From NCBI RefSeq assembly GCF_000376425.1, contig NZ_AQWL01000002.1:69231-133230 (forward strand): 64,000 nucleotides of DNA. The letters are read 5' to 3'. A model generated the notes under the pieces. It searched no databases and was not told the DNA's origin. It saw only the letters and a list, made by a program, of their open reading frames with translations. A program made the translations under genes and the position numbers. The first letter of the stretch is position 1. The number at the start of each line of letters is the position of its first letter. Shown piece by piece: positions 1-64,000 of the stretch. The stretch is from Thiobacillus denitrificans DSM 12475 (GTDB lineage: Bacteria > Pseudomonadota > Gammaproteobacteria > Burkholderiales > Thiobacillaceae).

Positions 1-888
1 CCTCGCCCGGCGTCTGCTCAACTGTCGCAGGGCCTGCCATTCGTACAGCAACAGCCCCGCGCCGATCAGCGCGATGCCGGCCCAGCCGCTTCCCGGGATC
101 CATTCGTGATTGAGGGCCTGCCCCAGCAGCAGCGCGGAAACCGGAGTGATCAGTGTGATCAGGGCGACGCGCCCGGCATCCAGATGCTTGATGACGAAGT
201 AGTACAGGGTGAAGCCCACCACCGAGCCGAGGGTGCCCAGATAGACGATGGCCGCGCCGGCGCGCAGCGTGGTGTCGGACGGCAGCTGGGCGGAGTCGGT
301 TACCAGCCAGGCCAGCACGAAGCAGGGTGCGGCGACGCCGAGCGATCCGGTGGTGATGGCGAGCGACGAGGCGCGCAGATTGAGCCGCTTGATCCACACC
401 AGCCCGAGCGCCTGGATGACCATGCCCGCCACCACGGCGGCGGTACCTGCGGTGGCCTGACCGTCTCCCGGCCACGGTTGGCCAAAAATTAGCCACAGTC
501 CGGCCAGCGCCAGTCCCAGGCCTGTCAGGCGGATCGGCGTGAGCGTGCGCTTACTTAGCCACAGCGCTGCGAATACGCCGGTGACCAGCGGCGATAGCCC
601 GAAGATGACCGAAATCAGCCCCGAGGGAATGTGCAGCGCGCCCCAGTAGGTGAGCAGCATCGACACGAACAGCGACAGGCCGCTGATCGCGTAAAGCTGC
701 CGCGCGGCCGGGGTGAACGGAAACGGGGTGCGGCGGGCGCGCAGCAGCAGCAGGCAGATCGCCAGTCCGATCAGCATGCGGGCCATCACCGCAAAGCTGA
801 AGCCGGCCCCTTGCGCGCTCCACTGGATGGCCAGGGGCGTGGTGGACCAGATCAGGATCACGCCGACGTAGGCGGCGGGGACGGACAT
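1..888 (-). CDS. EamA/DMT-family inner-membrane transporter (3' end cut by window)
   Basis: The reading frame is open from an ATG at 888 down to base 1 with no stop, so the C-terminus lies outside the window. About 296 residues are visible, close to the usual 290-300 of the family, so little is missing. The protein is almost entirely hydrophobic, with about ten predicted membrane segments in two EamA halves. It opens MSVPAAYVGVILIWSTTPLA, and the second half contains the typical GSVVGFTLYYFVIKHLDAGR stretch. Such proteins export metabolites or amino acids; the substrate cannot be read from sequence. It lies just downstream of rnk on the same strand. Confidence 0.8.
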   Translation of the reverse strand, partial: MSVPAAYVGVILIWSTTPLAIQWSAQGAGFSFAVMARMLIGLAICLLLLRARRTPFPFTPAARQLYAISGLSLFVSMLLTYWGALHIPSGLISVIFGLSPLVTGVFAALWLSKRTLTPIRLTGLGLALAGLWLIFGQPWPGDGQATAGTAAVVAGMVIQALGLVWIKRLNLRASSLAITTGSLGVAAPCFVLAWLVTDSAQLPSDTTLRAGAAIVYLGTLGSVVGFTLYYFVIKHLDAGRVALITLITPVSALLLGQALNHEWIPGSGWAGIALIGAGLLLYEWQALRQLSRRRAR

Positions 889-945
889 GTGGCGCAGGGT
901 CGGGCAGGCGGGACCGCAGCGGGCGGGGCGCGATCCCGGACGACG

Positions 946-1362
946 TTACAGGGTGAAGTCCCCCGTGCGTTCGGGCTGATAGGTGACGTCGACAATGCGC
1001 GCACGCACGCTTTGCCCGCCCGGCGCCAGCCATTCGACGTGCTGGCCGACCGTGAGGCCGAGCACGGCGATGCCGGCCGATGCCATCACCGACAGCTGGC
1101 CGGGTGCGCCGGTGAAGTCGCGCGGATAAACCAGCGTCATTTCCACCTCCTTGCCCGCAGGTTCGATCACGAAGCGGATACGCGAATTCATGGTGACGAC
1201 ATCGGCTGGCATCTCATCGGATGGGAGAATCTGCGCGCGATCGAGTTCTTCGTGCAGCGCCTCCGCGCCGGGGTGATCGTCGGGCAAGGCCGAGAGCATC
1301 GCTTCCAGGCGATCAAGATCGCTTTCGGATACGGTAATGGCGGGCCGATTGGTGATTTCCAT
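946..1362 (-). CDS. rnk: Rnk-type regulator of nucleoside diphosphate kinase (GreA/GreB C-terminal fold)
   Basis: 138 residues. The N-terminal part is a short helical segment (ITVSESDLDRLEAMLSAL). The C-terminal half is the GreA/GreB-like beta domain (VYPRDFTGAPGQLSVMASAG, then GLTVGQHVEW). This is the layout of Rnk, which binds RNA polymerase through the GreA-type domain without the cleavage-stimulating coiled coil. The ATG at 1362 is preferred over upstream in-frame starts because AGGAG sits seven bases before it. No linked nucleotide-metabolism gene is visible. Confidence 0.82.
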   Translation of the reverse strand: MEITNRPAITVSESDLDRLEAMLSALPDDHPGAEALHEELDRAQILPSDEMPADVVTMNSRIRFVIEPAGKEVEMTLVYPRDFTGAPGQLSVMASAGIAVLGLTVGQHVEWLAPGGQSVRARIVDVTYQPERTGDFTL

Positions 1363-1390
1363 GGGGTGCTCCTGCATCAAAGCGCAAATG

Positions 1391-1418
1391 AAAACCGCCC
1401 AGGCGAGGCCCGGGCGGT
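1391..1418 (-). terminator. Intrinsic terminator after the thioredoxin/HEAT gene
   Basis: Read on the minus strand, ACCGCCC pairs with GGGCGGT across a short loop and is followed by TTTTC. It lies 54 bases past the stop at 1472 and before the rnk start at 1362, so it ends the upstream minus-strand transcript. Confidence 0.55.
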
Positions 1419-1471
1419 ACAGCCAGAACTGTAGCACCGAAGGAGATGCCAAGCCAGCCCTGTAATCGGGG

Positions 1472-2110
1472 TCATGTTTCGGGCGGCAGCCGGTCCAGGC
1501 TTTCCGCTGCGATCTCGCGTACGTCCGCATCGTCGTCCGTGATCCGCGCGTCCAGCCACGGCCGTGCCGCGGCCTCGCCGGTCAGCCCCAGGTAATGGCA
1601 GGCATCCGCCCGCACTCGCGCGTCGGCATGCTGCGACAGCGCCCCCAGATGCGGCAGCAGCGTGCGCAGCGTGCCGCTGCTGGCAAAGGTTTCCAGCAGC
1701 ACGCCGGCCCCCAGCCGCACGTTGAGGCTGGCGTCGACATTGCCGACGATGGGCAGCACCGCCGCCAGCAGGGCGGGTTCGGCTTCGATCATTGCCTGCG
1801 CGCGCGGCAGCTGGCCTTCCTTCAGCAGCAGGTGGAAATAGTCGGCCATCCCCGCGTCGCTGTCGGCCTTGGCCGCCCACTCGGCGAGTTCGGTCTTGGT
1901 GTGCACGCCGGCGAGTTCGATGCGGCCAATCCGCACCCAAGGCACCGAGCGCACTCCCAGCGCCTGTCCCACCTCGGGATGCTGTTCCAGATTGACCGCT
2001 TCGAGGCGGCCGAGCGTGCCCTGCTTGACCAGATCGGCGAGTGCGGCGAACACCGCCGGGCAGTGCGGGCAATGGGTGGACAGCAGCAGCAGGGCGTCGG
2101 GTGCGGGCAT
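1472..2110 (-). CDS. Thioredoxin-fold protein with C-terminal HEAT-like repeats
   Basis: 212 residues. The N-terminal 85 residues form a thioredoxin/glutaredoxin-like domain with a CPHC redox motif (STHCPHCPAVF) and a cis-proline segment (VRSVPWVRIG). The rest contains helical HEAT/PBS-lyase-like repeats (ADARVRADACHYLGLTGE, DDADVREIAAESL). A thiol-reducing domain joined to a protein-binding repeat suggests a substrate-specific reductase, but the partner is unknown. No signal peptide is seen, so it is probably cytoplasmic. The start at MPAPDALLLL is preferred because upstream in-frame sequence is antisense to the neighbouring metallo-beta-lactamase gene. That gene diverges only 30 bases away. 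Confidence 0.7.
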   Translation of the reverse strand: MPAPDALLLLSTHCPHCPAVFAALADLVKQGTLGRLEAVNLEQHPEVGQALGVRSVPWVRIGRIELAGVHTKTELAEWAAKADSDAGMADYFHLLLKEGQLPRAQAMIEAEPALLAAVLPIVGNVDASLNVRLGAGVLLETFASSGTLRTLLPHLGALSQHADARVRADACHYLGLTGEAAARPWLDARITDDDADVREIAAESLDRLPPET

Positions 2111-2140
2111 GTCGGGAAAGATTCGGCGGATAATCGGTGC

Positions 2141-2779
2141 ATGGAATTTACCATCCTCCCCGTCACGCCGTATCAACAAAACTGCTCGCTGCTGTGGGAC
2201 GCAGCGGGCCGCGCCGCGCTGATCGACCCCGGCGGGGAGGCCCAGCGCCTGCTGGCCGAAGTGGCGCGGCGCGGCCTCACGCTGGAAAAAATCCTGCTCA
2301 CCCACGGCCATCTCGACCACGTCGGCGCCGCGGTGGAACTGCGCGATGCGCTGGGCATCCCGATCGTCGGTCCGCAGCGCGAGGAGCAATTCTGGCTCGA
2401 CGCACTGCCGCAACAGGCCGAGCTGTTCGGCTTTCCACCCGCGCAGGCGTTCAGCCCCGGCCAGTGGCTCGCCGACGGCGACCGGATCGAGGTCGGCAGC
2501 GTGCGACTCGACGTGCTGCACTGCCCCGGCCATACTCCCGGCCATGTGGTGTTCTATCAGCCGGAGGCGCGGCTCGCCTTCGTCGGCGACGTGTTGTTCA
2601 AGGGCTCGATCGGCCGCACCGATTTTCCGCGCGGCGACCATGCGGCGTTGCTGGCGGCCATCCGCGGCAAACTGTTTCCGCTCGGCGACGACGTGCGCTT
2701 CGTGCCGGGGCACGGCGCGATGTCCACTTTCGGACACGAACGTCGCGAGAACCCGTTCGTCGGCCTGGCGTCAGACTGA
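2141..2779 (+). CDS. MBL-fold hydrolase, YcbL/glyoxalase II-like
   Basis: 212 residues, the size of the short glyoxalase-II-like MBL hydrolases such as YcbL. All zinc ligands are visible: LTHGHLDHVG (HxHxDH), CPGHTPGH, VGDVLF and VPGHGAMS. The N-terminal MEFTILPVTPYQQNC matches the conserved family opening. The C-terminal substrate domain of full glyoxalase II is absent. Likely a cytoplasmic thioester hydrolase or related enzyme. It is transcribed away from the thioredoxin/HEAT gene. Confidence 0.82.
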   Translation: MEFTILPVTPYQQNCSLLWDAAGRAALIDPGGEAQRLLAEVARRGLTLEKILLTHGHLDHVGAAVELRDALGIPIVGPQREEQFWLDALPQQAELFGFPPAQAFSPGQWLADGDRIEVGSVRLDVLHCPGHTPGHVVFYQPEARLAFVGDVLFKGSIGRTDFPRGDHAALLAAIRGKLFPLGDDVRFVPGHGAMSTFGHERRENPFVGLASD

Positions 2780-2824
2780 CATCGGGCCTGCGTGCCGCCG
2801 CACCAGAAACCCAAGGAGACCGTC

Positions 2825-4186
2825 ATGAAAGCCATCCGTTTTCCGCATGCCCTGCTCCCGGCCGCCCTGTTGCTGGGCGCCACGGCACAGGCACAAACCC
2901 TTTCCGCCATCGTCACCCCGCCGCCCGAAGCGCCCGCAATCACCCAAACCGCGCAAGGCATGCTCGACGCGGTGAATGCGCGGGTGCCGCAGCTCGATAC
3001 CGCCGGCTTTCTTGCACAGATGAAGGCACAGCCGCAAACAGTGGTGATCGACGTCCGCACCCCGGCCGAGCTGAACCTGTCGGGCTACGTCGATGCGCCG
3101 CGTTTCTTCAATATCGCGCGTGGCCAGCTGGAATTCCAGATCGAAGCCGCGGTGCCGGACAAGGCCACGCCCATCGTCGTCTATTGTGGCGTCAGCCAGA
3201 GGAGCCCCCTGGCCGCCGACACCCTGATCAGGCTCGGCTACACGAACGTCAGCAACTACCGCGACGGCTTCTTCAACTGGAAGCGCGCCGGCCTGCCCAT
3301 CCAGCAATTCGACAAGGTGCCGGCGTCCTTTCTGTACGACCTGCCGCAGGAGGTCATCCCCGGCGTGTGGTCGGCGATCGGTGCCACCGCGCCGGGCAGC
3401 TACGACAATTCCGGCCACAACAACAACCTTTCCTTCGTCATCACCGACGACGGCGTGCTGGTGGTGAACGCCGGCGACAACTACCTGCTGGCGCAAAGCC
3501 TGCACGAGGAAATCAAGAAGCGCACCACGCAGCCGGTGAAATACGTGGTGCTGGAAAACAGCCAGGGCCACGCCATGCTCGGCTCGAAATACTGGAAGGA
3601 ACAGGGCGTCACCATCATCGCGCAGCGCGATACCGCGGCGTACATGGAGAAGACCGGCTACGATTCGCTGGAGGTGATGCGCGCGCGCGCCCGCGACAAG
3701 GCGTTCAAGACCGAGTTCGTGATGCCGGACACGCTCTACGACGACAGGCTCGACCTCAAAATGGGCTCGTGGAACCTGCAGATCCTGCATCTCGGTTCCT
3801 CGCACAGCCACGGCGACACCATGGTGTGGCTGCCCGAGAAGAAGCTGGTGATCGCCGGTGACACCGCCTTCCACGTGCGCATGCTGCCGATCTTCGAGGA
3901 CACCGACACTGCCAAGTGGATCGAGACCTGGGACAAGTTCGAGGCGCTCGGCGCCGCGATCGTCATCCCCGGCCATGGCGGCCCGACCGATATGGCGACC
4001 GTGCGCAAGTGGACGCGCGACTACCTGGTGCACCTGCGGGCCAAGGTCGCCGAGGTCATCAGGAACGGCGGCTCGCTCGACGACGCCTATCGCGTCGACC
4101 AGTCGGCCTACATGCACCTGCATACCGCCGACGAGCTGGCGCGCAGCAATGCCGGGCGGGTGTACCGGGCGATGGAGTTCGAATAG
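2825..4186 (+). CDS. Secreted rhodanese fused to a degenerate MBL-fold hydrolase
   Basis: 453 residues. A signal peptide ends near ATAQAQ at residues 20-24. Residues 55-160 are a rhodanese domain with Cys121 in the active loop (YCGVSQRS). Residues 180-453 are an MBL fold, but the normal first metal motif HxHxDH reads NSQGHAMLG (246-254), keeping only one histidine. Later motifs survive: SHSHGD (326-331), AGD (344-346) and PGHGG (383-387). The metal site is therefore incomplete or rebuilt. Rhodanese plus MBL suggests periplasmic persulfide or thiosulfate chemistry, as in persulfide dioxygenase relatives. The ATG at 2825 follows AAGGAGACCGTC. Confidence 0.72.
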   Translation: MKAIRFPHALLPAALLLGATAQAQTLSAIVTPPPEAPAITQTAQGMLDAVNARVPQLDTAGFLAQMKAQPQTVVIDVRTPAELNLSGYVDAPRFFNIARGQLEFQIEAAVPDKATPIVVYCGVSQRSPLAADTLIRLGYTNVSNYRDGFFNWKRAGLPIQQFDKVPASFLYDLPQEVIPGVWSAIGATAPGSYDNSGHNNNLSFVITDDGVLVVNAGDNYLLAQSLHEEIKKRTTQPVKYVVLENSQGHAMLGSKYWKEQGVTIIAQRDTAAYMEKTGYDSLEVMRARARDKAFKTEFVMPDTLYDDRLDLKMGSWNLQILHLGSSHSHGDTMVWLPEKKLVIAGDTAFHVRMLPIFEDTDTAKWIETWDKFEALGAAIVIPGHGGPTDMATVRKWTRDYLVHLRAKVAEVIRNGGSLDDAYRVDQSAYMHLHTADELARSNAGRVYRAMEFE

Positions 4187-4189
4187 ACG

Positions 4190-5098
4190 CTAGCGCGCCG
4201 GCGGCTTGAGCGGCACGACGGCGTCGAGCAGCGCGCCGGCAGCGTCGGCGGTGGCGTGCCCGCGGTCCCGCCGCGGGTTGTACTCGACGATTTCCATCGC
4301 CACGAAGGCCGGATCGCCGCGCAAAAGGGACAACGCGGCGGCGAGCTCGGCGCCGCGCAGGCCGCCGGGCACCGGGCTGCCTACGCCCGGCTCTTCCTCG
4401 GGGTCGAGCGCGTCCAGATCGACGCTCACACCGAAACCGGCAGTGCCGTGCCGCACGATGGCCAGGGCGTCGTCGAATACTTCGGACAGGCCGCGCCGGC
4501 GGATTTCCTCCATGTCGAACACCCGCACTCCCAGCCGGTGCAGCAGCGCCGCCTCGCCTGCTTCGAAGCTGCGCACGCCGATCAGGCAGACGTGCTCCGG
4601 GCGCAGCTTGGCTTCCGCGCCGTCGATGGCGGTGAGTTCCGCCTCGCCGTGGCTCAGCAGGGCGGCCAGCGGCATGCCGTGAATCTGCCCGCTCGGCGTG
4701 GTGGCAAAGGTGTGACTGTCCATGTGGGCGTCGATCCAGATCAGGCCGATCGGGCCGCGCTCAGCCAAAGCACGCCGCACGCCGCTCCAGGTGCCGATGG
4801 CGCAGGAATGGTCGCCGCCCACCACCAGCGGGAAATGACCGGCCTGCAGCACTGCTGCCACCTCCCCGGCCAGGCGGGCGCCGAGCGCCGCGACGGCATG
4901 CAGCGGCGTGTCCCGTTGCGCGCGCGGCACCCGCAGGATCGCGTCCCATTCCACATGCTGCAACGGAGAGTCGTGAAACACCTGCCAGCGGCGCAGCGCG
5001 TCCGGCCCCTTGCCGGTGGCCGGGTCGGGCGCGCCGGCGCCGCTGGCGGCGCCGATGACGATGACGGAACGCGGGGCTGCGGGGCGAAGTGGTTTCAC
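4190..5098 (-). CDS. rocF: Arginase/agmatinase-family ureohydrolase, probably arginase
   Basis: 302 residues. The binuclear manganese motifs are intact: GGDHS, IDAHMDSH and VDLDALDP. The GTG start at 5098 overlaps the TGA of the upstream dehydrogenase gene in a GTGA junction, implying translational coupling. Arginase would convert arginine to ornithine and urea. Agmatinase or guanidinobutyrase activity cannot be excluded. Coupling with a succinate-semialdehyde dehydrogenase-type gene fits breakdown of arginine or guanidinobutyrate to succinate, which slightly favours the latter. Confidence 0.75.
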   Translation of the reverse strand: MKPLRPAAPRSVIVIGAASGAGAPDPATGKGPDALRRWQVFHDSPLQHVEWDAILRVPRAQRDTPLHAVAALGARLAGEVAAVLQAGHFPLVVGGDHSCAIGTWSGVRRALAERGPIGLIWIDAHMDSHTFATTPSGQIHGMPLAALLSHGEAELTAIDGAEAKLRPEHVCLIGVRSFEAGEAALLHRLGVRVFDMEEIRRRGLSEVFDDALAIVRHGTAGFGVSVDLDALDPEEEPGVGSPVPGGLRGAELAAALSLLRGDPAFVAMEIVEYNPRRDRGHATADAAGALLDAVVPLKPPAR

Positions 5099-6549
5099 CC
5101 CAACCCGCCCAGGCTGACGTATTTGCTTTCCAGATATTCGCCGATGCCGCTGCGGCCGCCTTCGCGTCCCAGCCCCGACTGCTTGACGCCACCGAACGCC
5201 GCCTCGGCGGTGGAGATCAGCCCGGCATTGATGCCGACCATGCCGTAGTCGAGCGCTTCCGCCAGCCGCCAGGCGCGGCCGAGGTCGCGGGTGTAGGCGT
5301 AGGCGGCAAGCCCGAACTCGGTGTCGTTGGCCATGCGGATCGCTTCCGCCTCGCCGGCAAAGCGGATCAGCGGCGCCACCGGGCCGAAGGTCTCGTCGCG
5401 GCACACCTGCATGTCGGGCGTGCAGTCACGCAAGACCGTGGGCTGGAAGAACTGCCCGCCGAGCGCGTGGCGGCTGCCGCCGGCGAGCAGTGTCGCGCCC
5501 TGCGCCAGCGCATCGGCGATGTGCGCCTCGACTTTCCGCAATGCGGCGGCATTGATCAGCGGGCCGATTTCCACCCCGGCTTCGAAGCCGTTGCCCACCT
5601 TCAGCCGGGCGGCGGCACCGGCGAATTTTTCGGCGAAGGCATCGAACACCGCATCCTGTACCAGCACCCGGTTGGCGCACACACAGGTCTGTCCGCTGTT
5701 GCGGTACTTGCTGGCGAGCGCGCCCGCCACCGCGGCGTCGAGATCGGCGTCGTCGAACACGATGAAGGGGGCGTTGCCGCCGAGTTCGAGCGACACATGC
5801 TTGAGTGTGGCGGCGCTCTGCGTGAGCAGCTGCTTGCCCACCGCAGTCGAGCCGGTGAACGACACCTTGCGCACCAGCGGGTGCGACGTCAGCACGCCGC
5901 CGATCGTCGCCGCGTCGCCGGTGACGATGTTCAGCACTCCCGGCGGAAACCCCGCGCGCTGCGCCAGCTCGGCCAGCGCCAGCGCGGTGAACGGCGTCTG
6001 CGAAGCCGGCTTCGCCACCACCGTGCAGCCGGCGGCGAGTGCTGCGCCGGCCTTACGGGTCAGCATCGCGGCGGGAAAATTCCACGGCGTGATCAATGCC
6101 GCCACGCCGACCGGTTGCTGCAGCGTGAGCATGCGCCGGTCCGCCCACGGCGACGCCACCACGTCGCCGTAGACGCGCCGCGCCTCCTCGGCGAACCATT
6201 CGATGAAGCTCGCCGCGTAGTCGATCTCGCCGCGCGCCTCGGCGAGCGGCTTGCCCTGCTCGCGCACCATGATCGCGGCGAGATCGTCACGATAGACCAG
6301 CATCAGTTCGAACCAGCGGCGCAGCAACTGCGCCCGGGCTTTTGCGGGCGTCGCGCGCCAGCCTGCAAATGCCGCGTGCGCCGCTGCGACCGCGCGCTCG
6401 GTATCGGCGGCGCTGCAGCGTGGCGCGTGGCCGATGGTTTCCGCATTGGCTGGATTGGAGATGGCGAAGCGCGCACCGTCGGCGGCGTCACGCCATTCAC
6501 CGTCGATCAGCGCCTGTTGCCGGAATAGCAAGGGGTCGGATTGCTTCAC
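5095..6549 (-). CDS. gabD: Succinate-semialdehyde dehydrogenase (NAD(P)+), GabD type
   Basis: 484 residues if started at GTG 6549 (VKQSDPLLFRQQALIDGEW), which aligns with the usual GabD start. An ATG at 6585 would add 12 residues. Aldehyde dehydrogenase landmarks are clear: TPWNFPAAM, FTGSTAVGK, the general-base Glu in LELGGNAP and the nucleophile Cys in SGQTCVCANR. It oxidises succinate semialdehyde to succinate. A small hairpin at 6558-6574 lies just before the GTG and could mask initiation. The downstream arginase-family gene overlaps its stop. Confidence 0.85.
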   Translation of the reverse strand: MKQSDPLLFRQQALIDGEWRDAADGARFAISNPANAETIGHAPRCSAADTERAVAAAHAAFAGWRATPAKARAQLLRRWFELMLVYRDDLAAIMVREQGKPLAEARGEIDYAASFIEWFAEEARRVYGDVVASPWADRRMLTLQQPVGVAALITPWNFPAAMLTRKAGAALAAGCTVVAKPASQTPFTALALAELAQRAGFPPGVLNIVTGDAATIGGVLTSHPLVRKVSFTGSTAVGKQLLTQSAATLKHVSLELGGNAPFIVFDDADLDAAVAGALASKYRNSGQTCVCANRVLVQDAVFDAFAEKFAGAAARLKVGNGFEAGVEIGPLINAAALRKVEAHIADALAQGATLLAGGSRHALGGQFFQPTVLRDCTPDMQVCRDETFGPVAPLIRFAGEAEAIRMANDTEFGLAAYAYTRDLGRAWRLAEALDYGMVGINAGLISTAEAAFGGVKQSGLGREGGRSGIGEYLESKYVSLGGLG

Positions 6550-6557
6550 GCCAGAAA

Positions 6558-6574
6558 GCCCTGTTTTGCAGGGC
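6558..6574 (-). other. Hairpin in the gabD translation-initiation region
   Basis: GCCCTG (6558-6563) and CAGGGC (6569-6574) form a perfect six-base stem around a five-base loop. It ends nine bases before the preferred GTG start of gabD. No recognised function; it could reduce ribosome access. Confidence 0.35.
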
Positions 6575-6663
6575 GCCGTTACCAAAAGGACAGCTTACCC
6601 AGTCAACCGGTCCTAAAGCAACGGCCCTTGCTTCGGGCACTTCTGCTGGCTGCGCAGCACGGG

Positions 6664-6681
6664 GCGACGGGCGCCCGTCGC
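6664..6681. repeat. 18-bp perfect palindrome after nirN
   Basis: GCGACGGGCGCCCGTCGC is a perfect inverted repeat ten bases beyond the nirN stop. It lacks a T-run, so it is not a standard intrinsic terminator. It may be a transcript-end structure protecting the nir mRNA. Confidence 0.5.
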
Positions 6682-6691
6682 AAAGGAGACC

Positions 6692-8248
6692 TCAATGGCT
6701 GGTGCCGGCGGAGCGTGTGGTCTTGTTGTAGACGTTGTACTTGCCCGAAGGCTTGCTCATGGGAATGCGCGTGACCTCCGCGAACGTCGCCGCGTCGTAA
6801 ATGACCAGGGCACCGTCCATTTCCCAGATGCTGACAAGGGCATACCTGCCGTCGCGGGTGAATTCGACGTGCGCGGCGGTCTTGCCGGGCGCAGGTGTGA
6901 GCGTGCGCACGATCTCCAGCGTGCGCTTGTCGATGATGGTGAGCGTGTCCTTGGCCGGGCTCATGAAATTGTCGGTCCAGGCATAGGGCGTGTTCTCGTG
7001 GCTGCGCATGAAAAAACCGGGGCCCAGCGTGTCGATCCGCTTGATCACCTGCCAGTTTTTCATGTCGATGATGCTGACCACGCCGGATTTGAGGTTCGGC
7101 GTCGCCATCACCGGCCGGCCCTGATACTCCCAGGTAATGCCGGAACCGAGATGGGGCATGCCGGGCACCTCCAGGTCGGCCACCCTGCTCCGCGCATCGA
7201 GATTGATCACCTGGCCCTTGCCGCCGTCGCGCGACGCGCCCATCAGGTGGGTGTAGGACTGGTCGAAATAGAAATCGTCGAGGTAATCCGCGAGCGGGAT
7301 GCGCCGCACCGGGAAAGGCCCCTTGTCAGCGAGCGCCTCCGCCATCCGGAAGTCGTGCACCAGGCCGGAATAGATCGGCTCGTGGTCGTCGCTGTAGGGA
7401 ATCTCCCATACCTCCTTGACGTCCTTCAGCGCGGCGATGAAGCTCTTGCGCGGCGCCGCGTCGTAGACGGCGGAGACGCGCGAGCGCTTGCCGTTCGCGT
7501 CCCCCGCCTCGATCAGCTTGAGCGGCGTGAGATCGGCAGCGTCGAGCACGACCAGCGTCTGCGGCAGGTAGTTTCCGACCAGCACGTAGCGCCCGTCACC
7601 CGACACCGCCAGATTGCGGGTATTGATGCCCGCACGGATCTCATGCGTGGTCGTGAGGTTCCAGATGTCGAATTTCGAAATCCAGCCGTCGCGCGAGGCG
7701 AAATAGACATAGCGTCCGTCGGGTGTGAACTTGGGGCCGCCATGCAGCGCGAACCGGGTCTGGAAGCGATGGACGGGCTTGAAGGTGTCGCCGTCGAGTA
7801 TCGTCGCGTGGTGGTCACCGGTCTCCACGACGACGAACAGGTTGAGCAGATCGGCCTTGAATGCCGGCTTGTCCGGCAGGCTTCCGGCCGGGTGATGCTC
7901 GAGCCGGGACGCGTTGATTTCATTGATCCCCCAGGCCGCTGCATTGGCCGGGGCGGTGTAGACCAAGTCGGTCACCGCCTCAATCTCGGCGGCCGACAGC
8001 TTGTCTTTGAACCCCGGCATCTGCGAGGCGGCGCGACCCTCGGCGACGACTTTCAGCGCGGCGGGCTTGCGCAGCCGCTCCAGATTTTCCGGCAGCAGTG
8101 CCGGTCCGGTATTGCCGAGACGATCGGCGCCGTGACAGCTGGCGCAATGCTGGGCGTAGATCGCCGCAGCCGGAGCGGCGACCGATGCCGACGGCATCAG
8201 CGCCAGCGCGGCCGGGGCCAGCACGCAGACCGCAAGCAGGCGCCGCAT
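6692..8248 (-). CDS. nirN: NirN, periplasmic c-type/heme d1 protein (dihydro-heme d1 dehydrogenase)
   Basis: 518 residues. A signal peptide (about 1-27) is followed by one cytochrome c domain with CASCH, then an eight-bladed d1-type beta-propeller similar to NirS. In the family, NirN performs the last step of heme d1 synthesis, oxidising the propionate side chain, and passes the cofactor to NirS. Its start overlaps the nirJ stop (ATGA at 8248). It is the last gene of the nir operon. Confidence 0.88.
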   Translation of the reverse strand: MRRLLAVCVLAPAALALMPSASVAAPAAAIYAQHCASCHGADRLGNTGPALLPENLERLRKPAALKVVAEGRAASQMPGFKDKLSAAEIEAVTDLVYTAPANAAAWGINEINASRLEHHPAGSLPDKPAFKADLLNLFVVVETGDHHATILDGDTFKPVHRFQTRFALHGGPKFTPDGRYVYFASRDGWISKFDIWNLTTTHEIRAGINTRNLAVSGDGRYVLVGNYLPQTLVVLDAADLTPLKLIEAGDANGKRSRVSAVYDAAPRKSFIAALKDVKEVWEIPYSDDHEPIYSGLVHDFRMAEALADKGPFPVRRIPLADYLDDFYFDQSYTHLMGASRDGGKGQVINLDARSRVADLEVPGMPHLGSGITWEYQGRPVMATPNLKSGVVSIIDMKNWQVIKRIDTLGPGFFMRSHENTPYAWTDNFMSPAKDTLTIIDKRTLEIVRTLTPAPGKTAAHVEFTRDGRYALVSIWEMDGALVIYDAATFAEVTRIPMSKPSGKYNVYNKTTRSAGTSH

Positions 8249-9447
8249 CAGCGCGCCATCCGCCGCAGCGGCACGTAGGGCGTCATCGTCAGCCGCGCGT
8301 GCTGGGTGGTGACCTCGATTTCCTCGTCGTCGAGGTAGCAGGCCGGGTCTTCCTGCCACGGGTCGCCGGTGAGCTGATAAGCGCGCACCCGGGTGTTGCC
8401 GCCGCAGACGTCGAAAAAGGCGCACTCGCCGCAGCGGCCCTTGACCGCCCGCGGACTCGCCTTGAGGCCGGCCATCAGCGGATCGGTGGTGTCGGGCCAG
8501 ATAGCGGAGAAGGCCCGCTCCTTCACGTTCCCCAGGGTGTAGTTCCACCAGAACGTGTCCGGGTGCACGTTGCCCAGGTTGTCGATATTGGCGATGTTGA
8601 CGCCGCTGGAGTTGCCGCCCCACTGCGCCAGCTTCGCCCGCATGTGCGCCTCCATTTCGGGAAAATGCTTGCGGATCCAGAACAGCAGATACACGCCGTC
8701 GGCGTCGTTGTTGCCGGTGACGAACTCGCGGTGCCGGCCCGCCTGCAGATCGCGCCAGCAGGTATCGAACAACAGGTCCATCGCCTGGCGCGTGGTCTGG
8801 TGCACGACGTCGTGCTTGCGATTGGTGTTGCCGCGGCCGGCGTAGTTGAGATGCGACAGGTAGAACTTGTCGAGGCTCTCGTCATCCATCAGTTGCAGCA
8901 GCCCGGGCAGGTCCTGCGCATTGTCCTGGGTAAGAGTGAAGCGAATGCCCACCTTGATGCCGCGGTCGCGGCACAGGCGGATTCCGCGCAGCGAGGCCTC
9001 GTAGGCGCCTTCCATGCGGCGGAAACGGTCGTGGGTTTCCGCGATGCCGTCGAGGGAGACGCCGACGTAATCGAAGCCGATGGCGGCGATGCGGTCGATG
9101 TTGTGCGTGTCGATCAACGTGCCGTTCGAGGACAGGCCGACATAGAAGCCCATATCCTTGGCACGCTGCGCGATTTCGTAGATGTCCGGCCGCAGCAGCG
9201 GCTCGCCGCCGGAGAGGATAAGCACCGGCACCCGAAAGCGCTTGAGGTCGTCCATCACGGCGAACACTTCGTTGGTATCCAGTTCGCCCGGGAAGTCCTT
9301 GTCCGCGGAAATCGAATAACAGTGTTTGCAGGTGAGGTTGCAGCGCCGCACAAGATTCCAGATCACCACCGGGCCGGGCGGGTTGCGCTTCGGGCCCAGA
9401 TCAGTCGGGTGGGCGAGTTCCTGCATGTATTGGGAGATACGGAACAT
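8248..9447 (-). CDS. nirJ: NirJ, radical SAM enzyme of heme d1 synthesis
   Basis: 399 residues. The radical SAM cluster motif is CNLTCKHC near residue 36. The SAM-binding GGEP follows (LILSGGEPLLR). A C-terminal SPASM-like cysteine motif, CGECAFFDVCGG, binds an auxiliary Fe-S cluster. NirJ removes the propionate groups of 12,18-didecarboxysiroheme to create the oxo groups of heme d1. It lies nine bases downstream of nirH and is coupled to nirN. Confidence 0.92.
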   Translation of the reverse strand: MFRISQYMQELAHPTDLGPKRNPPGPVVIWNLVRRCNLTCKHCYSISADKDFPGELDTNEVFAVMDDLKRFRVPVLILSGGEPLLRPDIYEIAQRAKDMGFYVGLSSNGTLIDTHNIDRIAAIGFDYVGVSLDGIAETHDRFRRMEGAYEASLRGIRLCRDRGIKVGIRFTLTQDNAQDLPGLLQLMDDESLDKFYLSHLNYAGRGNTNRKHDVVHQTTRQAMDLLFDTCWRDLQAGRHREFVTGNNDADGVYLLFWIRKHFPEMEAHMRAKLAQWGGNSSGVNIANIDNLGNVHPDTFWWNYTLGNVKERAFSAIWPDTTDPLMAGLKASPRAVKGRCGECAFFDVCGGNTRVRAYQLTGDPWQEDPACYLDDEEIEVTTQHARLTMTPYVPLRRMAR

Positions 9448-9456
9448 GTCTTTCTC

Positions 9457-9957
9457 CTAGGAGCCGATGCGCAGCCCGGTTTTTTTGAGGATTCGCGTGC
9501 TGTAGAGAATGTCGGTGCCACGGCTCACCTGGCCCAGCACATCGGCGATCAAGCGGGCTTTCGCCTCCACCTCTTCCCGCGTTTTTCCGTGCACCATCGC
9601 GAACAGGTTATAGGGCCATTCGGGCAGATGCCGCGGGCGCTGGTAGCAGTGGCTGACGCATTCGAGCCGGCCGACGCGTTCGCCCAGTTCATCGATGCGA
9701 TCGTCGGCGACATCCCACACCGTCATGCCGTTGGCGCGATAGCCGAGCGCGTAGTGATTCGGCACCGCGCCGATGCGGCGAATGATGCCGAGGTCGAGCA
9801 TGCGCTGCATGCGCCGCATCACGTCCGCCGCTTCCACGCCCAGCTGCTCGGCAATGGCGTGATAGGGGCGCGTCGTCAGCGGCAGCCCGGCCTGCGTCGC
9901 CTGGATGATGCGGCGGTCGGTTTCGTCGAGCGGTTTGCAATCGTTGGGCGCGTTCAT
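9457..9957 (-). CDS. nirH: NirH, siroheme decarboxylase subunit (Lrp/AsnC-like)
   Basis: 166 residues. An Lrp-type helix-turn-helix (LDETDRRIIQATQAG) and an AsnC-like ligand domain are present, with the heme-biosynthetic signature HCYQRPRHLPEWPYNLFAMV. These proteins convert siroheme to 12,18-didecarboxysiroheme instead of regulating transcription. Assignment to NirH instead of NirG or NirL rests on gene order. The start overlaps the nirG stop by four bases. Confidence 0.85.
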   Translation of the reverse strand: MNAPNDCKPLDETDRRIIQATQAGLPLTTRPYHAIAEQLGVEAADVMRRMQRMLDLGIIRRIGAVPNHYALGYRANGMTVWDVADDRIDELGERVGRLECVSHCYQRPRHLPEWPYNLFAMVHGKTREEVEAKARLIADVLGQVSRGTDILYSTRILKKTGLRIGS

Positions 9958-10397
9958 ACGTGCAGTTTCAGTTCCACGAAATACTCGCGAATCTTCGGCA
10001 TGTTGTAGACCGCATAGCCGGATTCGCGCTCGATGCGGGCGATCGTTTCCTGCTGCGCGTCGGGCGTCTCGGTGGCGAGCACGAACCACATGTTGAGACG
10101 GTGGTTGCGTTCGTAATTGTGCGCCACCTCGGGCTGGTCGTTGACGATTTTTGTCACCCGTTCGTAATCCTCCGGGCTGATCTCCATCGCGGCGAGGCTC
10201 AGCGCGCCACCCATCTGCGCGGCATGGTACATTGGGCCGAAGCGCGACAGCAGGCCATCCTGCAGCAGGCGCTCGACGCGGGCAATAACAGTCGTTTCAT
10301 CGCTGCCGACCCTGTCCGCCACCTCGGCATAGGGCCGTTCGCAAATCAGAAATCCGCCTTGCAGGGTGTTGATGAGGGCACGGTCGAGGTCGTCCAT
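9954..10397 (-). CDS. nirG: NirG, siroheme decarboxylase subunit (Lrp/AsnC-like)
   Basis: 147 residues. The N-terminal helix-turn-helix (LDRALINTLQGGFL) is followed by an AsnC-like domain with HNYERNHRLNMWFVLAT, the A-type decarboxylase signature seen in NirD/NirG. Start and stop overlap nirDL and nirH (ATGA on both sides), so the four decarboxylase domains are translated as a coupled set. Confidence 0.85.
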   Translation of the reverse strand: MDDLDRALINTLQGGFLICERPYAEVADRVGSDETTVIARVERLLQDGLLSRFGPMYHAAQMGGALSLAAMEISPEDYERVTKIVNDQPEVAHNYERNHRLNMWFVLATETPDAQQETIARIERESGYAVYNMPKIREYFVELKLHV

Positions 10398-11398
10398 CAC
10401 GCCACCGCTTCCACTTTCGGTTGCGCTTCGACATAGCGCGCGGCGGTCTGCTTGAAGCGCTGCCGGCTGAACAGGATTTCGCACGGGAAGTCGGTCAGCC
10501 CGCATTGCGCCCTCAGATGATCGAGGTGTTCCAGCACGGCACCTCGATCTTTGCCGTGGATCATGCAGAACAGGTTGTAGGGCCAGTCGGGCAGGCGGCG
10601 CGGCCGCTGGTAGCAGAGATTGACCAGACCCGACGCGCCGATACAGCGCCCGATTTCATCGACTTGCTCGTCCGGGATATTCAGCACCACCATGGCGTTG
10701 GCGCGAAAGCCGAGTTCGTGATGGCGGACGACAATGCCGAAGCGTTTGATGATGCCGTGGTCGAGCAGCCGCGCGAGCCGGTGCAGCACCTCGGCTTCGG
10801 CGGTGCCGATCAGTGCGCCGACCGCCGCGTAGGGGCGCACGACCAGCGGCAGGCCTTCCTGAATAGCCTCGACCAGGGCGTAGTCGAGGGGGTCGAGTTC
10901 GAGTGCACGCGGCGCGGCCGCCTTGTGGCGGGTCCGCCCCGCCATGCCGACGGTGTGTCGCAGATCGAAGCCGAGGTCGATGTGATAGTCCTGCACCATT
11001 GGGAGCCGCATGACCGCGAGCCCGGTCTGCCGTTCGATGTCGTGCAGCACGCGCTCCAGATGCGCCGGGTTCGCGGCAACCGCGACGAACCAGAGGTTGA
11101 AGTGGTGTTCGCGTTCGTAGTTGTGGTTGATCTCCGGGTAGGCGTTGAGCTGCTGCGCCACCGCGGCGAGCCGATCTGTCGGGACGGCCATCGCGGCCAG
11201 CGTGCTGACGCCGATGCGGTTGGGGCAGAACACGGCGCCCACGCGGCTGATCGCGCCTTCTCGGGTGAGGCGGCGCAGGGTCTCGAGGACCGTCTCGACG
11301 CCGAGGCCCAGGCGGCCCGAGATGACGTCGAACGGCGCGGAGACGAGCGGAAAGCCGCGCTGGAAATCGTTGAGCAGGCTGAGTTGAAGGTCGCTCAT
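10397..11398 (-). CDS. nirDL: NirDL, fused siroheme decarboxylase
   Basis: 333 residues joining two Lrp/AsnC-like units. Residues 1-150 are NirD-like (NHNYEREHHFNLWFVAVA). Residues 170-325 are NirL-like (LCYQRPRRLPDWPYNLFCMI). Fusion of nirD and nirL is known in several denitrifiers. With NirG and NirH it gives the full siroheme decarboxylase complement. The stop overlaps nirG and the start overlaps nirF. Confidence 0.88.
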   Translation of the reverse strand: MSDLQLSLLNDFQRGFPLVSAPFDVISGRLGLGVETVLETLRRLTREGAISRVGAVFCPNRIGVSTLAAMAVPTDRLAAVAQQLNAYPEINHNYEREHHFNLWFVAVAANPAHLERVLHDIERQTGLAVMRLPMVQDYHIDLGFDLRHTVGMAGRTRHKAAAPRALELDPLDYALVEAIQEGLPLVVRPYAAVGALIGTAEAEVLHRLARLLDHGIIKRFGIVVRHHELGFRANAMVVLNIPDEQVDEIGRCIGASGLVNLCYQRPRRLPDWPYNLFCMIHGKDRGAVLEHLDHLRAQCGLTDFPCEILFSRQRFKQTAARYVEAQPKVEAVA

Positions 11399-12570
11399 AG
11401 TCCGGTCCTGTGGGCACGCACGGTAAAGAATATGCCGCTCGGGCTCTCGACAGGCAGCGTACCGATGCGGGCGAACGAATCCGGGTCGTAGATCTCGACA
11501 CGGTTTTCATCGCGCAACGAAAGCCATACCTGCTCGCCGCGCGGCGAAAACTCAAGATGCAGCACGCCTTTTCCCGGCGTGAGCGTCTGCACGATCCGGC
11601 GCGACGGAAGGTCGACGACCTGCACCGTGTCGTTATTCGGGAAGGCGAAATTGAGCCACACCTCGCGCCCGCCCGGGCGGGCCACGGCGAACACCACCTG
11701 GCCGGCCACCGGGATGCGTGCGACTTCCTTCCAACTGTTCTGGTCGGCGATGATGACCTCGTGCTTGCCGACCGCGGGCAGCACGATCTGGCTGCCGGTC
11801 GCGGCCCAGCCTTCCAGGTGGGGCATCTTGTAGACGGGCAGCTTCTCGCCGTGGCGGCCGAACTCCACCAGCGCACGGCGGACGCCGGCGTCGAGATTCC
11901 ACAGGTCCAGCAGTGCGACCCCATCCTCGCCGAAAAGTCCGGCGGCGTAGTGGCGGCCGTCGGAAGTGATCATGCCGTCGTAAGGCTCCCTGCCGACGCC
12001 GGTGAACTTGCGCAGGGCCGGCCGCTTCGGATCGCGCATGTCGGCGACCCAGATCTCGCCGGCCTCGAACAGGCTGAAGACGAAGCGCTGCCCCGGGGCG
12101 TCGACCAGGCCGACGACCTTGGAGCGGGTGCCGTCGGAACCGATGGCGGGAATATCAGCGACCAGCGCAAGCGTGTCCGCGTCGAATACCTTGACGCCGC
12201 CGGGTTCGTAGTTTGCGACGGCGACCAGCTTGCCGTCGGCCGAGATCGCGCCGCCGATGCTGTTGCCGCCCTGAATGATCCGGCGATCGATGCGCTGGGT
12301 CAGCAGGTCGACTTTGGTCAAGCCGCCGTCGCGGCCGAATACATAGGCGTAGCGCGCGTCGCGGGAGTAGCTGATCGAGGCATGGGACAGATCGCCGAGG
12401 CCGTCGACGCGCGCCAGGCTGGTGCGATGGGTGGTGTCGAGTACCTGCACGCTGCCGGTGGCGCGTTCGATCACCACGCCGAGGTCGCCGGTGCCACGCA
12501 GGTTCGAATTGGCGCAGCCGGAGAGCACACCGAGTGCAAGCACGAGAAGCAGCGGAATTCTAGCGCGCAT
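11395..12570 (-). CDS. nirF: NirF, heme d1 biosynthesis lipoprotein
   Basis: 391 residues. A lipoprotein signal peptide ends in the lipobox LSGC (about residues 16-19), so it is probably anchored in the periplasm. The rest is a d1-type eight-bladed propeller without a cytochrome c domain. NirF is essential for heme d1 formation in known systems and acts before NirN. It overlaps nirC by 11 bases and nirDL by four. Confidence 0.9.
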   Translation of the reverse strand: MRARIPLLLVLALGVLSGCANSNLRGTGDLGVVIERATGSVQVLDTTHRTSLARVDGLGDLSHASISYSRDARYAYVFGRDGGLTKVDLLTQRIDRRIIQGGNSIGGAISADGKLVAVANYEPGGVKVFDADTLALVADIPAIGSDGTRSKVVGLVDAPGQRFVFSLFEAGEIWVADMRDPKRPALRKFTGVGREPYDGMITSDGRHYAAGLFGEDGVALLDLWNLDAGVRRALVEFGRHGEKLPVYKMPHLEGWAATGSQIVLPAVGKHEVIIADQNSWKEVARIPVAGQVVFAVARPGGREVWLNFAFPNNDTVQVVDLPSRRIVQTLTPGKGVLHLEFSPRGEQVWLSLRDENRVEIYDPDSFARIGTLPVESPSGIFFTVRAHRTGL

Positions 12571-12892
12571 CGGGGAACCCCTTTTGCAGGTTGTCTACGA
12601 TCCAGTCCGCTTCGGACTCGGACAGGAAATTCTTCCATGGCGGCATCGGGGTGCCGGGGCGGCCATGAAGAATCGTGCTCACCAGCGAGCTGGCCGGTTT
12701 GTCTTTCAGTGTCTGGGGGGTGAGTGCGGGGCCGAGGCCGCCGCGAAGTTCCATGCCGTGGCAGGAGCCACAGTCCTGGCGTACCAGGTGGATAAGTTCA
12801 CTTTGCCGTTGCGGATGAAGGGGGGGCGTATCGGCGAAAGCGCTGCTGAAGGCTATGCCGATCATCATTCCCGCTGTCGTCAGAATTCGCAT
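12560..12892 (-). CDS. nirC: NirC, periplasmic c-type cytochrome of the nir operon
   Basis: 110 residues. A cleavable signal peptide (to about residue 20) precedes a single-heme cytochrome c domain with CGSCH and a likely Met ligand in GTPMPPWKNF. NirC can donate electrons to NirS and is implicated in heme d1 maturation. A strong stem-loop separates it from nirS. Confidence 0.88.
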   Translation of the reverse strand: MRILTTAGMMIGIAFSSAFADTPPLHPQRQSELIHLVRQDCGSCHGMELRGGLGPALTPQTLKDKPASSLVSTILHGRPGTPMPPWKNFLSESEADWIVDNLQKGFPDAR

Positions 12893-12918
12893 GTTGTTGT
12901 TATCCGTCGTGAGAAGTC

Positions 12919-12943
12919 GGCGGAGCAGGTCGACTGCTCCGCC
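12919..12943 (-). other. Strong stem-loop between nirS and nirC
   Basis: GGCGGAGCAG (12919-12928) pairs perfectly with CTGCTCCGCC (12934-12943) across a five-base loop. There is no T-run on the minus strand. It lies nine bases past the nirS stop, where it could stabilise the nirS 3' end or partly attenuate the downstream genes. Confidence 0.6.
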
Positions 12944-12951
12944 TCATCTGC

Positions 12952-14730
<1,779 letters not shown>

Positions 14731-14760
14731 TCAGATTAAACATCCCGCCACACCGGCGCC

Positions 14761-14774
14761 TTGATTTAGGTCAA
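14761..14774 (-). promoter_or_regulatory. Fnr/Dnr box of the nirS promoter
   Basis: TTGATTTAGGTCAA matches TTGAT-N4-ATCAA with one change. Its centre (14767.5) is 41.5 bases from a predicted start at 14726. A plausible -10 (TAATCT on the minus strand, 14733-14738) lies at the expected place, giving a class II activator geometry and a 40-base leader. The box overlaps the stop codon of the upstream NirI/NosR-like gene (14771-14773). Confidence 0.8.
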
Positions 14775-16618
14775 CGCGCCCTGGTCTCGCCAAAGGGCGC
14801 GTTCGCGTTCCCGGTATTTTCCTCCGCGAACGGTTTTACGGTGACAGGAATGTCCTCCAAGCGCGAGGCAAGCGGCGCTTCTTCCATTTCCCCGACGCGG
14901 CTATCTGCACGGCTGCGGCGTTCGCGGCGTTTGCGCTTCTCCACCAGCGGCGGACATTGATGGTCGTTATAGTAGGTAATTTGGCAATCGAGACAATGGT
15001 GGCATTCGTTCACCACGATCTCTCCGGTGGGGCGGATGGCCTGGACCTCGCACTCCACCGCGCAGGCCTGGCAGGGTTTGCCGCATTCCTTGCGGCGGCG
15101 CAGCCACTCGAACGAGTGGAAGCGACCGGGAATGATGAGGGCGGCGCCGAGGGGGCAGATGTATTTGCAATAGAACTTTCGGTTGAACGCGGCAAGCAGG
15201 AGCACGCCCAAGGCAAAGGCCACATAGCCCCACTCGCGCTGAAAGCGCAACGTGATTGCGGTCTTGAAGGGCTCAATCTCGGCGAACCGGATCGCCAGGC
15301 CCATCGACTGCAGGGACAGCCCAAACAGGATCAGCAGGATCACGAACTTGAGCGCCAGCATCCGTTCATGCACGACATGGGGGATCTCGAAGAACGGTAG
15401 CTTGAGCTTGCGCGCAAGCTTGAAGGTCAGTTCCTGTAGGGCACCGAACGGGCACAGCCAGCCGCAGTACACGCCGCGACCCCAAAGCAGCAGCGTGACC
15501 GCTACGAAAGACCAGAGAATGAACAGCGTCGGGTCGATCAAAAAGGTGTCCCAGCTGAAGTCGTGGGTGATCGCCTGCACGAAAGTCAGGACGTTGACGA
15601 TGGAAAGTTGCCCCAGCGCATACCAGCCGATGAAGAATAGCGTGTAGATCAGGAAACCGGTGCGCACCCGGTGGAGCAAGGACGGCCGCCGCGCCAGGAA
15701 ATCCTGAAACAGCAGGATGCAGGTGAGCAGGATCAGCCCCAGCACGAGCAGCGCAATCTCCACCTTGCGCTGCTGCCAGAGCGTGCGCCACATCGGCTCA
15801 TCGTCATCGGGGAGCATTGCGAGGCGAGACGGACTGCTGCGGGATTCGGCAGGGGCTTTCGCCAGGGCCGGCGGAGTGGGGGGCGCACCTACCGGCCGGA
15901 CCGTTGCAGGCGCGTTGGCCACCGGGGCCGCTGCGCTGCGCGGTGGCGGCGTCGGTGACGGCATCGCCGTTGGCGGTGTGGCGGAAGCGGACGGCACCTC
16001 GGCCTCGGGTGGATGGATTCCGCGCGATTCGGCCACCATCCTGACGGCGCGGGTGATGGTGGCGTTGATGACCATGACCGAGATGGTGGCGCCGGAGATG
16101 GCATCGATCGTGGCATAGCCTTCACGCGCTGCGCCGACGACAATGCGGCCGGTCGCCGGCTTGCCCCGGTACTGGTCGACAAATCCCGCCAGACGCGCCT
16201 CGCTGATGCCCGCAGCGAGAATTGGTTCTTCATGCCGGACGATGCGCGCTCCCGCGATGCGCCCATCGGTGCCGATGCCGACAAGGATGTCGATCGGGCT
16301 CCCCGAATAGGCGGGAATGCGCACCATGTCCGCGGTAAGAAAAGCGTAGCCGATCAGTTCTCCGTTGGCATGAACGGCGCGGGCGGGAGGGTTGCCCTCG
16401 GGTTCGTCAATGCGATCGGCAGCCGGAAACAGGGCGCGTATCTGCGGAAGGGCCGTGTCGATATCCGCAGCGGCGCCGGGCATCGCACCCAATAGCAGCA
16501 TCAGGCCGAGAAGCACGGCCCGGATGAAGCCCGGATAACGCTGTGTAATCAGAGTGTCCAACTTGCTTATTGCGGTTATGAACGGGGGTGCCGCATCGTT
16601 GCCGGAGGATCGGGCCAC
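14771..16618 (-). CDS. NirI/NosR-family membrane flavo-iron-sulfur protein
   Basis: 615 residues from a GTG at 16618. A signal-like segment (30-52) leads to a periplasmic FMN-binding domain with SGATIS, Thr178 being the likely covalent flavin site. A Pro/Ala-rich linker (about 210-265) precedes several membrane helices. Two CxxxCP motifs (YCGWLCPFG, YCKYICPLG) and a C-terminal cysteine cluster (CGKPCQACAVEC, CHHCLDCQ) bind iron-sulfur clusters. Placed beside nirS and not nosZ, it corresponds to NirI, which supports nirS expression or activity by electron transfer. It is shorter than typical NosR. Confidence 0.82.
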   Translation of the reverse strand: MARSSGNDAAPPFITAISKLDTLITQRYPGFIRAVLLGLMLLLGAMPGAAADIDTALPQIRALFPAADRIDEPEGNPPARAVHANGELIGYAFLTADMVRIPAYSGSPIDILVGIGTDGRIAGARIVRHEEPILAAGISEARLAGFVDQYRGKPATGRIVVGAAREGYATIDAISGATISVMVINATITRAVRMVAESRGIHPPEAEVPSASATPPTAMPSPTPPPRSAAAPVANAPATVRPVGAPPTPPALAKAPAESRSSPSRLAMLPDDDEPMWRTLWQQRKVEIALLVLGLILLTCILLFQDFLARRPSLLHRVRTGFLIYTLFFIGWYALGQLSIVNVLTFVQAITHDFSWDTFLIDPTLFILWSFVAVTLLLWGRGVYCGWLCPFGALQELTFKLARKLKLPFFEIPHVVHERMLALKFVILLILFGLSLQSMGLAIRFAEIEPFKTAITLRFQREWGYVAFALGVLLLAAFNRKFYCKYICPLGAALIIPGRFHSFEWLRRRKECGKPCQACAVECEVQAIRPTGEIVVNECHHCLDCQITYYNDHQCPPLVEKRKRRERRSRADSRVGEMEEAPLASRLEDIPVTVKPFAEENTGNANAPFGETRAR

Positions 16619-16676
16619 GCAGTCACAGTCACGATCGAAACAGGCCCCATGTTCCTGCCGCAGCCGTCGGCACGCC

Positions 16677-16690
16677 TTGATTTAAGTCAA
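16677..16690. promoter_or_regulatory. Shared divergent Fnr/Dnr box
   Basis: TTGATTTAAGTCAA lies between the NirI/NosR-like gene and the Dnr-like gene. Centred at 16683.5, class II spacing predicts starts at about 16725 rightward, with -10 TATTCT at 16712-16717, and about 16642 leftward, with -10 GAACAT. One site could therefore serve both directions and give autoregulation. Confidence 0.75.
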
Positions 16691-16724
16691 CCGGGCCTTG
16701 AAGTGTAATGCTATTCTTGCGGAG

Positions 16725-17396
16725 ATGAATTCTGCGGATATTAAATTCCTAAAAGAAGGCTATCTGCTGGCTGCGTTATCGCACCAGGAGTTCGAGGAGG
16801 TTCTGGCGCACGTCAGTGTCTTTACATTGATGCAGAACGAATGCCTGTTCGACCAGGGCGATCCGGCCACGCATTTTTTCTTTGTCCTGTCGGGAACCGT
16901 CAAGCTGTGCCGCATTGCACCGAGCGGCGAGGAAAAAGTGATGGATCTGGTTCGTCCCGGGCATTACTTTGCCGAAGCGGTGATGTTCATGGGCGGCCGT
17001 TACCCGGTCTATGCCCGCGTACTCGAGCCGACGCGGCTGGTCGAGCTGGACAACAAGCATTTTCTCGGATTGCTGCGGAGTAATACGGATCTGTGCATGC
17101 GGCTGCTGTCGACCATGAGCCAGCGCATACACGGGCTGGTCAACGAGATAGACAACCTGACCCTGCAAAGCGGTGCCCAGCGCGTGATCGGCTACCTGCT
17201 GCAGCAGTTGCCGGAGGGCACCGTGCCGCCCTGCGTGCGGCTGACGGTGCCCAAGCACGTCATCGCATCGCGCCTGGGCATCCAGCCGGAAACCCTGTCC
17301 CGGGTCCTGGCCAAGCTGCGCAGCAAGCAGCTGATCGACGTGCATGACGATCAGATCGTCTTCAACGATGTGGACGCTCTGCGCCGCCTGAGCTGA
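16725..17396 (+). CDS. dnr: Dnr-type Crp/Fnr transcription regulator
   Basis: 223 residues from ATG 16725; a TTG at 16698 is an alternative. An N-terminal cyclic-nucleotide-binding-like beta roll is followed by a helix-turn-helix with ETLSR, the E..SR signature that reads TTGAT half-sites. The N-terminal cysteine cluster of oxygen-sensing FNR is absent, so this is a Dnr/Nnr-type protein, probably sensing NO through heme. It is divergent from the NirI/NosR-like gene and is the obvious activator of the nir operon. GGAG directly abuts the ATG, and the predicted transcript begins at or near it, so translation may be leaderless. Confidence 0.85.
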   Translation: MNSADIKFLKEGYLLAALSHQEFEEVLAHVSVFTLMQNECLFDQGDPATHFFFVLSGTVKLCRIAPSGEEKVMDLVRPGHYFAEAVMFMGGRYPVYARVLEPTRLVELDNKHFLGLLRSNTDLCMRLLSTMSQRIHGLVNEIDNLTLQSGAQRVIGYLLQQLPEGTVPPCVRLTVPKHVIASRLGIQPETLSRVLAKLRSKQLIDVHDDQIVFNDVDALRRLS

Positions 17397-17549
17397 ACGC
17401 CAAGCCTGTGCCGATACCTGGGTGATGCGGGATCGCGCCGCATACGGTTTTCCGGATCGGTCTGGCGAGTTGCCACCCCAGTCGGGACGTTTGGCAGCGA
17501 AACCAATGGCTCTCCTCACCAGGTGAAAGGCAGGCAGAAAAGGGACAAT

Positions 17550-18440
17550 TCACTTGCCGTTGCCGAGATTCTCGCCGGTCAGCCGCCCGAGCGCGCGCAT
17601 GATGGCCGACGAATCGAGTTCACTGTCGCCGGCACCCATCAGCGCGTTCATCTGCTGCGCAATCAGCGCGGCGCCAGGCAGCGGCGTCGCGGTTTCCTGC
17701 GCGTTGTCCATGACGATGGCCATGTCCTTGTGGTGCAGTTTGACCTTGAAACCGGGCTTGTAGTTGGCGTCGAGCATGCGCTGGCCGTGGATATCGAGGA
17801 TGCGGCTGCCGGCGAAACCGCCCAGCAGCGCCTCGCGCATCTTGACCGGGTCGACGCCATTGCGGCGCGCCAGCAGAATCGCCTCGGCGACGCCCTCGAA
17901 GGTAAGGCCGACGACGATCTGGTTGCAGCATTTGACGACCTGGCCGGCACCGTGGCCGCCGACGTGGACGACGTTCTTGCCGAGCACTTCGAACAGTGGG
18001 CGCACCTTCTCGAAGATCGGCACTTCCCCGCCGATCATGACCGACAGCGTGCCTTCGCGGGCACCGGTCTCGCCGCCGGACACCGGGGCGTCGAGCATAT
18101 GCACGCCGTGCTCGCCGAGTGCGGCGGCGATGCGGCGGGTGGCGGACGGCGCCACGGTGCTCATGTCGACGACGATGTGCCCGGGTTTGGCGCCATGGAT
18201 GAGGCCGCGGTCACCGAGGATGATCTGCTCGACGTCGGTGGTGTCGGAGACGACGGTGAACGTGATGTCGGTTTCGGCGGCGACTTCCATCGGCGTGCCC
18301 TTGCCGAGGGCGCCCATCACCAGGATGGGCTCGAGGCGGTCGAAGCGGCGGCCGTAAACAGTCAGTTGATGCCCGGCGCGCAGCAGGTTTTCCGCCATCG
18401 GGCGACCCATGATGCCGCTGCCGATGAATCCGATTTTCAT
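17550..18440 (-). CDS. garR: GarR-like 3-hydroxyacid dehydrogenase (tartronate semialdehyde reductase)
   Basis: 296 residues. The Rossmann motif GFIGSGIMGRPMA opens the protein. The substrate loop DAPVSGGETGA and the catalytic lysine in VVKCCNQIVVG follow in the order of beta-hydroxyacid dehydrogenases. It would reduce tartronate semialdehyde to glycerate with NAD(P)H; 3-hydroxyisobutyrate-type substrates are possible. The ATG overlaps the stop of the upstream AEC transporter by four bases. Confidence 0.82.
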   Translation of the reverse strand: MKIGFIGSGIMGRPMAENLLRAGHQLTVYGRRFDRLEPILVMGALGKGTPMEVAAETDITFTVVSDTTDVEQIILGDRGLIHGAKPGHIVVDMSTVAPSATRRIAAALGEHGVHMLDAPVSGGETGAREGTLSVMIGGEVPIFEKVRPLFEVLGKNVVHVGGHGAGQVVKCCNQIVVGLTFEGVAEAILLARRNGVDPVKMREALLGGFAGSRILDIHGQRMLDANYKPGFKVKLHHKDMAIVMDNAQETATPLPGAALIAQQMNALMGAGDSELDSSAIMRALGRLTGENLGNGK

Positions 18441-19393
18441 GACGCTACCCCTTTCACCACGACCAGCCAGAATGGCAGCGTAGCCAATCCTACCAGCGTT
18501 GACCAGCCCATAATGAGTCCTGCCAGCCGGGTATCGAGGCCGAAGCGGTCGGCGAGCGCAATCACCATCACCATGGTCGGCATGGCTGCTTCCAGTATCC
18601 CCGCCTGGGCCGGTTCGGACAGCGTGCCCGGCCAGGCCTGCGCCAGCCCCAGCGCCAGCAGAGGCATCAGCGCCAGTTTGATGGCGAGCGCGACAAAAAC
18701 GGCTTTTTGCGGGCGCAGATCATGCCACGGTATGGTCAGCCCCAGCACGAACAGCATCAGTGGAATGGTCGGACTGCCGGCCCAGCGCGCGGCCTCGACC
18801 AGCGGCGCCAGCGACAGGCCGGACAGATTGATCGCCAGCCCGGCGGCAAATCCCCACACCGGCGGCAGCCTCAGCCACATCGCCAGAAAGGAGGCATGTT
18901 CTTCATGGCGTCCGCAGCGGAATGCGATCCATACGCCGAGCGACCACACCAGCGGGGTGGTGGCGAGCATATCGGCAAAGAAGGGGTAGCGCGTACCCGG
19001 TTCGCCGAACACCGTGGAGAGAAAGGGGTAGCCGAAGAACAGCACGTTGCCGAAGCCGGACGCCAGCATGATGGCACCTCGCTCCGGGCGCGACAGGCCG
19101 TGCCCGAGCGGCGTGGCAAACAGCGCCAGCGCCGCCAGTCCCAGGCCGAACAGCGTGGCTGCACCCAATAGCAAAGGCACCTGCAGCAAGCCCAGATCGA
19201 CGGTGGCGGACGCGCCGGCCGCGAAAAACAGCATCGGCGCAAAAAAATTCAGCACCAGCCGGTTGATCTCGCCGCGCAGGCTGACGATGGAAATGCCGGC
19301 CTGCCAGCGCGGCCAGATGCCACCCGCGGCGATCAGCAGCGACAGGGGAAGCAGCGTTTTCAGCAGCAGCTGCTGCGCGAGCTCGGCGGACAT
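18437..19393 (-). CDS. AEC-family (auxin efflux carrier-like) transporter
   Basis: 318 residues, nearly all hydrophobic, with about ten membrane segments in two inverted halves. The family-typical gap region ASGFGNVLFFGYPF is visible near residue 110. Such carriers move small carboxylates. Translational coupling to the GarR-like gene suggests export or uptake of a hydroxyacid such as glycerate or malonate-like acids, but this is inference. Confidence 0.78.
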   Translation of the reverse strand: MSAELAQQLLLKTLLPLSLLIAAGGIWPRWQAGISIVSLRGEINRLVLNFFAPMLFFAAGASATVDLGLLQVPLLLGAATLFGLGLAALALFATPLGHGLSRPERGAIMLASGFGNVLFFGYPFLSTVFGEPGTRYPFFADMLATTPLVWSLGVWIAFRCGRHEEHASFLAMWLRLPPVWGFAAGLAINLSGLSLAPLVEAARWAGSPTIPLMLFVLGLTIPWHDLRPQKAVFVALAIKLALMPLLALGLAQAWPGTLSEPAQAGILEAAMPTMVMVIALADRFGLDTRLAGLIMGWSTLVGLATLPFWLVVVKGVAS

Positions 19394-19402
19394 GGGGCGA
19401 AG

Positions 19403-19429
19403 CGCAGGCTGACGGTAAGTCAGCCTGCG
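19403..19429. other. Perfect 11-bp stem-loop between pbpG and the AEC gene
   Basis: CGCAGGCTGAC (19403-19413) pairs with GTCAGCCTGCG (19419-19429) around GGTAA. It follows the pbpG stop on the minus strand. With no T-run it could be a Rho-assisted terminator or an mRNA end structure. Confidence 0.5.
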
Positions 19430-19437
19430 GGAGTGGG

Positions 19438-20403
19438 TCAGGTGCGCGAGGCGGGGGTGTAGCGGTTGTCGACGTGATGTGTCGGGCCGGATTCCAGCCA
19501 GGCCTTGATGCGGGCGGCGTCGCCGGCGCGGCGATGGGTGCCCTGTGCGTCGAGCAGCACGATGATGACATCGCGGTTGGCGACCTGCGCCTGCATCACC
19601 AGGCAGTGACCGGCTTCGTTGATGAAGCCGGTTTTGGACAGGCCGATGTGCCAGTCATCCGCGCGGGTGAAGCGATTGGTATTGTTGAACGCGACTGGGC
19701 GATACAGCACGCGTGCCTTCTGGCGCTTTTTCTTCAGCACCACGCGCTGGGTACCCAGGGTGTAGTGGCCGGTCGTGCTGATGTGGCGGATTTCGGGGTA
19801 GTTCTGATAGGTGTAATCGACGAGCCTGGCCAGGTCCAGCGCGGTCGAGCGGTTGCCGCTCGACAGCCCGGTGGGCTCGACGTATACCGTGTCGTACATC
19901 TTCAGTGCGTGCGCCATCCGGTTCATGGTGGCGACGAAGCGATCCAGGCCGCCCGGGTGGTTGCGCGCCAGCGCATGCGCGGCACGATTGTCGGAGGCGA
20001 TCAGGGCCAGGTGCAGCAACTGCCCGCGCGTGTAGCTGGCGCCGATGGCCAGGCGCGAGCCGGTGCCCTTGAGGGTGTCGCGGTCTTCCGGGGTGATGGT
20101 GATGCGCTCGTCCAGCGGCTGCGCGGCGTCCACTACCAGCATTGCGGTCATCAGCTTGGTGATCGAAGCGATCGGCGTCTGCATGGCCGGGTTTTTCGCC
20201 AGCAGTGGCTGTCCGCTGGCCTGGTCGAACACCAGCACCGATTGTGCGCTGAGTTCCGGCGCCGACGCCGCGTCGGGCATCGAGTGCGGCGCGGTTACCA
20301 GCGTGCCGAGCGGGCCGCGCAATGGCAGGGTGTCGCGGCCATCGAGCGCAGCAGCGCCGGTGTGGACGCACAACATGATCAATCCGGATAGAACAGCTTT
20401 CAT
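19438..20403 (-). CDS. pbpG: D-alanyl-D-alanine endopeptidase PbpG (PBP7/8)
   Basis: 321 residues from ATG 20403; an in-frame ATG two codons upstream is also possible. A signal peptide ends near TGAAA. The penicillin-binding motifs are present: SITK (nucleophile Ser), SDN and KTG. It acts in the periplasm on cross-linked peptidoglycan. The GTHRRAGDAARIK region near the C-terminus is typical of this class. A stem-loop lies after its stop. Confidence 0.87.
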   Translation of the reverse strand: MKAVLSGLIMLCVHTGAAALDGRDTLPLRGPLGTLVTAPHSMPDAASAPELSAQSVLVFDQASGQPLLAKNPAMQTPIASITKLMTAMLVVDAAQPLDERITITPEDRDTLKGTGSRLAIGASYTRGQLLHLALIASDNRAAHALARNHPGGLDRFVATMNRMAHALKMYDTVYVEPTGLSSGNRSTALDLARLVDYTYQNYPEIRHISTTGHYTLGTQRVVLKKKRQKARVLYRPVAFNNTNRFTRADDWHIGLSKTGFINEAGHCLVMQAQVANRDVIIVLLDAQGTHRRAGDAARIKAWLESGPTHHVDNRYTPASRT

Positions 20404-20522
20404 GTGCATTTGCTTCAATGAAGGGCAATGGAAATGTAGCAGCATGTACGCAGTACGGACATGTTGACTGAAACTTGAAAACAACAGTTTATGGCTATGC
20501 CCCAACTATTTTAAGCCCCAGA

Positions 20523-20550
20523 TTGACGATGTAGCAGAATTCATTATATA
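20523..20550 (+). promoter_or_regulatory. Sigma-70-type promoter with almost no leader
   Basis: TTGACG (20523-20528) and TATATA (20545-20550) are separated by 16 bases. The expected start, near 20557, is only a few bases before the ATG at 20561, and no strong ribosome-binding site precedes that codon. The transcript may be leaderless. Confidence 0.5.
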
Positions 20551-20560
20551 TAGCAACGAG

Positions 20561-22534
20561 ATGCGAGAACTTTCGAATAATTTACTAAAGATATCGGAGC
20601 TAACGAGCGCTCTCTGTGCCCCCGGTGTGGTGGCGGAGGCGCTGGAGCATCTGATGCGGGGCGAGGCCGCCCGGGCGGAGTTTGCTGCCTGCGTGCGCTG
20701 CGATCCCGTGCTGGCGTTACGTCTGCGTCTGTTGCCCCCCAATTTCGGTTTCGATCGCCTGGATCTGTTGCGTGCGCTGCTGCTGGCGGCGCCGGTCGCG
20801 GTGGGCGCGGCGCAGACGGCTTACGTTGCGCACTGGCGGCAGTCGATCGGCGTGGCGCATCTGGCGCAGGCGCTGGCGGTGCGTTCCAGCGGGGCGGACG
20901 GCGAAGCCGCCTGGACCGCGGGCCTTGCCCACAACCTGGCGGATTATCTCGACGCCGCCCCCATTGCCCCGGCGCAGGCCGCCAACTGGCTGGCTGGGCT
21001 CGATCCCGACGGCTGGCTGGCCGATGCGGTGCGCTATCACGCCGAGCCGCTGGCGCGCGGGCGTGCGGCGCATCCTCTGGTGCGCCTCGTCCAGCTGGCC
21101 TTCCAGCTGACGACCCGTGCCGACGCTGTGGACAGCGTGGACGTGCGCGCCGCGCTCGCCGCCCTGCAGATGGGTGCAGGCGAAGCCGCCCAGCTGCTGG
21201 CCGACAGTCAAATGCAGGTGCGCCAGCTGGCACTGCGTTTCGGGCTGGCCGATGCGGTGGTCCAGACGAATGCCACGGGATTCGATCGCCTTGCCTGTCT
21301 CTATGCCGGGCAGGCGGCGCAGTCGGCACTGCACGGCTATTTCCGGCATGCGGCGGGCAGCGGTCAGATGTTTGTCCTGCTGCAGGACGCCTTGCGTGCA
21401 TTGTTCGGCATCGAGCGCACTTGCCTGTTTGCGCCTGCCGCCGACGGCTACCTGCGCCTGAACACGCTGATTCCGGCCGCCGCCGGGTTGGGCGCATTGG
21501 CGATTCCTCCCGACGACGGCCACTCGGCGCTGGCGCGCGCGCTGGCACGCAATGCGCCCCAGCAGTTCGATTGCGGCGAGGCGGACGCTGCCCTGGTCGA
21601 TGAACAGATCGCCCGCCTGCTCGGCGCAACGCATCTTCTCTGCCAGCCGTTGTTGCTTGACGATGGGCGCATGGCGGTGCTGGTTGCGGGCGATGCGCTG
21701 CCCGGCCTCAACGCCGCGCCGCTGTGGCGGTTCACCCTGGCTGAGTGCGCCGAGGTCTCGATGCCGCCCGCGCTGCCGCAGCCCGCGCCCGCGACCGCAA
21801 TGCAGGCTGCGCCGAGCGACGACATCCCGCGTGACCGGGTGCGGCGCGCCATTCACGAAGTAGCCAACCCGCTCACCATCATGCGCAATTACGTCAATCT
21901 GCTGTCCGACCGCCTGGGCGCGGATTCGGCGGTGCAGCGCGACCTCGGCATCATCGGCGACGAAATCGAGCGGGTGGCGCGCATCGTGCGCGGCATCGCC
22001 GTGGCCGAAGAGGCCGTCGTACCTGCGGCGACGCTCGAACTGGTGTCGGTCAACAGCGTGGTGTCCGAACTGGTGCGGATGGCGCTCGGCACCCTGTTCA
22101 CGCCCAACAAGGTCAGCGTGCAGATCGACCTCAATCCCGACGTGCCGCCGCTGCCGCTGCAAAAAGATCTGTTGAAGCAGGTGCTGTTCAATCTCGCCAA
22201 GAATGCGGTCGAGGCGATGCAGGCGGGCGGCCATCTCAAATTCATCACGCGGCTGGTCGATATGGACGGCCAGCGCCAGATCGAAATCGAGGTGGCCGAC
22301 ACCGGGCCCGGTTTGCCGGCTGCGGTGGCGTCCCATTTGTTCGAACCGTTGGCCAGCCAGAAGGGGGGCGACCACGCCGGGCTGGGTCTGACCATCAGCC
22401 GCGGCCTGGTCGAACGCATGAACGGCCGCCTCAGCTGCAGCAGCACGCCGCAGGGCACCCAGTTTCTGATTCATCTGCCTACCGTGCAAAACGGCCAGGC
22501 CCCGCTCACAACAACACGCTATGGGTCGATGTAA
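20561..22534 (+). CDS. Cytoplasmic HDOD-GAF-like histidine kinase
   Basis: 657 residues with no membrane segment. Residues 1-200 resemble a divergent HDOD domain (CVRCDPVLALRLRLL, later TAGLAHNLADYL). Residues 270-400 look GAF-like. The kinase core has the H-box HEVANPL near residue 434, N-box NLAKNAVEAM, DTGPGLP and GLGLTISRG. HDOD domains are common in signalling but rarely sit on a kinase. The next gene, 21 bases on, encodes its likely response-regulator partner, so the pair probably controls c-di-GMP. The input signal is unknown. Confidence 0.75.
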   Translation: MRELSNNLLKISELTSALCAPGVVAEALEHLMRGEAARAEFAACVRCDPVLALRLRLLPPNFGFDRLDLLRALLLAAPVAVGAAQTAYVAHWRQSIGVAHLAQALAVRSSGADGEAAWTAGLAHNLADYLDAAPIAPAQAANWLAGLDPDGWLADAVRYHAEPLARGRAAHPLVRLVQLAFQLTTRADAVDSVDVRAALAALQMGAGEAAQLLADSQMQVRQLALRFGLADAVVQTNATGFDRLACLYAGQAAQSALHGYFRHAAGSGQMFVLLQDALRALFGIERTCLFAPAADGYLRLNTLIPAAAGLGALAIPPDDGHSALARALARNAPQQFDCGEADAALVDEQIARLLGATHLLCQPLLLDDGRMAVLVAGDALPGLNAAPLWRFTLAECAEVSMPPALPQPAPATAMQAAPSDDIPRDRVRRAIHEVANPLTIMRNYVNLLSDRLGADSAVQRDLGIIGDEIERVARIVRGIAVAEEAVVPAATLELVSVNSVVSELVRMALGTLFTPNKVSVQIDLNPDVPPLPLQKDLLKQVLFNLAKNAVEAMQAGGHLKFITRLVDMDGQRQIEIEVADTGPGLPAAVASHLFEPLASQKGGDHAGLGLTISRGLVERMNGRLSCSSTPQGTQFLIHLPTVQNGQAPLTTTRYGSM

Positions 22535-22555
22535 CCCGGCTCCGAGGAGAACCCC

Positions 22556-24763
22556 GTGTCAGACGATCTTATCGATGCATCCCCGCAACACGCTTCGGTC
22601 AGCAGCTTTCCGGTGCGCCCGCGTATCCTGGTGGCAGACGACGAACCCTTGATTCTGGAAGGCCTCACCCGCCTGCTGATCACCCGCGATTACGAGGTGG
22701 TGGCTGCCAATGGCGGCTGCGAGGCCCTGATCGCCATCGGCAAACAGCAGTTCGACGTGATCCTGCTCGATCTCGGCATGCCGGATCTCAACGGCAACGA
22801 GGTGTTGCGCTTCGTCGCCGACCGCGGCGTCGATACGCCGGTGATCGTAGTGTCCGGCGACAGCACCATCGACGCCGCGATCCGTGCGCTGCGCGGCGGC
22901 GCCGCCGACTTCGTGCGCAAGCCCTACGAGCCGGAAGAGCTGCTGCGCCGCATCGACAACACGCTGACGCAACGGCGGCTGGAAAAGGAAAACAACCATA
23001 TCCTGCAGCGCCTGCAGCAGTCGGAAAAGTGGCACCGCTTTCTGGTCAACAGTTCGCCGGATTTCATCTACACCCTTGATTGCGACGGCCGTTTCACCTT
23101 CGTCAACGACCGCGTCGAGAGCCTGCTCGGCTACCGCCGCGAAGACCTGGTCGGCCAGCATTACAGCTTGGTGATCCACGAGGACGACATCGCCCGCGCC
23201 GAGCACGTGTTCAACGAACGCCGCGCCGGCGACCGCAGCGCGCGCAACATCGAGATCCGCCTCAAGTGCAATCCCGGCGTCCGCCGTCCGCGCCTGATGA
23301 ACGGCCGCTGCAAGGCGGTCGAACTCACCGCCACCGGCATGTATGACGAGGAAGCCGGGCCGTTCGAGCAACGCTTCATCGGCAGCTACGGCGTCGCCAA
23401 GGACGTCACCGAGCGCAAGCAGGCCGAGGAGACCGTGCACTATCAGGCCTACCATGACCTGCTCACCGGGCTGCCCAACCGTGCGCTGTTTCGCGACCAC
23501 CTCGGCCTCATGCTGGCGCAGGCCAAGCGCACCCAGCAACCGCTGGCGGTGTTGAGCCTCGACCTCGACCACTTCAAGGTGATCAACGATTCGCTCGGCC
23601 ACACCATCGGCGACGAACTGCTGCTCGCCGTCGGTGCGCGCCTGCGCCAGTGCCTGCGCGAAGGCGATACCCTGGCGCGCCTGGGCGGCGATGAATTCGC
23701 CGTGCTGCTGCCGACACTGGTGTCGCGCGGCGACGTCGAGCACATCTGCCGCAAGATCATCCAGGTGCTGTCCAAGCCGGTATACGTCAAGGGCCACGAA
23801 ATCTACATCTCGGTCAGTATCGGCGCCTGCGTCGCGCCGGAAGACGGCGACATGATCGACAATCTCATCCGTCAGGCCGAGATCGCCATGTACCAGGCCA
23901 AGTCGCAGGGACGCAGCCGCCTGCTGTTCTGGGAATCCGGCATGCAGGCGCCCTATTCCGAACGCATGCAGATCGAAGCCGACCTGCGCCGCGCGCTGGC
24001 GCGCAACGAATTCGTGCTGTTCTATCAGCCACAGGTCGACACCTTCACCGGTGAAGTGCGCGGCTTCGAAGCCCTATTGCGCTGGTGGCATCCGCAACGC
24101 GGTCTGCTGACCCCGGCCGACTTCATTCCGGTGGCCGAGGAATCCGGCGTCATCGTCCCGATCGGCGACTGGGTATTGCGCCAGGCCGGCGCGCAGATGG
24201 CCGACTGGCGCCGTGCCGGGCTGCCGCCGGTACGCCTGTCGGTCAACATTTCCGCGCGCCAGCTCGAAAGCCCCGATTTCGTCGACAGCGTGATGCGCGC
24301 CGTGCAGGTGTACTCGCTGGACGGCCAACAGATGGAACTGGAAATCACCGAGAGCCTGCTGATGCGCGACTTCGAAGCCAATGCCATCAAGCTCGGCCGG
24401 CTCTCCGCCTCCGGTCTCCGGCTCGCCATCGACGACTTCGGCACCGGCTACAGTTCGTTCAAATACCTGTCGCGCTTCCCCATCCACACCCTCAAGATCG
24501 ATCAATCCTTCGTGCAGGAGCTCGACCGTGAGGAAAACATGTCCATCGTCAATGCGATGATTGCAATGGGGCGCGGCATGAACCTCAACGTCGTCGCCGA
24601 AGGGGTGGAAACCGGATCCCAGCTCGCCCGGCTGCAGCAGATGCAATGCCATGAAATGCAGGGATTTTTCTACAGTGGCCCGCTTTCGGGCCACGAGGCC
24701 ACTACCTTGCTGAGCCAGCATGCACGGGGGTTTGCCCAGGCGGAGCAGGCGGCGGCGAGCTGA
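22556..24763 (+). CDS. Response regulator with PAS, GGDEF and EAL domains
   Basis: 735 residues from a GTG preceded by GAGGAGAACCCC. Order: receiver (about 22-138, phosphoacceptor Asp72 in LLDLGMPD), PAS (about 155-285), GGDEF with an intact RLGGDEFAVLL, and EAL with intact EALLRWW, EITESLL and IDDFGTGYSS. Both c-di-GMP catalytic sites look competent, so it may make and degrade c-di-GMP according to phosphorylation. It follows the HDOD kinase in one operon. Confidence 0.85.
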   Translation: MSDDLIDASPQHASVSSFPVRPRILVADDEPLILEGLTRLLITRDYEVVAANGGCEALIAIGKQQFDVILLDLGMPDLNGNEVLRFVADRGVDTPVIVVSGDSTIDAAIRALRGGAADFVRKPYEPEELLRRIDNTLTQRRLEKENNHILQRLQQSEKWHRFLVNSSPDFIYTLDCDGRFTFVNDRVESLLGYRREDLVGQHYSLVIHEDDIARAEHVFNERRAGDRSARNIEIRLKCNPGVRRPRLMNGRCKAVELTATGMYDEEAGPFEQRFIGSYGVAKDVTERKQAEETVHYQAYHDLLTGLPNRALFRDHLGLMLAQAKRTQQPLAVLSLDLDHFKVINDSLGHTIGDELLLAVGARLRQCLREGDTLARLGGDEFAVLLPTLVSRGDVEHICRKIIQVLSKPVYVKGHEIYISVSIGACVAPEDGDMIDNLIRQAEIAMYQAKSQGRSRLLFWESGMQAPYSERMQIEADLRRALARNEFVLFYQPQVDTFTGEVRGFEALLRWWHPQRGLLTPADFIPVAEESGVIVPIGDWVLRQAGAQMADWRRAGLPPVRLSVNISARQLESPDFVDSVMRAVQVYSLDGQQMELEITESLLMRDFEANAIKLGRLSASGLRLAIDDFGTGYSSFKYLSRFPIHTLKIDQSFVQELDREENMSIVNAMIAMGRGMNLNVVAEGVETGSQLARLQQMQCHEMQGFFYSGPLSGHEATTLLSQHARGFAQAEQAAAS

Positions 24764-24802
24764 GTGCGCGCCCTCGGGCGCTACCCTGGAGACGCCCGCG
24801 AC

Positions 24803-24826
24803 GTTTCATTACGGAACGCGTGAAAC
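24803..24826. promoter_or_regulatory. Putative activator site A (three half-sites)
   Basis: GTTTC (24803), GGAAC (24813) and GAAAC (24822) are spaced 10 and 9 bases apart. The outer pair also forms a GTTTCA-N12-TGAAAC dyad. It lies about 165 bases upstream of the -24/-12 promoter of the efflux operon, a normal place for an NtrC-type enhancer. The same arrangement recurs at 34986 and 41999. Assignment to the regulator at 32995 is inference. Confidence 0.6.
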
Positions 24827-24969
24827 ATCCTTTGTCTCGCAAGCCGGTAAAAAACCGGATGCCGCGCTGCGCGGCGGGGCGCCGTATTGCCGCCGTGAAA
24901 CGGGCCGAATGGCGCAGGGGCGCGGATTGCCGGCCGGGGAGTGCGGTACTGGCAGGTGAATTCGGTTTC

Positions 24970-24985
24970 TGGCGCAAGATTTGCT
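24970..24985 (+). promoter_or_regulatory. Sigma-54 promoter of the metal-efflux operon
   Basis: TGGCGCAAGATTTGCT carries the invariant GG and GC ten bases apart, with TTGC at -12. The predicted start is near 24996, giving a leader of about 26 bases to the ATG at 25022. The 258-base gap from 24764 holds only this promoter, site A and GC-rich unassigned sequence. Confidence 0.75.
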
Positions 24986-25021
24986 TTGCATAGCGGAATA
25001 GAATTTTCCTGATTGAAGAAA

Positions 25022-25879
25022 ATGCTGCGCAAGCTCGCTCTGGCGCTGCCCTTGTTTTTCGGTCTGCAAGGGTCAGTGCACGCCCATTCCGATGCGTCCA
25101 TGTTCGGCGCACCTGCTGCCGCTGGCGACCAGCACGATCATCCCGTGGAGGCCGCGGTCCGCTACCCTGCTACGCTGACCTTCGATACGCGCCAGCTGAC
25201 CAATGTGGTGGTCAAGATCAATGCGCGCATCACCCGGCTGAACAACCTCTACGTGGGCAAGCGGGTCGCCCGCAATGAGGTGCTGGGCGAAATGGAAAGC
25301 GCCGAGCTGGAGACCATCCAGAGCACGTATCTGGGCCTGTTCTCCAACATGGAGGCGGTGCGGGAATTCTCCATGACGGGCAACGAGAAACTCATCGACG
25401 CGCGCATGGGCTTGGAGTGGCGTGGCATGTCGGAGGACGATATCAAGCTGCTGGAGAAGCAGCGCGAACCGCTCAAAAGCATACGCATCAAATCACCGGT
25501 AGCCGGTTTCATCTACAGCCTGAACGTGGTCAACAACCAGATTCTCAATACCGGCGGGCAGGTTGGCCAGTACACCGCCACCGGTACCACGATCCTCACG
25601 CTCGCGCGCCCGTCGGCCATCCAGGTGGAGGCCAGTCTGCCGGTCCGCGAGGCTGGCAAGCTCAAGTCTGGACAGCGCGCCACGGTCTACGTGACCGATA
25701 ACCGTCGTGGCCAGGTGGCGATGCCGGCGGTGGTGCAGCAGGTCTACGCCTTTGCCAATCCGGTCAACCAGCGCCAGCGGGTGCGGCTCAAGCTGGCCGG
25801 CAATCCGCCGGCAGGAATGGATCTGCTGGTTGGCCTGCAGGCGAGTGTGAGTCTGGGGGAGCCTGATCATGCGCATTGA
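25022..25879 (+). CDS. Short periplasmic adaptor (HlyD/CusB-like) of metal RND efflux
   Basis: 285 residues from ATG 25022; an in-frame TTG at 25013 is less likely. A signal peptide probably ends VHA, leaving mature His22 first in HSDASMFG. The rest has the adaptor layout: a short helical hairpin, a lipoyl-like part (SPVAGFIYSLNVVNNQ) and a beta-barrel part. At 285 residues it is shorter than normal adaptors and lacks the long hairpin. It is first in the sigma-54 operon and overlaps the second adaptor by 11 bases. Confidence 0.72.
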   Translation: MLRKLALALPLFFGLQGSVHAHSDASMFGAPAAAGDQHDHPVEAAVRYPATLTFDTRQLTNVVVKINARITRLNNLYVGKRVARNEVLGEMESAELETIQSTYLGLFSNMEAVREFSMTGNEKLIDARMGLEWRGMSEDDIKLLEKQREPLKSIRIKSPVAGFIYSLNVVNNQILNTGGQVGQYTATGTTILTLARPSAIQVEASLPVREAGKLKSGQRATVYVTDNRRGQVAMPAVVQQVYAFANPVNQRQRVRLKLAGNPPAGMDLLVGLQASVSLGEPDHAH

Positions 25880-27113
25880 ACGGGGCGGACGGAATGTTGG
25901 GCCATCCGCGTGGCGGAAGACATGGCGGCAGGGCATTTGCCTGCTGGCCTGCGGTGGCATCGGCGTCGCGCTGGCGCCCCTGTCGCAGGGGCATAGCGAT
26001 CCGCGCATGTTTGGCCAGGCCGCACCGGCGGCAACGGCTGCGCCGGCGGCGGCAAGCGTCAGCGAAGTGATGTTGCCGCCCAACGTGAAGGGGCGGGAGC
26101 AGAGCCTGTTTGGCCTGGCCTCGGTCCAGACCGGCGCGCAGGTGTCGGCGATCAAGACCTATGGCCTGGTCGTCCCCAACAGCCGGGCCATGTTCGATGT
26201 CAACATCGCCGTCAGCGGCCAGGTGGCGGAAGTGTTTGTGCGAGTGGGAGACAGCGTACGCAAGGGCCAGCCCATCGCCTCCGTCTTCAACCCGGAGTTC
26301 ATCACCACCCAGAAGGGCTACCTCGAGTTCCTCAAGAACGAAGCCAAGCTGCAGGTGCTGCGTGAAGAGGGGCGGCTGCCGAACTACCTCAAGGATGCCA
26401 AGGAAAACCTGCGCTGGTGGGGCATGAGCGACAAGCAGGTTGCCGATCTTATCGACAACGGCAAGGTCGTCGAGCACATCATGCTCGAGGCGCCTGCCGA
26501 CGGCTTCATTACCGAACTGTTTGTGCAGCCCGGCTCCCTGGTAAACGCCGGGGACAAAACCATGAAGCAGTTCGTGGTGGTGGGCCGGGCGGTGGCGCGG
26601 ATGGTGGCTGCCAACGCGTCGCTCTGGGTGGAGGGTTATATCTATCCGGACCAGCGGGCGCTGTTGCGGCCCGGCTTGCCGGTGCGCATCGGCCTGCCCG
26701 ATGGCCGCCATCTGGAGCGTCCGATTGCCCAGGTGCTGCCGGTGGTGGACCCGGTTACCCAGCGTGCCCGTTTCCTGGTGGATCTCGGGCGGACGCCGGC
26801 GGGCATGGCAGTGGGCCAGACCGTGGACATCAGTCTGCAACTGGGCAGCCGTCCGGGCACCTGGGTGCCTCGCCAGGCCGTGCTGGGCCAGGGCATCAGC
26901 CCGGCCGTATATGTGCAGGCGGAGCCCGGCCGTTATCTGCGCAAGCCTGTGGTGGTGCTGGACGAAACCGCCGAACTGCTTCAGGTGCAGGGAGTGGAGG
27001 CGGGTGAAAAGGTCGTGGTGGCCGGGAAAATGATGCTGGAAGGCCTCCATCGCATTTCGGCAGGGGCAGGCGCGAGCGCCGGCGACCATGGCAATGACGA
27101 TCATCATCACTGA
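25869..27113 (+). CDS. CusB/CzcB-like periplasmic adaptor with His-rich tail
   Basis: 414 residues. An N-terminal signal or anchor (about 20-41) is followed by HSDPRMFG, nearly the same motif as in the preceding adaptor. The lipoyl and hairpin core (FVRVGDSVRKGQPIASVFNPE) and barrel (WVEGYIYPDQ) match heavy-metal RND adaptors. The C-terminus ends DHGNDDHHH, a probable metal-binding tail. It links the pump at 27133 to an outer-membrane channel, but no such channel gene is in the cluster. Confidence 0.8.
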   Translation: MRIERGGRNVGPSAWRKTWRQGICLLACGGIGVALAPLSQGHSDPRMFGQAAPAATAAPAAASVSEVMLPPNVKGREQSLFGLASVQTGAQVSAIKTYGLVVPNSRAMFDVNIAVSGQVAEVFVRVGDSVRKGQPIASVFNPEFITTQKGYLEFLKNEAKLQVLREEGRLPNYLKDAKENLRWWGMSDKQVADLIDNGKVVEHIMLEAPADGFITELFVQPGSLVNAGDKTMKQFVVVGRAVARMVAANASLWVEGYIYPDQRALLRPGLPVRIGLPDGRHLERPIAQVLPVVDPVTQRARFLVDLGRTPAGMAVGQTVDISLQLGSRPGTWVPRQAVLGQGISPAVYVQAEPGRYLRKPVVVLDETAELLQVQGVEAGEKVVVAGKMMLEGLHRISAGAGASAGDHGNDDHHH

Positions 27114-27132
27114 CTTAACGACGGGCTGACAC

Positions 27133-30100
27133 ATGTTTGACTGGGCTATCCGATGGTCTCTCAGGAACCGCCTGACGGTGGTTCTGTTGTATCTGATTCT
27201 GGCTGGCGCATCCATTGTCGCGGCGCTGAACATGGCGGTGGACGTGTTCCCCGAATACGCGCCGCCGCAAGTGCAGATCCAGACCGAGGTGCCCGGCTAC
27301 TCCGCCAAGGACGTGGAGACGCTGGTCACCCGGCCGATCGAGATCGTGCTGCAGGGCGCCCCCTATATCGATCAGATCCGCTCCAACTCGTCGGTCGGGC
27401 TGTCGCGCATCACCGTCGTGTTCAAGTGGGGCATCGATATCTACCGGGCGCGCCAGATCATTCAGGAGCGCATGCAAACCGTGCAGGGCCAGCTGCCTTC
27501 CGGTGCCCAGACGCCGCAGATGATGCCGGTGACCTCGGCCGTGAGCTGGCTGCTCAAGTTCGGACTGGTGGACTGGTCCGGCAGCGATCGCGAACACGAG
27601 CTGCGGACCCTGGTCGACTGGGACATCCGCAACCGGCTGCTGGCGCAACCCGGGGTGGCGTCGGTGGTCGCGGTGGGCGGCGGCGTGAAGCAATACCAGG
27701 TGCTGCTGGATCCCCTGCGCATGCGCAAATACGGGATTTCCACCGCCATGGTGACGCAGGCGCTGCGCAGCGCCAACCTGGTGGCGCCAGGAGGATTCGT
27801 CTATCCCAGTTCGGAAGAGGAATATTTCATCCGCGCCAACGGCAAGGTGGAGAGCCTGCGCGATGTGGCCGACACGCTGGTCGTGATGCGTGACGGACAA
27901 CCCATCCATATCGGGGACATCGGCGAAGTGCGCTTCGGCAGCGAAGTGAAGCGGGGCGATGGCCAGATCTACGGCGGCCCGGCGGTGATCGGCACGGTAT
28001 CCAAGCTGTGGGGCGCGGACACCATGGAGACTACCCACAACGTGGAAAAGGTACTGGCCAGCATGGCGGAGAACCTGCCCAAGGATGTGCAGCTGATCCC
28101 CAATGTGTTCCGCCAGGCCAGCTTCATCGACGCCTCGATCGACAATCTGCGCGATGCCCTGCTGCATTCGTCGATCATCGTCGCCCTGGTGCTGCTGCTG
28201 TTCCTGTTCCGCTGGCGGCCGACGGCGATCAGCCTGATCGCCATTCCCACTTCCCTGATGGCCGGGGTGCTAGTGTTGTGGGCATTGGATATCGGCATCA
28301 ATGCGCTCACCCTGGGCGGGCTGGTGTTCGCCATCGGCGAGGTGGTGGACGACGCCATCATCGACGTCGAGAACATCCTGCGCCGCCTGCGCGAGAACAA
28401 GCAGGCCGAGGCGCCGCTGCCGGCCCTGGAGATCGTCTACGAAGGGTCGCGGGAGATCCGCAACTCGGTGGTCTTCGCCACCCTCATCATCCTGGTGGCG
28501 TTCACCCCGATCTTTTTCCTGCAGGGCATCGAAGGCCGCATCTTCCAGCCGATGGCGATCGCCTATCTGGCTGCCATTGCCAGTTCGCTGATTGTGGCCA
28601 TCACGCTGGTGCCGGTGCTGAGTTACTACCTGATGGGCCGGGAGCAGCAGGCGCGCGAATACGGGCTGGGCCCGATCTCGGAATTCCTGCTGGCGCGCTA
28701 TGAGCGTCTGCTGCAGCACCTGCAGGCATGGCCGTTGCCGGTCGTCGCGAGCACGCTGGTGCTGCTGGTGGCAGCCGTGGTCACCTTCTCGGGACTGGGC
28801 CGCTCCTTCATCCCGCCTTTCCATGAAGGCAACCTGGTGATTGCCACCACCATGATGCCCGGCACCTCGCTGGAGGAAAACCTGCGAATGGGCCGCGAGG
28901 TGGAAGAACTGATCGGCCAGATGCCCGAGGTCGCCAGCCTGGCGCAGCGCGCCGGCCGTTCGCGGCTGGACGAGGATGCCCAGCCGGTCAACTTCAGCGA
29001 ATTCGACATCGCGCTGAAGCCGGGAACGGCTAATGTGCCGGAAGTCATGCAGCGCATCCGCGAGCAACTGGCGCAGATTCCCGGCATGTCGACCAACGTC
29101 TCGCAATTCATCACCCATCGCATGTCGGAAATTCTCTCCGGGGTGCGCTCGCAGGTGGCGGTGAAGCTGTACGGTCAGGATTTCGCGGTGCTGCAGCAGA
29201 AGCAGCAGGAAATCTATCGGGCGGTGCAGGGGGTTGCCGGCATCGTCGACCTACAGATGGAGCCGATGATTCTGGTGCCGGGCGTGGATGTGCAGGTCAA
29301 CCGGGCCGACGCTGCCGCCTATGGCTTTACACCCGCATCCATCGTGGCCCAAGTGGAACAGGCATTCAACGGCGTGACGGCATCCAAGGTGCTGGAGCAG
29401 GATCGCACCTTCGACCTGTTCCTGCGCGTCAACGAAGCGGCCCGTGCCGACATCCGCACCCTCGGCGCGATGCCCCTGATCTCGCCGGACGGCGTCGTCG
29501 TTCCGCTGCGCGATCTGGCGCGAATCAAGGTCGTGCAGGAGCCCTACATGATCAACCGCGACAGCGGCGCGCGCCGCGCCGTGGTGCAATGGAACACCGA
29601 AGGCCGCGACCTGGACGGCGTGGTGCGCGAAGCCCAGGCCCGCATCAAGGAAAAGGTCGAGCTGCCGCCTGGCTACGCGCTGGAAATCGGCGGCGATTTC
29701 GAAGGCCAGCAGCGCGCCACGCGTAACCTGCTGCTGTCCGGCAGCGCGGCCCTGGTGCTGATGACGCTCATCATGTTCCAGGCTTTCCGCCAGTGGTCAC
29801 TGGTGATGCTGATCATGTTCAACCTGCCGCTCGCCCTGATCGGCGGCGTGTTTGCCCTGGCCCTGGCCGGCGAAACCCTGAACGTGTCGTCCATGATCGG
29901 CATGGTGGCGCTGTTTGGCGTGGCGACCCGCAACAGCCTGCTGCTCATCTCCCGCTACCAGCACCTGATGCAGACGCAGCCGCAGCTGAGCCTGACCGAG
30001 GTTGCCGTCAAGGGTGCCTGCGATCGTCTGGTGCCGATCCTGCTGACCGCGTTGACGGCGGCGCTGGCGGTGACGCCGCTGATCCTCGGCGACCCCACCG

Positions 30101-30243
30101 GCAAGGAGATGGAACGCCCCCTCGCCATTGTCCTGCTGGGCGGCATGCTGAGTTCCACCTTGCTGAACCTGGTGGTCATCCCGACCCTGTTCCGCTGGCT
30201 GGCCACCCGCTGGCCAGGCCGGCTTGTTGCGGCGGCCACCTGA
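27133..30243 (+). CDS. CusA/CzcA-type heavy-metal RND efflux transporter
   Basis: 1036 residues, the usual RND size. It has twelve membrane segments and two large periplasmic loops. The proton-relay segment in TM4 reads GEVVDDAIIDVENILRR, typical of the heavy-metal (HME) branch. Several methionines lie in the periplasmic pore region (TTMMPGTSLEENLRMG, HRMSEILSG), compatible with copper or silver. Exact metal specificity needs alignment. It is third in the sigma-54 operon, directly before the two-component genes. Confidence 0.85.
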   Translation: MFDWAIRWSLRNRLTVVLLYLILAGASIVAALNMAVDVFPEYAPPQVQIQTEVPGYSAKDVETLVTRPIEIVLQGAPYIDQIRSNSSVGLSRITVVFKWGIDIYRARQIIQERMQTVQGQLPSGAQTPQMMPVTSAVSWLLKFGLVDWSGSDREHELRTLVDWDIRNRLLAQPGVASVVAVGGGVKQYQVLLDPLRMRKYGISTAMVTQALRSANLVAPGGFVYPSSEEEYFIRANGKVESLRDVADTLVVMRDGQPIHIGDIGEVRFGSEVKRGDGQIYGGPAVIGTVSKLWGADTMETTHNVEKVLASMAENLPKDVQLIPNVFRQASFIDASIDNLRDALLHSSIIVALVLLLFLFRWRPTAISLIAIPTSLMAGVLVLWALDIGINALTLGGLVFAIGEVVDDAIIDVENILRRLRENKQAEAPLPALEIVYEGSREIRNSVVFATLIILVAFTPIFFLQGIEGRIFQPMAIAYLAAIASSLIVAITLVPVLSYYLMGREQQAREYGLGPISEFLLARYERLLQHLQAWPLPVVASTLVLLVAAVVTFSGLGRSFIPPFHEGNLVIATTMMPGTSLEENLRMGREVEELIGQMPEVASLAQRAGRSRLDEDAQPVNFSEFDIALKPGTANVPEVMQRIREQLAQIPGMSTNVSQFITHRMSEILSGVRSQVAVKLYGQDFAVLQQKQQEIYRAVQGVAGIVDLQMEPMILVPGVDVQVNRADAAAYGFTPASIVAQVEQAFNGVTASKVLEQDRTFDLFLRVNEAARADIRTLGAMPLISPDGVVVPLRDLARIKVVQEPYMINRDSGARRAVVQWNTEGRDLDGVVREAQARIKEKVELPPGYALEIGGDFEGQQRATRNLLLSGSAALVLMTLIMFQAFRQWSLVMLIMFNLPLALIGGVFALALAGETLNVSSMIGMVALFGVATRNSLLLISRYQHLMQTQPQLSLTEVAVKGACDRLVPILLTALTAALAVTPLILGDPTGKEMERPLAIVLLGGMLSSTLLNLVVIPTLFRWLATRWPGRLVAAAT

Positions 30244-30313
30244 GCGACGGATGAGGGGGGATCGCGATGGCCCAGCCCCGGTTCACAGCGTAAAATGAAA
30301 TCCTATCGGCCTG

Positions 30314-32995
30314 ATGACGGTGAAGACCATGTCCGTTAAATCTCCCGCCCCGTTCGCCGCCGCATTTCTGGCCGACCTCAGGCGTACGGCCGGCGCGCGC
30401 CTTGCAATGGTCAGTCTGCCGGAGATCGGGGTCTTCGTCTGGCTGCTGTTGCTGGTGGTCGCGCCGGTGCTGATTTTTTCGCGGGCGCCCCTCACCTTCC
30501 AGCAACACATCTTCATCGAGCCGCAGAGCCATCTGCTGATCGAGGCATTCTGCGGCCTGACGGCATTGACCATTGCCGGCATGATCCTGTCGACCTGCCT
30601 GAAGCGGCGCGACCCCAGCATGATCCTGTTCGGCCTGGGTTTTCTGGTCATGGGCGTGTTCGACATACTGCATGCCTGGACCGACCCCGATAGCCACCAG
30701 GCGGGTTTTGTCCTGTACCACACGCTCTCTACTTTCCTGGGCGGCGTCTTCATTTTCGCCGGCGTGGCGGTCCGTGTCGTGGTCGAGCGCAATCATGGCT
30801 TTTCCAGGACGGATCTGGCGACCGTCATGGTCGGAATGGCAGTAGTCCTGCTGGTGGCGGCGCTCTATCGCTACTTCATCCCGAGCCTGTTTCCCGATTA
30901 CGCAAGCAATCTCCGGTTTTCCACCGTCATCCATGCGACGCATTATCTGGCCGGGCTGTTCTATGCGCTGGCGGCCATCGCGTTCTACCGCTATTTCCGC
31001 GAGCACCACCAGATTCTGGCGTTGCTGGTGTTCAGCCTGCTGGTGGTGTTTGCACAAAGCGCCTATCTGTTCAGCTTTTCCAGCATGTGGAACCTCGCCT
31101 GGTGGATGTGGCACGGCGTCAAGCTGTTGTTCTACCTCGGCATCATGCTGTCGGTATTCGTCGGCTTCCTGCTGGCGCTGCGCACCATCGAGACATCGCG
31201 TTATTCGCTGGCCCAGGTCAATCGCCGGCTGAAGCTTTCCAAGCAGGAAATCCGGCACGTCAACCAGGAACTCGAAATACGCAACCGCATGGTTCAGGAA
31301 GCGATGCGCTCGCTCGAGCTGGACCACACGCTGGACGTGGTGTCCAGGGCCATCCATCAGCTGCTGGGATTTACCAGCTGCGAACTCATTCTGCGCATAC
31401 CCGAGGATGAGGTGGACGAATTCGATCGCCGCGCGCTGCATCTGAGCAGCCGCTGGCCGGTGCGTGCCCTGCGAGCCGAGTCCGCCTGCTATACGGCCAT
31501 TTGCCATGCCCTGCATGCGGCGAAAGACGTGTTCGAATGCGGCCACCGCGATGAGTCGGGACGCCTTTCCCTGTGCCTGTCGCTCACCGCCAATGGCCAG
31601 GAAGTCGGCCGCCTGCGTCTGCGCGCCAGCAGCCCCGAGGTGGAGAAGCAGGACCTGAGCGGATTGCAGGCGCTGGCCGTGGAGGTGGGGGCGATCGTGC
31701 ACAACGCGCTGCTCTACCATCAATGGCTCGATGCCAACGATTTCCGGCTGGCGCTGCTGCGGGTTTCCACCATGCTCACTTCCACCCTGGAACTCGACCG
31801 GGTGCTCGAGGCCGTGTGCAAGGAAAGCGCCGCATTGCTCGAAAGCGACGGTGCGATGGTGTGGCTGCCGAACAATGAAGACGGCGCGTTCTACCTGGCG
31901 GCCAAATGGTTTGCGCAGCCGGATCAGCCGGTATCGGACGAGCTCGAGATCTGGTGCGGCAATGGCAAGCTGTGTTCCACCCTGCTGCAGGGCATCAGCG
32001 GCCAGTACCAGCCCCTTGGCATCCTGTGGAACGACGCCAGTCAAAAAATTCCGTTTACCCGGCCGAGCGGTTGTCCCTGGGAAGCGCTGGCCCTGTTTCC
32101 GCTGCTGGACGGCGAAAACCTCATCGGCGTGATGATGCTGGCACGCAAGGCGCACGTGCGTTTCAGCGCCGTCACGCTGGACAAGGGCGAACTGCTCGCA
32201 GGCCAGGTGCGTATTGCCATCAACAACGCGCGCAGCTACAAGCAGCTGGCCGAATTCAACCAGCAGCTCAAGCTGGCCGAAGCGGACAAGATACGCAGCG
32301 AGCGCATGGCGGTGATGGGCCAGCTGGCTGCCTCGGTGGCGCACGAAGTGCGCAATCCGCTGTCCGCCATCAACAACTGCCTCGCCGTGCTGCGGGCGGA
32401 CAGCAGCGAAAACACGCGCAGCCGGGCGGCGCTGGAAATCATCCAGGACGAAGTGGAGCGGCTGACCAACCTCACCAGCAACTTCCTGTCTTTCGGCAAG
32501 CCGCGCGCGTCGGTCAGCAAGCCCATCGTGCTGGAGCAGCTGGTGAAAAAGGTCTGTGGCCTGCTGGAACGGCATATCAGTCAGGAGGAACTTTCCATCC
32601 AGGTGGGCTTGGCTATCCAGCCCACCTCCTCGCTGTTGCTGTTCGATGCCGACGGCCTGGAGACGGTACTCTGGAATCTCCTGCTCAACGCGTCCCAGTC
32701 GATCCACGGAGCGGGCCGCATCGATGTCGCGCTGCGGCGTTATCCGGGGTATTTCCTGCTGGTGGTGATGGATTCCGGCAAGGGTATCGCCCGCGAAGAC
32801 CAGGCCCGGATTTTCGAGCCGTTCTATTCGCAGCGCTCACTGGGCGCCGGCCTGGGACTGGCCATTGTGCTGCGCCTGGTGCGGGAATGGGAGGGCCGTA
32901 TCCGGCTGCGCAGCCGGGTGGGCGAGGGCACGGCCTTCTTCCTGCGCGTGCCGGTTCGCATCGAGGAAACCTTTGATCGACGCGAGGTCGCCTGA
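30314..32995 (+). CDS. Membrane sensor histidine kinase with two GAF-like domains
   Basis: 893 residues. About eight membrane helices (40-300) form a MASE-like sensor. A coiled coil (310-345) and two GAF-like domains (about 345-475 and 490-640) follow. The kinase core has AHEVRNPLSAINN (H-box), LLLNASQSIHG (N-box), DSGKGI and GAGLGLAI. It sits between the pump and the NtrC-type regulator, sharing a TGATG junction with the latter, so it is the cognate kinase. Metal or redox input is likely but unproven. Confidence 0.85.
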   Translation: MTVKTMSVKSPAPFAAAFLADLRRTAGARLAMVSLPEIGVFVWLLLLVVAPVLIFSRAPLTFQQHIFIEPQSHLLIEAFCGLTALTIAGMILSTCLKRRDPSMILFGLGFLVMGVFDILHAWTDPDSHQAGFVLYHTLSTFLGGVFIFAGVAVRVVVERNHGFSRTDLATVMVGMAVVLLVAALYRYFIPSLFPDYASNLRFSTVIHATHYLAGLFYALAAIAFYRYFREHHQILALLVFSLLVVFAQSAYLFSFSSMWNLAWWMWHGVKLLFYLGIMLSVFVGFLLALRTIETSRYSLAQVNRRLKLSKQEIRHVNQELEIRNRMVQEAMRSLELDHTLDVVSRAIHQLLGFTSCELILRIPEDEVDEFDRRALHLSSRWPVRALRAESACYTAICHALHAAKDVFECGHRDESGRLSLCLSLTANGQEVGRLRLRASSPEVEKQDLSGLQALAVEVGAIVHNALLYHQWLDANDFRLALLRVSTMLTSTLELDRVLEAVCKESAALLESDGAMVWLPNNEDGAFYLAAKWFAQPDQPVSDELEIWCGNGKLCSTLLQGISGQYQPLGILWNDASQKIPFTRPSGCPWEALALFPLLDGENLIGVMMLARKAHVRFSAVTLDKGELLAGQVRIAINNARSYKQLAEFNQQLKLAEADKIRSERMAVMGQLAASVAHEVRNPLSAINNCLAVLRADSSENTRSRAALEIIQDEVERLTNLTSNFLSFGKPRASVSKPIVLEQLVKKVCGLLERHISQEELSIQVGLAIQPTSSLLLFDADGLETVLWNLLLNASQSIHGAGRIDVALRRYPGYFLLVVMDSGKGIAREDQARIFEPFYSQRSLGAGLGLAIVLRLVREWEGRIRLRSRVGEGTAFFLRVPVRIEETFDRREVA

Positions 32996-34365
32996 TGCGC
33001 ATCCTGCTGGTAGACGATCAGAAAAGCCTGCGCCGTAGCCTTTCACTGATGCTGCAGGGCGCCGGCTTCGAAACCGACGAGGCGGAAAGCGGCGAGGGGG
33101 CGCTGTCCCGCCTGGGCGATCAGAAGTACGACCTGGTGATTACCGACTTGCGCATGGACGGGATGTCCGGCGTTGATCTACTGCGTGAGATCAAGCGTGA
33201 AAACCCGGCCCTGCCGGTGATTCTCATCACCGCCTACGGCAGCATCGATTCCGCGGTCGACGCCATGCGTCTGGGCGCTTTCGATTACCTGACCAAGCCT
33301 TTCCGCGAGCAGGACATCCTGGAGAAAATCCATGCCAGCCAGGCCGTCCCCGCGAGTGCGGCGTGGCTGGCCGTTGCCGCGCCGTCGCGCGAAGCGGAGG
33401 ATATCGTCGCCGAAACCCCGCAGATGCGTGCCACCCTGATCAAGGCGGAGCGGATTGCGCGGACCGACATCAGCGTCCTCATCACCGGCGAAACCGGAAC
33501 CGGCAAAACCCGTGTGGCGCGCTTCATTCACCAGAACAGCGCCCGTCAACAGGCGCCCTTCGTCAGCATCAACTGCGCCAGCCTGCCGGAAAACCTGCTG
33601 GAGAGCGAGCTGTTCGGCCACGTCAAGGGCAGCTTCACCGGCGCCACGGAATCGCGTGCGGGACTCTTCGAGGAAGCGGATGGCGGCACCCTGTTTCTGG
33701 ACGAAGTGGACACCCTGTCGCCCGCCATGCAGGCCAAGCTGCTTTCCGTCCTGCAGGAAAAAATTATCCGCCGGGTCGGCTCCAACAAGGGCAAGAAGGT
33801 CGACATCCGCATCATGTCGGCAAGCAACCAGGATCTCAGCCTGCTCATCGAGAAAGGCCATTTCCGCTCCGACCTGTATTTCCGCCTCAACGGCATACGC
33901 CTGCACCTGCCGCCCCTGCGCGAACGCGGCCAGGACCTGCACAATCTGCTGCAGCGCTTCCTCGCCATTTACGCCGGCAAGTACGGCCGCAGCGGCCTCC
34001 GGCTGACGCCCCGGGCCGAAACCTATGTGCTGGGATACCCCTATCCGGGCAACATTCGCCAGCTGGAAAGCTTTGTCGAGCAGATGGCGGTATTTGCCGA
34101 CGACGCCGGCCACATCGACGTCGACGCCCTGCCGGAGGACCTGCTGCAGCAAGCGGCGCCCCTTGCCATGAAAAATGGCCATGCCGAGCTGGCCGAGGGC
34201 GGCGGCAGCATCGCCGACTCGGAGCGCAGGATGATCGAGGCCACCCTGCTGCGTTCCACCAATATCGGCGAAGCGGCGCGCGTGCTGGGAATCGGCCGTA
34301 CGACGCTGTGGCGCAAGATGCGCGAATACAACCTCCATTTCCATCCGCACGGGCGCAGTCGCTAA
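32995..34365 (+). CDS. NtrC-family sigma-54 activator
   Basis: 456 residues. A receiver domain with Asp in ITDLRMDGMSG is followed by a complete AAA+ domain: Walker A GETGTGKT, the sigma-54-contact loop GSFTGA (usual form GAFTGA), Walker B GGTLFLDEVD and the R-finger region FRSDLYFRLN. A Fis-type helix-turn-helix (NIGEAARVLGIGRTTLWRKM) ends the protein. It almost certainly drives the three -24/-12 promoters at 24970, 34388 and 42078. The A-to-S change in the GAFTGA loop is mild. Confidence 0.9.
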   Translation: MRILLVDDQKSLRRSLSLMLQGAGFETDEAESGEGALSRLGDQKYDLVITDLRMDGMSGVDLLREIKRENPALPVILITAYGSIDSAVDAMRLGAFDYLTKPFREQDILEKIHASQAVPASAAWLAVAAPSREAEDIVAETPQMRATLIKAERIARTDISVLITGETGTGKTRVARFIHQNSARQQAPFVSINCASLPENLLESELFGHVKGSFTGATESRAGLFEEADGGTLFLDEVDTLSPAMQAKLLSVLQEKIIRRVGSNKGKKVDIRIMSASNQDLSLLIEKGHFRSDLYFRLNGIRLHLPPLRERGQDLHNLLQRFLAIYAGKYGRSGLRLTPRAETYVLGYPYPGNIRQLESFVEQMAVFADDAGHIDVDALPEDLLQQAAPLAMKNGHAELAEGGGSIADSERRMIEATLLRSTNIGEAARVLGIGRTTLWRKMREYNLHFHPHGRSR

Positions 34366-34387
34366 CGTTTCCGCTCCGTTCGATTTC

Positions 34388-34403
34388 TGGTACGGGGCTT
34401 GCT
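34388..34403 (+). promoter_or_regulatory. Sigma-54 promoter of the DUF302-sodC-TonB unit
   Basis: TGGTACGGGGCTTGCT has GG and GC at the correct ten-base spacing, with TTGC at -12. The predicted start is near 34414, 48 bases before the DUF302 start. It lies 23 bases after the activator gene stop. Confidence 0.75.
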
Positions 34404-34461
34404 TTTCCAGACGGTGGGGGCATTGTGCCCCCCGTTTTGGAACACTCAAGGAGACGGAAGC

Positions 34462-34977
34462 ATGTCCGCCAAGTATTTTTTCACAAGCTGGGGCCTGGCC
34501 CTGGCCACCCTGCTGATTTCGCTGCAAGCGGCGCCCCTGTGGGCGAAGGAGCCCGCCGTCCTGGTGACCCCGGTCAAATATGAAGTCACCCTCGACGACA
34601 CGTTGCCGGCAGTGCGGGATCTGCTCGTCTCGGCCCTCGAAGCCAGGAATTACGCCATCATCAATATCCTCAACGTGCAGGAAGGCCTGGCCAGCCGGGG
34701 CATCGAGGCGCATCCGCTGCAGCTCATCGAGTTCTGCAACCTGACCAAGGCATACAGCATCACCCGTAACGTGCCCGACTTCGAGATGTTCGCGCCATGC
34801 CGGCTCGCCCTTTTCGAAAACGATGGCAAAACCACGGTAATGGTGCATCGTCCCGCCCATGTGCTGTCGATACTGGCCAAGAACCCGAAACTGTCCAAGG
34901 AAGGCAAGGCCAATCTGGAGCAGTTCGACCGCGATCTGAAAGCGATGCTGACGGAGCTGGCAAGCGGAGGGTTCTGA
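34462..34977 (+). CDS. Secreted DUF302 protein
   Basis: 171 residues. A signal peptide ends near PLWAKE. The rest matches DUF302: VKYEVTLDDTLPAVRDLL, then EFCNLTKAY and APCRLALFENDGKTTVMV. The two cysteines in the mature part are typical of the family. DUF302 proteins are often found with sulfur-oxidation and metal genes, but no reaction is known. It is the first gene after the sigma-54 promoter and has a good AAGGAGACGGAAGC ribosome site. Confidence 0.75.
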   Translation: MSAKYFFTSWGLALATLLISLQAAPLWAKEPAVLVTPVKYEVTLDDTLPAVRDLLVSALEARNYAIINILNVQEGLASRGIEAHPLQLIEFCNLTKAYSITRNVPDFEMFAPCRLALFENDGKTTVMVHRPAHVLSILAKNPKLSKEGKANLEQFDRDLKAMLTELASGGF

Positions 34978-34985
34978 ACAATGGT

Positions 34986-35010
34986 GTTCCATTCCGGAAC
35001 ATCGCGGAAC
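34986..35010. promoter_or_regulatory. Putative activator site C (three half-sites)
   Basis: GTTCC (34986), GGAAC (34996) and GGAAC (35006) are exactly ten bases apart. The first two form a perfect 5-5-5 inverted repeat. It lies in the short gap before sodC, about 600 bases downstream of the -24/-12 promoter, so it would act from downstream or serve an unseen promoter. Confidence 0.45.
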
Positions 35011-35040
35011 ATGGCGCTCGGCTGGATTCTCGAGGAGACA

Positions 35041-35610
35041 ATGATGCTATCCGTACCCCGCATTCGTCGTGGCGCCCTGCCGCGCGTCCTTGTGGCCGCC
35101 GGCCTGGTGTTCGGTGCCGGGGCTGCGCCCGTGGCCGCCCATGATCACATCATGTCGTCCACGGCCGTACTGGTGGCGACGTCAGGCAGTTCCGTCAGCG
35201 GGTCGTTGAAGTTCCGGGAGCCGAAGGACCGTGTCGTGCACATCAGCGGAACGGTCGAAGGGCTGACACCGGGAAAACACGGTTTTCACATCCATGTGAA
35301 CGGTAATTGCGGCTCGCCCGACGGCATGAGCGCCGGCGGCCATTACGCTCCCGCCGGCGGCCGTCACGGCGCGCCCGACAGCAAGGATCGCCATCTGGGC
35401 GATCTCGGCAACATCGAGGCCGATGCAAGCGGCCGGGCGGTAGTGGACGTGATGGCGCACGGCATCACCATCGCGATGATAGGCGCAGCATCCGTTGATG
35501 GCCGTAGCATCGTGATCCATGCCGGGAAAGACGATTTTTCCGACCCTGCCGGCAATTCGGGCGCCCGCGTAGCCTGCGGCGTGATCGAGTCGGACATGAT
35601 GGAGATGTAG
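35041..35610 (+). CDS. sodC: Periplasmic Cu,Zn superoxide dismutase
   Basis: 189 residues from ATG 35041, with GAGGAGACA before it; a longer in-frame start at 34981 has no ribosome site. A signal peptide ends VAA, leaving mature HDH. All copper and zinc ligands are in place: GFHIHVNGNC, GGHYAP, GGRHGA, RHLGD and IVIHAGKDD. It removes superoxide in the periplasm and here sits among copper-handling genes. Confidence 0.9.
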   Translation: MMLSVPRIRRGALPRVLVAAGLVFGAGAAPVAAHDHIMSSTAVLVATSGSSVSGSLKFREPKDRVVHISGTVEGLTPGKHGFHIHVNGNCGSPDGMSAGGHYAPAGGRHGAPDSKDRHLGDLGNIEADASGRAVVDVMAHGITIAMIGAASVDGRSIVIHAGKDDFSDPAGNSGARVACGVIESDMMEM

Positions 35611-35782
35611 CCGATCGTCAGGGGCGGGTGTCGCGATGCGTCTCCTGCCCGCTGCGGACACGCCCCCGATTCATGCGGGGAATGACGTCATGCGGCGGTG
35701 CGTCAATATGCCACATTCCCGCACCGTCAGACCCGGGGTAACCTCTGGCGCCACGAGATCAAGAAAGATGGATGGGTGTCGG

Positions 35783-36970
35783 ATGGGCCAACTTACTTTT
35801 GCACTGTTGCTGGCGGCAATGCTGGCGACCCCGCCGGTCGCGGCGACGGAGCATCGACACGATGCGAAGCCGCAAGCGGCCAAGCCGACCCTGGCGGTAG
35901 GCGCGACGCTCGACGGCAACGGGCGTGTATGGCTGGCCAGGGTGGAGAACCAGCAGCTCTGGGTTTCCTCGTCGAGCGACGGCGGGCAGCATTTCTCCCG
36001 CCCGGTTGCGGTTTCCTCCACGCCGGAGGACATCGCCGCCAACGCGGAAAACCGTCCCAAGATCGCCGTTGCGCAGGACGGTACGGTGCTGCTGAGCTGG
36101 AGCCAGTCGCTGCCGAAAAGATTCACCGGCAACATCCGCTTTGCCCGCTCCACCGATGGCGGCCGCAGCTTTTCCGCACCGATCACCCTGAACGACGATG
36201 GCCGCATCGGCAGCCACAGCTTCGATTCGCTGGCGATCGATGGCGCGGGCCGGGTGGCGGTGCTATGGCTGGACGGACGCGACCGCGATGCGGTCCGTGA
36301 AAAAGGCGGCACCTTCGCCGGCTCGTCGGTCTACTTCGCGCAGTCCGCCGACAACGGCGCCCATTTCAGCGCCAATCGCCGGCTCACCGAGCATACCTGC
36401 GAATGCTGCCGCACCGCGCTGACCTGGACCGCGGAGGGGCCGGTGGCGCTCTGGCGCAATCTCTATGGCAGCAACACGCGCGACTTCGCCCTCGCCAATC
36501 TGGATAGCGGCAAACAGCGCCGCGTCACCGACGACGAATGGCGAATCGATGCCTGCCCCCACCACGGCGGCGGTCTCGCGGTCGACGCCCGCGGTGCCCT
36601 GCACCTGGTCTGGTTTACCCAGGGCAAGACGCGTCAGGGGCTGTTCTACAAACGCATCGCGGACGGGCGCGAGTCGCCGCCGCTGGCGCTGGGCAATCCG
36701 GCGGCCCAGGCAGGCCATGCGGCGGTGGCAGCGGCGGGTAGCACGGTGCTGCTCACCTGGCGCGAGTTCGACGGCCGCGCCTACGTCGTGCAGGCCATGC
36801 ACTCGACCGATGGCGGCGCGTCCTGGAGCGCGCCGCGGCGCCTGGCAGAGTCCGCCGGCGCGGCCGACTATCCGCTACCGCTGACCGACGGCGCGCGCGC
36901 ACTGGTGGTGTGGAACAGCGCGAGCGAAGGCGTGCGTGTCCTGCCGGTTCAACTGGGGGCGCCGCAATGA
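35783..36970 (+). CDS. Secreted BNR/sialidase-fold beta-propeller with CxCC and CPHH motifs
   Basis: 395 residues from ATG 35783; ATG 35768 is an alternative. A signal peptide ends PVAA, leaving TEHRHD. Asp-box (BNR) repeats recur: SSDGGQHFSRPV, STDGGRSFSAP, SADNGAHFSAN, STDGGASWSAP. Two unusual motifs, HTCECCRT near 246 and DACPHHGGG near 290, could jointly bind metal. Sialidase catalytic residues are not evident, so sugar cleavage is doubtful. It is coupled by ATGA to the TlpA-like gene and precedes a TonB receptor, so a metal-handling role is more likely. Confidence 0.65.
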   Translation: MGQLTFALLLAAMLATPPVAATEHRHDAKPQAAKPTLAVGATLDGNGRVWLARVENQQLWVSSSSDGGQHFSRPVAVSSTPEDIAANAENRPKIAVAQDGTVLLSWSQSLPKRFTGNIRFARSTDGGRSFSAPITLNDDGRIGSHSFDSLAIDGAGRVAVLWLDGRDRDAVREKGGTFAGSSVYFAQSADNGAHFSANRRLTEHTCECCRTALTWTAEGPVALWRNLYGSNTRDFALANLDSGKQRRVTDDEWRIDACPHHGGGLAVDARGALHLVWFTQGKTRQGLFYKRIADGRESPPLALGNPAAQAGHAAVAAAGSTVLLTWREFDGRAYVVQAMHSTDGGASWSAPRRLAESAGAADYPLPLTDGARALVVWNSASEGVRVLPVQLGAPQ

Positions 36971-37455
36971 TCCACCGCTTGCTGTTCGGGATGCTGGCGG
37001 CGCTGGTCCTCGCCGCGCCCGCCGGCGCCGGCGGGCCGGCTGCGTTCACCACCGACAGCCTGGCAAAAATCAAGGCGCAGTATGCCGGCCGCCCCTTCAT
37101 TCTCAACTTGTGGTCGGTCAACGAATGCAGCTATTGCATTGCCGAACTGACCCTGCTGGGCAAGCTGGCAAAAACGCAGAAACGCCTGCCGCTGGTGCTG
37201 GTGGCGACGGATACGCCCGACTATGCCGCAGCCATGCAGAAAACCCTGGCTCCGCTCGGCCTGGGCGGAGTCGACAGCTGGGTGTTCGACGACCCCATTC
37301 CCGAGCGGCTGCGCCATGCCATCGATCCGTCGTGGTACGGCGAATTGCCGCGCACCTATCTTTACGACGCGCAGCATCAACGCGAAACCGTTGTCGGCGT
37401 GCTGAGCGAGCAGCGCCTGCGCGCCTGGCTCAGGAAGCACAAGCTGGCTAACTGA
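36967..37455 (+). CDS. TlpA-like periplasmic thioredoxin-fold protein
   Basis: 162 residues. A signal peptide ends near PAGAGG. The redox motif is ECSYC (SVNECSYCIAEL) at the position of WCxxC in TlpA-type proteins. ELPRTYLYDA supplies the cis-proline segment. It probably reduces cysteines of a metal-binding partner, plausibly the CxCC protein encoded just upstream and overlapping by four bases. Confidence 0.75.
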   Translation: MIHRLLFGMLAALVLAAPAGAGGPAAFTTDSLAKIKAQYAGRPFILNLWSVNECSYCIAELTLLGKLAKTQKRLPLVLVATDTPDYAAAMQKTLAPLGLGGVDSWVFDDPIPERLRHAIDPSWYGELPRTYLYDAQHQRETVVGVLSEQRLRAWLRKHKLAN

Positions 37456-37476
37456 TTCAAAAATAACGGAGGAAGT

Positions 37477-39612
37477 ATGAAGCTGAACCCCATTCCGCTT
37501 GCGCTGGCGGGCATCCTGTGCGCGCCCGCTGCCTCGGCGGCGGACCCGGCCGAGGCGGCGCTGCCGGAGATGACGGTGACCGGCACCCGCGAAGGCGAGC
37601 TGCTGAGCGAGACCCCGGCGACGGTCGGCGTCGTCAGGGAGCAGACGCTGCGCGAAACCCGGCCCACCCACCCGAAGGAAATCCTCAATCAGGTGCCCGG
37701 CGTGTGGGTCAGCAATCTGTCGGGCGAGGGCCACTCCACCGCGATCCGCCAGCCGCTGACGACCAGCGCGGTCTATCTCTATCTCGAAGACGGCATCCCG
37801 ACGCGTTCCACCGGCTTCTTCAACCACAACGCGCTGTATGAGATCAACGTGCCGCAGTCGGGCGGAATGGAAATCATGAAAGGCCCGGGCAGCGCGCTGT
37901 ACGGATCGGACGCGATCGGCGGCACGATCAACGTGCTGACCCGCACGCCGCCGAAGCAGGCCGAATTCGAACTGAGCGGCGAAGCCGGGTCGTACGGCTG
38001 GGGCCGCATCCTGATGGGCGGCGGCAACGCCCACGGCGACGACGCCTGGCGCGCCAGCCTCAACCTGACGCGCACCGACGGTTGGCAGGACAACGCCGGC
38101 TACGACCGCCAGACCGGTACCGCGCGCTGGGACCGCGCGCTCGGCGATGACGCGCTGCTGAAAACCGTGCTGTCGTTTTCCAAGGTCGACCAGCAACACG
38201 TCGGCAAGCTGAGCGCGGGTGAATTCACGGCCACGCCGCGCGCCAACAATGTGCCCTTCTCCTTCCGTCAGGTCGACGCCTTCCGCCTGTCGACCGCCTA
38301 TGAAAAGGAAACCGCCAATTCGCTGCTGTCGATCACGCCCTACTTCCGCGACAACAGCATGGAGATCCTGCCGAACTGGAGCGTGGCCTACGACCCCAGC
38401 CAGTACGTCACCAAGAACAAGTCCTTCGGCTTCCTCGGCAAATACCGCCGCGATTTCGAGCCGCTGCGCGCGCGCCTCATCGTCGGCCTGGACGTCGACT
38501 ACAGCCCGGGGTCGCGCGACGAGGATTCGGTCCGCCTCGACAAGTTCACCAACGCCTATGGCGGCGTGACCTACAGCCGCAATGCCGCCGCGCCGGTGCA
38601 GATCTACGACTACGACGTGACCTACCGCGGCATTTCGCCCTATGTCCACGGCGAGGCCTCGCTCACCGACAGGCTGCGCCTGAACGCCGGCCTGCGCTAC
38701 GATGACATGCAGTACGACTACGACAACAAGTTCAACAACGGTGTGGCGGGCGCGACCCAGGGTGCGGCGGGCGCCTTCCCGGGCAACGGCTGGTACGGCC
38801 ACGTCGCCAGCACCAAGGTCGGCTACAGCCACTGGGGGCCGAAGCTGGGTGCGACCTACGCCTTCAGCGAGACGCTGAACGGCTTTGCGGCCTACAGCAA
38901 TTCCTTCCGTACCCCGTCCGAAGGCCAGGTGTTCCGCGGCAGCCGCGAGTCCACGGCAGTCAAGGCGCAGGCCGCGGCCGAATCGCTCTTGAACCTCGAC
39001 CCGGTGATCGTCGACAACCTGGAACTCGGCCTGCGCGGCAAATCCGGCGCGTTGCGCTACGAGGCGTCCGTGTATCACATGACCAAGAAGGACGACATCG
39101 TCAGCTATGTCGATCCGGTCACCACCCAGAGAACCGTGGTCAACGCCGGCAAGACCCTGCACCGTGGCATCGAACTCGGCCTCGGCCTGCCGCTGGCGCA
39201 GGACTGGCAGCTCGACGCCAGCCTGTCGTACGCCAAGCATACCTACGAGACCTGGACCGTTTCCGGGACCGCCGACTACAGCGGCAAGGAAATGGAAACC
39301 GCCCCGCGCGTGATCGCCAATACACGCCTGAGCTACGCGCCGGCCACCCTGAACGGCGGCCGCGTCCAGCTCGAATGGTTCAGGCTCGGCAGCTACTGGC
39401 TGGATGCCGCCAATACCGGCAAGTACGGTGGCCATAACCTGCTCAACCTGCGCGCCAACTACCCCTTCGGCAAGGGCATGGAAGTGTTCGGCAGCATCAG
39501 CAACCTGTTTGACAAGCGCTACGCCGAGACCGCCGACGGCACCGGCGCGGCGCCGACCTACACCGCCGGCCTGCCGCGCATGGCTATCCTCGGGCTGCAG
39601 GCGAAGTGGTAA
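37477..39612 (+). CDS. TonB-dependent outer-membrane receptor
   Basis: 711 residues. A signal peptide (to about 22) is followed by a TonB box (EMTVTGTR), a plug domain (PGVWVSNLSGEG, MKGPGSALYGSDAIGGTINV) and a 22-strand barrel ending with aromatic LQAKW. It begins 22 bases after the TlpA-like gene and is followed by dedicated tonB-exbB-exbD. The cargo is unknown; the copper-rich setting suggests a copper complex or chalkophore-like ligand over iron siderophores. Confidence 0.88.
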   Translation: MKLNPIPLALAGILCAPAASAADPAEAALPEMTVTGTREGELLSETPATVGVVREQTLRETRPTHPKEILNQVPGVWVSNLSGEGHSTAIRQPLTTSAVYLYLEDGIPTRSTGFFNHNALYEINVPQSGGMEIMKGPGSALYGSDAIGGTINVLTRTPPKQAEFELSGEAGSYGWGRILMGGGNAHGDDAWRASLNLTRTDGWQDNAGYDRQTGTARWDRALGDDALLKTVLSFSKVDQQHVGKLSAGEFTATPRANNVPFSFRQVDAFRLSTAYEKETANSLLSITPYFRDNSMEILPNWSVAYDPSQYVTKNKSFGFLGKYRRDFEPLRARLIVGLDVDYSPGSRDEDSVRLDKFTNAYGGVTYSRNAAAPVQIYDYDVTYRGISPYVHGEASLTDRLRLNAGLRYDDMQYDYDNKFNNGVAGATQGAAGAFPGNGWYGHVASTKVGYSHWGPKLGATYAFSETLNGFAAYSNSFRTPSEGQVFRGSRESTAVKAQAAAESLLNLDPVIVDNLELGLRGKSGALRYEASVYHMTKKDDIVSYVDPVTTQRTVVNAGKTLHRGIELGLGLPLAQDWQLDASLSYAKHTYETWTVSGTADYSGKEMETAPRVIANTRLSYAPATLNGGRVQLEWFRLGSYWLDAANTGKYGGHNLLNLRANYPFGKGMEVFGSISNLFDKRYAETADGTGAAPTYTAGLPRMAILGLQAKW

Positions 39613-39646
39613 GCCGGGCCATGGGCAAGCGGGGGGCGTGAACCGG

Positions 39647-40348
39647 ATGCTGCGGATGGACTGGAATCGTGCGGCGGGCCTGCTGGTGGTGCTGGCCCTG
39701 CACGGCGGCGTGCTCTATGCGCTGTGGAGCGCGCGCGTGATTCCGCCGCCGGCCGAGGCGGTGACGCTGTTCGTGAATTTCATCAATCCGCCGCCTCCGC
39801 AGCCCGCGCCACGCGTCATCCCGCCGCCGTCACCCAAGCCGGTCAAACGGGAGCCGCCGCCCAAACCGGTCAAGCCGCCGCATTACCACCTGGCGGCGGA
39901 AGCGCCGGTGGCGACGCCGCAGGAAGCGGTGGAACCGCTGCCGCCACCCGAGCCCGTGGTCGAGCCGCCGCCTGTCATAGCCGCGCCCGCGCCCGCACCC
40001 GTGCAGGCGCCGCTCCCGCCCGCGCCACCCGCCCCGCCGCCCAAACCGGCCGGGCCGGTGACGCTGGCCTCGGAGCTGGCGGTAAGCTGCCCCGAACGCA
40101 GGCCACCGGTCTACCCGCCCATGTCGCGCCGACTGGGCGAAACCGGCAAGGTCGTGCTGCGGGTGGAACTGGACGAAACGGGACGCGTGAGCACGGCGCA
40201 GGTGGTGAGCAGCAGTGGCGCCGCCCGCCTCGACGCCGCCGCGCTCGCCGCAGTCAAAAGCTGGCGCTGCAACCCTGCGCAACGCGACGGCCAGGCCGTC
40301 CGCTCGGTGGCGACACAGCCATTCAATTTCACTCTGGAAGGACGCTGA
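39647..40348 (+). CDS. tonB: TonB energy-transducing protein
   Basis: 233 residues from ATG 39647; a GTG at 39638 is possible. One N-terminal membrane helix (about 8-28) leads to a long Pro/Lys-rich spacer and a C-terminal TonB domain (RRPPVYPPMSRRLGETGKVVLRVELDETGRV). It spans the periplasm and transmits proton-motive force to the receptor encoded upstream. Confidence 0.88.
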   Translation: MLRMDWNRAAGLLVVLALHGGVLYALWSARVIPPPAEAVTLFVNFINPPPPQPAPRVIPPPSPKPVKREPPPKPVKPPHYHLAAEAPVATPQEAVEPLPPPEPVVEPPPVIAAPAPAPVQAPLPPAPPAPPPKPAGPVTLASELAVSCPERRPPVYPPMSRRLGETGKVVLRVELDETGRVSTAQVVSSSGAARLDAAALAAVKSWRCNPAQRDGQAVRSVATQPFNFTLEGR

Positions 40349-40350
40349 TC

Positions 40351-41103
40351 ATGGAAAACAGCCTGGGCTTCGCCCATTTTCTCGCGCAGACCGATGCGCT
40401 CGGGCGCATCGTGCTGCTGCTGCTGCTCTCGCTGTCGGTGGCGAGCTGGTATCTGATCGTGACCAAGGCGCTGGCGAATTATCTGGCGGGACGCCGCGCC
40501 GAGGCTTTTCTCAAGCAGTTCTGGGCGGCCGATTCGTTGCAGGACCTGAGCGCTGCGCTGCGCCGGCAGCCGGTGGACAACGCGTTTGCCGAGCTGGCGC
40601 ACGAGGCGCTCGAAGCCGCCCACGACAACCACCAGCACGGCATGCAGAAGCTGGCCGCGGCCGGCGGACTGGGCGAATTCCTCACCCGCCTGCTGCGCAA
40701 CGGCATCGACCAGGAAGCGATGCGTGTGGAGCGCGGCCTCACGGTGATGGCTTCGGCCGGTTCCGCCGCCCCCTACATCGGCCTGTTCGGCACCGTGTGG
40801 GGGATTTATCACGCGCTGGTCAATATCGGCCTGTCGGGCCAGGGCACGCTGGACAAGGTGTCGGGCCCGGTGGGCGAGGCACTGATCATGACCGCGGTCG
40901 GTCTGGCCGTGGCCATTCCCGCCGTGCTCGCCTACAACGCGTTCAATCGCCGCAACCGGGTCTGGCTGGCCAAGCTCGATGCCTTTGCGCACGATCTGTA
41001 CACGGTGATCACGGTGGGCGAGAAGGCCAACAGTTCGGCCGGCGAGGGGCGTCCGCTGCGTCCCGCGGCGAAACTGGAAGCGCGCGCCGCTGCGGAGGGT
41101 TGA
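40351..41103 (+). CDS. exbB: ExbB proton-channel subunit
   Basis: 250 residues with three membrane helices. The conserved segment SAAPYIGLFGTVWGIYHALVNI and the later GEALIMTAVGLAVAIPAVL are the hallmarks of ExbB/TolQ. It lies two bases after tonB. With ExbD it energises TonB. Confidence 0.92.
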   Translation: MENSLGFAHFLAQTDALGRIVLLLLLSLSVASWYLIVTKALANYLAGRRAEAFLKQFWAADSLQDLSAALRRQPVDNAFAELAHEALEAAHDNHQHGMQKLAAAGGLGEFLTRLLRNGIDQEAMRVERGLTVMASAGSAAPYIGLFGTVWGIYHALVNIGLSGQGTLDKVSGPVGEALIMTAVGLAVAIPAVLAYNAFNRRNRVWLAKLDAFAHDLYTVITVGEKANSSAGEGRPLRPAAKLEARAAAEG

Positions 41104-41107
41104 CGCC

Positions 41108-41536
41108 ATGGCCATGGGAAGTCTCGATCCGCGCCGGCATCAGGGCCCGATGTCGGAAATCAACGTCGTGCCGCTGGTGGACGTGATGCTGGTACTGCTG
41201 GTGATCTTCATCATCACCACGCCGCTGCTCACCCATTCCGTCAAGATCGACCTGCCCAAGGCCAGCAGCACGCCCAACATCACGCGGCCCGAGCATATCG
41301 AATTCGGCATCCGCGAGAACGGCGCCCTGTTCTGGAACGGCGCGCCGGTCACCCGGCAGGAACTGGCAGCGCGCTTTGCCGTGGCAGCGAAAAAACAGCC
41401 GCAACCCGAACTGCACATCCGCGCCGATCGTCTTGCGCACTACGAAACGGTGGCCCAGGTGATGTCGGCGGCTGCCAAGGCAGGACTGGTGCGCATTGGC
41501 TTCGTGACGGATCCGGCGCAGTCCCAAGGGCAATAG
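41108..41536 (+). CDS. exbD: ExbD proton-channel subunit
   Basis: 142 residues. The N-terminal EINVVPLVDVMLVLLVIFIIT includes the conserved membrane Asp of ExbD/TolR. A periplasmic domain follows. It completes the dedicated TonB system and is the last gene of this unit; a 666-base gap follows. Confidence 0.92.
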   Translation: MAMGSLDPRRHQGPMSEINVVPLVDVMLVLLVIFIITTPLLTHSVKIDLPKASSTPNITRPEHIEFGIRENGALFWNGAPVTRQELAARFAVAAKKQPQPELHIRADRLAHYETVAQVMSAAAKAGLVRIGFVTDPAQSQGQ

Positions 41537-41744
41537 ATAGCGGCTTGCCGGCGGCTGCGGCAACGCCGGGCGCGTGCCACGCTGCCGCCCATTTCCTTGC
41601 GCATGTTCATGCGCATCTCCGCCCGCCCGCCGCTGCCGCTTCGCGGAGCCAACCAGTGTTCGGAAAAAGAAACACCACGTTTCGATTTGGAATTTATCTG
41701 CAACACTACGTACCGCATTATTTTCGTATCTTGTTGTTATATAT

Positions 41745-41757
41745 GATAATTATTACC
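41745..41757. promoter_or_regulatory. Fur-like box
   Basis: GATAAT-T-ATTACC matches the 6-1-6 Fur core GATAAT-N-ATTATC with one mismatch. It is embedded in an AT-rich promoter-like stretch. The next downstream signal is a terminator about 110 bases on, before any gene. Confidence 0.35.
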
Positions 41758-41867
41758 TGGCATTGTTCGTGCTTTATAAGAGGCAAACGGCGTTCCTGGG
41801 TAACGTCGGGTCGGTTCCGCGTGAAAACGGGAGACGGCCCGATCCGGATCGCCCCCCTCCTCCTCTT

Positions 41868-41896
41868 GAACCGGCGCCTGCCGGTTCTTTTTTTTT
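41868..41896 (+). terminator. Strong intrinsic terminator
   Basis: GAACCGGC pairs perfectly with GCCGGTTC across a four-base loop and is followed by nine T residues. It is 331 bases beyond exbD, so it either ends read-through from the TonB operon or the end of a small RNA. Confidence 0.85.
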
Positions 41897-41998
41897 CTGC
41901 TCCCGTCTGCAGGGCTTGTTTATGGGAGAGGTTCTCATCTTGCTGCGACAGTATTTTGCGGCCTGGCAGGCGCCGCTGGGCAAGCGGATGGAATGAAT

Positions 41999-42024
41999 GT
42001 TTCATCGTGGAACGCCAAGGGAAC
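41999..42024. promoter_or_regulatory. Putative activator site B (three half-sites)
   Basis: GTTTCAT-N3-GGAACGC is identical in its fixed positions to site A, with a third half-site GGAAC at 42020. It lies about 75 bases upstream of the -24/-12 element. Probable enhancer for the NtrC-type regulator at 32995. Confidence 0.6.
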
Positions 42025-42077
42025 AAGCGAAAAACCTGGCAAGACAATAATGTGTTGTTTTTGTTAAGTAATTTATT

Positions 42078-42093
42078 TGGCACGGTAGCTGCT
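42078..42093 (+). promoter_or_regulatory. Sigma-54 promoter of the copper-oxidoreductase operon
   Basis: TGGCACGGTAGCTGCT matches the -24 consensus exactly and keeps GC at -12. The predicted start is near 42104, giving a leader of about 99 bases to the first ATG at 42203, which follows AGGAGGAGAAAC. Confidence 0.8.
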
Positions 42094-42202
42094 TATAAAG
42101 CGGCGCGACAAGTTGCCGCACCTCGACCCGATTATGGGGGCTGTATTCGCCAATCCGGGCGACGCAAGTCGGGTGGAGTTAGCCTTTAGTAGGAGGAGAA
42201 AC

Positions 42203-42838
42203 ATGAAACTGCAAGCAAGACATGACAGGTCGAGCGGGCGGATCAAGGCCGCATGCGCTTTTGTATCACTGACGAGTCTGCTGGCTCTGCCCATGGGGTC
42301 GGCGCTGGCGGACAGCAAGGACGGGACTTTCCCCACCGCGGAGCAAGTGGGCGGACAGGTGTACATCGATCCGGTAGCGGTTGGCAAGAAGCTGCCCACC
42401 GACTTTGACGCCTATGACATGAATGGCCAGAAGGTCGATCTGGGCAGCGTGGTGCAAGGCAAGCGCTCCCTGGTGGTGTTCTTCATCTCGGCCGTGCCGG
42501 TCTCGGTGAACGAACTGGCGGCGATCGAGGACTTCACCCAGAAGAATGCCAAGGGCATCAACCTGGTGATGGTGAACGCCGACACTGTGGGCGCTGCGCT
42601 GATGGGTGGGTCGAAGGCAGTCATTCCCAACTCGGTGAAGACCATGCACTTCATCAAGAAGGAAAAGAATCTGAAGACCACCAATATCTATGTCGCGCCA
42701 AACGATGCGCTGAGCGCAGACGGCGTGTCGACCCGCCTGGGCATCCGTGGCCTGCCGACCTCGTTCCTGCTGGACGAAAAGGGCGTGGTCCAGAAGGTGT
42801 TCGTGGGCCCGCAAAAGTGGAAAAAGGGCGACATCTGA
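42203..42838 (+). CDS. Cysteine-less TlpA/peroxiredoxin-like periplasmic protein
   Basis: 211 residues with a signal peptide ending near SALADS. The fold follows TlpA/redoxins (LPTDFDAYDMNGQKVDL, SLVVFFISAVP, GIRGLPTSFLLDEKG), but where WCxxC is expected it reads ISAVPVSVNE. The mature protein has no cysteine, so it cannot do thiol exchange. It may be a structural chaperone or metal carrier for the oxidoreductase encoded 37 bases downstream. Confidence 0.7.
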   Translation: MKLQARHDRSSGRIKAACAFVSLTSLLALPMGSALADSKDGTFPTAEQVGGQVYIDPVAVGKKLPTDFDAYDMNGQKVDLGSVVQGKRSLVVFFISAVPVSVNELAAIEDFTQKNAKGINLVMVNADTVGAALMGGSKAVIPNSVKTMHFIKKEKNLKTTNIYVAPNDALSADGVSTRLGIRGLPTSFLLDEKGVVQKVFVGPQKWKKGDI

Positions 42839-42875
42839 GCCGATGGCTTGAGGTCGAAAACTTAAGGAGAATGCA

Positions 42876-44342
42876 ATGAGTATCAACAGAAGGCAGTTCA
42901 TGAAGGGCGCAGTCGCAGCTGGCGTTGCCGGTTCCGCCACCATGCTTAACTCCGGCAGCGCGTTCGCGGCCGTGCACAACCCCGTTGGCGAAGCCCAGGC
43001 TGAGCTGTTCGGCAAATTCAAGGGCAACGTGGTGCTGCTGCCGAGCAAGTACGGCGGCTACGTGCAGGCGATGGACTTGTCCGTGCCCGAGACCCTGGCC
43101 TGGTATTCCTACGGTCTGCACGGCATCGACATGCCGATCCCCCACCACATCGCTTCCATGCCGTCTGCCGACCCCTACAAGGGCTTCGACTTCTACCAGA
43201 CCATGCAGCCGCCGGCATCGCCCTACGTCAACGAGAACTCTCCCGAGTGGCGTAACCGTGGCGACTTCAAGATGTTCAAGATGCGCTACGACGGCAGCGG
43301 CAAGCAGAACTCGATCACCGTGGTCAACGACATCGGCGAAACCACCGGCATGTCGCTGGGCGTGCACGTCTCCATCGGCGTGGGCGAAAACGCCAACAAG
43401 TACGTGGCGTTCGCGGACGGCCAGAAGGACATGGTTCTGATCACCGATCTGGGCGACGTGCCGAAGATCGTCAAGGCCTTCCGCTGCGACTACGATCCGA
43501 TCGCGCGCCAGCTCAACATCAGCCACATCTTCCCCGATGCCACCACGGGCAAGTTCGACTACGTGGGCCGCAAGGGCATGAAGACCACCCACGAAGCGAT
43601 GCTGGGCGAAGAGCTGATGCCGGCCGACCCCACCGCGGTGTTCGTGGATGCCTTCACCTGGCATCCCACGCTGCCGTTCGGCGCCATCCTGATCCGCCGC
43701 CTCGGCTGCTGCGCCATCGTCGACACCCGCACCTGGGAAGTCGTGGCGCTGCTGTCGACCGCCAAGGGCTCGCCGGACAACTTCCCGCTGGTCAAGCAGA
43801 CCGGCTTCACCTGGACCTTCGCCGTGCCGTCCGTGCTGACGCCGCTGCACGAAGCGGGCTTCATCACCAGCGGTAATTATTTTGTGGCCTGTAACAACGT
43901 GCTGCAGAACAACATCGCGGTGTACCGCTCGACCGACGAAAACCCCAACAAGTGGAAGAAGGAGACCTTCGTCGAAGGCTTCGGCACCAAGTACCTGCCG
44001 CTGCACATGGGCAACGTGCCGGATTCGCGCTTCGTCTACTTCACCATGTGGGCGCGCAAGCCCAACAACGGCTACATCTGCAAGGTCGATTCCAAGACCT
44101 GGCAGGTGGTCGCCAAGTGGGATACCGGTCCGGATCCCCACACCTGCGACTGCACCGTCGACGGCAAGTACATGACCACCGTGTACAGCGGACACCAGGC
44201 AGGCCAGTCCGGCCTGGTGGTGATCAACGTCGATACCGACAAGATCGAGGCACGTCTGCCTTGTCCTGGCGGCATGCACGACCACGTCGTGGTTCCGGAG
44301 AGCTGGGAAGGTCTGAAGTTCTCCCGCAGCACCTCGGTGTAA
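42876..44342 (+). CDS. Tat-exported His-rich beta-propeller, probable copper oxidoreductase resembling thiocyanate dehydrogenase
   Basis: 488 residues. The N-terminal NRRQFMKGA is a twin-arginine signal (cleavage near 31), so the protein is exported folded with cofactor. The mature part has seven-bladed propeller repeats. Histidines recur about once per blade: 90/91 (PIPHHIAS), 164 (GVHVSIG), 325 (PLHEAGF), 377 (PLHMGN), 422 (DPHTCDC), 468/470 (GMHDHVV), plus Lys58 and Asp258. This distribution resembles the trinuclear copper site of thiocyanate dehydrogenase, a NosZ-fold relative. No CuA domain is present, so it is not nitrous oxide reductase. It has no heme motif. Genes around it supply copper handling and SoxXA cytochromes as electron acceptors. 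The substrate is unknown. Confidence 0.6.
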   Translation: MSINRRQFMKGAVAAGVAGSATMLNSGSAFAAVHNPVGEAQAELFGKFKGNVVLLPSKYGGYVQAMDLSVPETLAWYSYGLHGIDMPIPHHIASMPSADPYKGFDFYQTMQPPASPYVNENSPEWRNRGDFKMFKMRYDGSGKQNSITVVNDIGETTGMSLGVHVSIGVGENANKYVAFADGQKDMVLITDLGDVPKIVKAFRCDYDPIARQLNISHIFPDATTGKFDYVGRKGMKTTHEAMLGEELMPADPTAVFVDAFTWHPTLPFGAILIRRLGCCAIVDTRTWEVVALLSTAKGSPDNFPLVKQTGFTWTFAVPSVLTPLHEAGFITSGNYFVACNNVLQNNIAVYRSTDENPNKWKKETFVEGFGTKYLPLHMGNVPDSRFVYFTMWARKPNNGYICKVDSKTWQVVAKWDTGPDPHTCDCTVDGKYMTTVYSGHQAGQSGLVVINVDTDKIEARLPCPGGMHDHVVVPESWEGLKFSRSTSV

Positions 44343-44351
44343 TCGGTTGTT

Positions 44352-44382
44352 CCGCCGGCAGCCTCCGCTGCCGGCGGTTTTT
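44352..44382 (+). terminator. Intrinsic terminator/attenuator inside the operon
   Basis: CCGCCGGCAGC pairs perfectly with GCTGCCGGCGG around CTCC and is followed by five T. It lies ten bases after the oxidoreductase stop and before the CopC-like gene, so it should make the first two genes more abundant than those downstream. Confidence 0.85.
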
Positions 44383-44421
44383 CACTGTGATGCATCGGCG
44401 ATGCAAGCAAGGAGAAGCAAA

Positions 44422-44865
44422 ATGAATAGCAGCACTCTGAATCCGAGTCATTTGGCATATGCGGCGCACTGGCTGGCCGGCATATTCCTGATGGCTTTGT
44501 TAAGCCTGCCGGTACTGGCATGGGCGCACAGCAACGACTATCTGGCCACGGTCAAGGGCGCCCACGGCGGCATGGTGCGCATGGCGGAGATGTATCACTT
44601 CGAACTGGCGGTAAAAAATGGCGAAGCGCGCGTCTGGGTCACCGACCATGGTGATGTGGCGCAGCCGACCAAGGGGGCTAGGGCCACCTTGCGCCTGATC
44701 GACGGAAACAGCACGGTATCGGTGAACCTGAAGCCGACTGCCAGCAACGAGCTGGCCGCCAAGGACGCGCGCATCAAGACCGGCAAGGGAACGAAGATGG
44801 TGCTGACGGTCACCATGCAGGGCGAATCGCCGCTGCAGACCCGTTTTTCGCTGGACGAAAAATAA
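44422..44865 (+). CDS. Small periplasmic metal-binding protein, CopC-like in character
   Basis: 147 residues. The signal peptide probably ends AWA, leaving His36 as the first mature residue (HSNDYLATV), as in CopC-type copper chaperones. Further candidate ligands are HGGMVRMAEMYHF and VTDHGD. The remainder is a beta-sandwich-like domain also seen beside heavy-metal efflux genes. It probably carries copper to the oxidoreductase encoded upstream. Confidence 0.62.
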   Translation: MNSSTLNPSHLAYAAHWLAGIFLMALLSLPVLAWAHSNDYLATVKGAHGGMVRMAEMYHFELAVKNGEARVWVTDHGDVAQPTKGARATLRLIDGNSTVSVNLKPTASNELAAKDARIKTGKGTKMVLTVTMQGESPLQTRFSLDEK

Positions 44866-44990
44866 GCGGACGCGGAGATGCCCCGGTACCGGGCGGCTGC
44901 CGGCGAAACGGATCCGCCTGCGATCGTTTCTCCGGCGCCGACCACGGCACAGGCGGCGATTGAAGACTGGATAACCGAGGAGCGCATCCG

Positions 44991-45647
44991 ATGAGTCGAG
45001 CCGATTTTCTACTGTCGTCCCGGGCGGCCCTGGTCTACGCAGCGCTTGGCCTGATGGCCGCGGTTGCGGCAGGCGCGGCCCAAGCCCAGCCGGGCGCAAC
45101 CCAGACGGAAAACCGCAACCGCCTGGTTACCACCAACAGCTGCGTCAAATGCGATCTGGTGGGCGTCGATCTGGCAGGGCAAAACCTTCTCGGCGCCGAT
45201 CTGCGGGAGGCGGACTTGTCGCGCGCCGATCTGCACGGCGCATTCCTGATCGGCGCCAATCTGTCCAAGGCCCGCCTGGCCGGCGTCAACCTGAGCGGGG
45301 CGGTGATCGGCGGCACGGTCATGAGCGGCGCCGATCTGCAGGGCAGCAACCTGTCCGGGGTGAACGCCAACCGCACGAGCTTCACCCAGGCCAACCTGAC
45401 CGGGGTCGATTTCAGCGACGCCCTGATGGAGCGCGCCGACCTGGAAGGCGCGCATCTGCATGGTGCAAATTTCAAGGGCGCGGATTTGTACGAGGCCCGT
45501 TTCCTGTTCGCCGAAATGGCGGACACGAATTTTCTGGGGGCCAACCTGCATGCGGCCGATTTCAGCGAGGCGGAGGTGACGGGAATACAGACCGATGCCA
45601 GCACGACCTGCCCGGATTTGAAACCGGGGCCGTGCGTTTTTCAATAA
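44991..45647 (+). CDS. Secreted pentapeptide-repeat protein
   Basis: 218 residues with a signal peptide ending near GAAQAQ. A CVKC motif (NSCVKCDLVG) precedes about 25 A(D/N)LxG-type repeats (GADLREADLSRADLHG, GANLSKARLAG) that form a right-handed beta-helix. Two more cysteines lie near the C-terminus. Secreted pentapeptide proteins have few known roles; the CxxC could bind metal or form a cap disulfide. It may be a scaffold for the neighbouring cytochromes. The ribosome site is GAGGAG. Confidence 0.72.
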   Translation: MSRADFLLSSRAALVYAALGLMAAVAAGAAQAQPGATQTENRNRLVTTNSCVKCDLVGVDLAGQNLLGADLREADLSRADLHGAFLIGANLSKARLAGVNLSGAVIGGTVMSGADLQGSNLSGVNANRTSFTQANLTGVDFSDALMERADLEGAHLHGANFKGADLYEARFLFAEMADTNFLGANLHAADFSEAEVTGIQTDASTTCPDLKPGPCVFQ

Positions 45648-45686
45648 ACCCGGACGGCGACGCCCGGATAAACCCAAGGAAGAGAC

Positions 45687-46055
45687 ATGTATCAATTTCC
45701 CACGAGTATCCGCGCCGCTGGCGCATGCCTGATTCTGATGGCCGGATTCGCGCAGGCGGTACGCGCGGACGAACCCAAGGCGCCCACCGGGCAGGAGCTG
45801 GCTTTCGACAACCGCAAGGGCAATTGCCTGGCGTGCCATGCCATGCCGGGTGAATCGAAAGCCGTCACCAGCACCAACATCGCGCCGCCGCTGATCAGCA
45901 TGAAGGAACGCTTTCCGGAGCGCGCGAAGCTCTATGCCCAGGTTTGGGATGCATCGAAAGCCAATGCCGACACCCTGATGCCGCCCTTCGGCAAGCACAA
46001 GATCCTGAGCGACGACGAGATCAACAAAGTCGTGGATTACATCTACGGGCTGTAA
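45687..46055 (+). CDS. soxX: SoxX-type c-type cytochrome
   Basis: 122 residues. A signal peptide ends near AVRADE. The single heme motif is CLACH, and the Met ligand lies in LMPPFGKHK. The size and the C-terminal LSDDEINKVVDYIYGL match SoxX. With SoxA it forms the cytochrome that couples a thiol substrate to a carrier protein. No soxYZ, soxB or soxCD is in the window. Confidence 0.85.
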   Translation: MYQFPTSIRAAGACLILMAGFAQAVRADEPKAPTGQELAFDNRKGNCLACHAMPGESKAVTSTNIAPPLISMKERFPERAKLYAQVWDASKANADTLMPPFGKHKILSDDEINKVVDYIYGL

Positions 46056-46092
46056 TGGCGCGTATTCATTATCGACACCGTAGGAGAGAAAA

Positions 46093-46926
46093 ATGAAGCA
46101 ACTGATCTGGATCCTGTCCTGCCTGGGATGGCTCGCGGTCGCCGCGAATGCGCAGGCCGCACCGGAAGACGACCGCCTGAACGTGGTGAAGGCGGTGCAG
46201 AAGAAGTACCCCGAAATCAAGTTCGAGGATTACGTGTACGGCGCGCTGGCATTCAGCCCCGACGCCAAGGCCCAGTACGACGCCGTCATGACCTTCCCGC
46301 CTTACGACGCCGAAATCGAGAAAGGCGCCAAGCTGTGGGAAACCCCGTTCAAGAACGGCAAGCGCTACGCTGACTGCTTCCCGCGCGGAGGCAAGAACGT
46401 GGTCGGCAACTACCCGATGTTCGATGCCGACGCCAAGAAAGTGGTGACCTTCGAGATGGCGCTCAACCAGTGCCGTACGGCCAACGGCGAAACGGCCTAC
46501 AAGCACAGCGACATGAGCACCATGGGCCTGCTGACGGCCTATGCCCGTACCCTGTCCGACGGCATGAAGATGAACGTCAAGGTGGAAGGCAAGGACGCGC
46601 TGGCAGCCTATGAGGCAGGCAAGCGCTTCTTCCACCAGCGCCGCGGCCAGCTGAACTTTTCCTGCGCGGGTTGCCACATCAGCAACGTCGGCAACGTCCT
46701 GCGCACCGAATATCTGTCGATGGCGCCGGGCCAGGCCACCCACTGGCCGGCATTCCGCGGCGGCGACTACACGCTGTTCACCCTGCAGCGCCGCTATGCC
46801 GCGTGCAACCAGATGGTGCGCCTGGCACCGCTTGAAATCGGCGGCGAGGAATACAACAACCTCGAGTACTACCACAGCTACCTGAGCAACGGGCTGCCGC
46901 TGCAGGCATCGGTATTCAGGAAATGA
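46093..46926 (+). CDS. soxA: SoxA-type c-type cytochrome, single-heme form
   Basis: 277 residues with a signal peptide ending near ANAQA. One heme site, CAGCH, is present. The active-site cysteine that ligates heme as a persulfide is in RRYAACNQMVR. The N-terminal heme of two-heme SoxA is missing; instead two cysteines (YADCFPRGG, NQCRTANG) could form a disulfide, as in other one-heme SoxA. NLEYYHSYLSNGLPL is typical of the family. It would oxidise or conjugate a sulfur intermediate. Confidence 0.88.
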   Translation: MKQLIWILSCLGWLAVAANAQAAPEDDRLNVVKAVQKKYPEIKFEDYVYGALAFSPDAKAQYDAVMTFPPYDAEIEKGAKLWETPFKNGKRYADCFPRGGKNVVGNYPMFDADAKKVVTFEMALNQCRTANGETAYKHSDMSTMGLLTAYARTLSDGMKMNVKVEGKDALAAYEAGKRFFHQRRGQLNFSCAGCHISNVGNVLRTEYLSMAPGQATHWPAFRGGDYTLFTLQRRYAACNQMVRLAPLEIGGEEYNNLEYYHSYLSNGLPLQASVFRK

Positions 46927-46973
46927 TCCGTAGCGCACGGCAGATACTGCCCACTTATTCAAGGAGAACAGGG

Positions 46974-47300
46974 ATGAATGTATTTCGGGTTGCAGTCCGG
47001 ATCGTGGCCGCAGGAAGCGTGCTGCTCGGCATCGCGGGCCCCGCGTACGCGGCTGAAAACGCAGCCGGTGCGGCGTTGACGACCGATGCGGCGCAGGCGC
47101 TGTCGAATGCGGTGTTCGTCGTCGACCTGGCAAAGGGCAAGGGCGCGTTGTGGACGACGGCGGCCGGCGCTCTGACCCAGGCCCAGGAAGCCGCCAAAAA
47201 ACAGGATAGCGCGGCCGTGATCAAGCATGCCGCGGCAGCCAGCGAGCAGGCGTTTCTCGGCATGGCCCAGCTCGGTTACCCGCTCACCGTCGATCATTGA
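46974..47300 (+). CDS. soxK: SoxK-like SoxXA-associated small periplasmic protein
   Basis: 108 residues from ATG 46974, after AAGGAGAACAGGG. A signal peptide ends near AYAAEN. The mature part is Ala-rich and helical, with ALTQAQEAAKKQDSAAVIKHAAAASEQAFLG, the character of SoxK/SAXB, the third SoxXA subunit. Its position after soxA supports the name; similarity alone is weak. Confidence 0.55.
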   Translation: MNVFRVAVRIVAAGSVLLGIAGPAYAAENAAGAALTTDAAQALSNAVFVVDLAKGKGALWTTAAGALTQAQEAAKKQDSAAVIKHAAAASEQAFLGMAQLGYPLTVDH

Positions 47301-47448
47301 GACGGGATTCCTGCGCCAGCGGCCAGAACCGCATGGCGCGGGTGCGTCCTGACGTCTTGATGGCCTCGACGACTTGCGTGGCGGCCCGGGGCGGCACCGG
47401 GCCAGCTCGTGAAGGGCAAACAGTGACGTTGTCTGAGGAATCATAAGA

Positions 47449-48048
47449 ATGAAATGGGACTACCTGCTTTTCTATCGCTGGCTGGCCTTGAACATGGTGG
47501 GCTTCGCCATTCTTTGGGTGTTCCATATGAATGGCATGGTCGAGCCCGTTTTTCTGGCGGACAGCTCCTACATCGTGTACGTGATCGCAGGCCTGTTCCT
47601 GTACGGCATGGTGCTGTGCGGGTTTCGCGTCTGGAAGACGAGCCGCGAACTCAACTGGGTCAAGCGCGGCGACAAGGGCAAGCTCAAGGAGTTTGCCGAC
47701 AAGAGCCGTCAGTCCGACCGTGAAAGCGTGAAGGAAGCTTTCGAGATCAAGTTGTTTGCGCGCATCTCCTTCGTCAAGTACATCTCGTCCAGCCTGGTCA
47801 TGCTGGGTCTGCTCGGCACGGTGATCGGCTTCATCATGGTGCTGACCAACATTCCGGCCAATGCAGTGGGCGATGCGGCCCAGGTCGGCAAGCTGGTGGG
47901 CGCGCTCACCAACGGCATGGGCGTTGCGCTCTACACGACCCTGGTGGGCGCCATCACCAACCTGTGGCTGAACGCCAACTACAACATGTTGCGTACCGGG
48001 GTGGTCAACCTGATTGCCGCCATCCTGGAATCGGCGGACCCGCAATAG
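47449..48048 (+). CDS. MotA/TolQ/ExbB-like proton-channel protein (divergent)
   Basis: 199 residues with three membrane helices. The signature VKYISSSLVMLGLLGTVIGF and GALTNGMGVALYTTLVGAIT correspond to the two conserved channel helices of ExbB/TolQ. It is distinct from the ExbB encoded at 40351. It precedes an ExbD-like protein with an unusual periplasmic domain. The 148 bases before it contain no gene. Confidence 0.78.
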   Translation: MKWDYLLFYRWLALNMVGFAILWVFHMNGMVEPVFLADSSYIVYVIAGLFLYGMVLCGFRVWKTSRELNWVKRGDKGKLKEFADKSRQSDRESVKEAFEIKLFARISFVKYISSSLVMLGLLGTVIGFIMVLTNIPANAVGDAAQVGKLVGALTNGMGVALYTTLVGAITNLWLNANYNMLRTGVVNLIAAILESADPQ

Positions 48049-48057
48049 GCGTTCGCG

Positions 48058-48711
48058 ATGAGCAAGCATTTTTCGTTCGATGCCGAGGCCGAGGACGATT
48101 CCGACATCGTTTTCCGCGACGTCATCACCCTTGCGCTACTCGGGTTCGTGTCGCTGGTCGTCATCATGCTGCCCCACATCAATCCGCCCAAGCAAAAGCA
48201 GGCAGAAAGCAAGGAGATATCGGCACCCGGCAACGTGATCGTTGAGGCGCGCTGGGATGATCGCATCGACGCCGACGTCGATCTCTGGGTACAGGCTCCG
48301 GGCGACGTTGCCGTCGGCTACTCCAACCTCGGCGGCCAGGTCTTCAACCTGCTGCGGGACGATATCGGCTTTCGCAACGACGCGTCCAACCTGAACTACG
48401 AGAACGCCTTCTCGCGCGACATCCCGGCGGGCGAATACGCCGTCAACCTGCACATGTATTTCAACCGTGCCAACGTCTGGCCGCTCAAGGTCAAGGTTCT
48501 GGTGTCCACCATCAAGCCGAGCGGCAGTTCGCGCGTAAGCCGGCAAATACTGGTGTCCGATGTGGTCCTGAACAAGCCGGGCGAGGAGCGCACCGTGTTC
48601 CGCTTCAAGCTGGACGACAAGGGCGAACTGCTTGCGTCCAGCGTCAACGCCGCGCCGAAGGCCCTGCGCACCGACGCGCCCGGCGGCTACAACTTCGATG
48701 CCTACAAATGA
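48058..48711 (+). CDS. ExbD-like membrane protein with large beta-rich periplasmic domain
   Basis: 217 residues. One N-terminal membrane helix (about 20-42, DIVFRDVITLALLGFVSLVVI) follows an acidic leader, as in ExbD/MotB partners. The periplasmic part (60-210) is beta-rich, with ADVDLWVQAPGDVAVGYSN and IPAGEYAVNLHMYFN. That is not the ExbD/TolR or OmpA-like domain and resembles DUF2135-type folds. It should form a force-transducing stator with the preceding protein; its target is unknown. Confidence 0.6.
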   Translation: MSKHFSFDAEAEDDSDIVFRDVITLALLGFVSLVVIMLPHINPPKQKQAESKEISAPGNVIVEARWDDRIDADVDLWVQAPGDVAVGYSNLGGQVFNLLRDDIGFRNDASNLNYENAFSRDIPAGEYAVNLHMYFNRANVWPLKVKVLVSTIKPSGSSRVSRQILVSDVVLNKPGEERTVFRFKLDDKGELLASSVNAAPKALRTDAPGGYNFDAYK

Positions 48712-49253
48712 ACACCCTGCTTGCCCTGCTGGTCGCCTATCTCATCGTTTCCCTGGGCTACGCCCTGTTTTCGCTGCGGACCACCACCAGCCACGCCTTC
48801 CGCCTGACCGCGCTGCTTTATCTGGTGGCTTCGGTCGGCCTGGCGCTGTATCTCTTCAACCAGTTGCTGTCCCGGCCCAAGCCGATCGATCAGGAATATT
48901 TCTCTCAGGCCAGGGAGGCGGTGGTGCTGGCGGTGCGCCCGAAGGACGGCCAGGCGATCTATCTCTGGCTGCAGCTGCCGGACCAGGAGGCGCCCGCCTA
49001 CTACGTCATGCCATGGGACGGGCAGGCCGCAGGCGACCTGGAAATCGCGCAGCGCGAGGCGGCGCAGCAGGATGGACTGGTGCTGATGAACCATCCGTTC
49101 AAGCGCAACCAGCGTCAGGGGATCAAGGGCGACGACAGGGACAAGGTGTTCTACGCCACGCCGCCGCCGCGGCCGCCGCTCAAGTCGGGAGAAATGGATG
49201 GATCCGGCCAGGCCTTGCAATACCGTCCGCCGTCGGGCACTCCGGCCAGGTGA
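48708..49253 (+). CDS. Membrane protein of unknown function with periplasmic domain
   Basis: 181 residues, not recognised. Two N-terminal membrane helices (about 1-22 and 30-52) precede a soluble region rich in charged and Pro residues and ending PPPRPPLKSGEMDGSG. The ATG overlaps the preceding stop (ATGA), so it is the third coupled member of the ExbB/ExbD-like module. It is the last gene of the copper-oxidoreductase operon. Confidence 0.6.
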   Translation: MNTLLALLVAYLIVSLGYALFSLRTTTSHAFRLTALLYLVASVGLALYLFNQLLSRPKPIDQEYFSQAREAVVLAVRPKDGQAIYLWLQLPDQEAPAYYVMPWDGQAAGDLEIAQREAAQQDGLVLMNHPFKRNQRQGIKGDDRDKVFYATPPPRPPLKSGEMDGSGQALQYRPPSGTPAR

Positions 49254-49418
49254 TCGCCATGTACGCGTCCTGGTGGAAGCTTCGCCTTGCCGTTTTTTGT
49301 CCCGGCGGTTCGCCTGCCGGGGCCAGGCGATAGATATCCGCTGTCGCAGCAATGCGATGGCGTCGGCAGGGCGGGCGCGCGTCCCGGCCGGGGTAGCCGC
49401 GCGCCAGGGCGCGCAGCC

Positions 49419-51221
49419 CTAGCGTCCCGGCTCGGCCGTCGACCTCACCCGAATCACGGTTCCTTCGCGGCGCGGGTCCGCGGCGCCATGCTGCGCGCCG
49501 GTCGCGAGGTCGATGGCGACGGCCTGCACCGAGCCGATCGCTTCCCCGCATCCATTGGCCCCTGGCTCACCGGGTGCGGGATGTCCCAGCGTGCGCAAGG
49601 CGTCCTGGGAGGCGATGCTGAAACCGGGTTGCATGAAGGGCGCGCCGCCTTCGCAGCTGATTTTTCCGGTCGCGTGGGTCACCGAAAGGCGAGGCGCATC
49701 GATGGCCTGCTGCAGAGACATGCCGTGGTCGATCAGGTTGAGCGTGACGCTGAACACAGAGTTGATGATCGTCGCGCCACCGGGCGAACCATAGGCAGCC
49801 ACCGGTCGGCCGTCCTTGAGCAGCAGCATCGGCGCCATGCTGGAGCGCGGGCGTTTTCCCGGTGCGACGTCGTTGGCGCCAGGGTTGCCGCTGGCAGGGT
49901 CGGAAGCGGGCACGAAATTGAAGTCGGTCAGTTCGTTGTTCAGCAGGAAGCCGTAGCCCGGAACGGTAATGCCTGACCCCCAGGTGAACTCGATGGTGCT
50001 GGTGTAGCTCACCACGTTGAGCCAGCGATCAATGACCGAGAAGTGGGTCGTGTGCGGGCTTTCCTGCCCGGCCCGGGGCATGCGCTGCGGTTCCGGGGCC
50101 TGCTTGTCCCAGGGCAGGGGATCGCCGGCCAGCGGCGTGTCCATGCGGAGGTCGGGCCGGATCCGCGCTGCGCGCATCGCCACATACCCGGGATGCAGCA
50201 GGGCTCGCTGCGGTACCGTCACGGCATCGTCGTCGCCGCTCCACATCGCACGGTCGGCGAAACCCAGGCGCATGGCCTCGATCATCACATGCAGCGTCTT
50301 CGGACTGCCAAAGCCGTAGCCCTGCGATGCATCCCCGAGCGGAAAGCGTTCCAGCAGGCCGAGCATCTGCAGCACCGTGATTCCCCCGGATGAGGGCGGC
50401 GGCATCGTGGCGAGCGTCCAGCCCCGGTAGCGGCCGTACAGCGGTGAGCGGATAGCCGCCTGGTAGTTCCTGAGATCAGCGAGCGTCATGCGCCCCGCGC
50501 CGGCGGCGCCCAGTTCGCTGCGCGTGCGTCGCTGGGCTGCGACGAGCGCTTGCGCCAGCGGACCCCGGTAGAAAGCATCCGGCCCCTTGGCGGCGATGCG
50601 CTTGAAGGTTCTGGCGAGGTCGGGTTGCACCAGCCAATCGCCCTCGGCCAGCGCGACGCCGCCTGGCCGGAAGATCGCTGCGGTCTCGGGATGGATCAGC
50701 GTGCGGCCGCCGTCGTTGGCGATGTCGGCGGCAAGGAAGCGGTTGACGCGAAAGCCATGCTCGGCAAGCCTGATCGCCGGCGCGAGCGTGTCCGCCAGTG
50801 TCATCGTGCCCCAGCGTGCGAGCGCGGTGTCGATGCCGCGCAGCGTGCCGGGCACGCCGACAGCGAGGCCGCTGGTCGAGGCGAGCGAAAATGGCATGGG
50901 CTGGCCCGCGGGGGAGAACATGCCGGGGTTGGCTGCGACCGGCGCGCGCTCGCGCGAGTCGACAAAGAAGGTCTCGCCGGTTTTTGCAAGATGGATCAGC
51001 ATGAAGCCGCCGCCGCCGATGCCGGACGACTGCGGCTCGACCACGTTCAGCGCAAACTGCACCGCAGCCGCGGCATCGATGGCGTTGCCGCCCGCTGCCA
51101 GCATGCGCGCACCGGCGGCGGCCGCCGCCGGATGCGAGACCGCAACCACGCCGTCGGGCGAGGCGGCCAGCAGCGGCGACGACAAAAGAGCGAGGAGAAG
51201 CCAGGATGCGTAACGGCGCAT
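49419..51221 (-). CDS. ggt: Gamma-glutamyltransferase
   Basis: 600 residues. A signal peptide ends near LLAASP. The autocatalytic cleavage site and Thr nucleophile are in SPHTTHFSVID, and the glycine-rich SGIGGGGFML and GSPGGATIINSV segments match the family. It hydrolyses glutathione or transfers its glutamyl group in the periplasm. It lies next to the prophage and is unrelated to it. Confidence 0.92.
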   Translation of the reverse strand: MRRYASWLLLALLSSPLLAASPDGVVAVSHPAAAAAGARMLAAGGNAIDAAAAVQFALNVVEPQSSGIGGGGFMLIHLAKTGETFFVDSRERAPVAANPGMFSPAGQPMPFSLASTSGLAVGVPGTLRGIDTALARWGTMTLADTLAPAIRLAEHGFRVNRFLAADIANDGGRTLIHPETAAIFRPGGVALAEGDWLVQPDLARTFKRIAAKGPDAFYRGPLAQALVAAQRRTRSELGAAGAGRMTLADLRNYQAAIRSPLYGRYRGWTLATMPPPSSGGITVLQMLGLLERFPLGDASQGYGFGSPKTLHVMIEAMRLGFADRAMWSGDDDAVTVPQRALLHPGYVAMRAARIRPDLRMDTPLAGDPLPWDKQAPEPQRMPRAGQESPHTTHFSVIDRWLNVVSYTSTIEFTWGSGITVPGYGFLLNNELTDFNFVPASDPASGNPGANDVAPGKRPRSSMAPMLLLKDGRPVAAYGSPGGATIINSVFSVTLNLIDHGMSLQQAIDAPRLSVTHATGKISCEGGAPFMQPGFSIASQDALRTLGHPAPGEPGANGCGEAIGSVQAVAIDLATGAQHGAADPRREGTVIRVRSTAEPGR

Positions 51222-51396
51222 GGGTTTTCGGGATGGGCGACAGGCCGCAGCCTGCCTCGGCCTGCGCTACCCGTCAAGGCGTGGCGGCGGCTTGGCCGGA
51301 CAGCCAATGTTCATGAATTACGGGGCTTAGGTGCAATGAATGGCACACGGATTTCAAAAAATTCCAGAGTGGATCTTCTGAAACCCGCATGAAAAG

Positions 51397-51441
51397 TGGT
51401 GGCCAGGGGCGGAATCGAACCGTCGACACGCGGATTTTCAA
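51397..51441 (-). repeat. attL, partial tRNA-Phe copy
   Basis: Identical over 45 bases to 58364-58408. It contains only the 3' half of tRNA-Phe and so is not a functional tRNA. The integrase stop codon (51438-51440) lies inside it. Confidence 0.92.
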
Positions 51442-52280
51442 AGATCGTCTGGAATATTGTTAAGAACTGCATCGATCTTGCGGGCATTTTCGAGATTCAC
51501 GCTTGGCGAAAGATGGGCATATCGGCGCACCATTATGGCGGTTTTCCAGCCGCCCATTTCCTGTAACGAGTAAAGCGGTACCCCCTCCTGAACTAACCAA
51601 CTAGCCCACGTATGGCGCAGGTCATGCCAGCGGAAATTTGTAATTTGTGCACGTTCTAGAGCTTTGTACCAAGCGTGGGTCGTAAATCTCTTAATTGGGC
51701 GGTTCCTGTAGGTGAAAACATATTCCGCGTGCTTACCCTGACGGCGCTTGAGGACATCTAGCGCGGTATCGTTCAAACTGACATGCAAATCCTCATTGTT
51801 CTTGGTTTGATCGGCATATAGCCAGGCGGTTTTTCTCCGAAAATCCACTTGCTCCCAGCGCAGGCCGGTGACGTTGGAATGACGCAAGCCGGTAGCCAGT
51901 GCGAAGAGACAAGCATCACGCTGGTGTGGAAGGAGTTCGTCCAACAGCGTGCGCACCTGGTCTGGTGTAAGCCAGCGCACGCGCCGGCTAGGTTCCTTGT
52001 AGAGACGAACCTTGGGTGGTTTGGCGATCCACTCCCACTCAAAGACGGCGCGCCGCATGATGGAGCGGATCAAGGCCAGGTAGCGGTTGGCGGTGGTGGG
52101 CGAGGCCTGTTCAGCCTTGAGTTTGCCGATGTCGGCGATGACGAAGCGATCGATGTCGGCAAGGCGCTTATGACCGAGCAGCGGCTGCAGCCATTCAAGC
52201 TTTCTGCGATCGTGATCGATGGTACGTTTGTGGTTCATCTCTGTGAGCCACAAGGATGATGCGTCATTCCATATGTGCAT
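51438..52280 (-). CDS. int: Tyrosine recombinase (phage integrase)
   Basis: 280 residues. An N-terminal SAM-like DNA-binding region is followed by the catalytic domain: Arg in ATGLRHSNVTGL, HDLRHTWASW (H..R) and Tyr in VRRYAHLS. It integrates the phage into tRNA-Phe. The gene ends within attL, the usual arrangement for site-specific integration. Confidence 0.92.
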   Translation of the reverse strand: MHIWNDASSLWLTEMNHKRTIDHDRRKLEWLQPLLGHKRLADIDRFVIADIGKLKAEQASPTTANRYLALIRSIMRRAVFEWEWIAKPPKVRLYKEPSRRVRWLTPDQVRTLLDELLPHQRDACLFALATGLRHSNVTGLRWEQVDFRRKTAWLYADQTKNNEDLHVSLNDTALDVLKRRQGKHAEYVFTYRNRPIKRFTTHAWYKALERAQITNFRWHDLRHTWASWLVQEGVPLYSLQEMGGWKTAIMVRRYAHLSPSVNLENARKIDAVLNNIPDDL

Positions 52281-52302
52281 GGACGGATGGTAAAGTCAGC
52301 GC

Positions 52303-52485
52303 ATGCTATATGCGAAATTTCTTATTTTCTTAGGGCTGGCTTTGTTGGTGATTGGGCTGCTTCGCGGGCGTGGATCTGGAGCGAAAAATCAGCGGGTGCA
52401 GCGGTGGAAGTTGCTGAGGGATAAGCCGGCGGATCTGAAGGACGTGGTGTATCACCCGAAGGAGTGGCGGAGATCAAGAAAATGA
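52303..52485 (+). CDS. Small single-helix membrane protein of the prophage
   Basis: 60 residues, not recognised. One membrane helix (FLIFLGLALLVIGLL) is followed by a basic tail (GRGSGAKNQRVQRWKLLRDK). It is divergent from the integrase and on the opposite strand from the structural genes, so it may be an accessory gene. Confidence 0.45.
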   Translation: MLYAKFLIFLGLALLVIGLLRGRGSGAKNQRVQRWKLLRDKPADLKDVVYHPKEWRRSRK

Positions 52486-52487
52486 AG

Positions 52488-52898
52488 TCACCCACCAGTA
52501 CCTTGGGGAAATTTAGAGAAAGCTTCATACGTCTCCCATGCGCCCCACCCGTAAAACACATAGGCTAAAAGCACGCATGCGGCTGCGACTATATTGAAAA
52601 AAGAAGCTGATTTATAAAAAAAGCCTTTTCCCTGAAGTGTTGCGCGCTCGGATAAGTAAGTCATTCCAGAAGCGACCCCGACACTCAGCAACGCGAGGGA
52701 AAAAAGCAGCAACGGGCAGGCCAATAGTTTCACCTGATCGCTACCCTTCTGTGTTGCCAAGTGACCTATGAACGTAAGTAATGCTGCCGCTGTACCGCCT
52801 GTAATGAGGACGGCGGTTTTCACAGCAGCTAGGCCGGCCTGAATCGTGGATTCTCGCCTTGCTAAATAACGCAAATACGTGAGGCTGGCATCACCCAT
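52488..52898 (-). CDS. Prophage membrane protein of unknown function
   Basis: 136 residues with about three membrane helices (AVLITGGTAAALLTFIGHL, LLACPLLLFSLALLSVGVA, ASFFNIVAAACVLLAYVFYG). No match is recognised. Its place between the integrase and Zot, outside the coat-gene block, suggests an accessory (moron) gene such as superinfection immunity. Confidence 0.55.
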   Translation of the reverse strand: MGDASLTYLRYLARRESTIQAGLAAVKTAVLITGGTAAALLTFIGHLATQKGSDQVKLLACPLLLFSLALLSVGVASGMTYLSERATLQGKGFFYKSASFFNIVAAACVLLAYVFYGWGAWETYEAFSKFPQGTGG

Positions 52899-53047
52899 TT
52901 AGTTTTCCTCCTCTTTAGTACGGTAGTTATCTTACCCCGGGGGACATACGTTATTAACAGAAGGACATATCACACACCTTGTACGCTTAGGCCAACGGCC
53001 GGACGTGATCGTCGCAGGCCGGGACGACCGGCCTAAACGCTCCTACA
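52899..53047. other. Prophage noncoding segment
   Basis: The gap between the membrane protein and zot is GC-rich near 53000-53045 (AACGGCCGGACG, GGCCGGGACGACCGGCCT) with several self-complementary segments. It could hold the end of the coat transcript or part of the phage origin. No gene is seen. Confidence 0.35.
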
Positions 53048-54145
53048 TCACGCCGGAGACGGGAGCGAAACCCCGGCACCCTCACGGGCTGCCGGCGCTC
53101 CCTGCGCATCATTTAGCTTGGGTTCAGAGCGGCTTTCAAAAACAGGCTGACGATAGGGGTCAAAGTAGAGGCCGGCGGCTCGTTGGCGGCATTGTTCGTC
53201 CGGGATCCATAGCGGGGTTTGCTGTTGGGTGAAGCAAGTGCACTTTTTGGTGTTGGCGATGCAGCCTTGAATCTCGGGTACGACGACTGGAGGGGTCGCA
53301 GACGCGTATAGCGGGGCGCTGAGGGGGTTATGTGGGTCGGAAGGGGTCAAGGCCTCAATCAATGGCATTTTCCTGGCCAGGGTCAATTCCGAGAGCCTCG
53401 CCGGCGAGGGCGCCCGAGCCTCCGCGCCGGAGCGCGGCGGCAGGTCGCCCTCTTGCACGGCGGCATGGGTTTTGTCGGGGCTGGTGTATTTATCGAAGAT
53501 GCCGAAGACCTTGGTGCTTTGGTAGGCAAGCAGGGCAAGTGCAAGGCCAGCATAGATGAAAAGCTGATTCACCCTGAACTTGTTTTTGGTGTGGGCCTCG
53601 GCGGATTTGTATTTGCTGAAGGCTTCCTTGGGTGGGGAGAATTTGCGCTTGGCGGCATCGGCTCTGTCGAGGCGCGATTCGCCGTCCGCGATGTGCGGCC
53701 ACTCGTAGAGGTATCGGCCGAGCAGACCATCACGGATGTGGATATGCCGCCCCACCAGTTCACGGACGTTGGTGTCGATCAGCTTGGGCTTTTGGGTCAA
53801 GAGGATGATGTCAAGGCCAGTATGTCGGTGTGTTTCAAGTGCAGCAACGTAGGGCGGGACTTTGGAGGCAGAAGCCCGAGGACGATAAACACGCTGGCAT
53901 TCGTCAACAATCAGGATCGAGTTCGGGGGGAAAGTGAAGTAAGCCAGTTCGAGCGTCGAGTCCTCGGGCGAGGGGCGCATTTCCGTCCACTCAGTGACCG
54001 GCGGCGCGACAATGTGTTCGATCTTGAGCGATGGGACACCCATAACGAATAAAGGCCTTTCGGCCTTTTTTTCGTACTCCATGAGCATGGAAACAAGGAG
54101 GGCAGTTTTGCCCCTGCCGGGAATGCCAGTGATAAGGGTAATCAC
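53048..54145 (-). CDS. zot: Zot-domain phage assembly protein (pI)
   Basis: 365 residues from a GTG at 54145. Walker A is GIPGRGKTALL near the N-terminus, and the Walker B-like SILIVDECQRVYRPR follows. A membrane helix lies at about 190-212 (QLFIYAGLALALLAYQS), with a periplasmic tail after it. The Zot ATPase extrudes filamentous phage through the envelope. Its start overlaps the upstream gene (GTGA). Confidence 0.9.
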   Translation of the reverse strand: MITLITGIPGRGKTALLVSMLMEYEKKAERPLFVMGVPSLKIEHIVAPPVTEWTEMRPSPEDSTLELAYFTFPPNSILIVDECQRVYRPRASASKVPPYVAALETHRHTGLDIILLTQKPKLIDTNVRELVGRHIHIRDGLLGRYLYEWPHIADGESRLDRADAAKRKFSPPKEAFSKYKSAEAHTKNKFRVNQLFIYAGLALALLAYQSTKVFGIFDKYTSPDKTHAAVQEGDLPPRSGAEARAPSPARLSELTLARKMPLIEALTPSDPHNPLSAPLYASATPPVVVPEIQGCIANTKKCTCFTQQQTPLWIPDEQCRQRAAGLYFDPYRQPVFESRSEPKLNDAQGAPAAREGAGVSLPSPA

Positions 54146-54414
54146 GATTTGCTCCAGGCGGTGAGTTGGGTCATGGCGAGTTTGGTCGTGATCGCCGCGA
54201 GGATGATTCCGACCAGCTGCTGGAAACCGAAAAGCGCGGCCAGTTGAGCGCCAGCCGCAGCAAGTCCGCCGACAGACGAAATAATATGATCCGTGATCTG
54301 CTGAAGGATCAACGAAAGCCCGGTGTAGGTGACGACAGACAGGCCGAGAGCGACAAAAACGCGACGGGCGAGAGGCAGTGCAGAGGCAAGGAGGAAGGCG
54401 AAGAAATTAGCCAT
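54142..54414 (-). CDS. Minor coat protein pVI-like (DUF2523 type)
   Basis: 90 residues from ATG 54414. Three hydrophobic segments (FFAFLLASALPLARRVFVAL, TYTGLSLILQQ, LFGFQQLVGIILAAITT) match the pVI-like proteins found between pIII and Zot in inoviruses. A longer GTG start at 54435 would overlap pIII more deeply. Confidence 0.75.
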   Translation of the reverse strand: MANFFAFLLASALPLARRVFVALGLSVVTYTGLSLILQQITDHIISSVGGLAAAGAQLAALFGFQQLVGIILAAITTKLAMTQLTAWSKS

Positions 54415-55684
54415 TATTTGAAGACCTCGGGACACCGAAAATAATAAAAGCGGCCGTCAGATAAGCAACTGCGACAACGATGGGTTTCAGGCCGCTGGCG
54501 TAGGTGCAGGCGGAGTCATAGGCAACCGGGATCGACTGACCGAAAGCGGATATCGTCATCGGCGCAGGACACACAGCATTTGACGGGATAGCCAGCGGTG
54601 AAAAACTGAGAGCGACGGAGGCGTGTGGCAGAGCGTCACCATCAACAGGACTGCCGAGAGGCGTACAGCCAAGCGTGTTTGGGTATTTGTCGCATTGAGT
54701 AGGTTGCTCGGTCTGCTCGGTGGTGTCCTCAGGCGTTGGATTAGCGATCGGCTCCCCAGTTGGCGAAGTTAAGGGCTGGTCGTAAGTGTCAACCGTGACC
54801 TGTCCGTTGGAAGCTGGCGAGATACGCGCACGCGGTTCAGCGGTAGAGCCGTCCGGGCGAGTGTAGGGGTCACCGATAGGAACATCGGCAGGCTCAAAAA
54901 CGGGATCGTCAACCGGGACACCAACTTGCGGGGCCAGCTCACGCTGCACTTCCGGAGAGGGATCGGGGAGGGCATTAAAATCGTCGGCGGTTGCTGGTCT
55001 GGTCTCGGCTTGCGGTGCGCATGACGACGTGCCTGGAGTATTGGCATAACCAGATGGGCAGGTGCCATAGGGCTGATATTGAGGGGGAATCCAACCACTA
55101 GGATTCCCCGGTTCGTCGGCCCCGGCATATGCTCCTTTGACCTGATTGTCTGTTTTGCCCATAGCCACGCAGTAACGCTCGGAAACGCCGAGCGGCGCGA
55201 AATTTACAGCGCACTCCTGCATCGACGCGTCACAGTAACAGCCAGTATTCGGACACGATCTGCAGCCCTTGACATTGGCATCAACCGGCATGACGACAGG
55301 CACATTAGGGCCAGTACCCCCGTTTGGATCGGTATAGGCCCAGCCGCCAACCTCGTCAGAGTGAAGACCAGCATCACCGGCCCAGCCAAGCAGGCTGACA
55401 CCTAGAAGCCAAGGATTGGCAAAGAGGGACGACTTAGCAGCCTGCGCAGCAGTGGACGCAGGCGGGATGTAACCGGGGATAGGAACGGCCTTGCCGTTGA
55501 CAAAAACAGAGCCGGTAGCGGAGAAGTTCGGCCCGACCAAGGAGGGCATGGCGATGGGCTTGTAGGTGCCACCCGCGAGACCTTCGACCGATGGGGTCAT
55601 AGTGATGGCGGCTTTCGCGGCAGTCGGCAGAAGCAGAGCCGCAGCAATGAACAGGCCGACGAAGAAGGCAGCAAGGTTTTTCAT
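54407..55684 (-). CDS. Receptor-binding (pIII-like) protein of the phage tip
   Basis: 425 residues from ATG 55684. A signal peptide ends near KAAITM. A long variable region rich in Pro, Thr and Gln (about 290-345, PTPEDTTEQTEQPTQ) precedes a C-terminal membrane anchor (LKPIVVAVAYLTAAFIIFGV). Several cysteine pairs (CRSCPNTGCYCD) stabilise the adsorption part. It binds the host pilus or receptor and caps the virion. Confidence 0.8.
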   Translation of the reverse strand: MKNLAAFFVGLFIAAALLLPTAAKAAITMTPSVEGLAGGTYKPIAMPSLVGPNFSATGSVFVNGKAVPIPGYIPPASTAAQAAKSSLFANPWLLGVSLLGWAGDAGLHSDEVGGWAYTDPNGGTGPNVPVVMPVDANVKGCRSCPNTGCYCDASMQECAVNFAPLGVSERYCVAMGKTDNQVKGAYAGADEPGNPSGWIPPQYQPYGTCPSGYANTPGTSSCAPQAETRPATADDFNALPDPSPEVQRELAPQVGVPVDDPVFEPADVPIGDPYTRPDGSTAEPRARISPASNGQVTVDTYDQPLTSPTGEPIANPTPEDTTEQTEQPTQCDKYPNTLGCTPLGSPVDGDALPHASVALSFSPLAIPSNAVCPAPMTISAFGQSIPVAYDSACTYASGLKPIVVAVAYLTAAFIIFGVPRSSNNG

Positions 55685-55755
55685 CGCGTGGCAATCGCGG
55701 CAGGCAGGACGACAAGAAGAAAACCGACCCATGTAAGGAAATCGAGCGGCATCAT
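55681..55755 (-). CDS. Tiny membrane protein of the phage (minor coat candidate)
   Basis: 24 residues, MMPLDFLTWVGFLLVVLPAA then IATR, a single membrane helix. GGAGG lies eight bases before the ATG. Its start overlaps the stop of the 55752-56060 gene and its stop overlaps the pIII start (ATGA), so it is translationally coupled. Its size and location match the pVII/pIX class of minor coat proteins. Confidence 0.65.
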   Translation of the reverse strand: MMPLDFLTWVGFLLVVLPAAIATR

Positions 55756-56060
55756 CGGTAGGGCCTCCGGATAACGTAGACAACCACCATTGCAGCGGCA
55801 ACGGCCCAGCCTAGCTGCATGCCGTCAAAAAAACCTTCGGTGGTGTCGCAGGTTGAAAATGTGGGGACAGGAGCGGCAACGCTGGAAACCAGAACGCCGC
55901 CCTGATAGGTTTCATGCGTCCAGCCCGATGCCGATTTGGTGAACGTGCTGATAAATGCGGGATTGCCCGCTGAGTGAGTTGGAAGCGCGTTTCCGTAATA
56001 GGCATCGGTGGACGCGGCCACATCGACGCACTGGCCCGCGACAATGTGACCGGCAGACAT
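55752..56060 (-). CDS. Phage virion-associated protein with C-terminal membrane anchor
   Basis: 102 residues, not named. The N-terminal two-thirds is polar with two cysteines (GQCVDVAAS, FSTCDTTEG), followed by a membrane helix (LGWAVAAAMVVVYVI) and a basic end RRPYR. It starts in a TAAATG junction with the major coat gene. Probably a minor coat component. Confidence 0.6.
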   Translation of the reverse strand: MSAGHIVAGQCVDVAASTDAYYGNALPTHSAGNPAFISTFTKSASGWTHETYQGGVLVSSVAAPVPTFSTCDTTEGFFDGMQLGWAVAAAMVVVYVIRRPYR

Positions 56061-56312
56061 TTAGCCCGCCTTGCGCTTGATGTACAGGACGATGCCGACG
56101 GCGACAGCGAAAACCAGCAGGCCGCCTGCGATTTCCTTGCCGTCAGCAGTGCCATCGGTGATGGCGGTAGTAATCAAGGGATCGACAGCAGCCATTGCAT
56201 TGCCTGCCATCACCGACAGGCCGGTACCGACGGCAACGACTTTGCCGGTAACACTGTCGATGACGACGGATGCGCGGCGCTTGGTGGCTTGGTAGAGGTC
56301 TTGAAACTTCAT
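56061..56312 (-). CDS. Major coat protein (pVIII-like)
   Basis: 83 residues. A signal-like N-terminus ends near NAMAAVDP, leaving a mature peptide of about 42 residues: acidic DPLITTAITDGTADGKEI, a membrane helix (AGGLLVFAVAVGIVLYI) and a basic KRKAG tail. This is the classic filamentous major coat layout. Confidence 0.85.
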   Translation of the reverse strand: MKFQDLYQATKRRASVVIDSVTGKVVAVGTGLSVMAGNAMAAVDPLITTAITDGTADGKEIAGGLLVFAVAVGIVLYIKRKAG

Positions 56313-56337
56313 GGTATTGCTCCTAAAAAAGTGCTGG

Positions 56338-56547
56338 CTAGGCGAAGGTTGAGACCTTCCGGGAGCCATCCGGGAGGTTTTTTTCCGCAGGAGCGGAAGG
56401 CGAAAAGAGGTCATTCTGGCGCTGCATGAAGATACGTTTGGCGATCTTGGCGGCACGCATGATGCGGGCCTGTTCGATTTGAGCAGGGGTAGCGTCAGGC
56501 TTCATGATCTTGGCCCATTGCTTTACAAGGAGAGGATGGCCGTACAT
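56338..56547 (-). CDS. Small basic phage protein of unknown function
   Basis: 69 residues, helical and basic (QARIMRAAKIAKRIFMQRQ), without a membrane segment. Its ATG overlaps the stop of the replication gene (56547). It may regulate replication or packaging. Confidence 0.55.
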   Translation of the reverse strand: MYGHPLLVKQWAKIMKPDATPAQIEQARIMRAAKIAKRIFMQRQNDLFSPSAPAEKNLPDGSRKVSTFA

Positions 56548-57560
56548 CAGGCAGCCTTTGCATCAAGGCTGTACCAGTCAGGCACAGAAAGCGGTTCAAG
56601 TTCGATGAAGCGAACCTTGACAGGGAAGCGCTCGATGTTGCGAGGTGCGAGGATATCGATGCCGCATTCGCGCAGTACCTTGGCATGGCGAAAGAGAGTG
56701 GCGCGCGAAGCCATTTCTCGCATGTCTTGGCCAGCGAGCCAGGCAGCAGCATAGACACGGCTTTTCTGTGGGATCGCATCGAGGATGTCGTCATCGCCAG
56801 AACAGTCAGCACGCTTGAAAGGCTCGATCTGCGCTTCGTACAGCTCTTCAAGTTTTGCATCGGTGATGTTGGCCAAATCGTTCAGGCCCAGCTCAGAAAG
56901 CAGCCGTTTTTTGAGTTCGATTTCCACGCGCACAACTCCTTGGTTCTTGAGCCACGACACCAGTTCGTCATCCGAACCACCCCCGTGCTTAATCATTTCC
57001 AGATGCTTGATGTAAGCTTTCAGCATGTGCCGTGTATTGGCCCACCAGACCGATTCATCACCGCACTGACCACGTTTCATGCGGGCGATGCTTCGAGCAC
57101 CAAGCCAGCGGATGAAAGCGCGGGCTGAACTTTCCGAGCCTGTTTTGTAATTCCGGGTAATGTCCAAACGCGATATGACGCAACCCCGCCGGGATTGTGG
57201 AAGCGCGAAGGGGCCAGGCGTTGACCTGTCAGAAGTTGCAGCTGTGAATGGTGGGAGGCCAAGCTCCACCAGTATTCGGTTACAAGCTGCGATCGTCCCT
57301 TGTAATCCGTGGTTAAAAACGTTGTCTTCGCGAGAAAACCGCCCCGCGTTGCCACTGAGGGATACACGGAAACCATCACATCCAACACGAACGCTCGTGT
57401 CATGGCTTCCGTTAAAGCGTGTGGACTGGTTGCGTTCAAAAACTGGCGCACCATCGGCGGAATAATGGACGGTGATACCCCCTGTGAGGATCGGTAAGCC
57501 CCCGTCCGGATGATGTTGAGAAGCGGTGATCCAATCAATGAAGAGCGAGCCATTCGACAC
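56547..57560 (-). CDS. Phage replication initiation protein (pII-like)
   Basis: 337 residues from GTG 57560; an upstream in-frame TTG at 57587 is possible. It has the features of inovirus Rep proteins: FIDWITASQHH at the N-terminus, VISRLDITRNYKTGS in the middle and VRVEIELKKRLL near the active region. It nicks the origin to start rolling-circle replication. A terminator-like hairpin separates it from the ssDNA-binding gene. Confidence 0.8.
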   Translation of the reverse strand: MSNGSLFIDWITASQHHPDGGLPILTGGITVHYSADGAPVFERNQSTRFNGSHDTSVRVGCDGFRVSLSGNAGRFSREDNVFNHGLQGTIAACNRILVELGLPPFTAATSDRSTPGPFALPQSRRGCVISRLDITRNYKTGSESSARAFIRWLGARSIARMKRGQCGDESVWWANTRHMLKAYIKHLEMIKHGGGSDDELVSWLKNQGVVRVEIELKKRLLSELGLNDLANITDAKLEELYEAQIEPFKRADCSGDDDILDAIPQKSRVYAAAWLAGQDMREMASRATLFRHAKVLRECGIDILAPRNIERFPVKVRFIELEPLSVPDWYSLDAKAA

Positions 57561-57589
57561 CCCTGTTTCCCCTGTCTCGAGTCTCAAAA

Positions 57590-57606
57590 AGTCTCAAAAT
57601 GAGACT
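57590..57606 (-). terminator. Hairpin between ssDNA-binding and replication genes
   Basis: AGTCTCA pairs with TGAGACT around AAA. On the minus strand the stem is followed by TTTT. The neighbouring inverted repeat at 57608-57631 (AACGG, CTAGT, then ACTAG, CCGTT) adds structure, so the segment may be the phage origin or an attenuator. Confidence 0.45.
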
Positions 57607-57644
57607 GAACGGACTAGTGTTACTAGCCGTTCGACCAAAAACCA

Positions 57645-57947
57645 TTACGCCGACTTGGCTACTTGAAGGCCCGGAACTACGCCGACAACGTAGGACTCAA
57701 ATTTGCCCATCCGGGCACGCTGGCCGATTTCAAGGTCGACGACGGCGGGAAACTGGATCTTGCTGAACTGCTCGATGCAGGCAGAGTCGAGCGGCATTTC
57801 GGTGACCTCGTAGCCATAACCGGCTGCAGTCACTTTTTCGTTTTGGAAGGATTCGATCTTGGTCTGGATGAGAGCTGCAGACATATCCCAGGGGTTGCCG
57901 TCCTTGATGCCTTTGAGAACCTTTACGCCGAGAACTTGCATTTTCAT
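57645..57947 (-). CDS. Phage ssDNA-binding protein (pV-like)
   Basis: 100 residues from ATG 57947. Small and beta-rich (MKMQVLGVKVLKGI, YGYEVTEMPLD, IQFPAVVDLEIGQRARMGK), the size and position of filamentous-phage single-strand-binding proteins. It would coat the viral strand before assembly. It is the first gene leftward from the operator region. Confidence 0.65.
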   Translation of the reverse strand: MKMQVLGVKVLKGIKDGNPWDMSAALIQTKIESFQNEKVTAAGYGYEVTEMPLDSACIEQFSKIQFPAVVDLEIGQRARMGKFESYVVGVVPGLQVAKSA

Positions 57948-57974
57948 GGTGGGTTTCCTTGTCGGTTGGGTTAT

Positions 57975-57992
57975 AGCTATCAGTAGATAGCT
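57975..57992. promoter_or_regulatory. Phage operator 1
   Basis: AGCTATCAGTAGATAGCT is a nearly perfect inverted repeat (CTATC-N4-GATAG core) between the divergent ssDNA-binding and repressor-like genes. A second copy begins exactly 30 bases later. Confidence 0.7.
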
Positions 57993-58004
57993 GTGCCGTT
58001 GTAA

Positions 58005-58022
58005 AGCTATCAGCCGATAGTT
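58005..58022. promoter_or_regulatory. Phage operator 2
   Basis: AGCTATCAGCCGATAGTT repeats the CTATC-N4-GATAG core of operator 1, 30 bases away (three helical turns). It probably binds the repressor encoded at 58075. Confidence 0.7.
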
Positions 58023-58074
58023 GTCAAGTGTTAGCGAACAGCCGATCATGGGCTGATCGAAACAGGAGCTAGAT

Positions 58075-58428
58075 ATGAAAACCCTCGAATACCTCGATGC
58101 AGTAAAGAAAAAGCAGGGACTAACGTCGGATTACCAGCTGGCAAAGTTGCTCGGGCTGGAAACATCCAACATGACGATGTACAGAAAGCAGCGACGCGTC
58201 ATGGACGATTACATTGCGGCGCTTGTAGCCGAATTGCTGGAAATCGATCAGATGGAGTTAATCGCTCAAGCGAACGCCGAAAGGGAAAAAGACCCGAACA
58301 AGCGAGCATTTTGGGAAAGGAAAGCGAAAACGGCCCGCGAGAATCGCGAGCCGTTGGATGTATTGGTGGCCAGGGGCGGAATCGAACCGTCGACACGCGG
58401 ATTTTCAATCCGCTGCTCTACCAACTGA
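58075..58428 (+). CDS. Repressor-like phage regulator running into attR
   Basis: 117 residues. The N-terminal 50 residues carry a helix-turn-helix (SDYQLAKLLGLETSNMTMYRK) of the small phage-regulator type. The reading frame continues through attR into tRNA-Phe, so the last residues (GGIEPSTRGFSIRCSTN) are encoded by the antisense of the tRNA. In the excised circle the frame would instead continue into sequence beside attL, changing the C-terminus. It is divergent from the ssDNA-binding gene across two operators. Confidence 0.72.
   Translation: MKTLEYLDAVKKKQGLTSDYQLAKLLGLETSNMTMYRKQRRVMDDYIAALVAELLEIDQMELIAQANAEREKDPNKRAFWERKAKTARENREPLDVLVARGGIEPSTRGFSIRCSTN
58364..58408 (-). repeat. attR, 3' half of tRNA-Phe
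   Basis: 45-base copy identical to 51397-51441 and forming the 3' half of the intact tRNA-Phe. It marks the right end of the prophage. Confidence 0.92.
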
Positions 58429-58439
58429 GCTACCTGGCC
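58364..58439 (-). tRNA. tRNA-Phe (GAA)
   Basis: 76 bases with encoded CCA. The acceptor stem GGCCAGG pairs with CCTGGCC, the D arm is AGCTCAGTTGGTAGAGC, and the anticodon loop TTGAAAA gives GAA. The T arm holds GGTTCGATTCC. It is kept intact by the attR side of the prophage. Confidence 0.97.
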
Positions 58440-58507
58440 AAAAGAGGCCGCAATTTAACCGGTTTGCCCCCTTCTCGTCAAGGAAAAGCCGTGCCGATCC
58501 AGGCTTT

Positions 58508-58807
58508 TCAGCAGGCCACCCCATGCAGGCTGCACAGGTGGCGTTTGACGACGGCCAGCACGATCCACAGCCAGAACAGCAGGAAGAAAGCGAGCATGGG
58601 AATGTGGGCGTCGAGAACGAAGCGCGGGGTGATGAAGCGTACGCTGCGCACCACTGGCGCTGTAACGATGCGCAACACGCGATAGAAGGCGTTCTGTTCG
58701 CGATATTTGCCGGCCAGAACGGCCAGCGCACCTTGTCCGAGCAGGGCGAAGCCGGCGACTTCGACGAGGGTGCGCAGAATTGAAACCAGCAGAATGTCGA
58801 ATGGCAT
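58508..58807 (-). CDS. Small conserved inner-membrane protein
   Basis: 99 residues with two clear membrane helices (VEVAGFALLGQGALAVL and MLAFFLLFWLWIVLAVV) and a basic middle (KYREQNAFYRVLRIV). No function is recognised. Confidence 0.65.
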   Translation of the reverse strand: MPFDILLVSILRTLVEVAGFALLGQGALAVLAGKYREQNAFYRVLRIVTAPVVRSVRFITPRFVLDAHIPMLAFFLLFWLWIVLAVVKRHLCSLHGVAC

Positions 58808-58906
58808 GGCGAGTATTTCCGAGGCGAAGCGGCGATTTTAACGCAGCTTGTCAGGTCGCCGCCTGGCCGTGACAATGCGTGCTGACTTTACTTTGCATTC
58901 GCACCC

Positions 58907-59488
58907 ATGATGAATTTCGACCGTATGCGGCACGGACTGCGGGGCATGTTCTTCAACGCGCTGGGGCAGCGTGAGCGCGCCATCGCTGCGTATCTTGAGG
59001 GCCATCGCGCCGATCCGGCGCACGCCGGCACGCTGCGTACGCTGGGCTGGCTGGAGGCCCAGCAGGAACGCTGGACTGCGGCGGAAGCCTGGTTCGTGCG
59101 CGCGATCGAGATCGAGCCGCACGATGCCCATGCCTGGTTCAACCTCGGTTACGTGCGCGACAAGGGCGGCATGGACGATGCGGCCATCGCCGCTTTTCAG
59201 CAGGCGACCGGATTGAACCCGGACAATGATCGCGCCTGGTACGGATTGGGCATGCTGCACGCGCGGCACGGCCGTCATGCCGACGCCGCCGCGGCGCTGA
59301 CCGAAGCCGGGCGGCTGCAGCCGATGAACGGACTCGCCTGGTACGCGCTGGGCATGGCGTGGCAGCACTGCAACCAGCCGGACAAGGTGGCGGCGGTGAT
59401 CGAGCACACGCTGGTGCACGATCCGCAGACTGCGCAGCGGCTGATCCGTGATACCGGCCGTAGCGACTGCGCACAGCCAGCGGATTGA
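58907..59488 (+). CDS. TPR-repeat protein
   Basis: 193 residues from the first of two adjacent ATGs, without a signal peptide. About four tetratricopeptide units are visible (GTLRTLGWLEAQQERWTAAE, AWFNLGYVRDKGGMDDAAI, AWYGLGMLHARHGRHADAA, AWYALGMAWQHCNQPDKV). Such proteins are protein-binding adaptors. A bidirectional terminator follows. Confidence 0.8.
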   Translation: MMNFDRMRHGLRGMFFNALGQRERAIAAYLEGHRADPAHAGTLRTLGWLEAQQERWTAAEAWFVRAIEIEPHDAHAWFNLGYVRDKGGMDDAAIAAFQQATGLNPDNDRAWYGLGMLHARHGRHADAAAALTEAGRLQPMNGLAWYALGMAWQHCNQPDKVAAVIEHTLVHDPQTAQRLIRDTGRSDCAQPAD

Positions 59489-59500
59489 AAACAGGGACGA

Positions 59501-59529
59501 AAAAAAGCCGGCCACGAGGCCGGCTTTTT
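59501..59529. terminator. Bidirectional intrinsic terminator
   Basis: AAAAAAGCCGGCC-ACGA-GGCCGGC-TTTTT forms a perfect stem with T-runs on both strands, between the convergent TPR and symporter genes. Confidence 0.9.
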
Positions 59530-59561
59530 GGTTGCGCGCCGGGGCGCGCAACAGAGGGTGA

Positions 59562-61730
59562 TCAGGTCGTCTGGGCCTTGATGTCGCTTTCCAGGTTCGG
59601 ATAGCGCACATGGTCGACCAGCTGCTGGATTTCGGTGCTGGGCGCACGCGAGATCAGCGAACCGATGATGACACCGAGGAAGCCGGCCGGCATGCCGAAC
59701 ACACCGGCGGCGATGGGCTTGATGGCGAACCATTCGTTGGCTGCGACGCCGCCGAAGAAGTCGTAGGTCGTGTACATGTAGTACATGCACACGGCCAATC
59801 CGGCCAGCATGCCGACCACCGCCCCCAGGTAATTGGCGCGCTTCCAGAACACGCCGAGCACCAGCGCCGGGAAGAACGCCGAGGCGGCCAGCGAGAATGC
59901 GGCACCGACCAGGAACAGGATGTCGCCCGGCTTCAGCGAGGCGGTGTAGGCAGCCAGCAGGGCGACCACCAGCAGCAGGCCTTTGGAGATGGCCAGGCGG
60001 CGGACGGTGGAAGCCTTGGGGTCGATCATCTTGTAGTAGACGTCGTGCGACAGCGCGTTGGCGATGGTCAGCAACAAACCGTCGGCGGTGGAGAGCGCCG
60101 CTGCCAGACCGCCCGCTGCCACCATGCCCGAGATGACATAGGGCAGGCCGGCGATTTCCGGCGTCGCCAGCACGATGAGGTCGCCGCCGATGGTGATCTC
60201 GGCGAGCTGCACCAGGCCGTCCTTGTTGAGGTCGGCGATCTTCATCAGCGTTGGGTCCACCGCCGCCCAGTTGGCGACCCACGCCGGCAGTGCCGCAAAC
60301 GACGAGCCGACCAGATCGGCGTACACGACGTTCTTGACCAGCACCGCCAGCGCCGGCGCGGTGAAGTACAGCAGGAAGATGAAGAACAGCGACCAGAATA
60401 CCGACTTGCGCGCTTCACGCACCGAGGGGGTGGTGTAGTAGCGCATCAGGATGTGCGGCAGCGAAGCGGTGCCGACCATCAGGCACAGCACCAGTGCGAT
60501 GAAGTTGCGGCGCTTCACGTTGGAAGCTTCCTCGTCCTCGGCCTTCGCGGCGGCGATCTCGGCTGCGGTCGCGTTGGGGTTGGTCGTCAGGAGCTTCTTC
60601 TCGGCGCCCTTGCCGGAGAACGGCGTGGCGTGAGCCGCCACCGGGCCGGCCGATTTCTTGGCGCCGTCAGCGGCTTTTTTCAGCTTGGCCATCAGGACGT
60701 CGGGACCGGTCAACTCGGCGATTTCCTTTTCCTTCGCCTCGATCTTCTGGGTGTCGGGTTCGGCCGCGGCTTTCAGGGTAACCAGTTCGGCATCCAATGC
60801 GGCGCGCGCCTCGCCGACGATGGTGTCGGCGGAGCCGGCGGCGATCGCGGCTTCCAGCGCCTTGATCTTGTCTTCGGCGGCGAGCTGCCTTTCCTTGAAG
60901 ATCGCGCGCACCGAAGCTTCGGCTGCGCCGCGCGTGGTGGTCGGATCGTTCATCTCCTTTTCCTGGGCGGTGACTTCTTTCAGCACCTGGCCGTAGGCGA
61001 TCTGCGGGATCGGGTTGCCGGTATGGCTCACCGACAGCCACACCACCGGGATCATGTAGGCGATGATGAGGATGATGTATTGCGCTACCTGGGTCCAGGT
61101 CACCGCACGCATGCCGCCGAGGAAGGAACACACCAGAATGCCGGCGAGACCGACGAACACGCCGATCTGGAATTCCAGACCGGTGAGACGCGCGGTGATG
61201 ATGCCGACGCCGTAGATCTGCGCGACCACATAGGTGAAGGAGCAGATGATGGCAGCGACGACGCCGATGGTGCGCGGCAGGTTGCCGCCGTAGCGCGAGC
61301 CGAGAAAGTCAGGGATGGTGAACTGGCCGAACTTCCTGAGGTAGGGCGCGAGGAACAGTGCCACCAGCACATAGCCGCCGGTCCAGCCCATGATGAAGGC
61401 GAGGCCGTCAAAGCCGCTCAGATACAGGGTGCCGGCCATACCGATGAAGGACGCCGCCGACATCCAGTCGGCGCCGGTAGCCATGCCGTTGAACAGCGCC
61501 GGGACGCGCCGTCCGGCGACATAGTATTCCGACACGTCGGCGGTCTTCGACATGATGCCGATGCCGGCGTACAGCATGATCGTGGCGGCAAGGAAGACGT
61601 AGCCGATCCAATTGGGGGGCAGGCCCATCTGCTCCAGGATCGCAAGCACGATGACGAAGGCGATGAAACCACCGGTGTAGAAGGTGTAATACTTTTTAAG
61701 CTGCGAGAAAAACTGGCTCTGGGTGCTCAT
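59562..61730 (-). CDS. Sodium:solute symporter large subunit (acetate/ActP-like) with coiled-coil insertion
   Basis: 722 residues, longer than ordinary ActP (about 550). The membrane helices and family motifs are typical (GRRVPALFNGMATGADWMSAA, ALSTADGLLLTIANALSHDVYY). A charged, Ala-rich segment of about 150 residues (roughly 258-405, EKIKALEAAIA-type helices) interrupts the helices. The small partner at 61727 overlaps it, as in the two-subunit VC_2705-type symporters. It probably imports acetate or a related carboxylate. Confidence 0.82.
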   Translation of the reverse strand: MSTQSQFFSQLKKYYTFYTGGFIAFVIVLAILEQMGLPPNWIGYVFLAATIMLYAGIGIMSKTADVSEYYVAGRRVPALFNGMATGADWMSAASFIGMAGTLYLSGFDGLAFIMGWTGGYVLVALFLAPYLRKFGQFTIPDFLGSRYGGNLPRTIGVVAAIICSFTYVVAQIYGVGIITARLTGLEFQIGVFVGLAGILVCSFLGGMRAVTWTQVAQYIILIIAYMIPVVWLSVSHTGNPIPQIAYGQVLKEVTAQEKEMNDPTTTRGAAEASVRAIFKERQLAAEDKIKALEAAIAAGSADTIVGEARAALDAELVTLKAAAEPDTQKIEAKEKEIAELTGPDVLMAKLKKAADGAKKSAGPVAAHATPFSGKGAEKKLLTTNPNATAAEIAAAKAEDEEASNVKRRNFIALVLCLMVGTASLPHILMRYYTTPSVREARKSVFWSLFFIFLLYFTAPALAVLVKNVVYADLVGSSFAALPAWVANWAAVDPTLMKIADLNKDGLVQLAEITIGGDLIVLATPEIAGLPYVISGMVAAGGLAAALSTADGLLLTIANALSHDVYYKMIDPKASTVRRLAISKGLLLVVALLAAYTASLKPGDILFLVGAAFSLAASAFFPALVLGVFWKRANYLGAVVGMLAGLAVCMYYMYTTYDFFGGVAANEWFAIKPIAAGVFGMPAGFLGVIIGSLISRAPSTEIQQLVDHVRYPNLESDIKAQTT

Positions 61731-61993
61731 TCTTCATCCCCCTCGTGTACGCCGAATTCCTTGTCCAGCTGGTTCATGCGGTGGGCATAAAACCAGATGA
61801 TGAGGACATAGATGATGAGTGAGCCCTGTGCGCCCATATAAAAGGCGAAGGGAAACCCAAAAATAACGATTTCATTGAGTTCGCGGGCGAAGTAAATGAC
61901 GATGAACGTCACCACGAACCAGATGGCGAGCAAAACCGCGGTGAGCCGCAGATTTTTGCGCCAGTACTCCTGATGTCTCTCCGACAATTGCAT
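61727..61993 (-). CDS. Small subunit of the sodium:solute symporter (DUF4212)
   Basis: 88 residues with two membrane helices (LTAVLLAIWFVVTFIVIYF, SLIIYVLIIWFYAHRMNQLD) and the conserved HQEYWRKNLR start. The stop overlaps the large-subunit ATG (ATGA). Confidence 0.88.
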   Translation of the reverse strand: MQLSERHQEYWRKNLRLTAVLLAIWFVVTFIVIYFARELNEIVIFGFPFAFYMGAQGSLIIYVLIIWFYAHRMNQLDKEFGVHEGDEE

Positions 61994-62093
61994 GGCAATT
62001 CCTCCGTGAAGGGGTTGGGGGACGCGCTTTATGTGTTGTGTTTGCGCGTGCGCGGAGTTTAAGGAGTCGAGGCCCGGCCGACAAACAGATTAG

Positions 62094-62795
62094 TTAATTC
62101 AGATTAACTGATAGCCAGCGCCGGGCCTGCGTGAGCCGCTGCAGCTGATGGGCGGTGATGATGTTTTCCCGCTGGGCTGCGGCAATCAGCACCAGCCACA
62201 GCTCGGCGGTGGCGTAGGCATCGGCCAGCGCGCCGTGACGCGCGTACGCGGCGATGCCGAAGTGCGCCAGCCAGTCGTCGAGTTGACGGCAATGCGGCGC
62301 GGCGGCGGGGAACAGCAGCGGCGCAATCACGGCCGCGTCGAACCATGGCAGGCGGGGAGACAGGCCGAGTTGCGCGTGTGCCTCGCGCTGCAATACGGCC
62401 TGGTCGAATCCCGCATGAAATGCCACGCGGGGCGAGTCCCGCGCGAACTCCAGCCAGGCGAGCAGTGCCTCGTGCGGTGCCTGTCCTGCGCGTTGCTCGC
62501 TGTCGGTGATGCCGTGGATGAGAATGTTGGCGGCACCGGTGGCCTGCGTCTGCGTCAGGCCGGCTTCGAAACTTTGATGGAGCGCGATGCGGCCCTGCTC
62601 GACGGCCACTGCGCCGATCGAGAGCAGCGGATCGCGCACCGTATCCAGCCCGCCGGTCTCGACGTCCACTACACACCAGCGCAGGCCGGCAAGCGGCATC
62701 CTGAGGTCGATTTTCTGCCGCGCCAGCGCCGCGCGCCGCGCACAGCTGGAGGCGTCCAGCGCTGGCAGCCGGCGTTTGCCGAACGGCCAGATCAC
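62094..62795 (-). CDS. DnaQ-like 3'-5' exonuclease
   Basis: 233 residues. Exonuclease motifs are present: VVDVETGGLD (ExoI), HAGFDQAVL (ExoII) and HGALADAYATAEL (ExoIII, HxAxxD). It is shorter than PolC and not beside other replication genes, so it is an accessory exonuclease or a partner of the CBS-DUF294 protein whose stop it overlaps. Confidence 0.85.
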   Translation of the reverse strand: MIWPFGKRRLPALDASSCARRAALARQKIDLRMPLAGLRWCVVDVETGGLDTVRDPLLSIGAVAVEQGRIALHQSFEAGLTQTQATGAANILIHGITDSEQRAGQAPHEALLAWLEFARDSPRVAFHAGFDQAVLQREAHAQLGLSPRLPWFDAAVIAPLLFPAAAPHCRQLDDWLAHFGIAAYARHGALADAYATAELWLVLIAAAQRENIITAHQLQRLTQARRWLSVNLN

Positions 62796-64000
62796 AGGCC
62801 GTAATCCATCGCCAGCCGCGCCTGCACCTTGCGCGCCTGGCGCAGCGCTTCCTTCAGGATGCGGCGGTCGAGCGGGTTCAGTGTGTCGGGGTCGAGATGG
62901 TTGTCGGGCGGCAGGCCCGTTCGCTGCTGCCCATGCTGGTGGCGCAGCCGCAAGAGCTGCAGGAAGTGGAACGCGCGGTTCCAGTCGGCCAGTTCGGCGT
63001 CGGGAATCTTCAGCGCGTGCGCCGCTTCGCGCAGGCGCTTGGCGGTATTGGTCTGCGGGCTGCCGGCGGCGAGCGCGAAAATGCGCGCCGCGTCGACGAA
63101 GGGCGTGGCGCCGTTGAGTTTGAGGTCGATCGTGTTTGGATGCGCGTCATCCTCCGACAGTACGAAGTCGCGCACCACCCCCAGCGGCGGCCGGTTGCGC
63201 AGCGCGTTGCCGGCCATCTGGTGGAGGAAGCGCGGGTTGTTGCGGGCGGTGCGGTTGAGCCAGGCGCGCAGGGCGAGCGCCAGCGCAGCGTCGCCGGCAA
63301 GCGGACGGAAGTCGAAGAAGATGCTGGCGTGCAGCAGGGCTTCCGGGCTGCCGTGGTCGATCCATTGCGCGAACTGGCGCTGCCAGTCTTCCGCCGACAG
63401 GCACCACGGCGGATTGCCCGCCATGATGCCGCCCTTGCAGAGCGGAAACCCGCAGGCGTCCAGCCGTGCGTTGACGCGCTGGGCGAACGCGAGCAGCGCC
63501 GCGTGCTGGGCGTCATCGGCGGCGTCGAAGATCAACGCGTTGTCCTGGTCGGTGGCGAGCGTCTGTTCCATGCGCCCTTCCGAGCCGAGGGCCAGCCAGC
63601 ACCAGCGCAGCCCGGCGAGCTTGCGGTCGGGCTCGCTTTCCAGCGCGATGATGCGCTCGGTGACGCGGTCGTTGAGGCTGGAAATGATCGCGGTGAGGTT
63701 TTCTGCATCCATCCCCTGCGCCAGCAGGCTGTGCGCCAGGTCGCCGATGTCCTGTGCCAGCGCGGGCAGGCGGGCGGGATCGTCGGCGCGCGACAGTGCC
63801 GAAGTGATGCCTTCCACCGACAGCCGGCGCAAGGCGAAGATGTCTTTCTCCGAGATGACGCCGGCAAGCGCACCGCCCTTCACCAGCGGCAGGTGGTGGA
63901 TGCCCTGCCGCGCCATCAGCACCAGGGCGTCGGCCACCGGCGCGTCGTCGGGCAGCGTCGCCGGGGCCGGCGTCATCACCGCCGAAATCGGCGTGGCGAG
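62792..64000 (-). CDS. CBS-DUF294 putative nucleotidyltransferase (5' end cut by window)
   Basis: The frame runs to the right edge, so the N-terminus (often a cyclic-nucleotide-binding domain) is missing. About 403 residues are visible: a CBS domain (VADALVLMARQGIHHLPLV, GVISEKDI), a DUF294 nucleotidyltransferase-like part (WLALGSEGRMEQTLATDQDNALIF) and its C-terminal helical partner. The GS..R.E.....DQDN pattern is the GlnD-like active site. It and the downstream exonuclease overlap by four bases. Confidence 0.85.
   Translation of the reverse strand, partial: LATPISAVMTPAPATLPDDAPVADALVLMARQGIHHLPLVKGGALAGVISEKDIFALRRLSVEGITSALSRADDPARLPALAQDIGDLAHSLLAQGMDAENLTAIISSLNDRVTERIIALESEPDRKLAGLRWCWLALGSEGRMEQTLATDQDNALIFDAADDAQHAALLAFAQRVNARLDACGFPLCKGGIMAGNPPWCLSAEDWQRQFAQWIDHGSPEALLHASIFFDFRPLAGDAALALALRAWLNRTARNNPRFLHQMAGNALRNRPPLGVVRDFVLSEDDAHPNTIDLKLNGATPFVDAARIFALAAGSPQTNTAKRLREAAHALKIPDAELADWNRAFHFLQLLRLRHQHGQQRTGLPPDNHLDPDTLNPLDRRILKEALRQARKVQARLAMDYGL

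Follow-up and report, generated by a model that had tools for sequence, protein, structure and literature searches.

A probable thiocyanate-oxidation island of Thiobacillus in which thiocyanate dehydrogenase is linked to a SoxXA paralogue

Thiocyanate is a pollutant that is broken down by the copper enzyme thiocyanate dehydrogenase (TcDH). In one report (PMC6504805), a TcDH island with Cus genes, a kinase, a sigma-54 activator and a trx-like gene is described in Thiohalobacter and Guyparkeria; the trx-like protein is proposed there as sulfur acceptor on the basis of its fold, its authors themselves pointing out that the protein lacks the motif. Cells of T. thiocyanaticus HRh1 grown on thiocyanate overproduce two proteins, one of about the size of TcDH (section 15 of the same report). 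The enzyme of Thiohalobacter strain FOKN1, once purified, failed to oxidize thiocyanate, and an “as-yet-unknown” carrier is invoked as electron acceptor of the Thiohalobacter enzyme (PMC6934394). This inactivity suggests that enzymes of the clade might act on another substrate or require partners. In FOKN1 growing on thiocyanate, SoxYZA is abundant, though free thiosulfate was not detected. For the TcDH clusters of Thioalkalivibrio, fccAB and a c-type cytochrome are reported, but not SoxXA (PMC5328954, PMC5744179); in that genus, CytC552 takes the electrons from TcDH. T. thioparus DSM 505 is a standard example of the thiocyanate-hydrolase route.

The window discussed below is the whole analyzed stretch of 64,000 nucleotides from Thiobacillus denitrificans DSM 12475. 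Part of it we read, with a probability of roughly 60%, as a cyanate-pathway thiocyanate-oxidation island of a Thiobacillus-type bacterium, in which a dedicated SoxXA loads the sulfur from TcDH onto SoxYZ. A preliminary description of this DNA knew of no described pathway with its combination of genes, a statement that was too broad, because an island combining TcDH with the Cus, kinase, sigma-54 activator and trx-like genes had been published (PMC6504805). The enzyme itself is thus not new, since TcDH, the trx-like gene and the Cus/regulator block are known from Thiohalobacter and Guyparkeria; no description of a linkage between TcDH and Sox genes was found in the literature examined.

The 488-residue propeller encoded at 42876-44342 (+) is a TcDH homologue by its sequence. 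Among solved sequences it matches nine distinct ones (E 3e-68 to 7e-80) and no others within an E limit of 10; of the nine, four are deposited as thiocyanate dehydrogenase and five under a Tat-signal name; residues 50-487 align with 5oex (E 2.5e-69) and residues 43-487 with 8q9x, which carries the Tat-signal name (E 7e-80). Identity to the T. paradoxus chain 5oex is 36.5% over 430 columns. The published active-site residues, i.e., Lys103, His135, His136, Gln156, His206, Glu288, Asp314, His381, His437, His482, His528, Asp529 and Arg544 (Figure 4 legend of PMC6504805), are all present in the alignment (13/13), and 12 are invariant across 23 aligned rows, window included, while Arg484 is a gap in one row. 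The residues singled out in the preliminary description (K58, H91, H164, D258, H325, H377, H422 and H468) each align with one of these, and the protein lacks a CxxCH heme motif, as had been noted. A non-copper propeller as best match, considered at that time, did not materialize: the matches are solved relatives of TcDH, which upholds the identification as a TcDH-type enzyme. The N-terminus starts with SINRRQFMK and scores 22.3 bits in the TAT_signal model (E 1.2e-4, just below the cut-off of 22.7), both arginines of the putative twin-arginine signal being invariant in the 23 rows. Identity with NosZ was rejected, as the NosZ-family models were silent except for L-NosZ (E 0.067, 11.7 bits, cut-off 700); nos_propeller_2 did not match the protein and found in this genome only a 657-aa frame on another contig. 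Members of the clade are found in HRh1 (81% identity), P. thiocyanatus (78%) and loci L021 (79%) and L022 (78%), and recur in thiocyanate-reactor genomes and thiocyanate-using isolates; cysteines 278, 279, 424 and 426 of the window protein are typical of this clade.

The TcDH gene is the second of ten genes, all on the + strand, at 42203-49253, separated by gaps of -4 to 148 bases in the order trx-like, TcDH, small periplasmic protein, pentapeptide protein, SoxX, SoxA, SoxK-like, ExbB and two accessory genes. The single-strand operon of the preliminary description is therefore present, but the functional unit is larger and adds the Cus, regulator and TonB genes at 25013-41536. A sigma-54 -24/-12 site, TTGGCACGGTAGCTGCT (42077-42093, +), lies 126 bp ahead of the first gene. 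Of 23 loci for which upstream DNA was available (window included), 16 have a site scoring at least 13.7 of 15.7, 13.7 being the score of the weakest of these sites; such a site lies at -121 to -126 in 7 further Thiobacillus-group loci and at -193 to -196 in 4 loci of T. thioparus type. Together with the activator gene in the window, these sites agree with the sigma-54 control suggested earlier. Because TcDH and SoxXA(K) are closely spaced on the same strand, they are probably co-transcribed.

The upstream block, also on the + strand, begins with genes for the CusB/HlyD-type membrane-fusion proteins cusB1 (25013-25879) and cusB2 (25869-27113; HlyD_D23 E 4e-26 and 7e-30) and a 1036-aa CusA-type RND efflux pump (27133-30243; ACR_tran E 1e-258) that is 79% identical to the protein encoded ahead of TcDH in T. 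thioparus DSM 505. A membrane histidine kinase with a GAF domain (30314-32995; HATPase_c, HisKA, GAF), relatives of which lie close to TcDH in L013, L015, L136, L138 and L143, is followed by an NtrC-type sigma-54 activator of the response-regulator type with the loop motif GSFTGA (32995-34365; Sigma54_activat E 1e-68, Response_reg E 1e-32). Because antisense frames distorted the clustering of open reading frames, its use was confined to locating the Cus and regulator genes. Then come a DUF302 protein (34399-34977; counterparts in L007, L012 and L013), the Cu/Zn superoxide dismutase SodC (34981-35610; Sod_Cu E 3e-43; relatives in islands L013, L142 and L031), a BNR-repeat protein (35636-36970; BNR_2 E 4e-13) and a TonB-dependent outer-membrane receptor (37477-39612; TonB_dep_Rec E 6e-44, Plug E 3e-15). 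A first energy-transfer module is composed of TonB (39647-40348; TonB_C 81.3 bits), ExbB (40351-41103; MotA_ExbB 111.7 bits) and ExbD (41108-41536; 109 bits), each above its cut-off and all three kept in L004, L007, L009, L012 and L030.

The SoxX (45687-46055, +; TIGR04485 87.8 bits, cut-off 61) and SoxA (46093-46926, +; TIGR04484 211 bits, cut-off 110) assignments of the preliminary description are secure, as both proteins pass the NCBIfam equivalog cut-offs, each has one heme motif and SoxA has its conserved cysteine. The SoxK/SAXB-like gene (46923-47300, +) is likewise present, but its product reaches 18.6 bits (E 0.0018) where the NCBIfam SAXB cut-off is 95; the T. thioparus counterpart scores 23.4 bits (E 6e-5) against the same cut-off. 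A SoxA at least 74% identical to that of the window is found in precisely 14 of 57 genus genomes, the same 14 that carry TcDH (Fisher p 1e-13, uncorrected for kinship); in G101, which has no TcDH match, a 54-aa fragment is 96% like the window SoxA. The possibility that orthologues of the propeller never occur with SoxXA is thereby excluded, and gene adjacency together with this co-occurrence supports the proposed genetic coupling. In the tree, TcDH-linked SoxA forms one clade (99/99), sister to ordinary Thiobacillus SoxA; by this placement, the window SoxA is a paralogue split off from the ordinary protein. The heme motif and Cys238, which we take to be the catalytic cysteine, are retained in every SoxA row aligned. 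The preliminary description also envisaged a separate sulfur-oxidation system, a proposal that fails because the same genome holds SoxXYZ-A-B on contig C4 (SoxY twice, SoxB once) and a cyanase on contig C6. The NHase_alpha family, which presumably includes a thiocyanate-hydrolase subunit, has no match in the window genome; the same model matches in T. thioparus, and strain DSM 505 carries both this family and the TcDH operon.

In other lineages, 6 of 15 genomes have a SoxY no more than 20 kb from TcDH, against 0.28 expected. This estimate neglects contig ends and counts every genome as independent, although G012 and G013 are near relatives; recomputed with 4 rather than 6, the chance figure is 1.4e-4. 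Near TcDH, Rhodoplanes and the SCN18 Hyphomicrobiales genome carry SoxXYZA and REEB275 carries SoxXYZ, and all SoxY tails inspected near TcDH end in GGCGG. That SoxYZ carriers, and not cytochromes alone, are recruited to TcDH islands favors a hand-over of sulfur. SoxA has one heme in Thiobacillus and two in L137, L142 and L020, which makes at least two independent joinings of Sox and TcDH likely; loci with the Sox-linked label do not group on the TcDH tree beyond what random relabelling gives (222 of 500 shuffles reach a value as low). The pathway does not depend on Sox genes in the island, because HRh1 shares the core while its SoxY lies about 640 kb away and the stretches scanned there gave no Sox match. 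The wider proposal that Sox carriers are the sulfane-sulfur acceptor in the neutrophilic TcDH clade, with thiocyanate oxidation as an entry into the Sox system by a TcDH to SoxXA to SoxYZ route that lineages reached repeatedly by recruiting SoxXA(K), SoxXYZ or SoxXYZA to the island, is put forward tentatively, at slightly less than even odds.

In the mechanism that we envisage, the kinase and NtrC-type activator would turn on the sigma-54 promoter, the Cus and TonB-receptor genes would provide or manage copper, and TcDH with its copper would be exported by the Tat system to convert thiocyanate and water to cyanate, zero-valent sulfur and two electrons. The SoxXA(K) paralogue would then take the product, most likely by transferring sulfane sulfur to the swinging-arm cysteine of SoxY, with SoxYZ encoded elsewhere; electrons would pass from SoxXA(K) to a c-type cytochrome and cyanate to the cyanase of the genome. 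The substrate, copper loading, co-transcription, uptake of TcDH sulfur by SoxXA and direction of electron flow we infer.

SoxXA might instead do no more than accept the electrons of TcDH, as a pair of c-type cytochromes, the sulfur leaving as free S0 or polysulfide. TcDH requires an external acceptor, a role filled by CytC552 in Thioalkalivibrio and reported as unknown in Thiohalobacter (PMC6934394), and in Thiobacillus and Paracoccus thiocyanatus SoxX/SoxA are close to TcDH without adjoining SoxYZ. When 13 loci were searched with a plain CxxCH pattern, candidates for a linked c-type cytochrome appeared in L013, L020, L021, L022 and L027, besides a doubtful frame in L015; only the L013 candidate and that doubtful frame are within 5 kb of TcDH. 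Against a purely electron-carrying function, the non-heme cysteines Cys238, 95 and 127 are kept in all 13 TcDH-linked SoxA rows examined, which exceeds the needs of such a carrier, and SoxYZ carriers are also encoded near TcDH in Rhodoplanes, the SCN18 genome and REEB275; we consider this account unlikely. It is similarly improbable that SoxXA(K) is a parallel thiosulfate-oxidizing set without contact with TcDH, co-expressed because thiocyanate breakdown or wastes yield thiosulfate: thiosulfate is a known SoxXA substrate and SoxYZA is abundant in FOKN1 on thiocyanate, but an ordinary SoxXYZAB already in the genome would render a second paralogue, found only with TcDH, unnecessary. That the propeller has another reduced-sulfur or nitrogen substrate, as the 36.5% identity to the characterized enzyme, the clade-typical cysteines, the inactive FOKN1 protein and the additional NHase_alpha family of T. 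thioparus might suggest, is very improbable given 13/13 active-site residues and the recurrence of the clade in thiocyanate reactors and thiocyanate-using isolates.

The redoxin/TlpA-like trx-like protein (42203-42838, +; Redoxin E 1e-12) has its sole cysteine at residue 18, i.e., a cysteine-free mature part, and none of 22 full-length relatives has a cysteine beyond residue 40 (4 partial copies are little informative), so that a cysteine-based carrier role is unlikely. The next protein (44422-44865, +, after correction of the ATG to 44422), kept beside TcDH, has N-terminal AHS and HGG motifs and no family match; the earlier label “CopC-like” is withdrawn, as no CopC model in Pfam matched at E 1. 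The secreted pentapeptide-repeat protein (44991-45647, +) is as previously described (Pentapeptide E 7e-39) and has cysteines at 51 and 54 (a CxxC) and, near the C-terminus, at 207 and 215. The CxxC is constant beside TcDH (21/21 related copies listed), and the protein may serve as sulfur acceptor, but similar cysteines occur in unrelated pentapeptide proteins.

The ExbB/ExbD-like motor of the preliminary description is supported for the first gene (47449-48048, +; MotA_ExbB E 7e-12, 45.7 bits, cut-off 22.9), but the second (48058-48711, +) has no family match, ExbD models included, and is ExbD-like in layout only, i.e., a single-helix protein with a beta-rich outer part (a model of low confidence, with a mean pLDDT of 51, shows a long helix at 15-41 and then strands). 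One of three scanned relatives matches DUF2135 weakly. A 181-aa protein without a family match (48708-49253, +) travels with these two genes. ExbB and the second gene are absent from the T. thioparus type (L013, L028 and L029) and L006-L008, and 39 of the 369 genomes examined from the class, window genome included, contain relatives of the second gene; the module is thus an optional passenger and was rejected as a component of the mechanism.

From the above discussion, the SoxXA copy emerges as a candidate, open to testing, for the so far missing recipient of the sulfur set free in thiocyanate breakdown or of its electrons, and the TcDH-specific paralogue in the genus names concrete partner proteins for their fate in the cyanate pathway. 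If the proposal is correct, Sox entry would replace the cysteine-free trx-like protein as sulfur acceptor, and the need for a Sox partner could explain the inactive purified TcDH. The presence of operon and hydrolase family together in T. thioparus DSM 505 bears on the interpretation of thiocyanate reactors.

Compared with known systems, the window is closest to HRh1 and Guyparkeria SCN-R1, with which it shares, according to PMC6504805, the order cusB1-cusB2-cusA-kinase-sigma-54 activator-trx-like-TcDH, the cusB1/cusB2 order being that of the published Thiohalobacter locus. The HRh1 TcDH is 81% identical, and small periplasmic and pentapeptide genes are also found 3' of it, but the 10 kb after TcDH show no SoxX/SoxA match and no ExbB module, and about 460 bp separate activator and trx-like gene, without the DUF302/SodC/BNR/TonB insert. 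The Thioalkalivibrio clusters (PMC5328954, PMC5744179) share TcDH, a two-component sigma-54 system and, in one genotype, TonB-receptor and BNR genes, but have copCD, an ABC transporter, tatA and fccAB in place of Cus and SoxXA, and a TcDH of about 36% identity (5oex). The Afipia “thiocyanate desulfurase”, a 489-aa TcDH-type protein proposed for thiocyanate use, is probably a relative of the 489-aa copies with the same core in L021 and L022; the available part of PMC8061750 makes no mention of a Sox linkage. In these islands, the Sox genes (SoxXYZA by scan in L137; SoxY, SoxZ and SoxA by tblastn and a CLACH frame in L139) lie upstream of cusB1 and not, as SoxXA(K) does here, downstream of TcDH. 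The ordinary Thiobacillus SoxXYZAB operon encodes a sister-clade SoxA, 60% identical to the window SoxA in the same genome, but SoxYZB adjoin it and, unlike the window paralogue, it is found irrespective of the presence of TcDH.

The DNA lies on contig 2 of a 3.6-Mb genome in 38 contigs (G000:C2:69231-133230), and the operon at 42203-49253 comprises ten + strand genes separated by gaps of -4 to 148 bases. The second gene (42876-44342) encodes a 488-residue propeller that matched nine distinct sequences of solved structure (E 7e-80 to 3e-68) and no other solved structure up to E 10; four of the nine are named thiocyanate dehydrogenase (TcDH) and five bear a Tat-signal name. Identity to the Thioalkalivibrio paradoxus chain 5oex is 36.5% over 430 columns. 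All 13 active-site residues listed in the legend of Figure 4 in PMC6504805 are present, i.e., K58, H90, H91, Q111, H164, E240, D258, H325, H377, H422, H468, D469 and R484, and every one of the six histidines, the Lys and the Asp that the preliminary description had singled out is among them. The first twelve are invariant in an alignment of 23 rows including the window, while R484 is absent from only one row, which ends early. These data argue strongly, at the level of sequence, that the propeller is a TcDH.

Five cysteines of the protein (C278, C279, C339, C424 and C426) are present in 21 to 23 of the 23 rows, C424 and C426 being located two and four residues past the copper-ligand position His422; the T. 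paradoxus enzyme has a different residue at four of these five positions. A more distant relative (32.6% identity over 92%), annotated as hypothetical, is found on plasmids NZ_LR536451.1 and NZ_CP139088.1 of the methanotroph Methylocella tundrae.

A scan of genome contigs yielded 28 TcDH loci. The core of trx-like, TcDH, small periplasmic and pentapeptide genes is found at Thiobacillus, Thiohalobacter, Rhodoplanes, Paracoccus, Afipia, Amaricoccus and Pseudaminobacter loci, and is extended by SoxX-SoxA at Thiobacillus and Hydrogenophilales loci; in REEB275 (L017) a SoxX likewise follows. Across the family, TcDH matches were obtained in 15 of 118 genomes, one of them weak (33% over part of the protein), and the 14 clear ones all belong to the window's genus. 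Three records deserve comment. In a Nitrospira defluvii NOB1 MAG (L024, G015:C21), a 74% identical TcDH (10001-11464) resides with a trx-like gene on a 152-kb contig; its surroundings correlate in base composition at 0.93 with two further contigs assigned to that bin, but since loci of unrelated bacteria reach 0.84-0.89, this counts only weakly against misbinning. The TcDH of Paracoccus sp. S-4012 (L031 10088-11453, G020:C49) is divided among three frames, which may reflect either a disrupted gene or faulty assembly. A T. thioparus-type TcDH locus is found in a record titled Rhizobium sp. MAG (L014), which agrees in contig and position with G106; since that genome is assigned to the window's genus, the title is probably wrong.

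SoxX and SoxA of the operon pass their NCBIfam cut-offs (87.8 vs 61 and 211 vs 110 bits, respectively), while the SoxK-like gene remains below its own (18.6 vs 95 bits). The ExbB of the second module is above the Pfam cut-off; nothing useful was matched in Pfam and NCBIfam scans by the small periplasmic gene or the last two operon genes. This second module (47449-49253) is complete, as in the window, at loci L004, L005, L009, L010 and L012, is represented at L006-L008 just by a 39-40% identical relative of the last gene, and is absent altogether from L013, L028 and L029. The cassette of an ExbB-like, a single-helix beta-rich and a 181-residue protein is distributed more widely (L080-L099): of the 369 genomes in the class, 39 have relatives of its middle gene; an ExbB-like match adjoins this gene at 16 of 19 additional loci retrieved, and at L099 a rhodanese is next. 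Downstream of the operon, integrase-like and Zot-like frames (51438-54145), judged by eye from translations, and a tRNA-Phe (58364-58439) suggest a prophage near the TcDH island.

The first gene encodes a redoxin-type protein whose sole cysteine, residue 18, falls within the signal region. Among 26 copies of this trx-like protein (22 full length, 4 partial), none of the full-length ones has a cysteine past residue 40, and FFISAVPVS or a close variant occupies the usual CxxC position. In the available text of PMC6504805 a homologous protein is proposed as sulfur acceptor, and the absence of the motif is acknowledged. The pentapeptide protein has a CxxC, found in 21 of 21 copies listed, and two more cysteines.

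SoxA was detected at E 0.001 or better in 50 of the 57 genomes of the genus. The genomes with full copies at least 74% identical to that of the operon number 14 and are exactly those that harbor TcDH; the next best full copies reach at most 64%. In G106 the two genes are on separate contigs, with the small periplasmic, pentapeptide and SoxX genes upstream of SoxA, and one genome (G101) has a 54-residue piece of SoxA, 96% identical, yet no TcDH match. Of the 60 rows placed in a SoxA tree, the 13 linked to TcDH, which represent 12 of the 14 genomes (the G092 and G094 copies were left out), form one group (support 99/99), whose sister is a group of 17 ordinary Thiobacillus rows (100/98); together they are separate from the remaining rows (100/100). 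An eighteenth row labeled ordinary (L002, from the window's own genome) falls outside the ordinary group on a very long branch. The heme motif and Cys238, which we take to be the catalytic cysteine, are kept in every aligned SoxA row. The shared strand, close spacing, co-inheritance and split from the ordinary copy suggest that SoxXA in Thiobacillus is dedicated to responding to thiocyanate.

SoxXA could receive from TcDH either sulfur or electrons alone. The distance from TcDH to SoxY was determined in 15 genomes among those that supplied the 28 loci, namely T. thioparus and the 14 that do not belong to the Thiobacillus group. In six of the 15 it is at most 20 kb, compared with 0.28 genomes expected by chance (p = 1.7e-7 for at least six linked genomes and 1.4e-4 for at least four, with genomes taken as independent): REEB275 (1 kb), Rhodoplanes serenus (2 kb), Amaricoccus (11 kb), Hyphomicrobiales SCN18 (13 kb), Afipia 64-13 (13 kb) and WY3 (18 kb). 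In Rhodoplanes, SoxX-Y-Z-A is divergent from TcDH and is followed by cusB-cusB-cusA-kinase-activator, while in SCN18 SoxX-Y-Z-A, a hydrolase, a weakly DsrE-like gene and then cusB1 onwards are in line with TcDH, an arrangement resembled by the Afipia island (tblastn). SoxX-Y-Z lies immediately 3' of the small periplasmic gene in REEB275, and in Amaricoccus the Cus genes are followed by SoxXYZAB. The SCN18 SoxY scores slightly higher as SoxY_para_1, below that cut-off, than as true SoxY, over the cut-off; all seven SoxY tails read, including those of Afipia 64-13 and of the window genome's ordinary copy, end in GGCGG. SoxY is unlinked in Thiohalobacter HRh1 (~640 kb) and G020 (Paracoccus sp. 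S-4012), and had no match in the Nitrospira bin (G015). Paracoccus thiocyanatus has SodC-SoxX-SoxA ~8 kb past TcDH and SoxY on other contigs, and T. thioparus has SoxXA within the TcDH operon and SoxY elsewhere in the genome; in G017, G022, G023 and G510, the contig is short or stops near the locus, which makes linkage uninformative. Because SoxYZ carriers adjoin TcDH in other lineages, the balance tips toward the linked SoxXA taking the sulfur of TcDH rather than electrons alone. We found no description of SoxXA in a TcDH operon in passages of the mostly open-access papers PMC5328954, PMC6934394, PMC8061750, PMC5248467, PMC8906906, PMC6382920, PMC5744179, PMC9456337 and PMC6504805.

The window's own genome has two SoxY genes and SoxB (884 bits vs a cut-off of 550) on contig C4, where SoxX (52%), SoxA (60%) and a SoxZ read by eye adjoin one SoxY, so that the set reads SoxX-Y-Z-A-B; cyanase is on contig C6. 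NHase_alpha, the family of a thiocyanate-hydrolase subunit but also of nitrile hydratases, was not found in this genome and was found in four of 24 related ones (T. thioparus DSM 505, the L028 and L029 genomes, and Pseudaminobacter). The window's organism thus seems to rely on TcDH alone for thiocyanate, and the T. thioparus type to carry both the TcDH and the hydrolase routes. T. thioparus DSM 505, the type strain and a standard example of thiocyanate hydrolase, has a TcDH-SoxXAK-like operon (L013 9392-14556) with NHase_alpha elsewhere in the genome.

A sigma-54 -24/-12 site (TTGGCACGGTAGCTGCT) is located 126 bp upstream of the first ATG of the operon. Among the 23 loci for which upstream DNA is available, the window being one of them, 16 have a site scoring at least 13.7 of 15.7 (four further rows without such DNA were left out). 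Its position is -121 to -126 for the window and seven Thiobacillus-group loci, -193 to -196 for four of T. thioparus type, -148 for Rhodoplanes and REEB275, and -120/-121 for L021 and L022. None was found upstream at the other seven (L015, L016, L020, L023, L024, L027 and L031). The whole window has five such sites on the + strand and one on the - strand, and a plainer pattern gave 16 matches vs 12 in shuffles; the single site is thus not significant, and the case depends on recurrence across loci.

Genes for a membrane kinase and for an NtrC-type activator whose loop reads GSFTGA are also in the window, together with those for CusA and two CusB proteins. Between the activator and TcDH reside DUF302, SodC, a BNR protein, a TonB-dependent receptor, TonB, ExbB and ExbD, the last three forming a first energy-transfer module supported by Pfam matches; an ARAGORN tRNA-Gly call on the opposite strand inside the receptor gene (37974-38061) is probably spurious. 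As far as described in the available text of PMC6504805, the Cus, kinase and activator genes have the same order at the Thiohalobacter and Guyparkeria TcDH loci, and one Thioalkalivibrio TcDH genotype, in the available parts of PMC5328954 and PMC5744179, includes receptor and BNR genes too.
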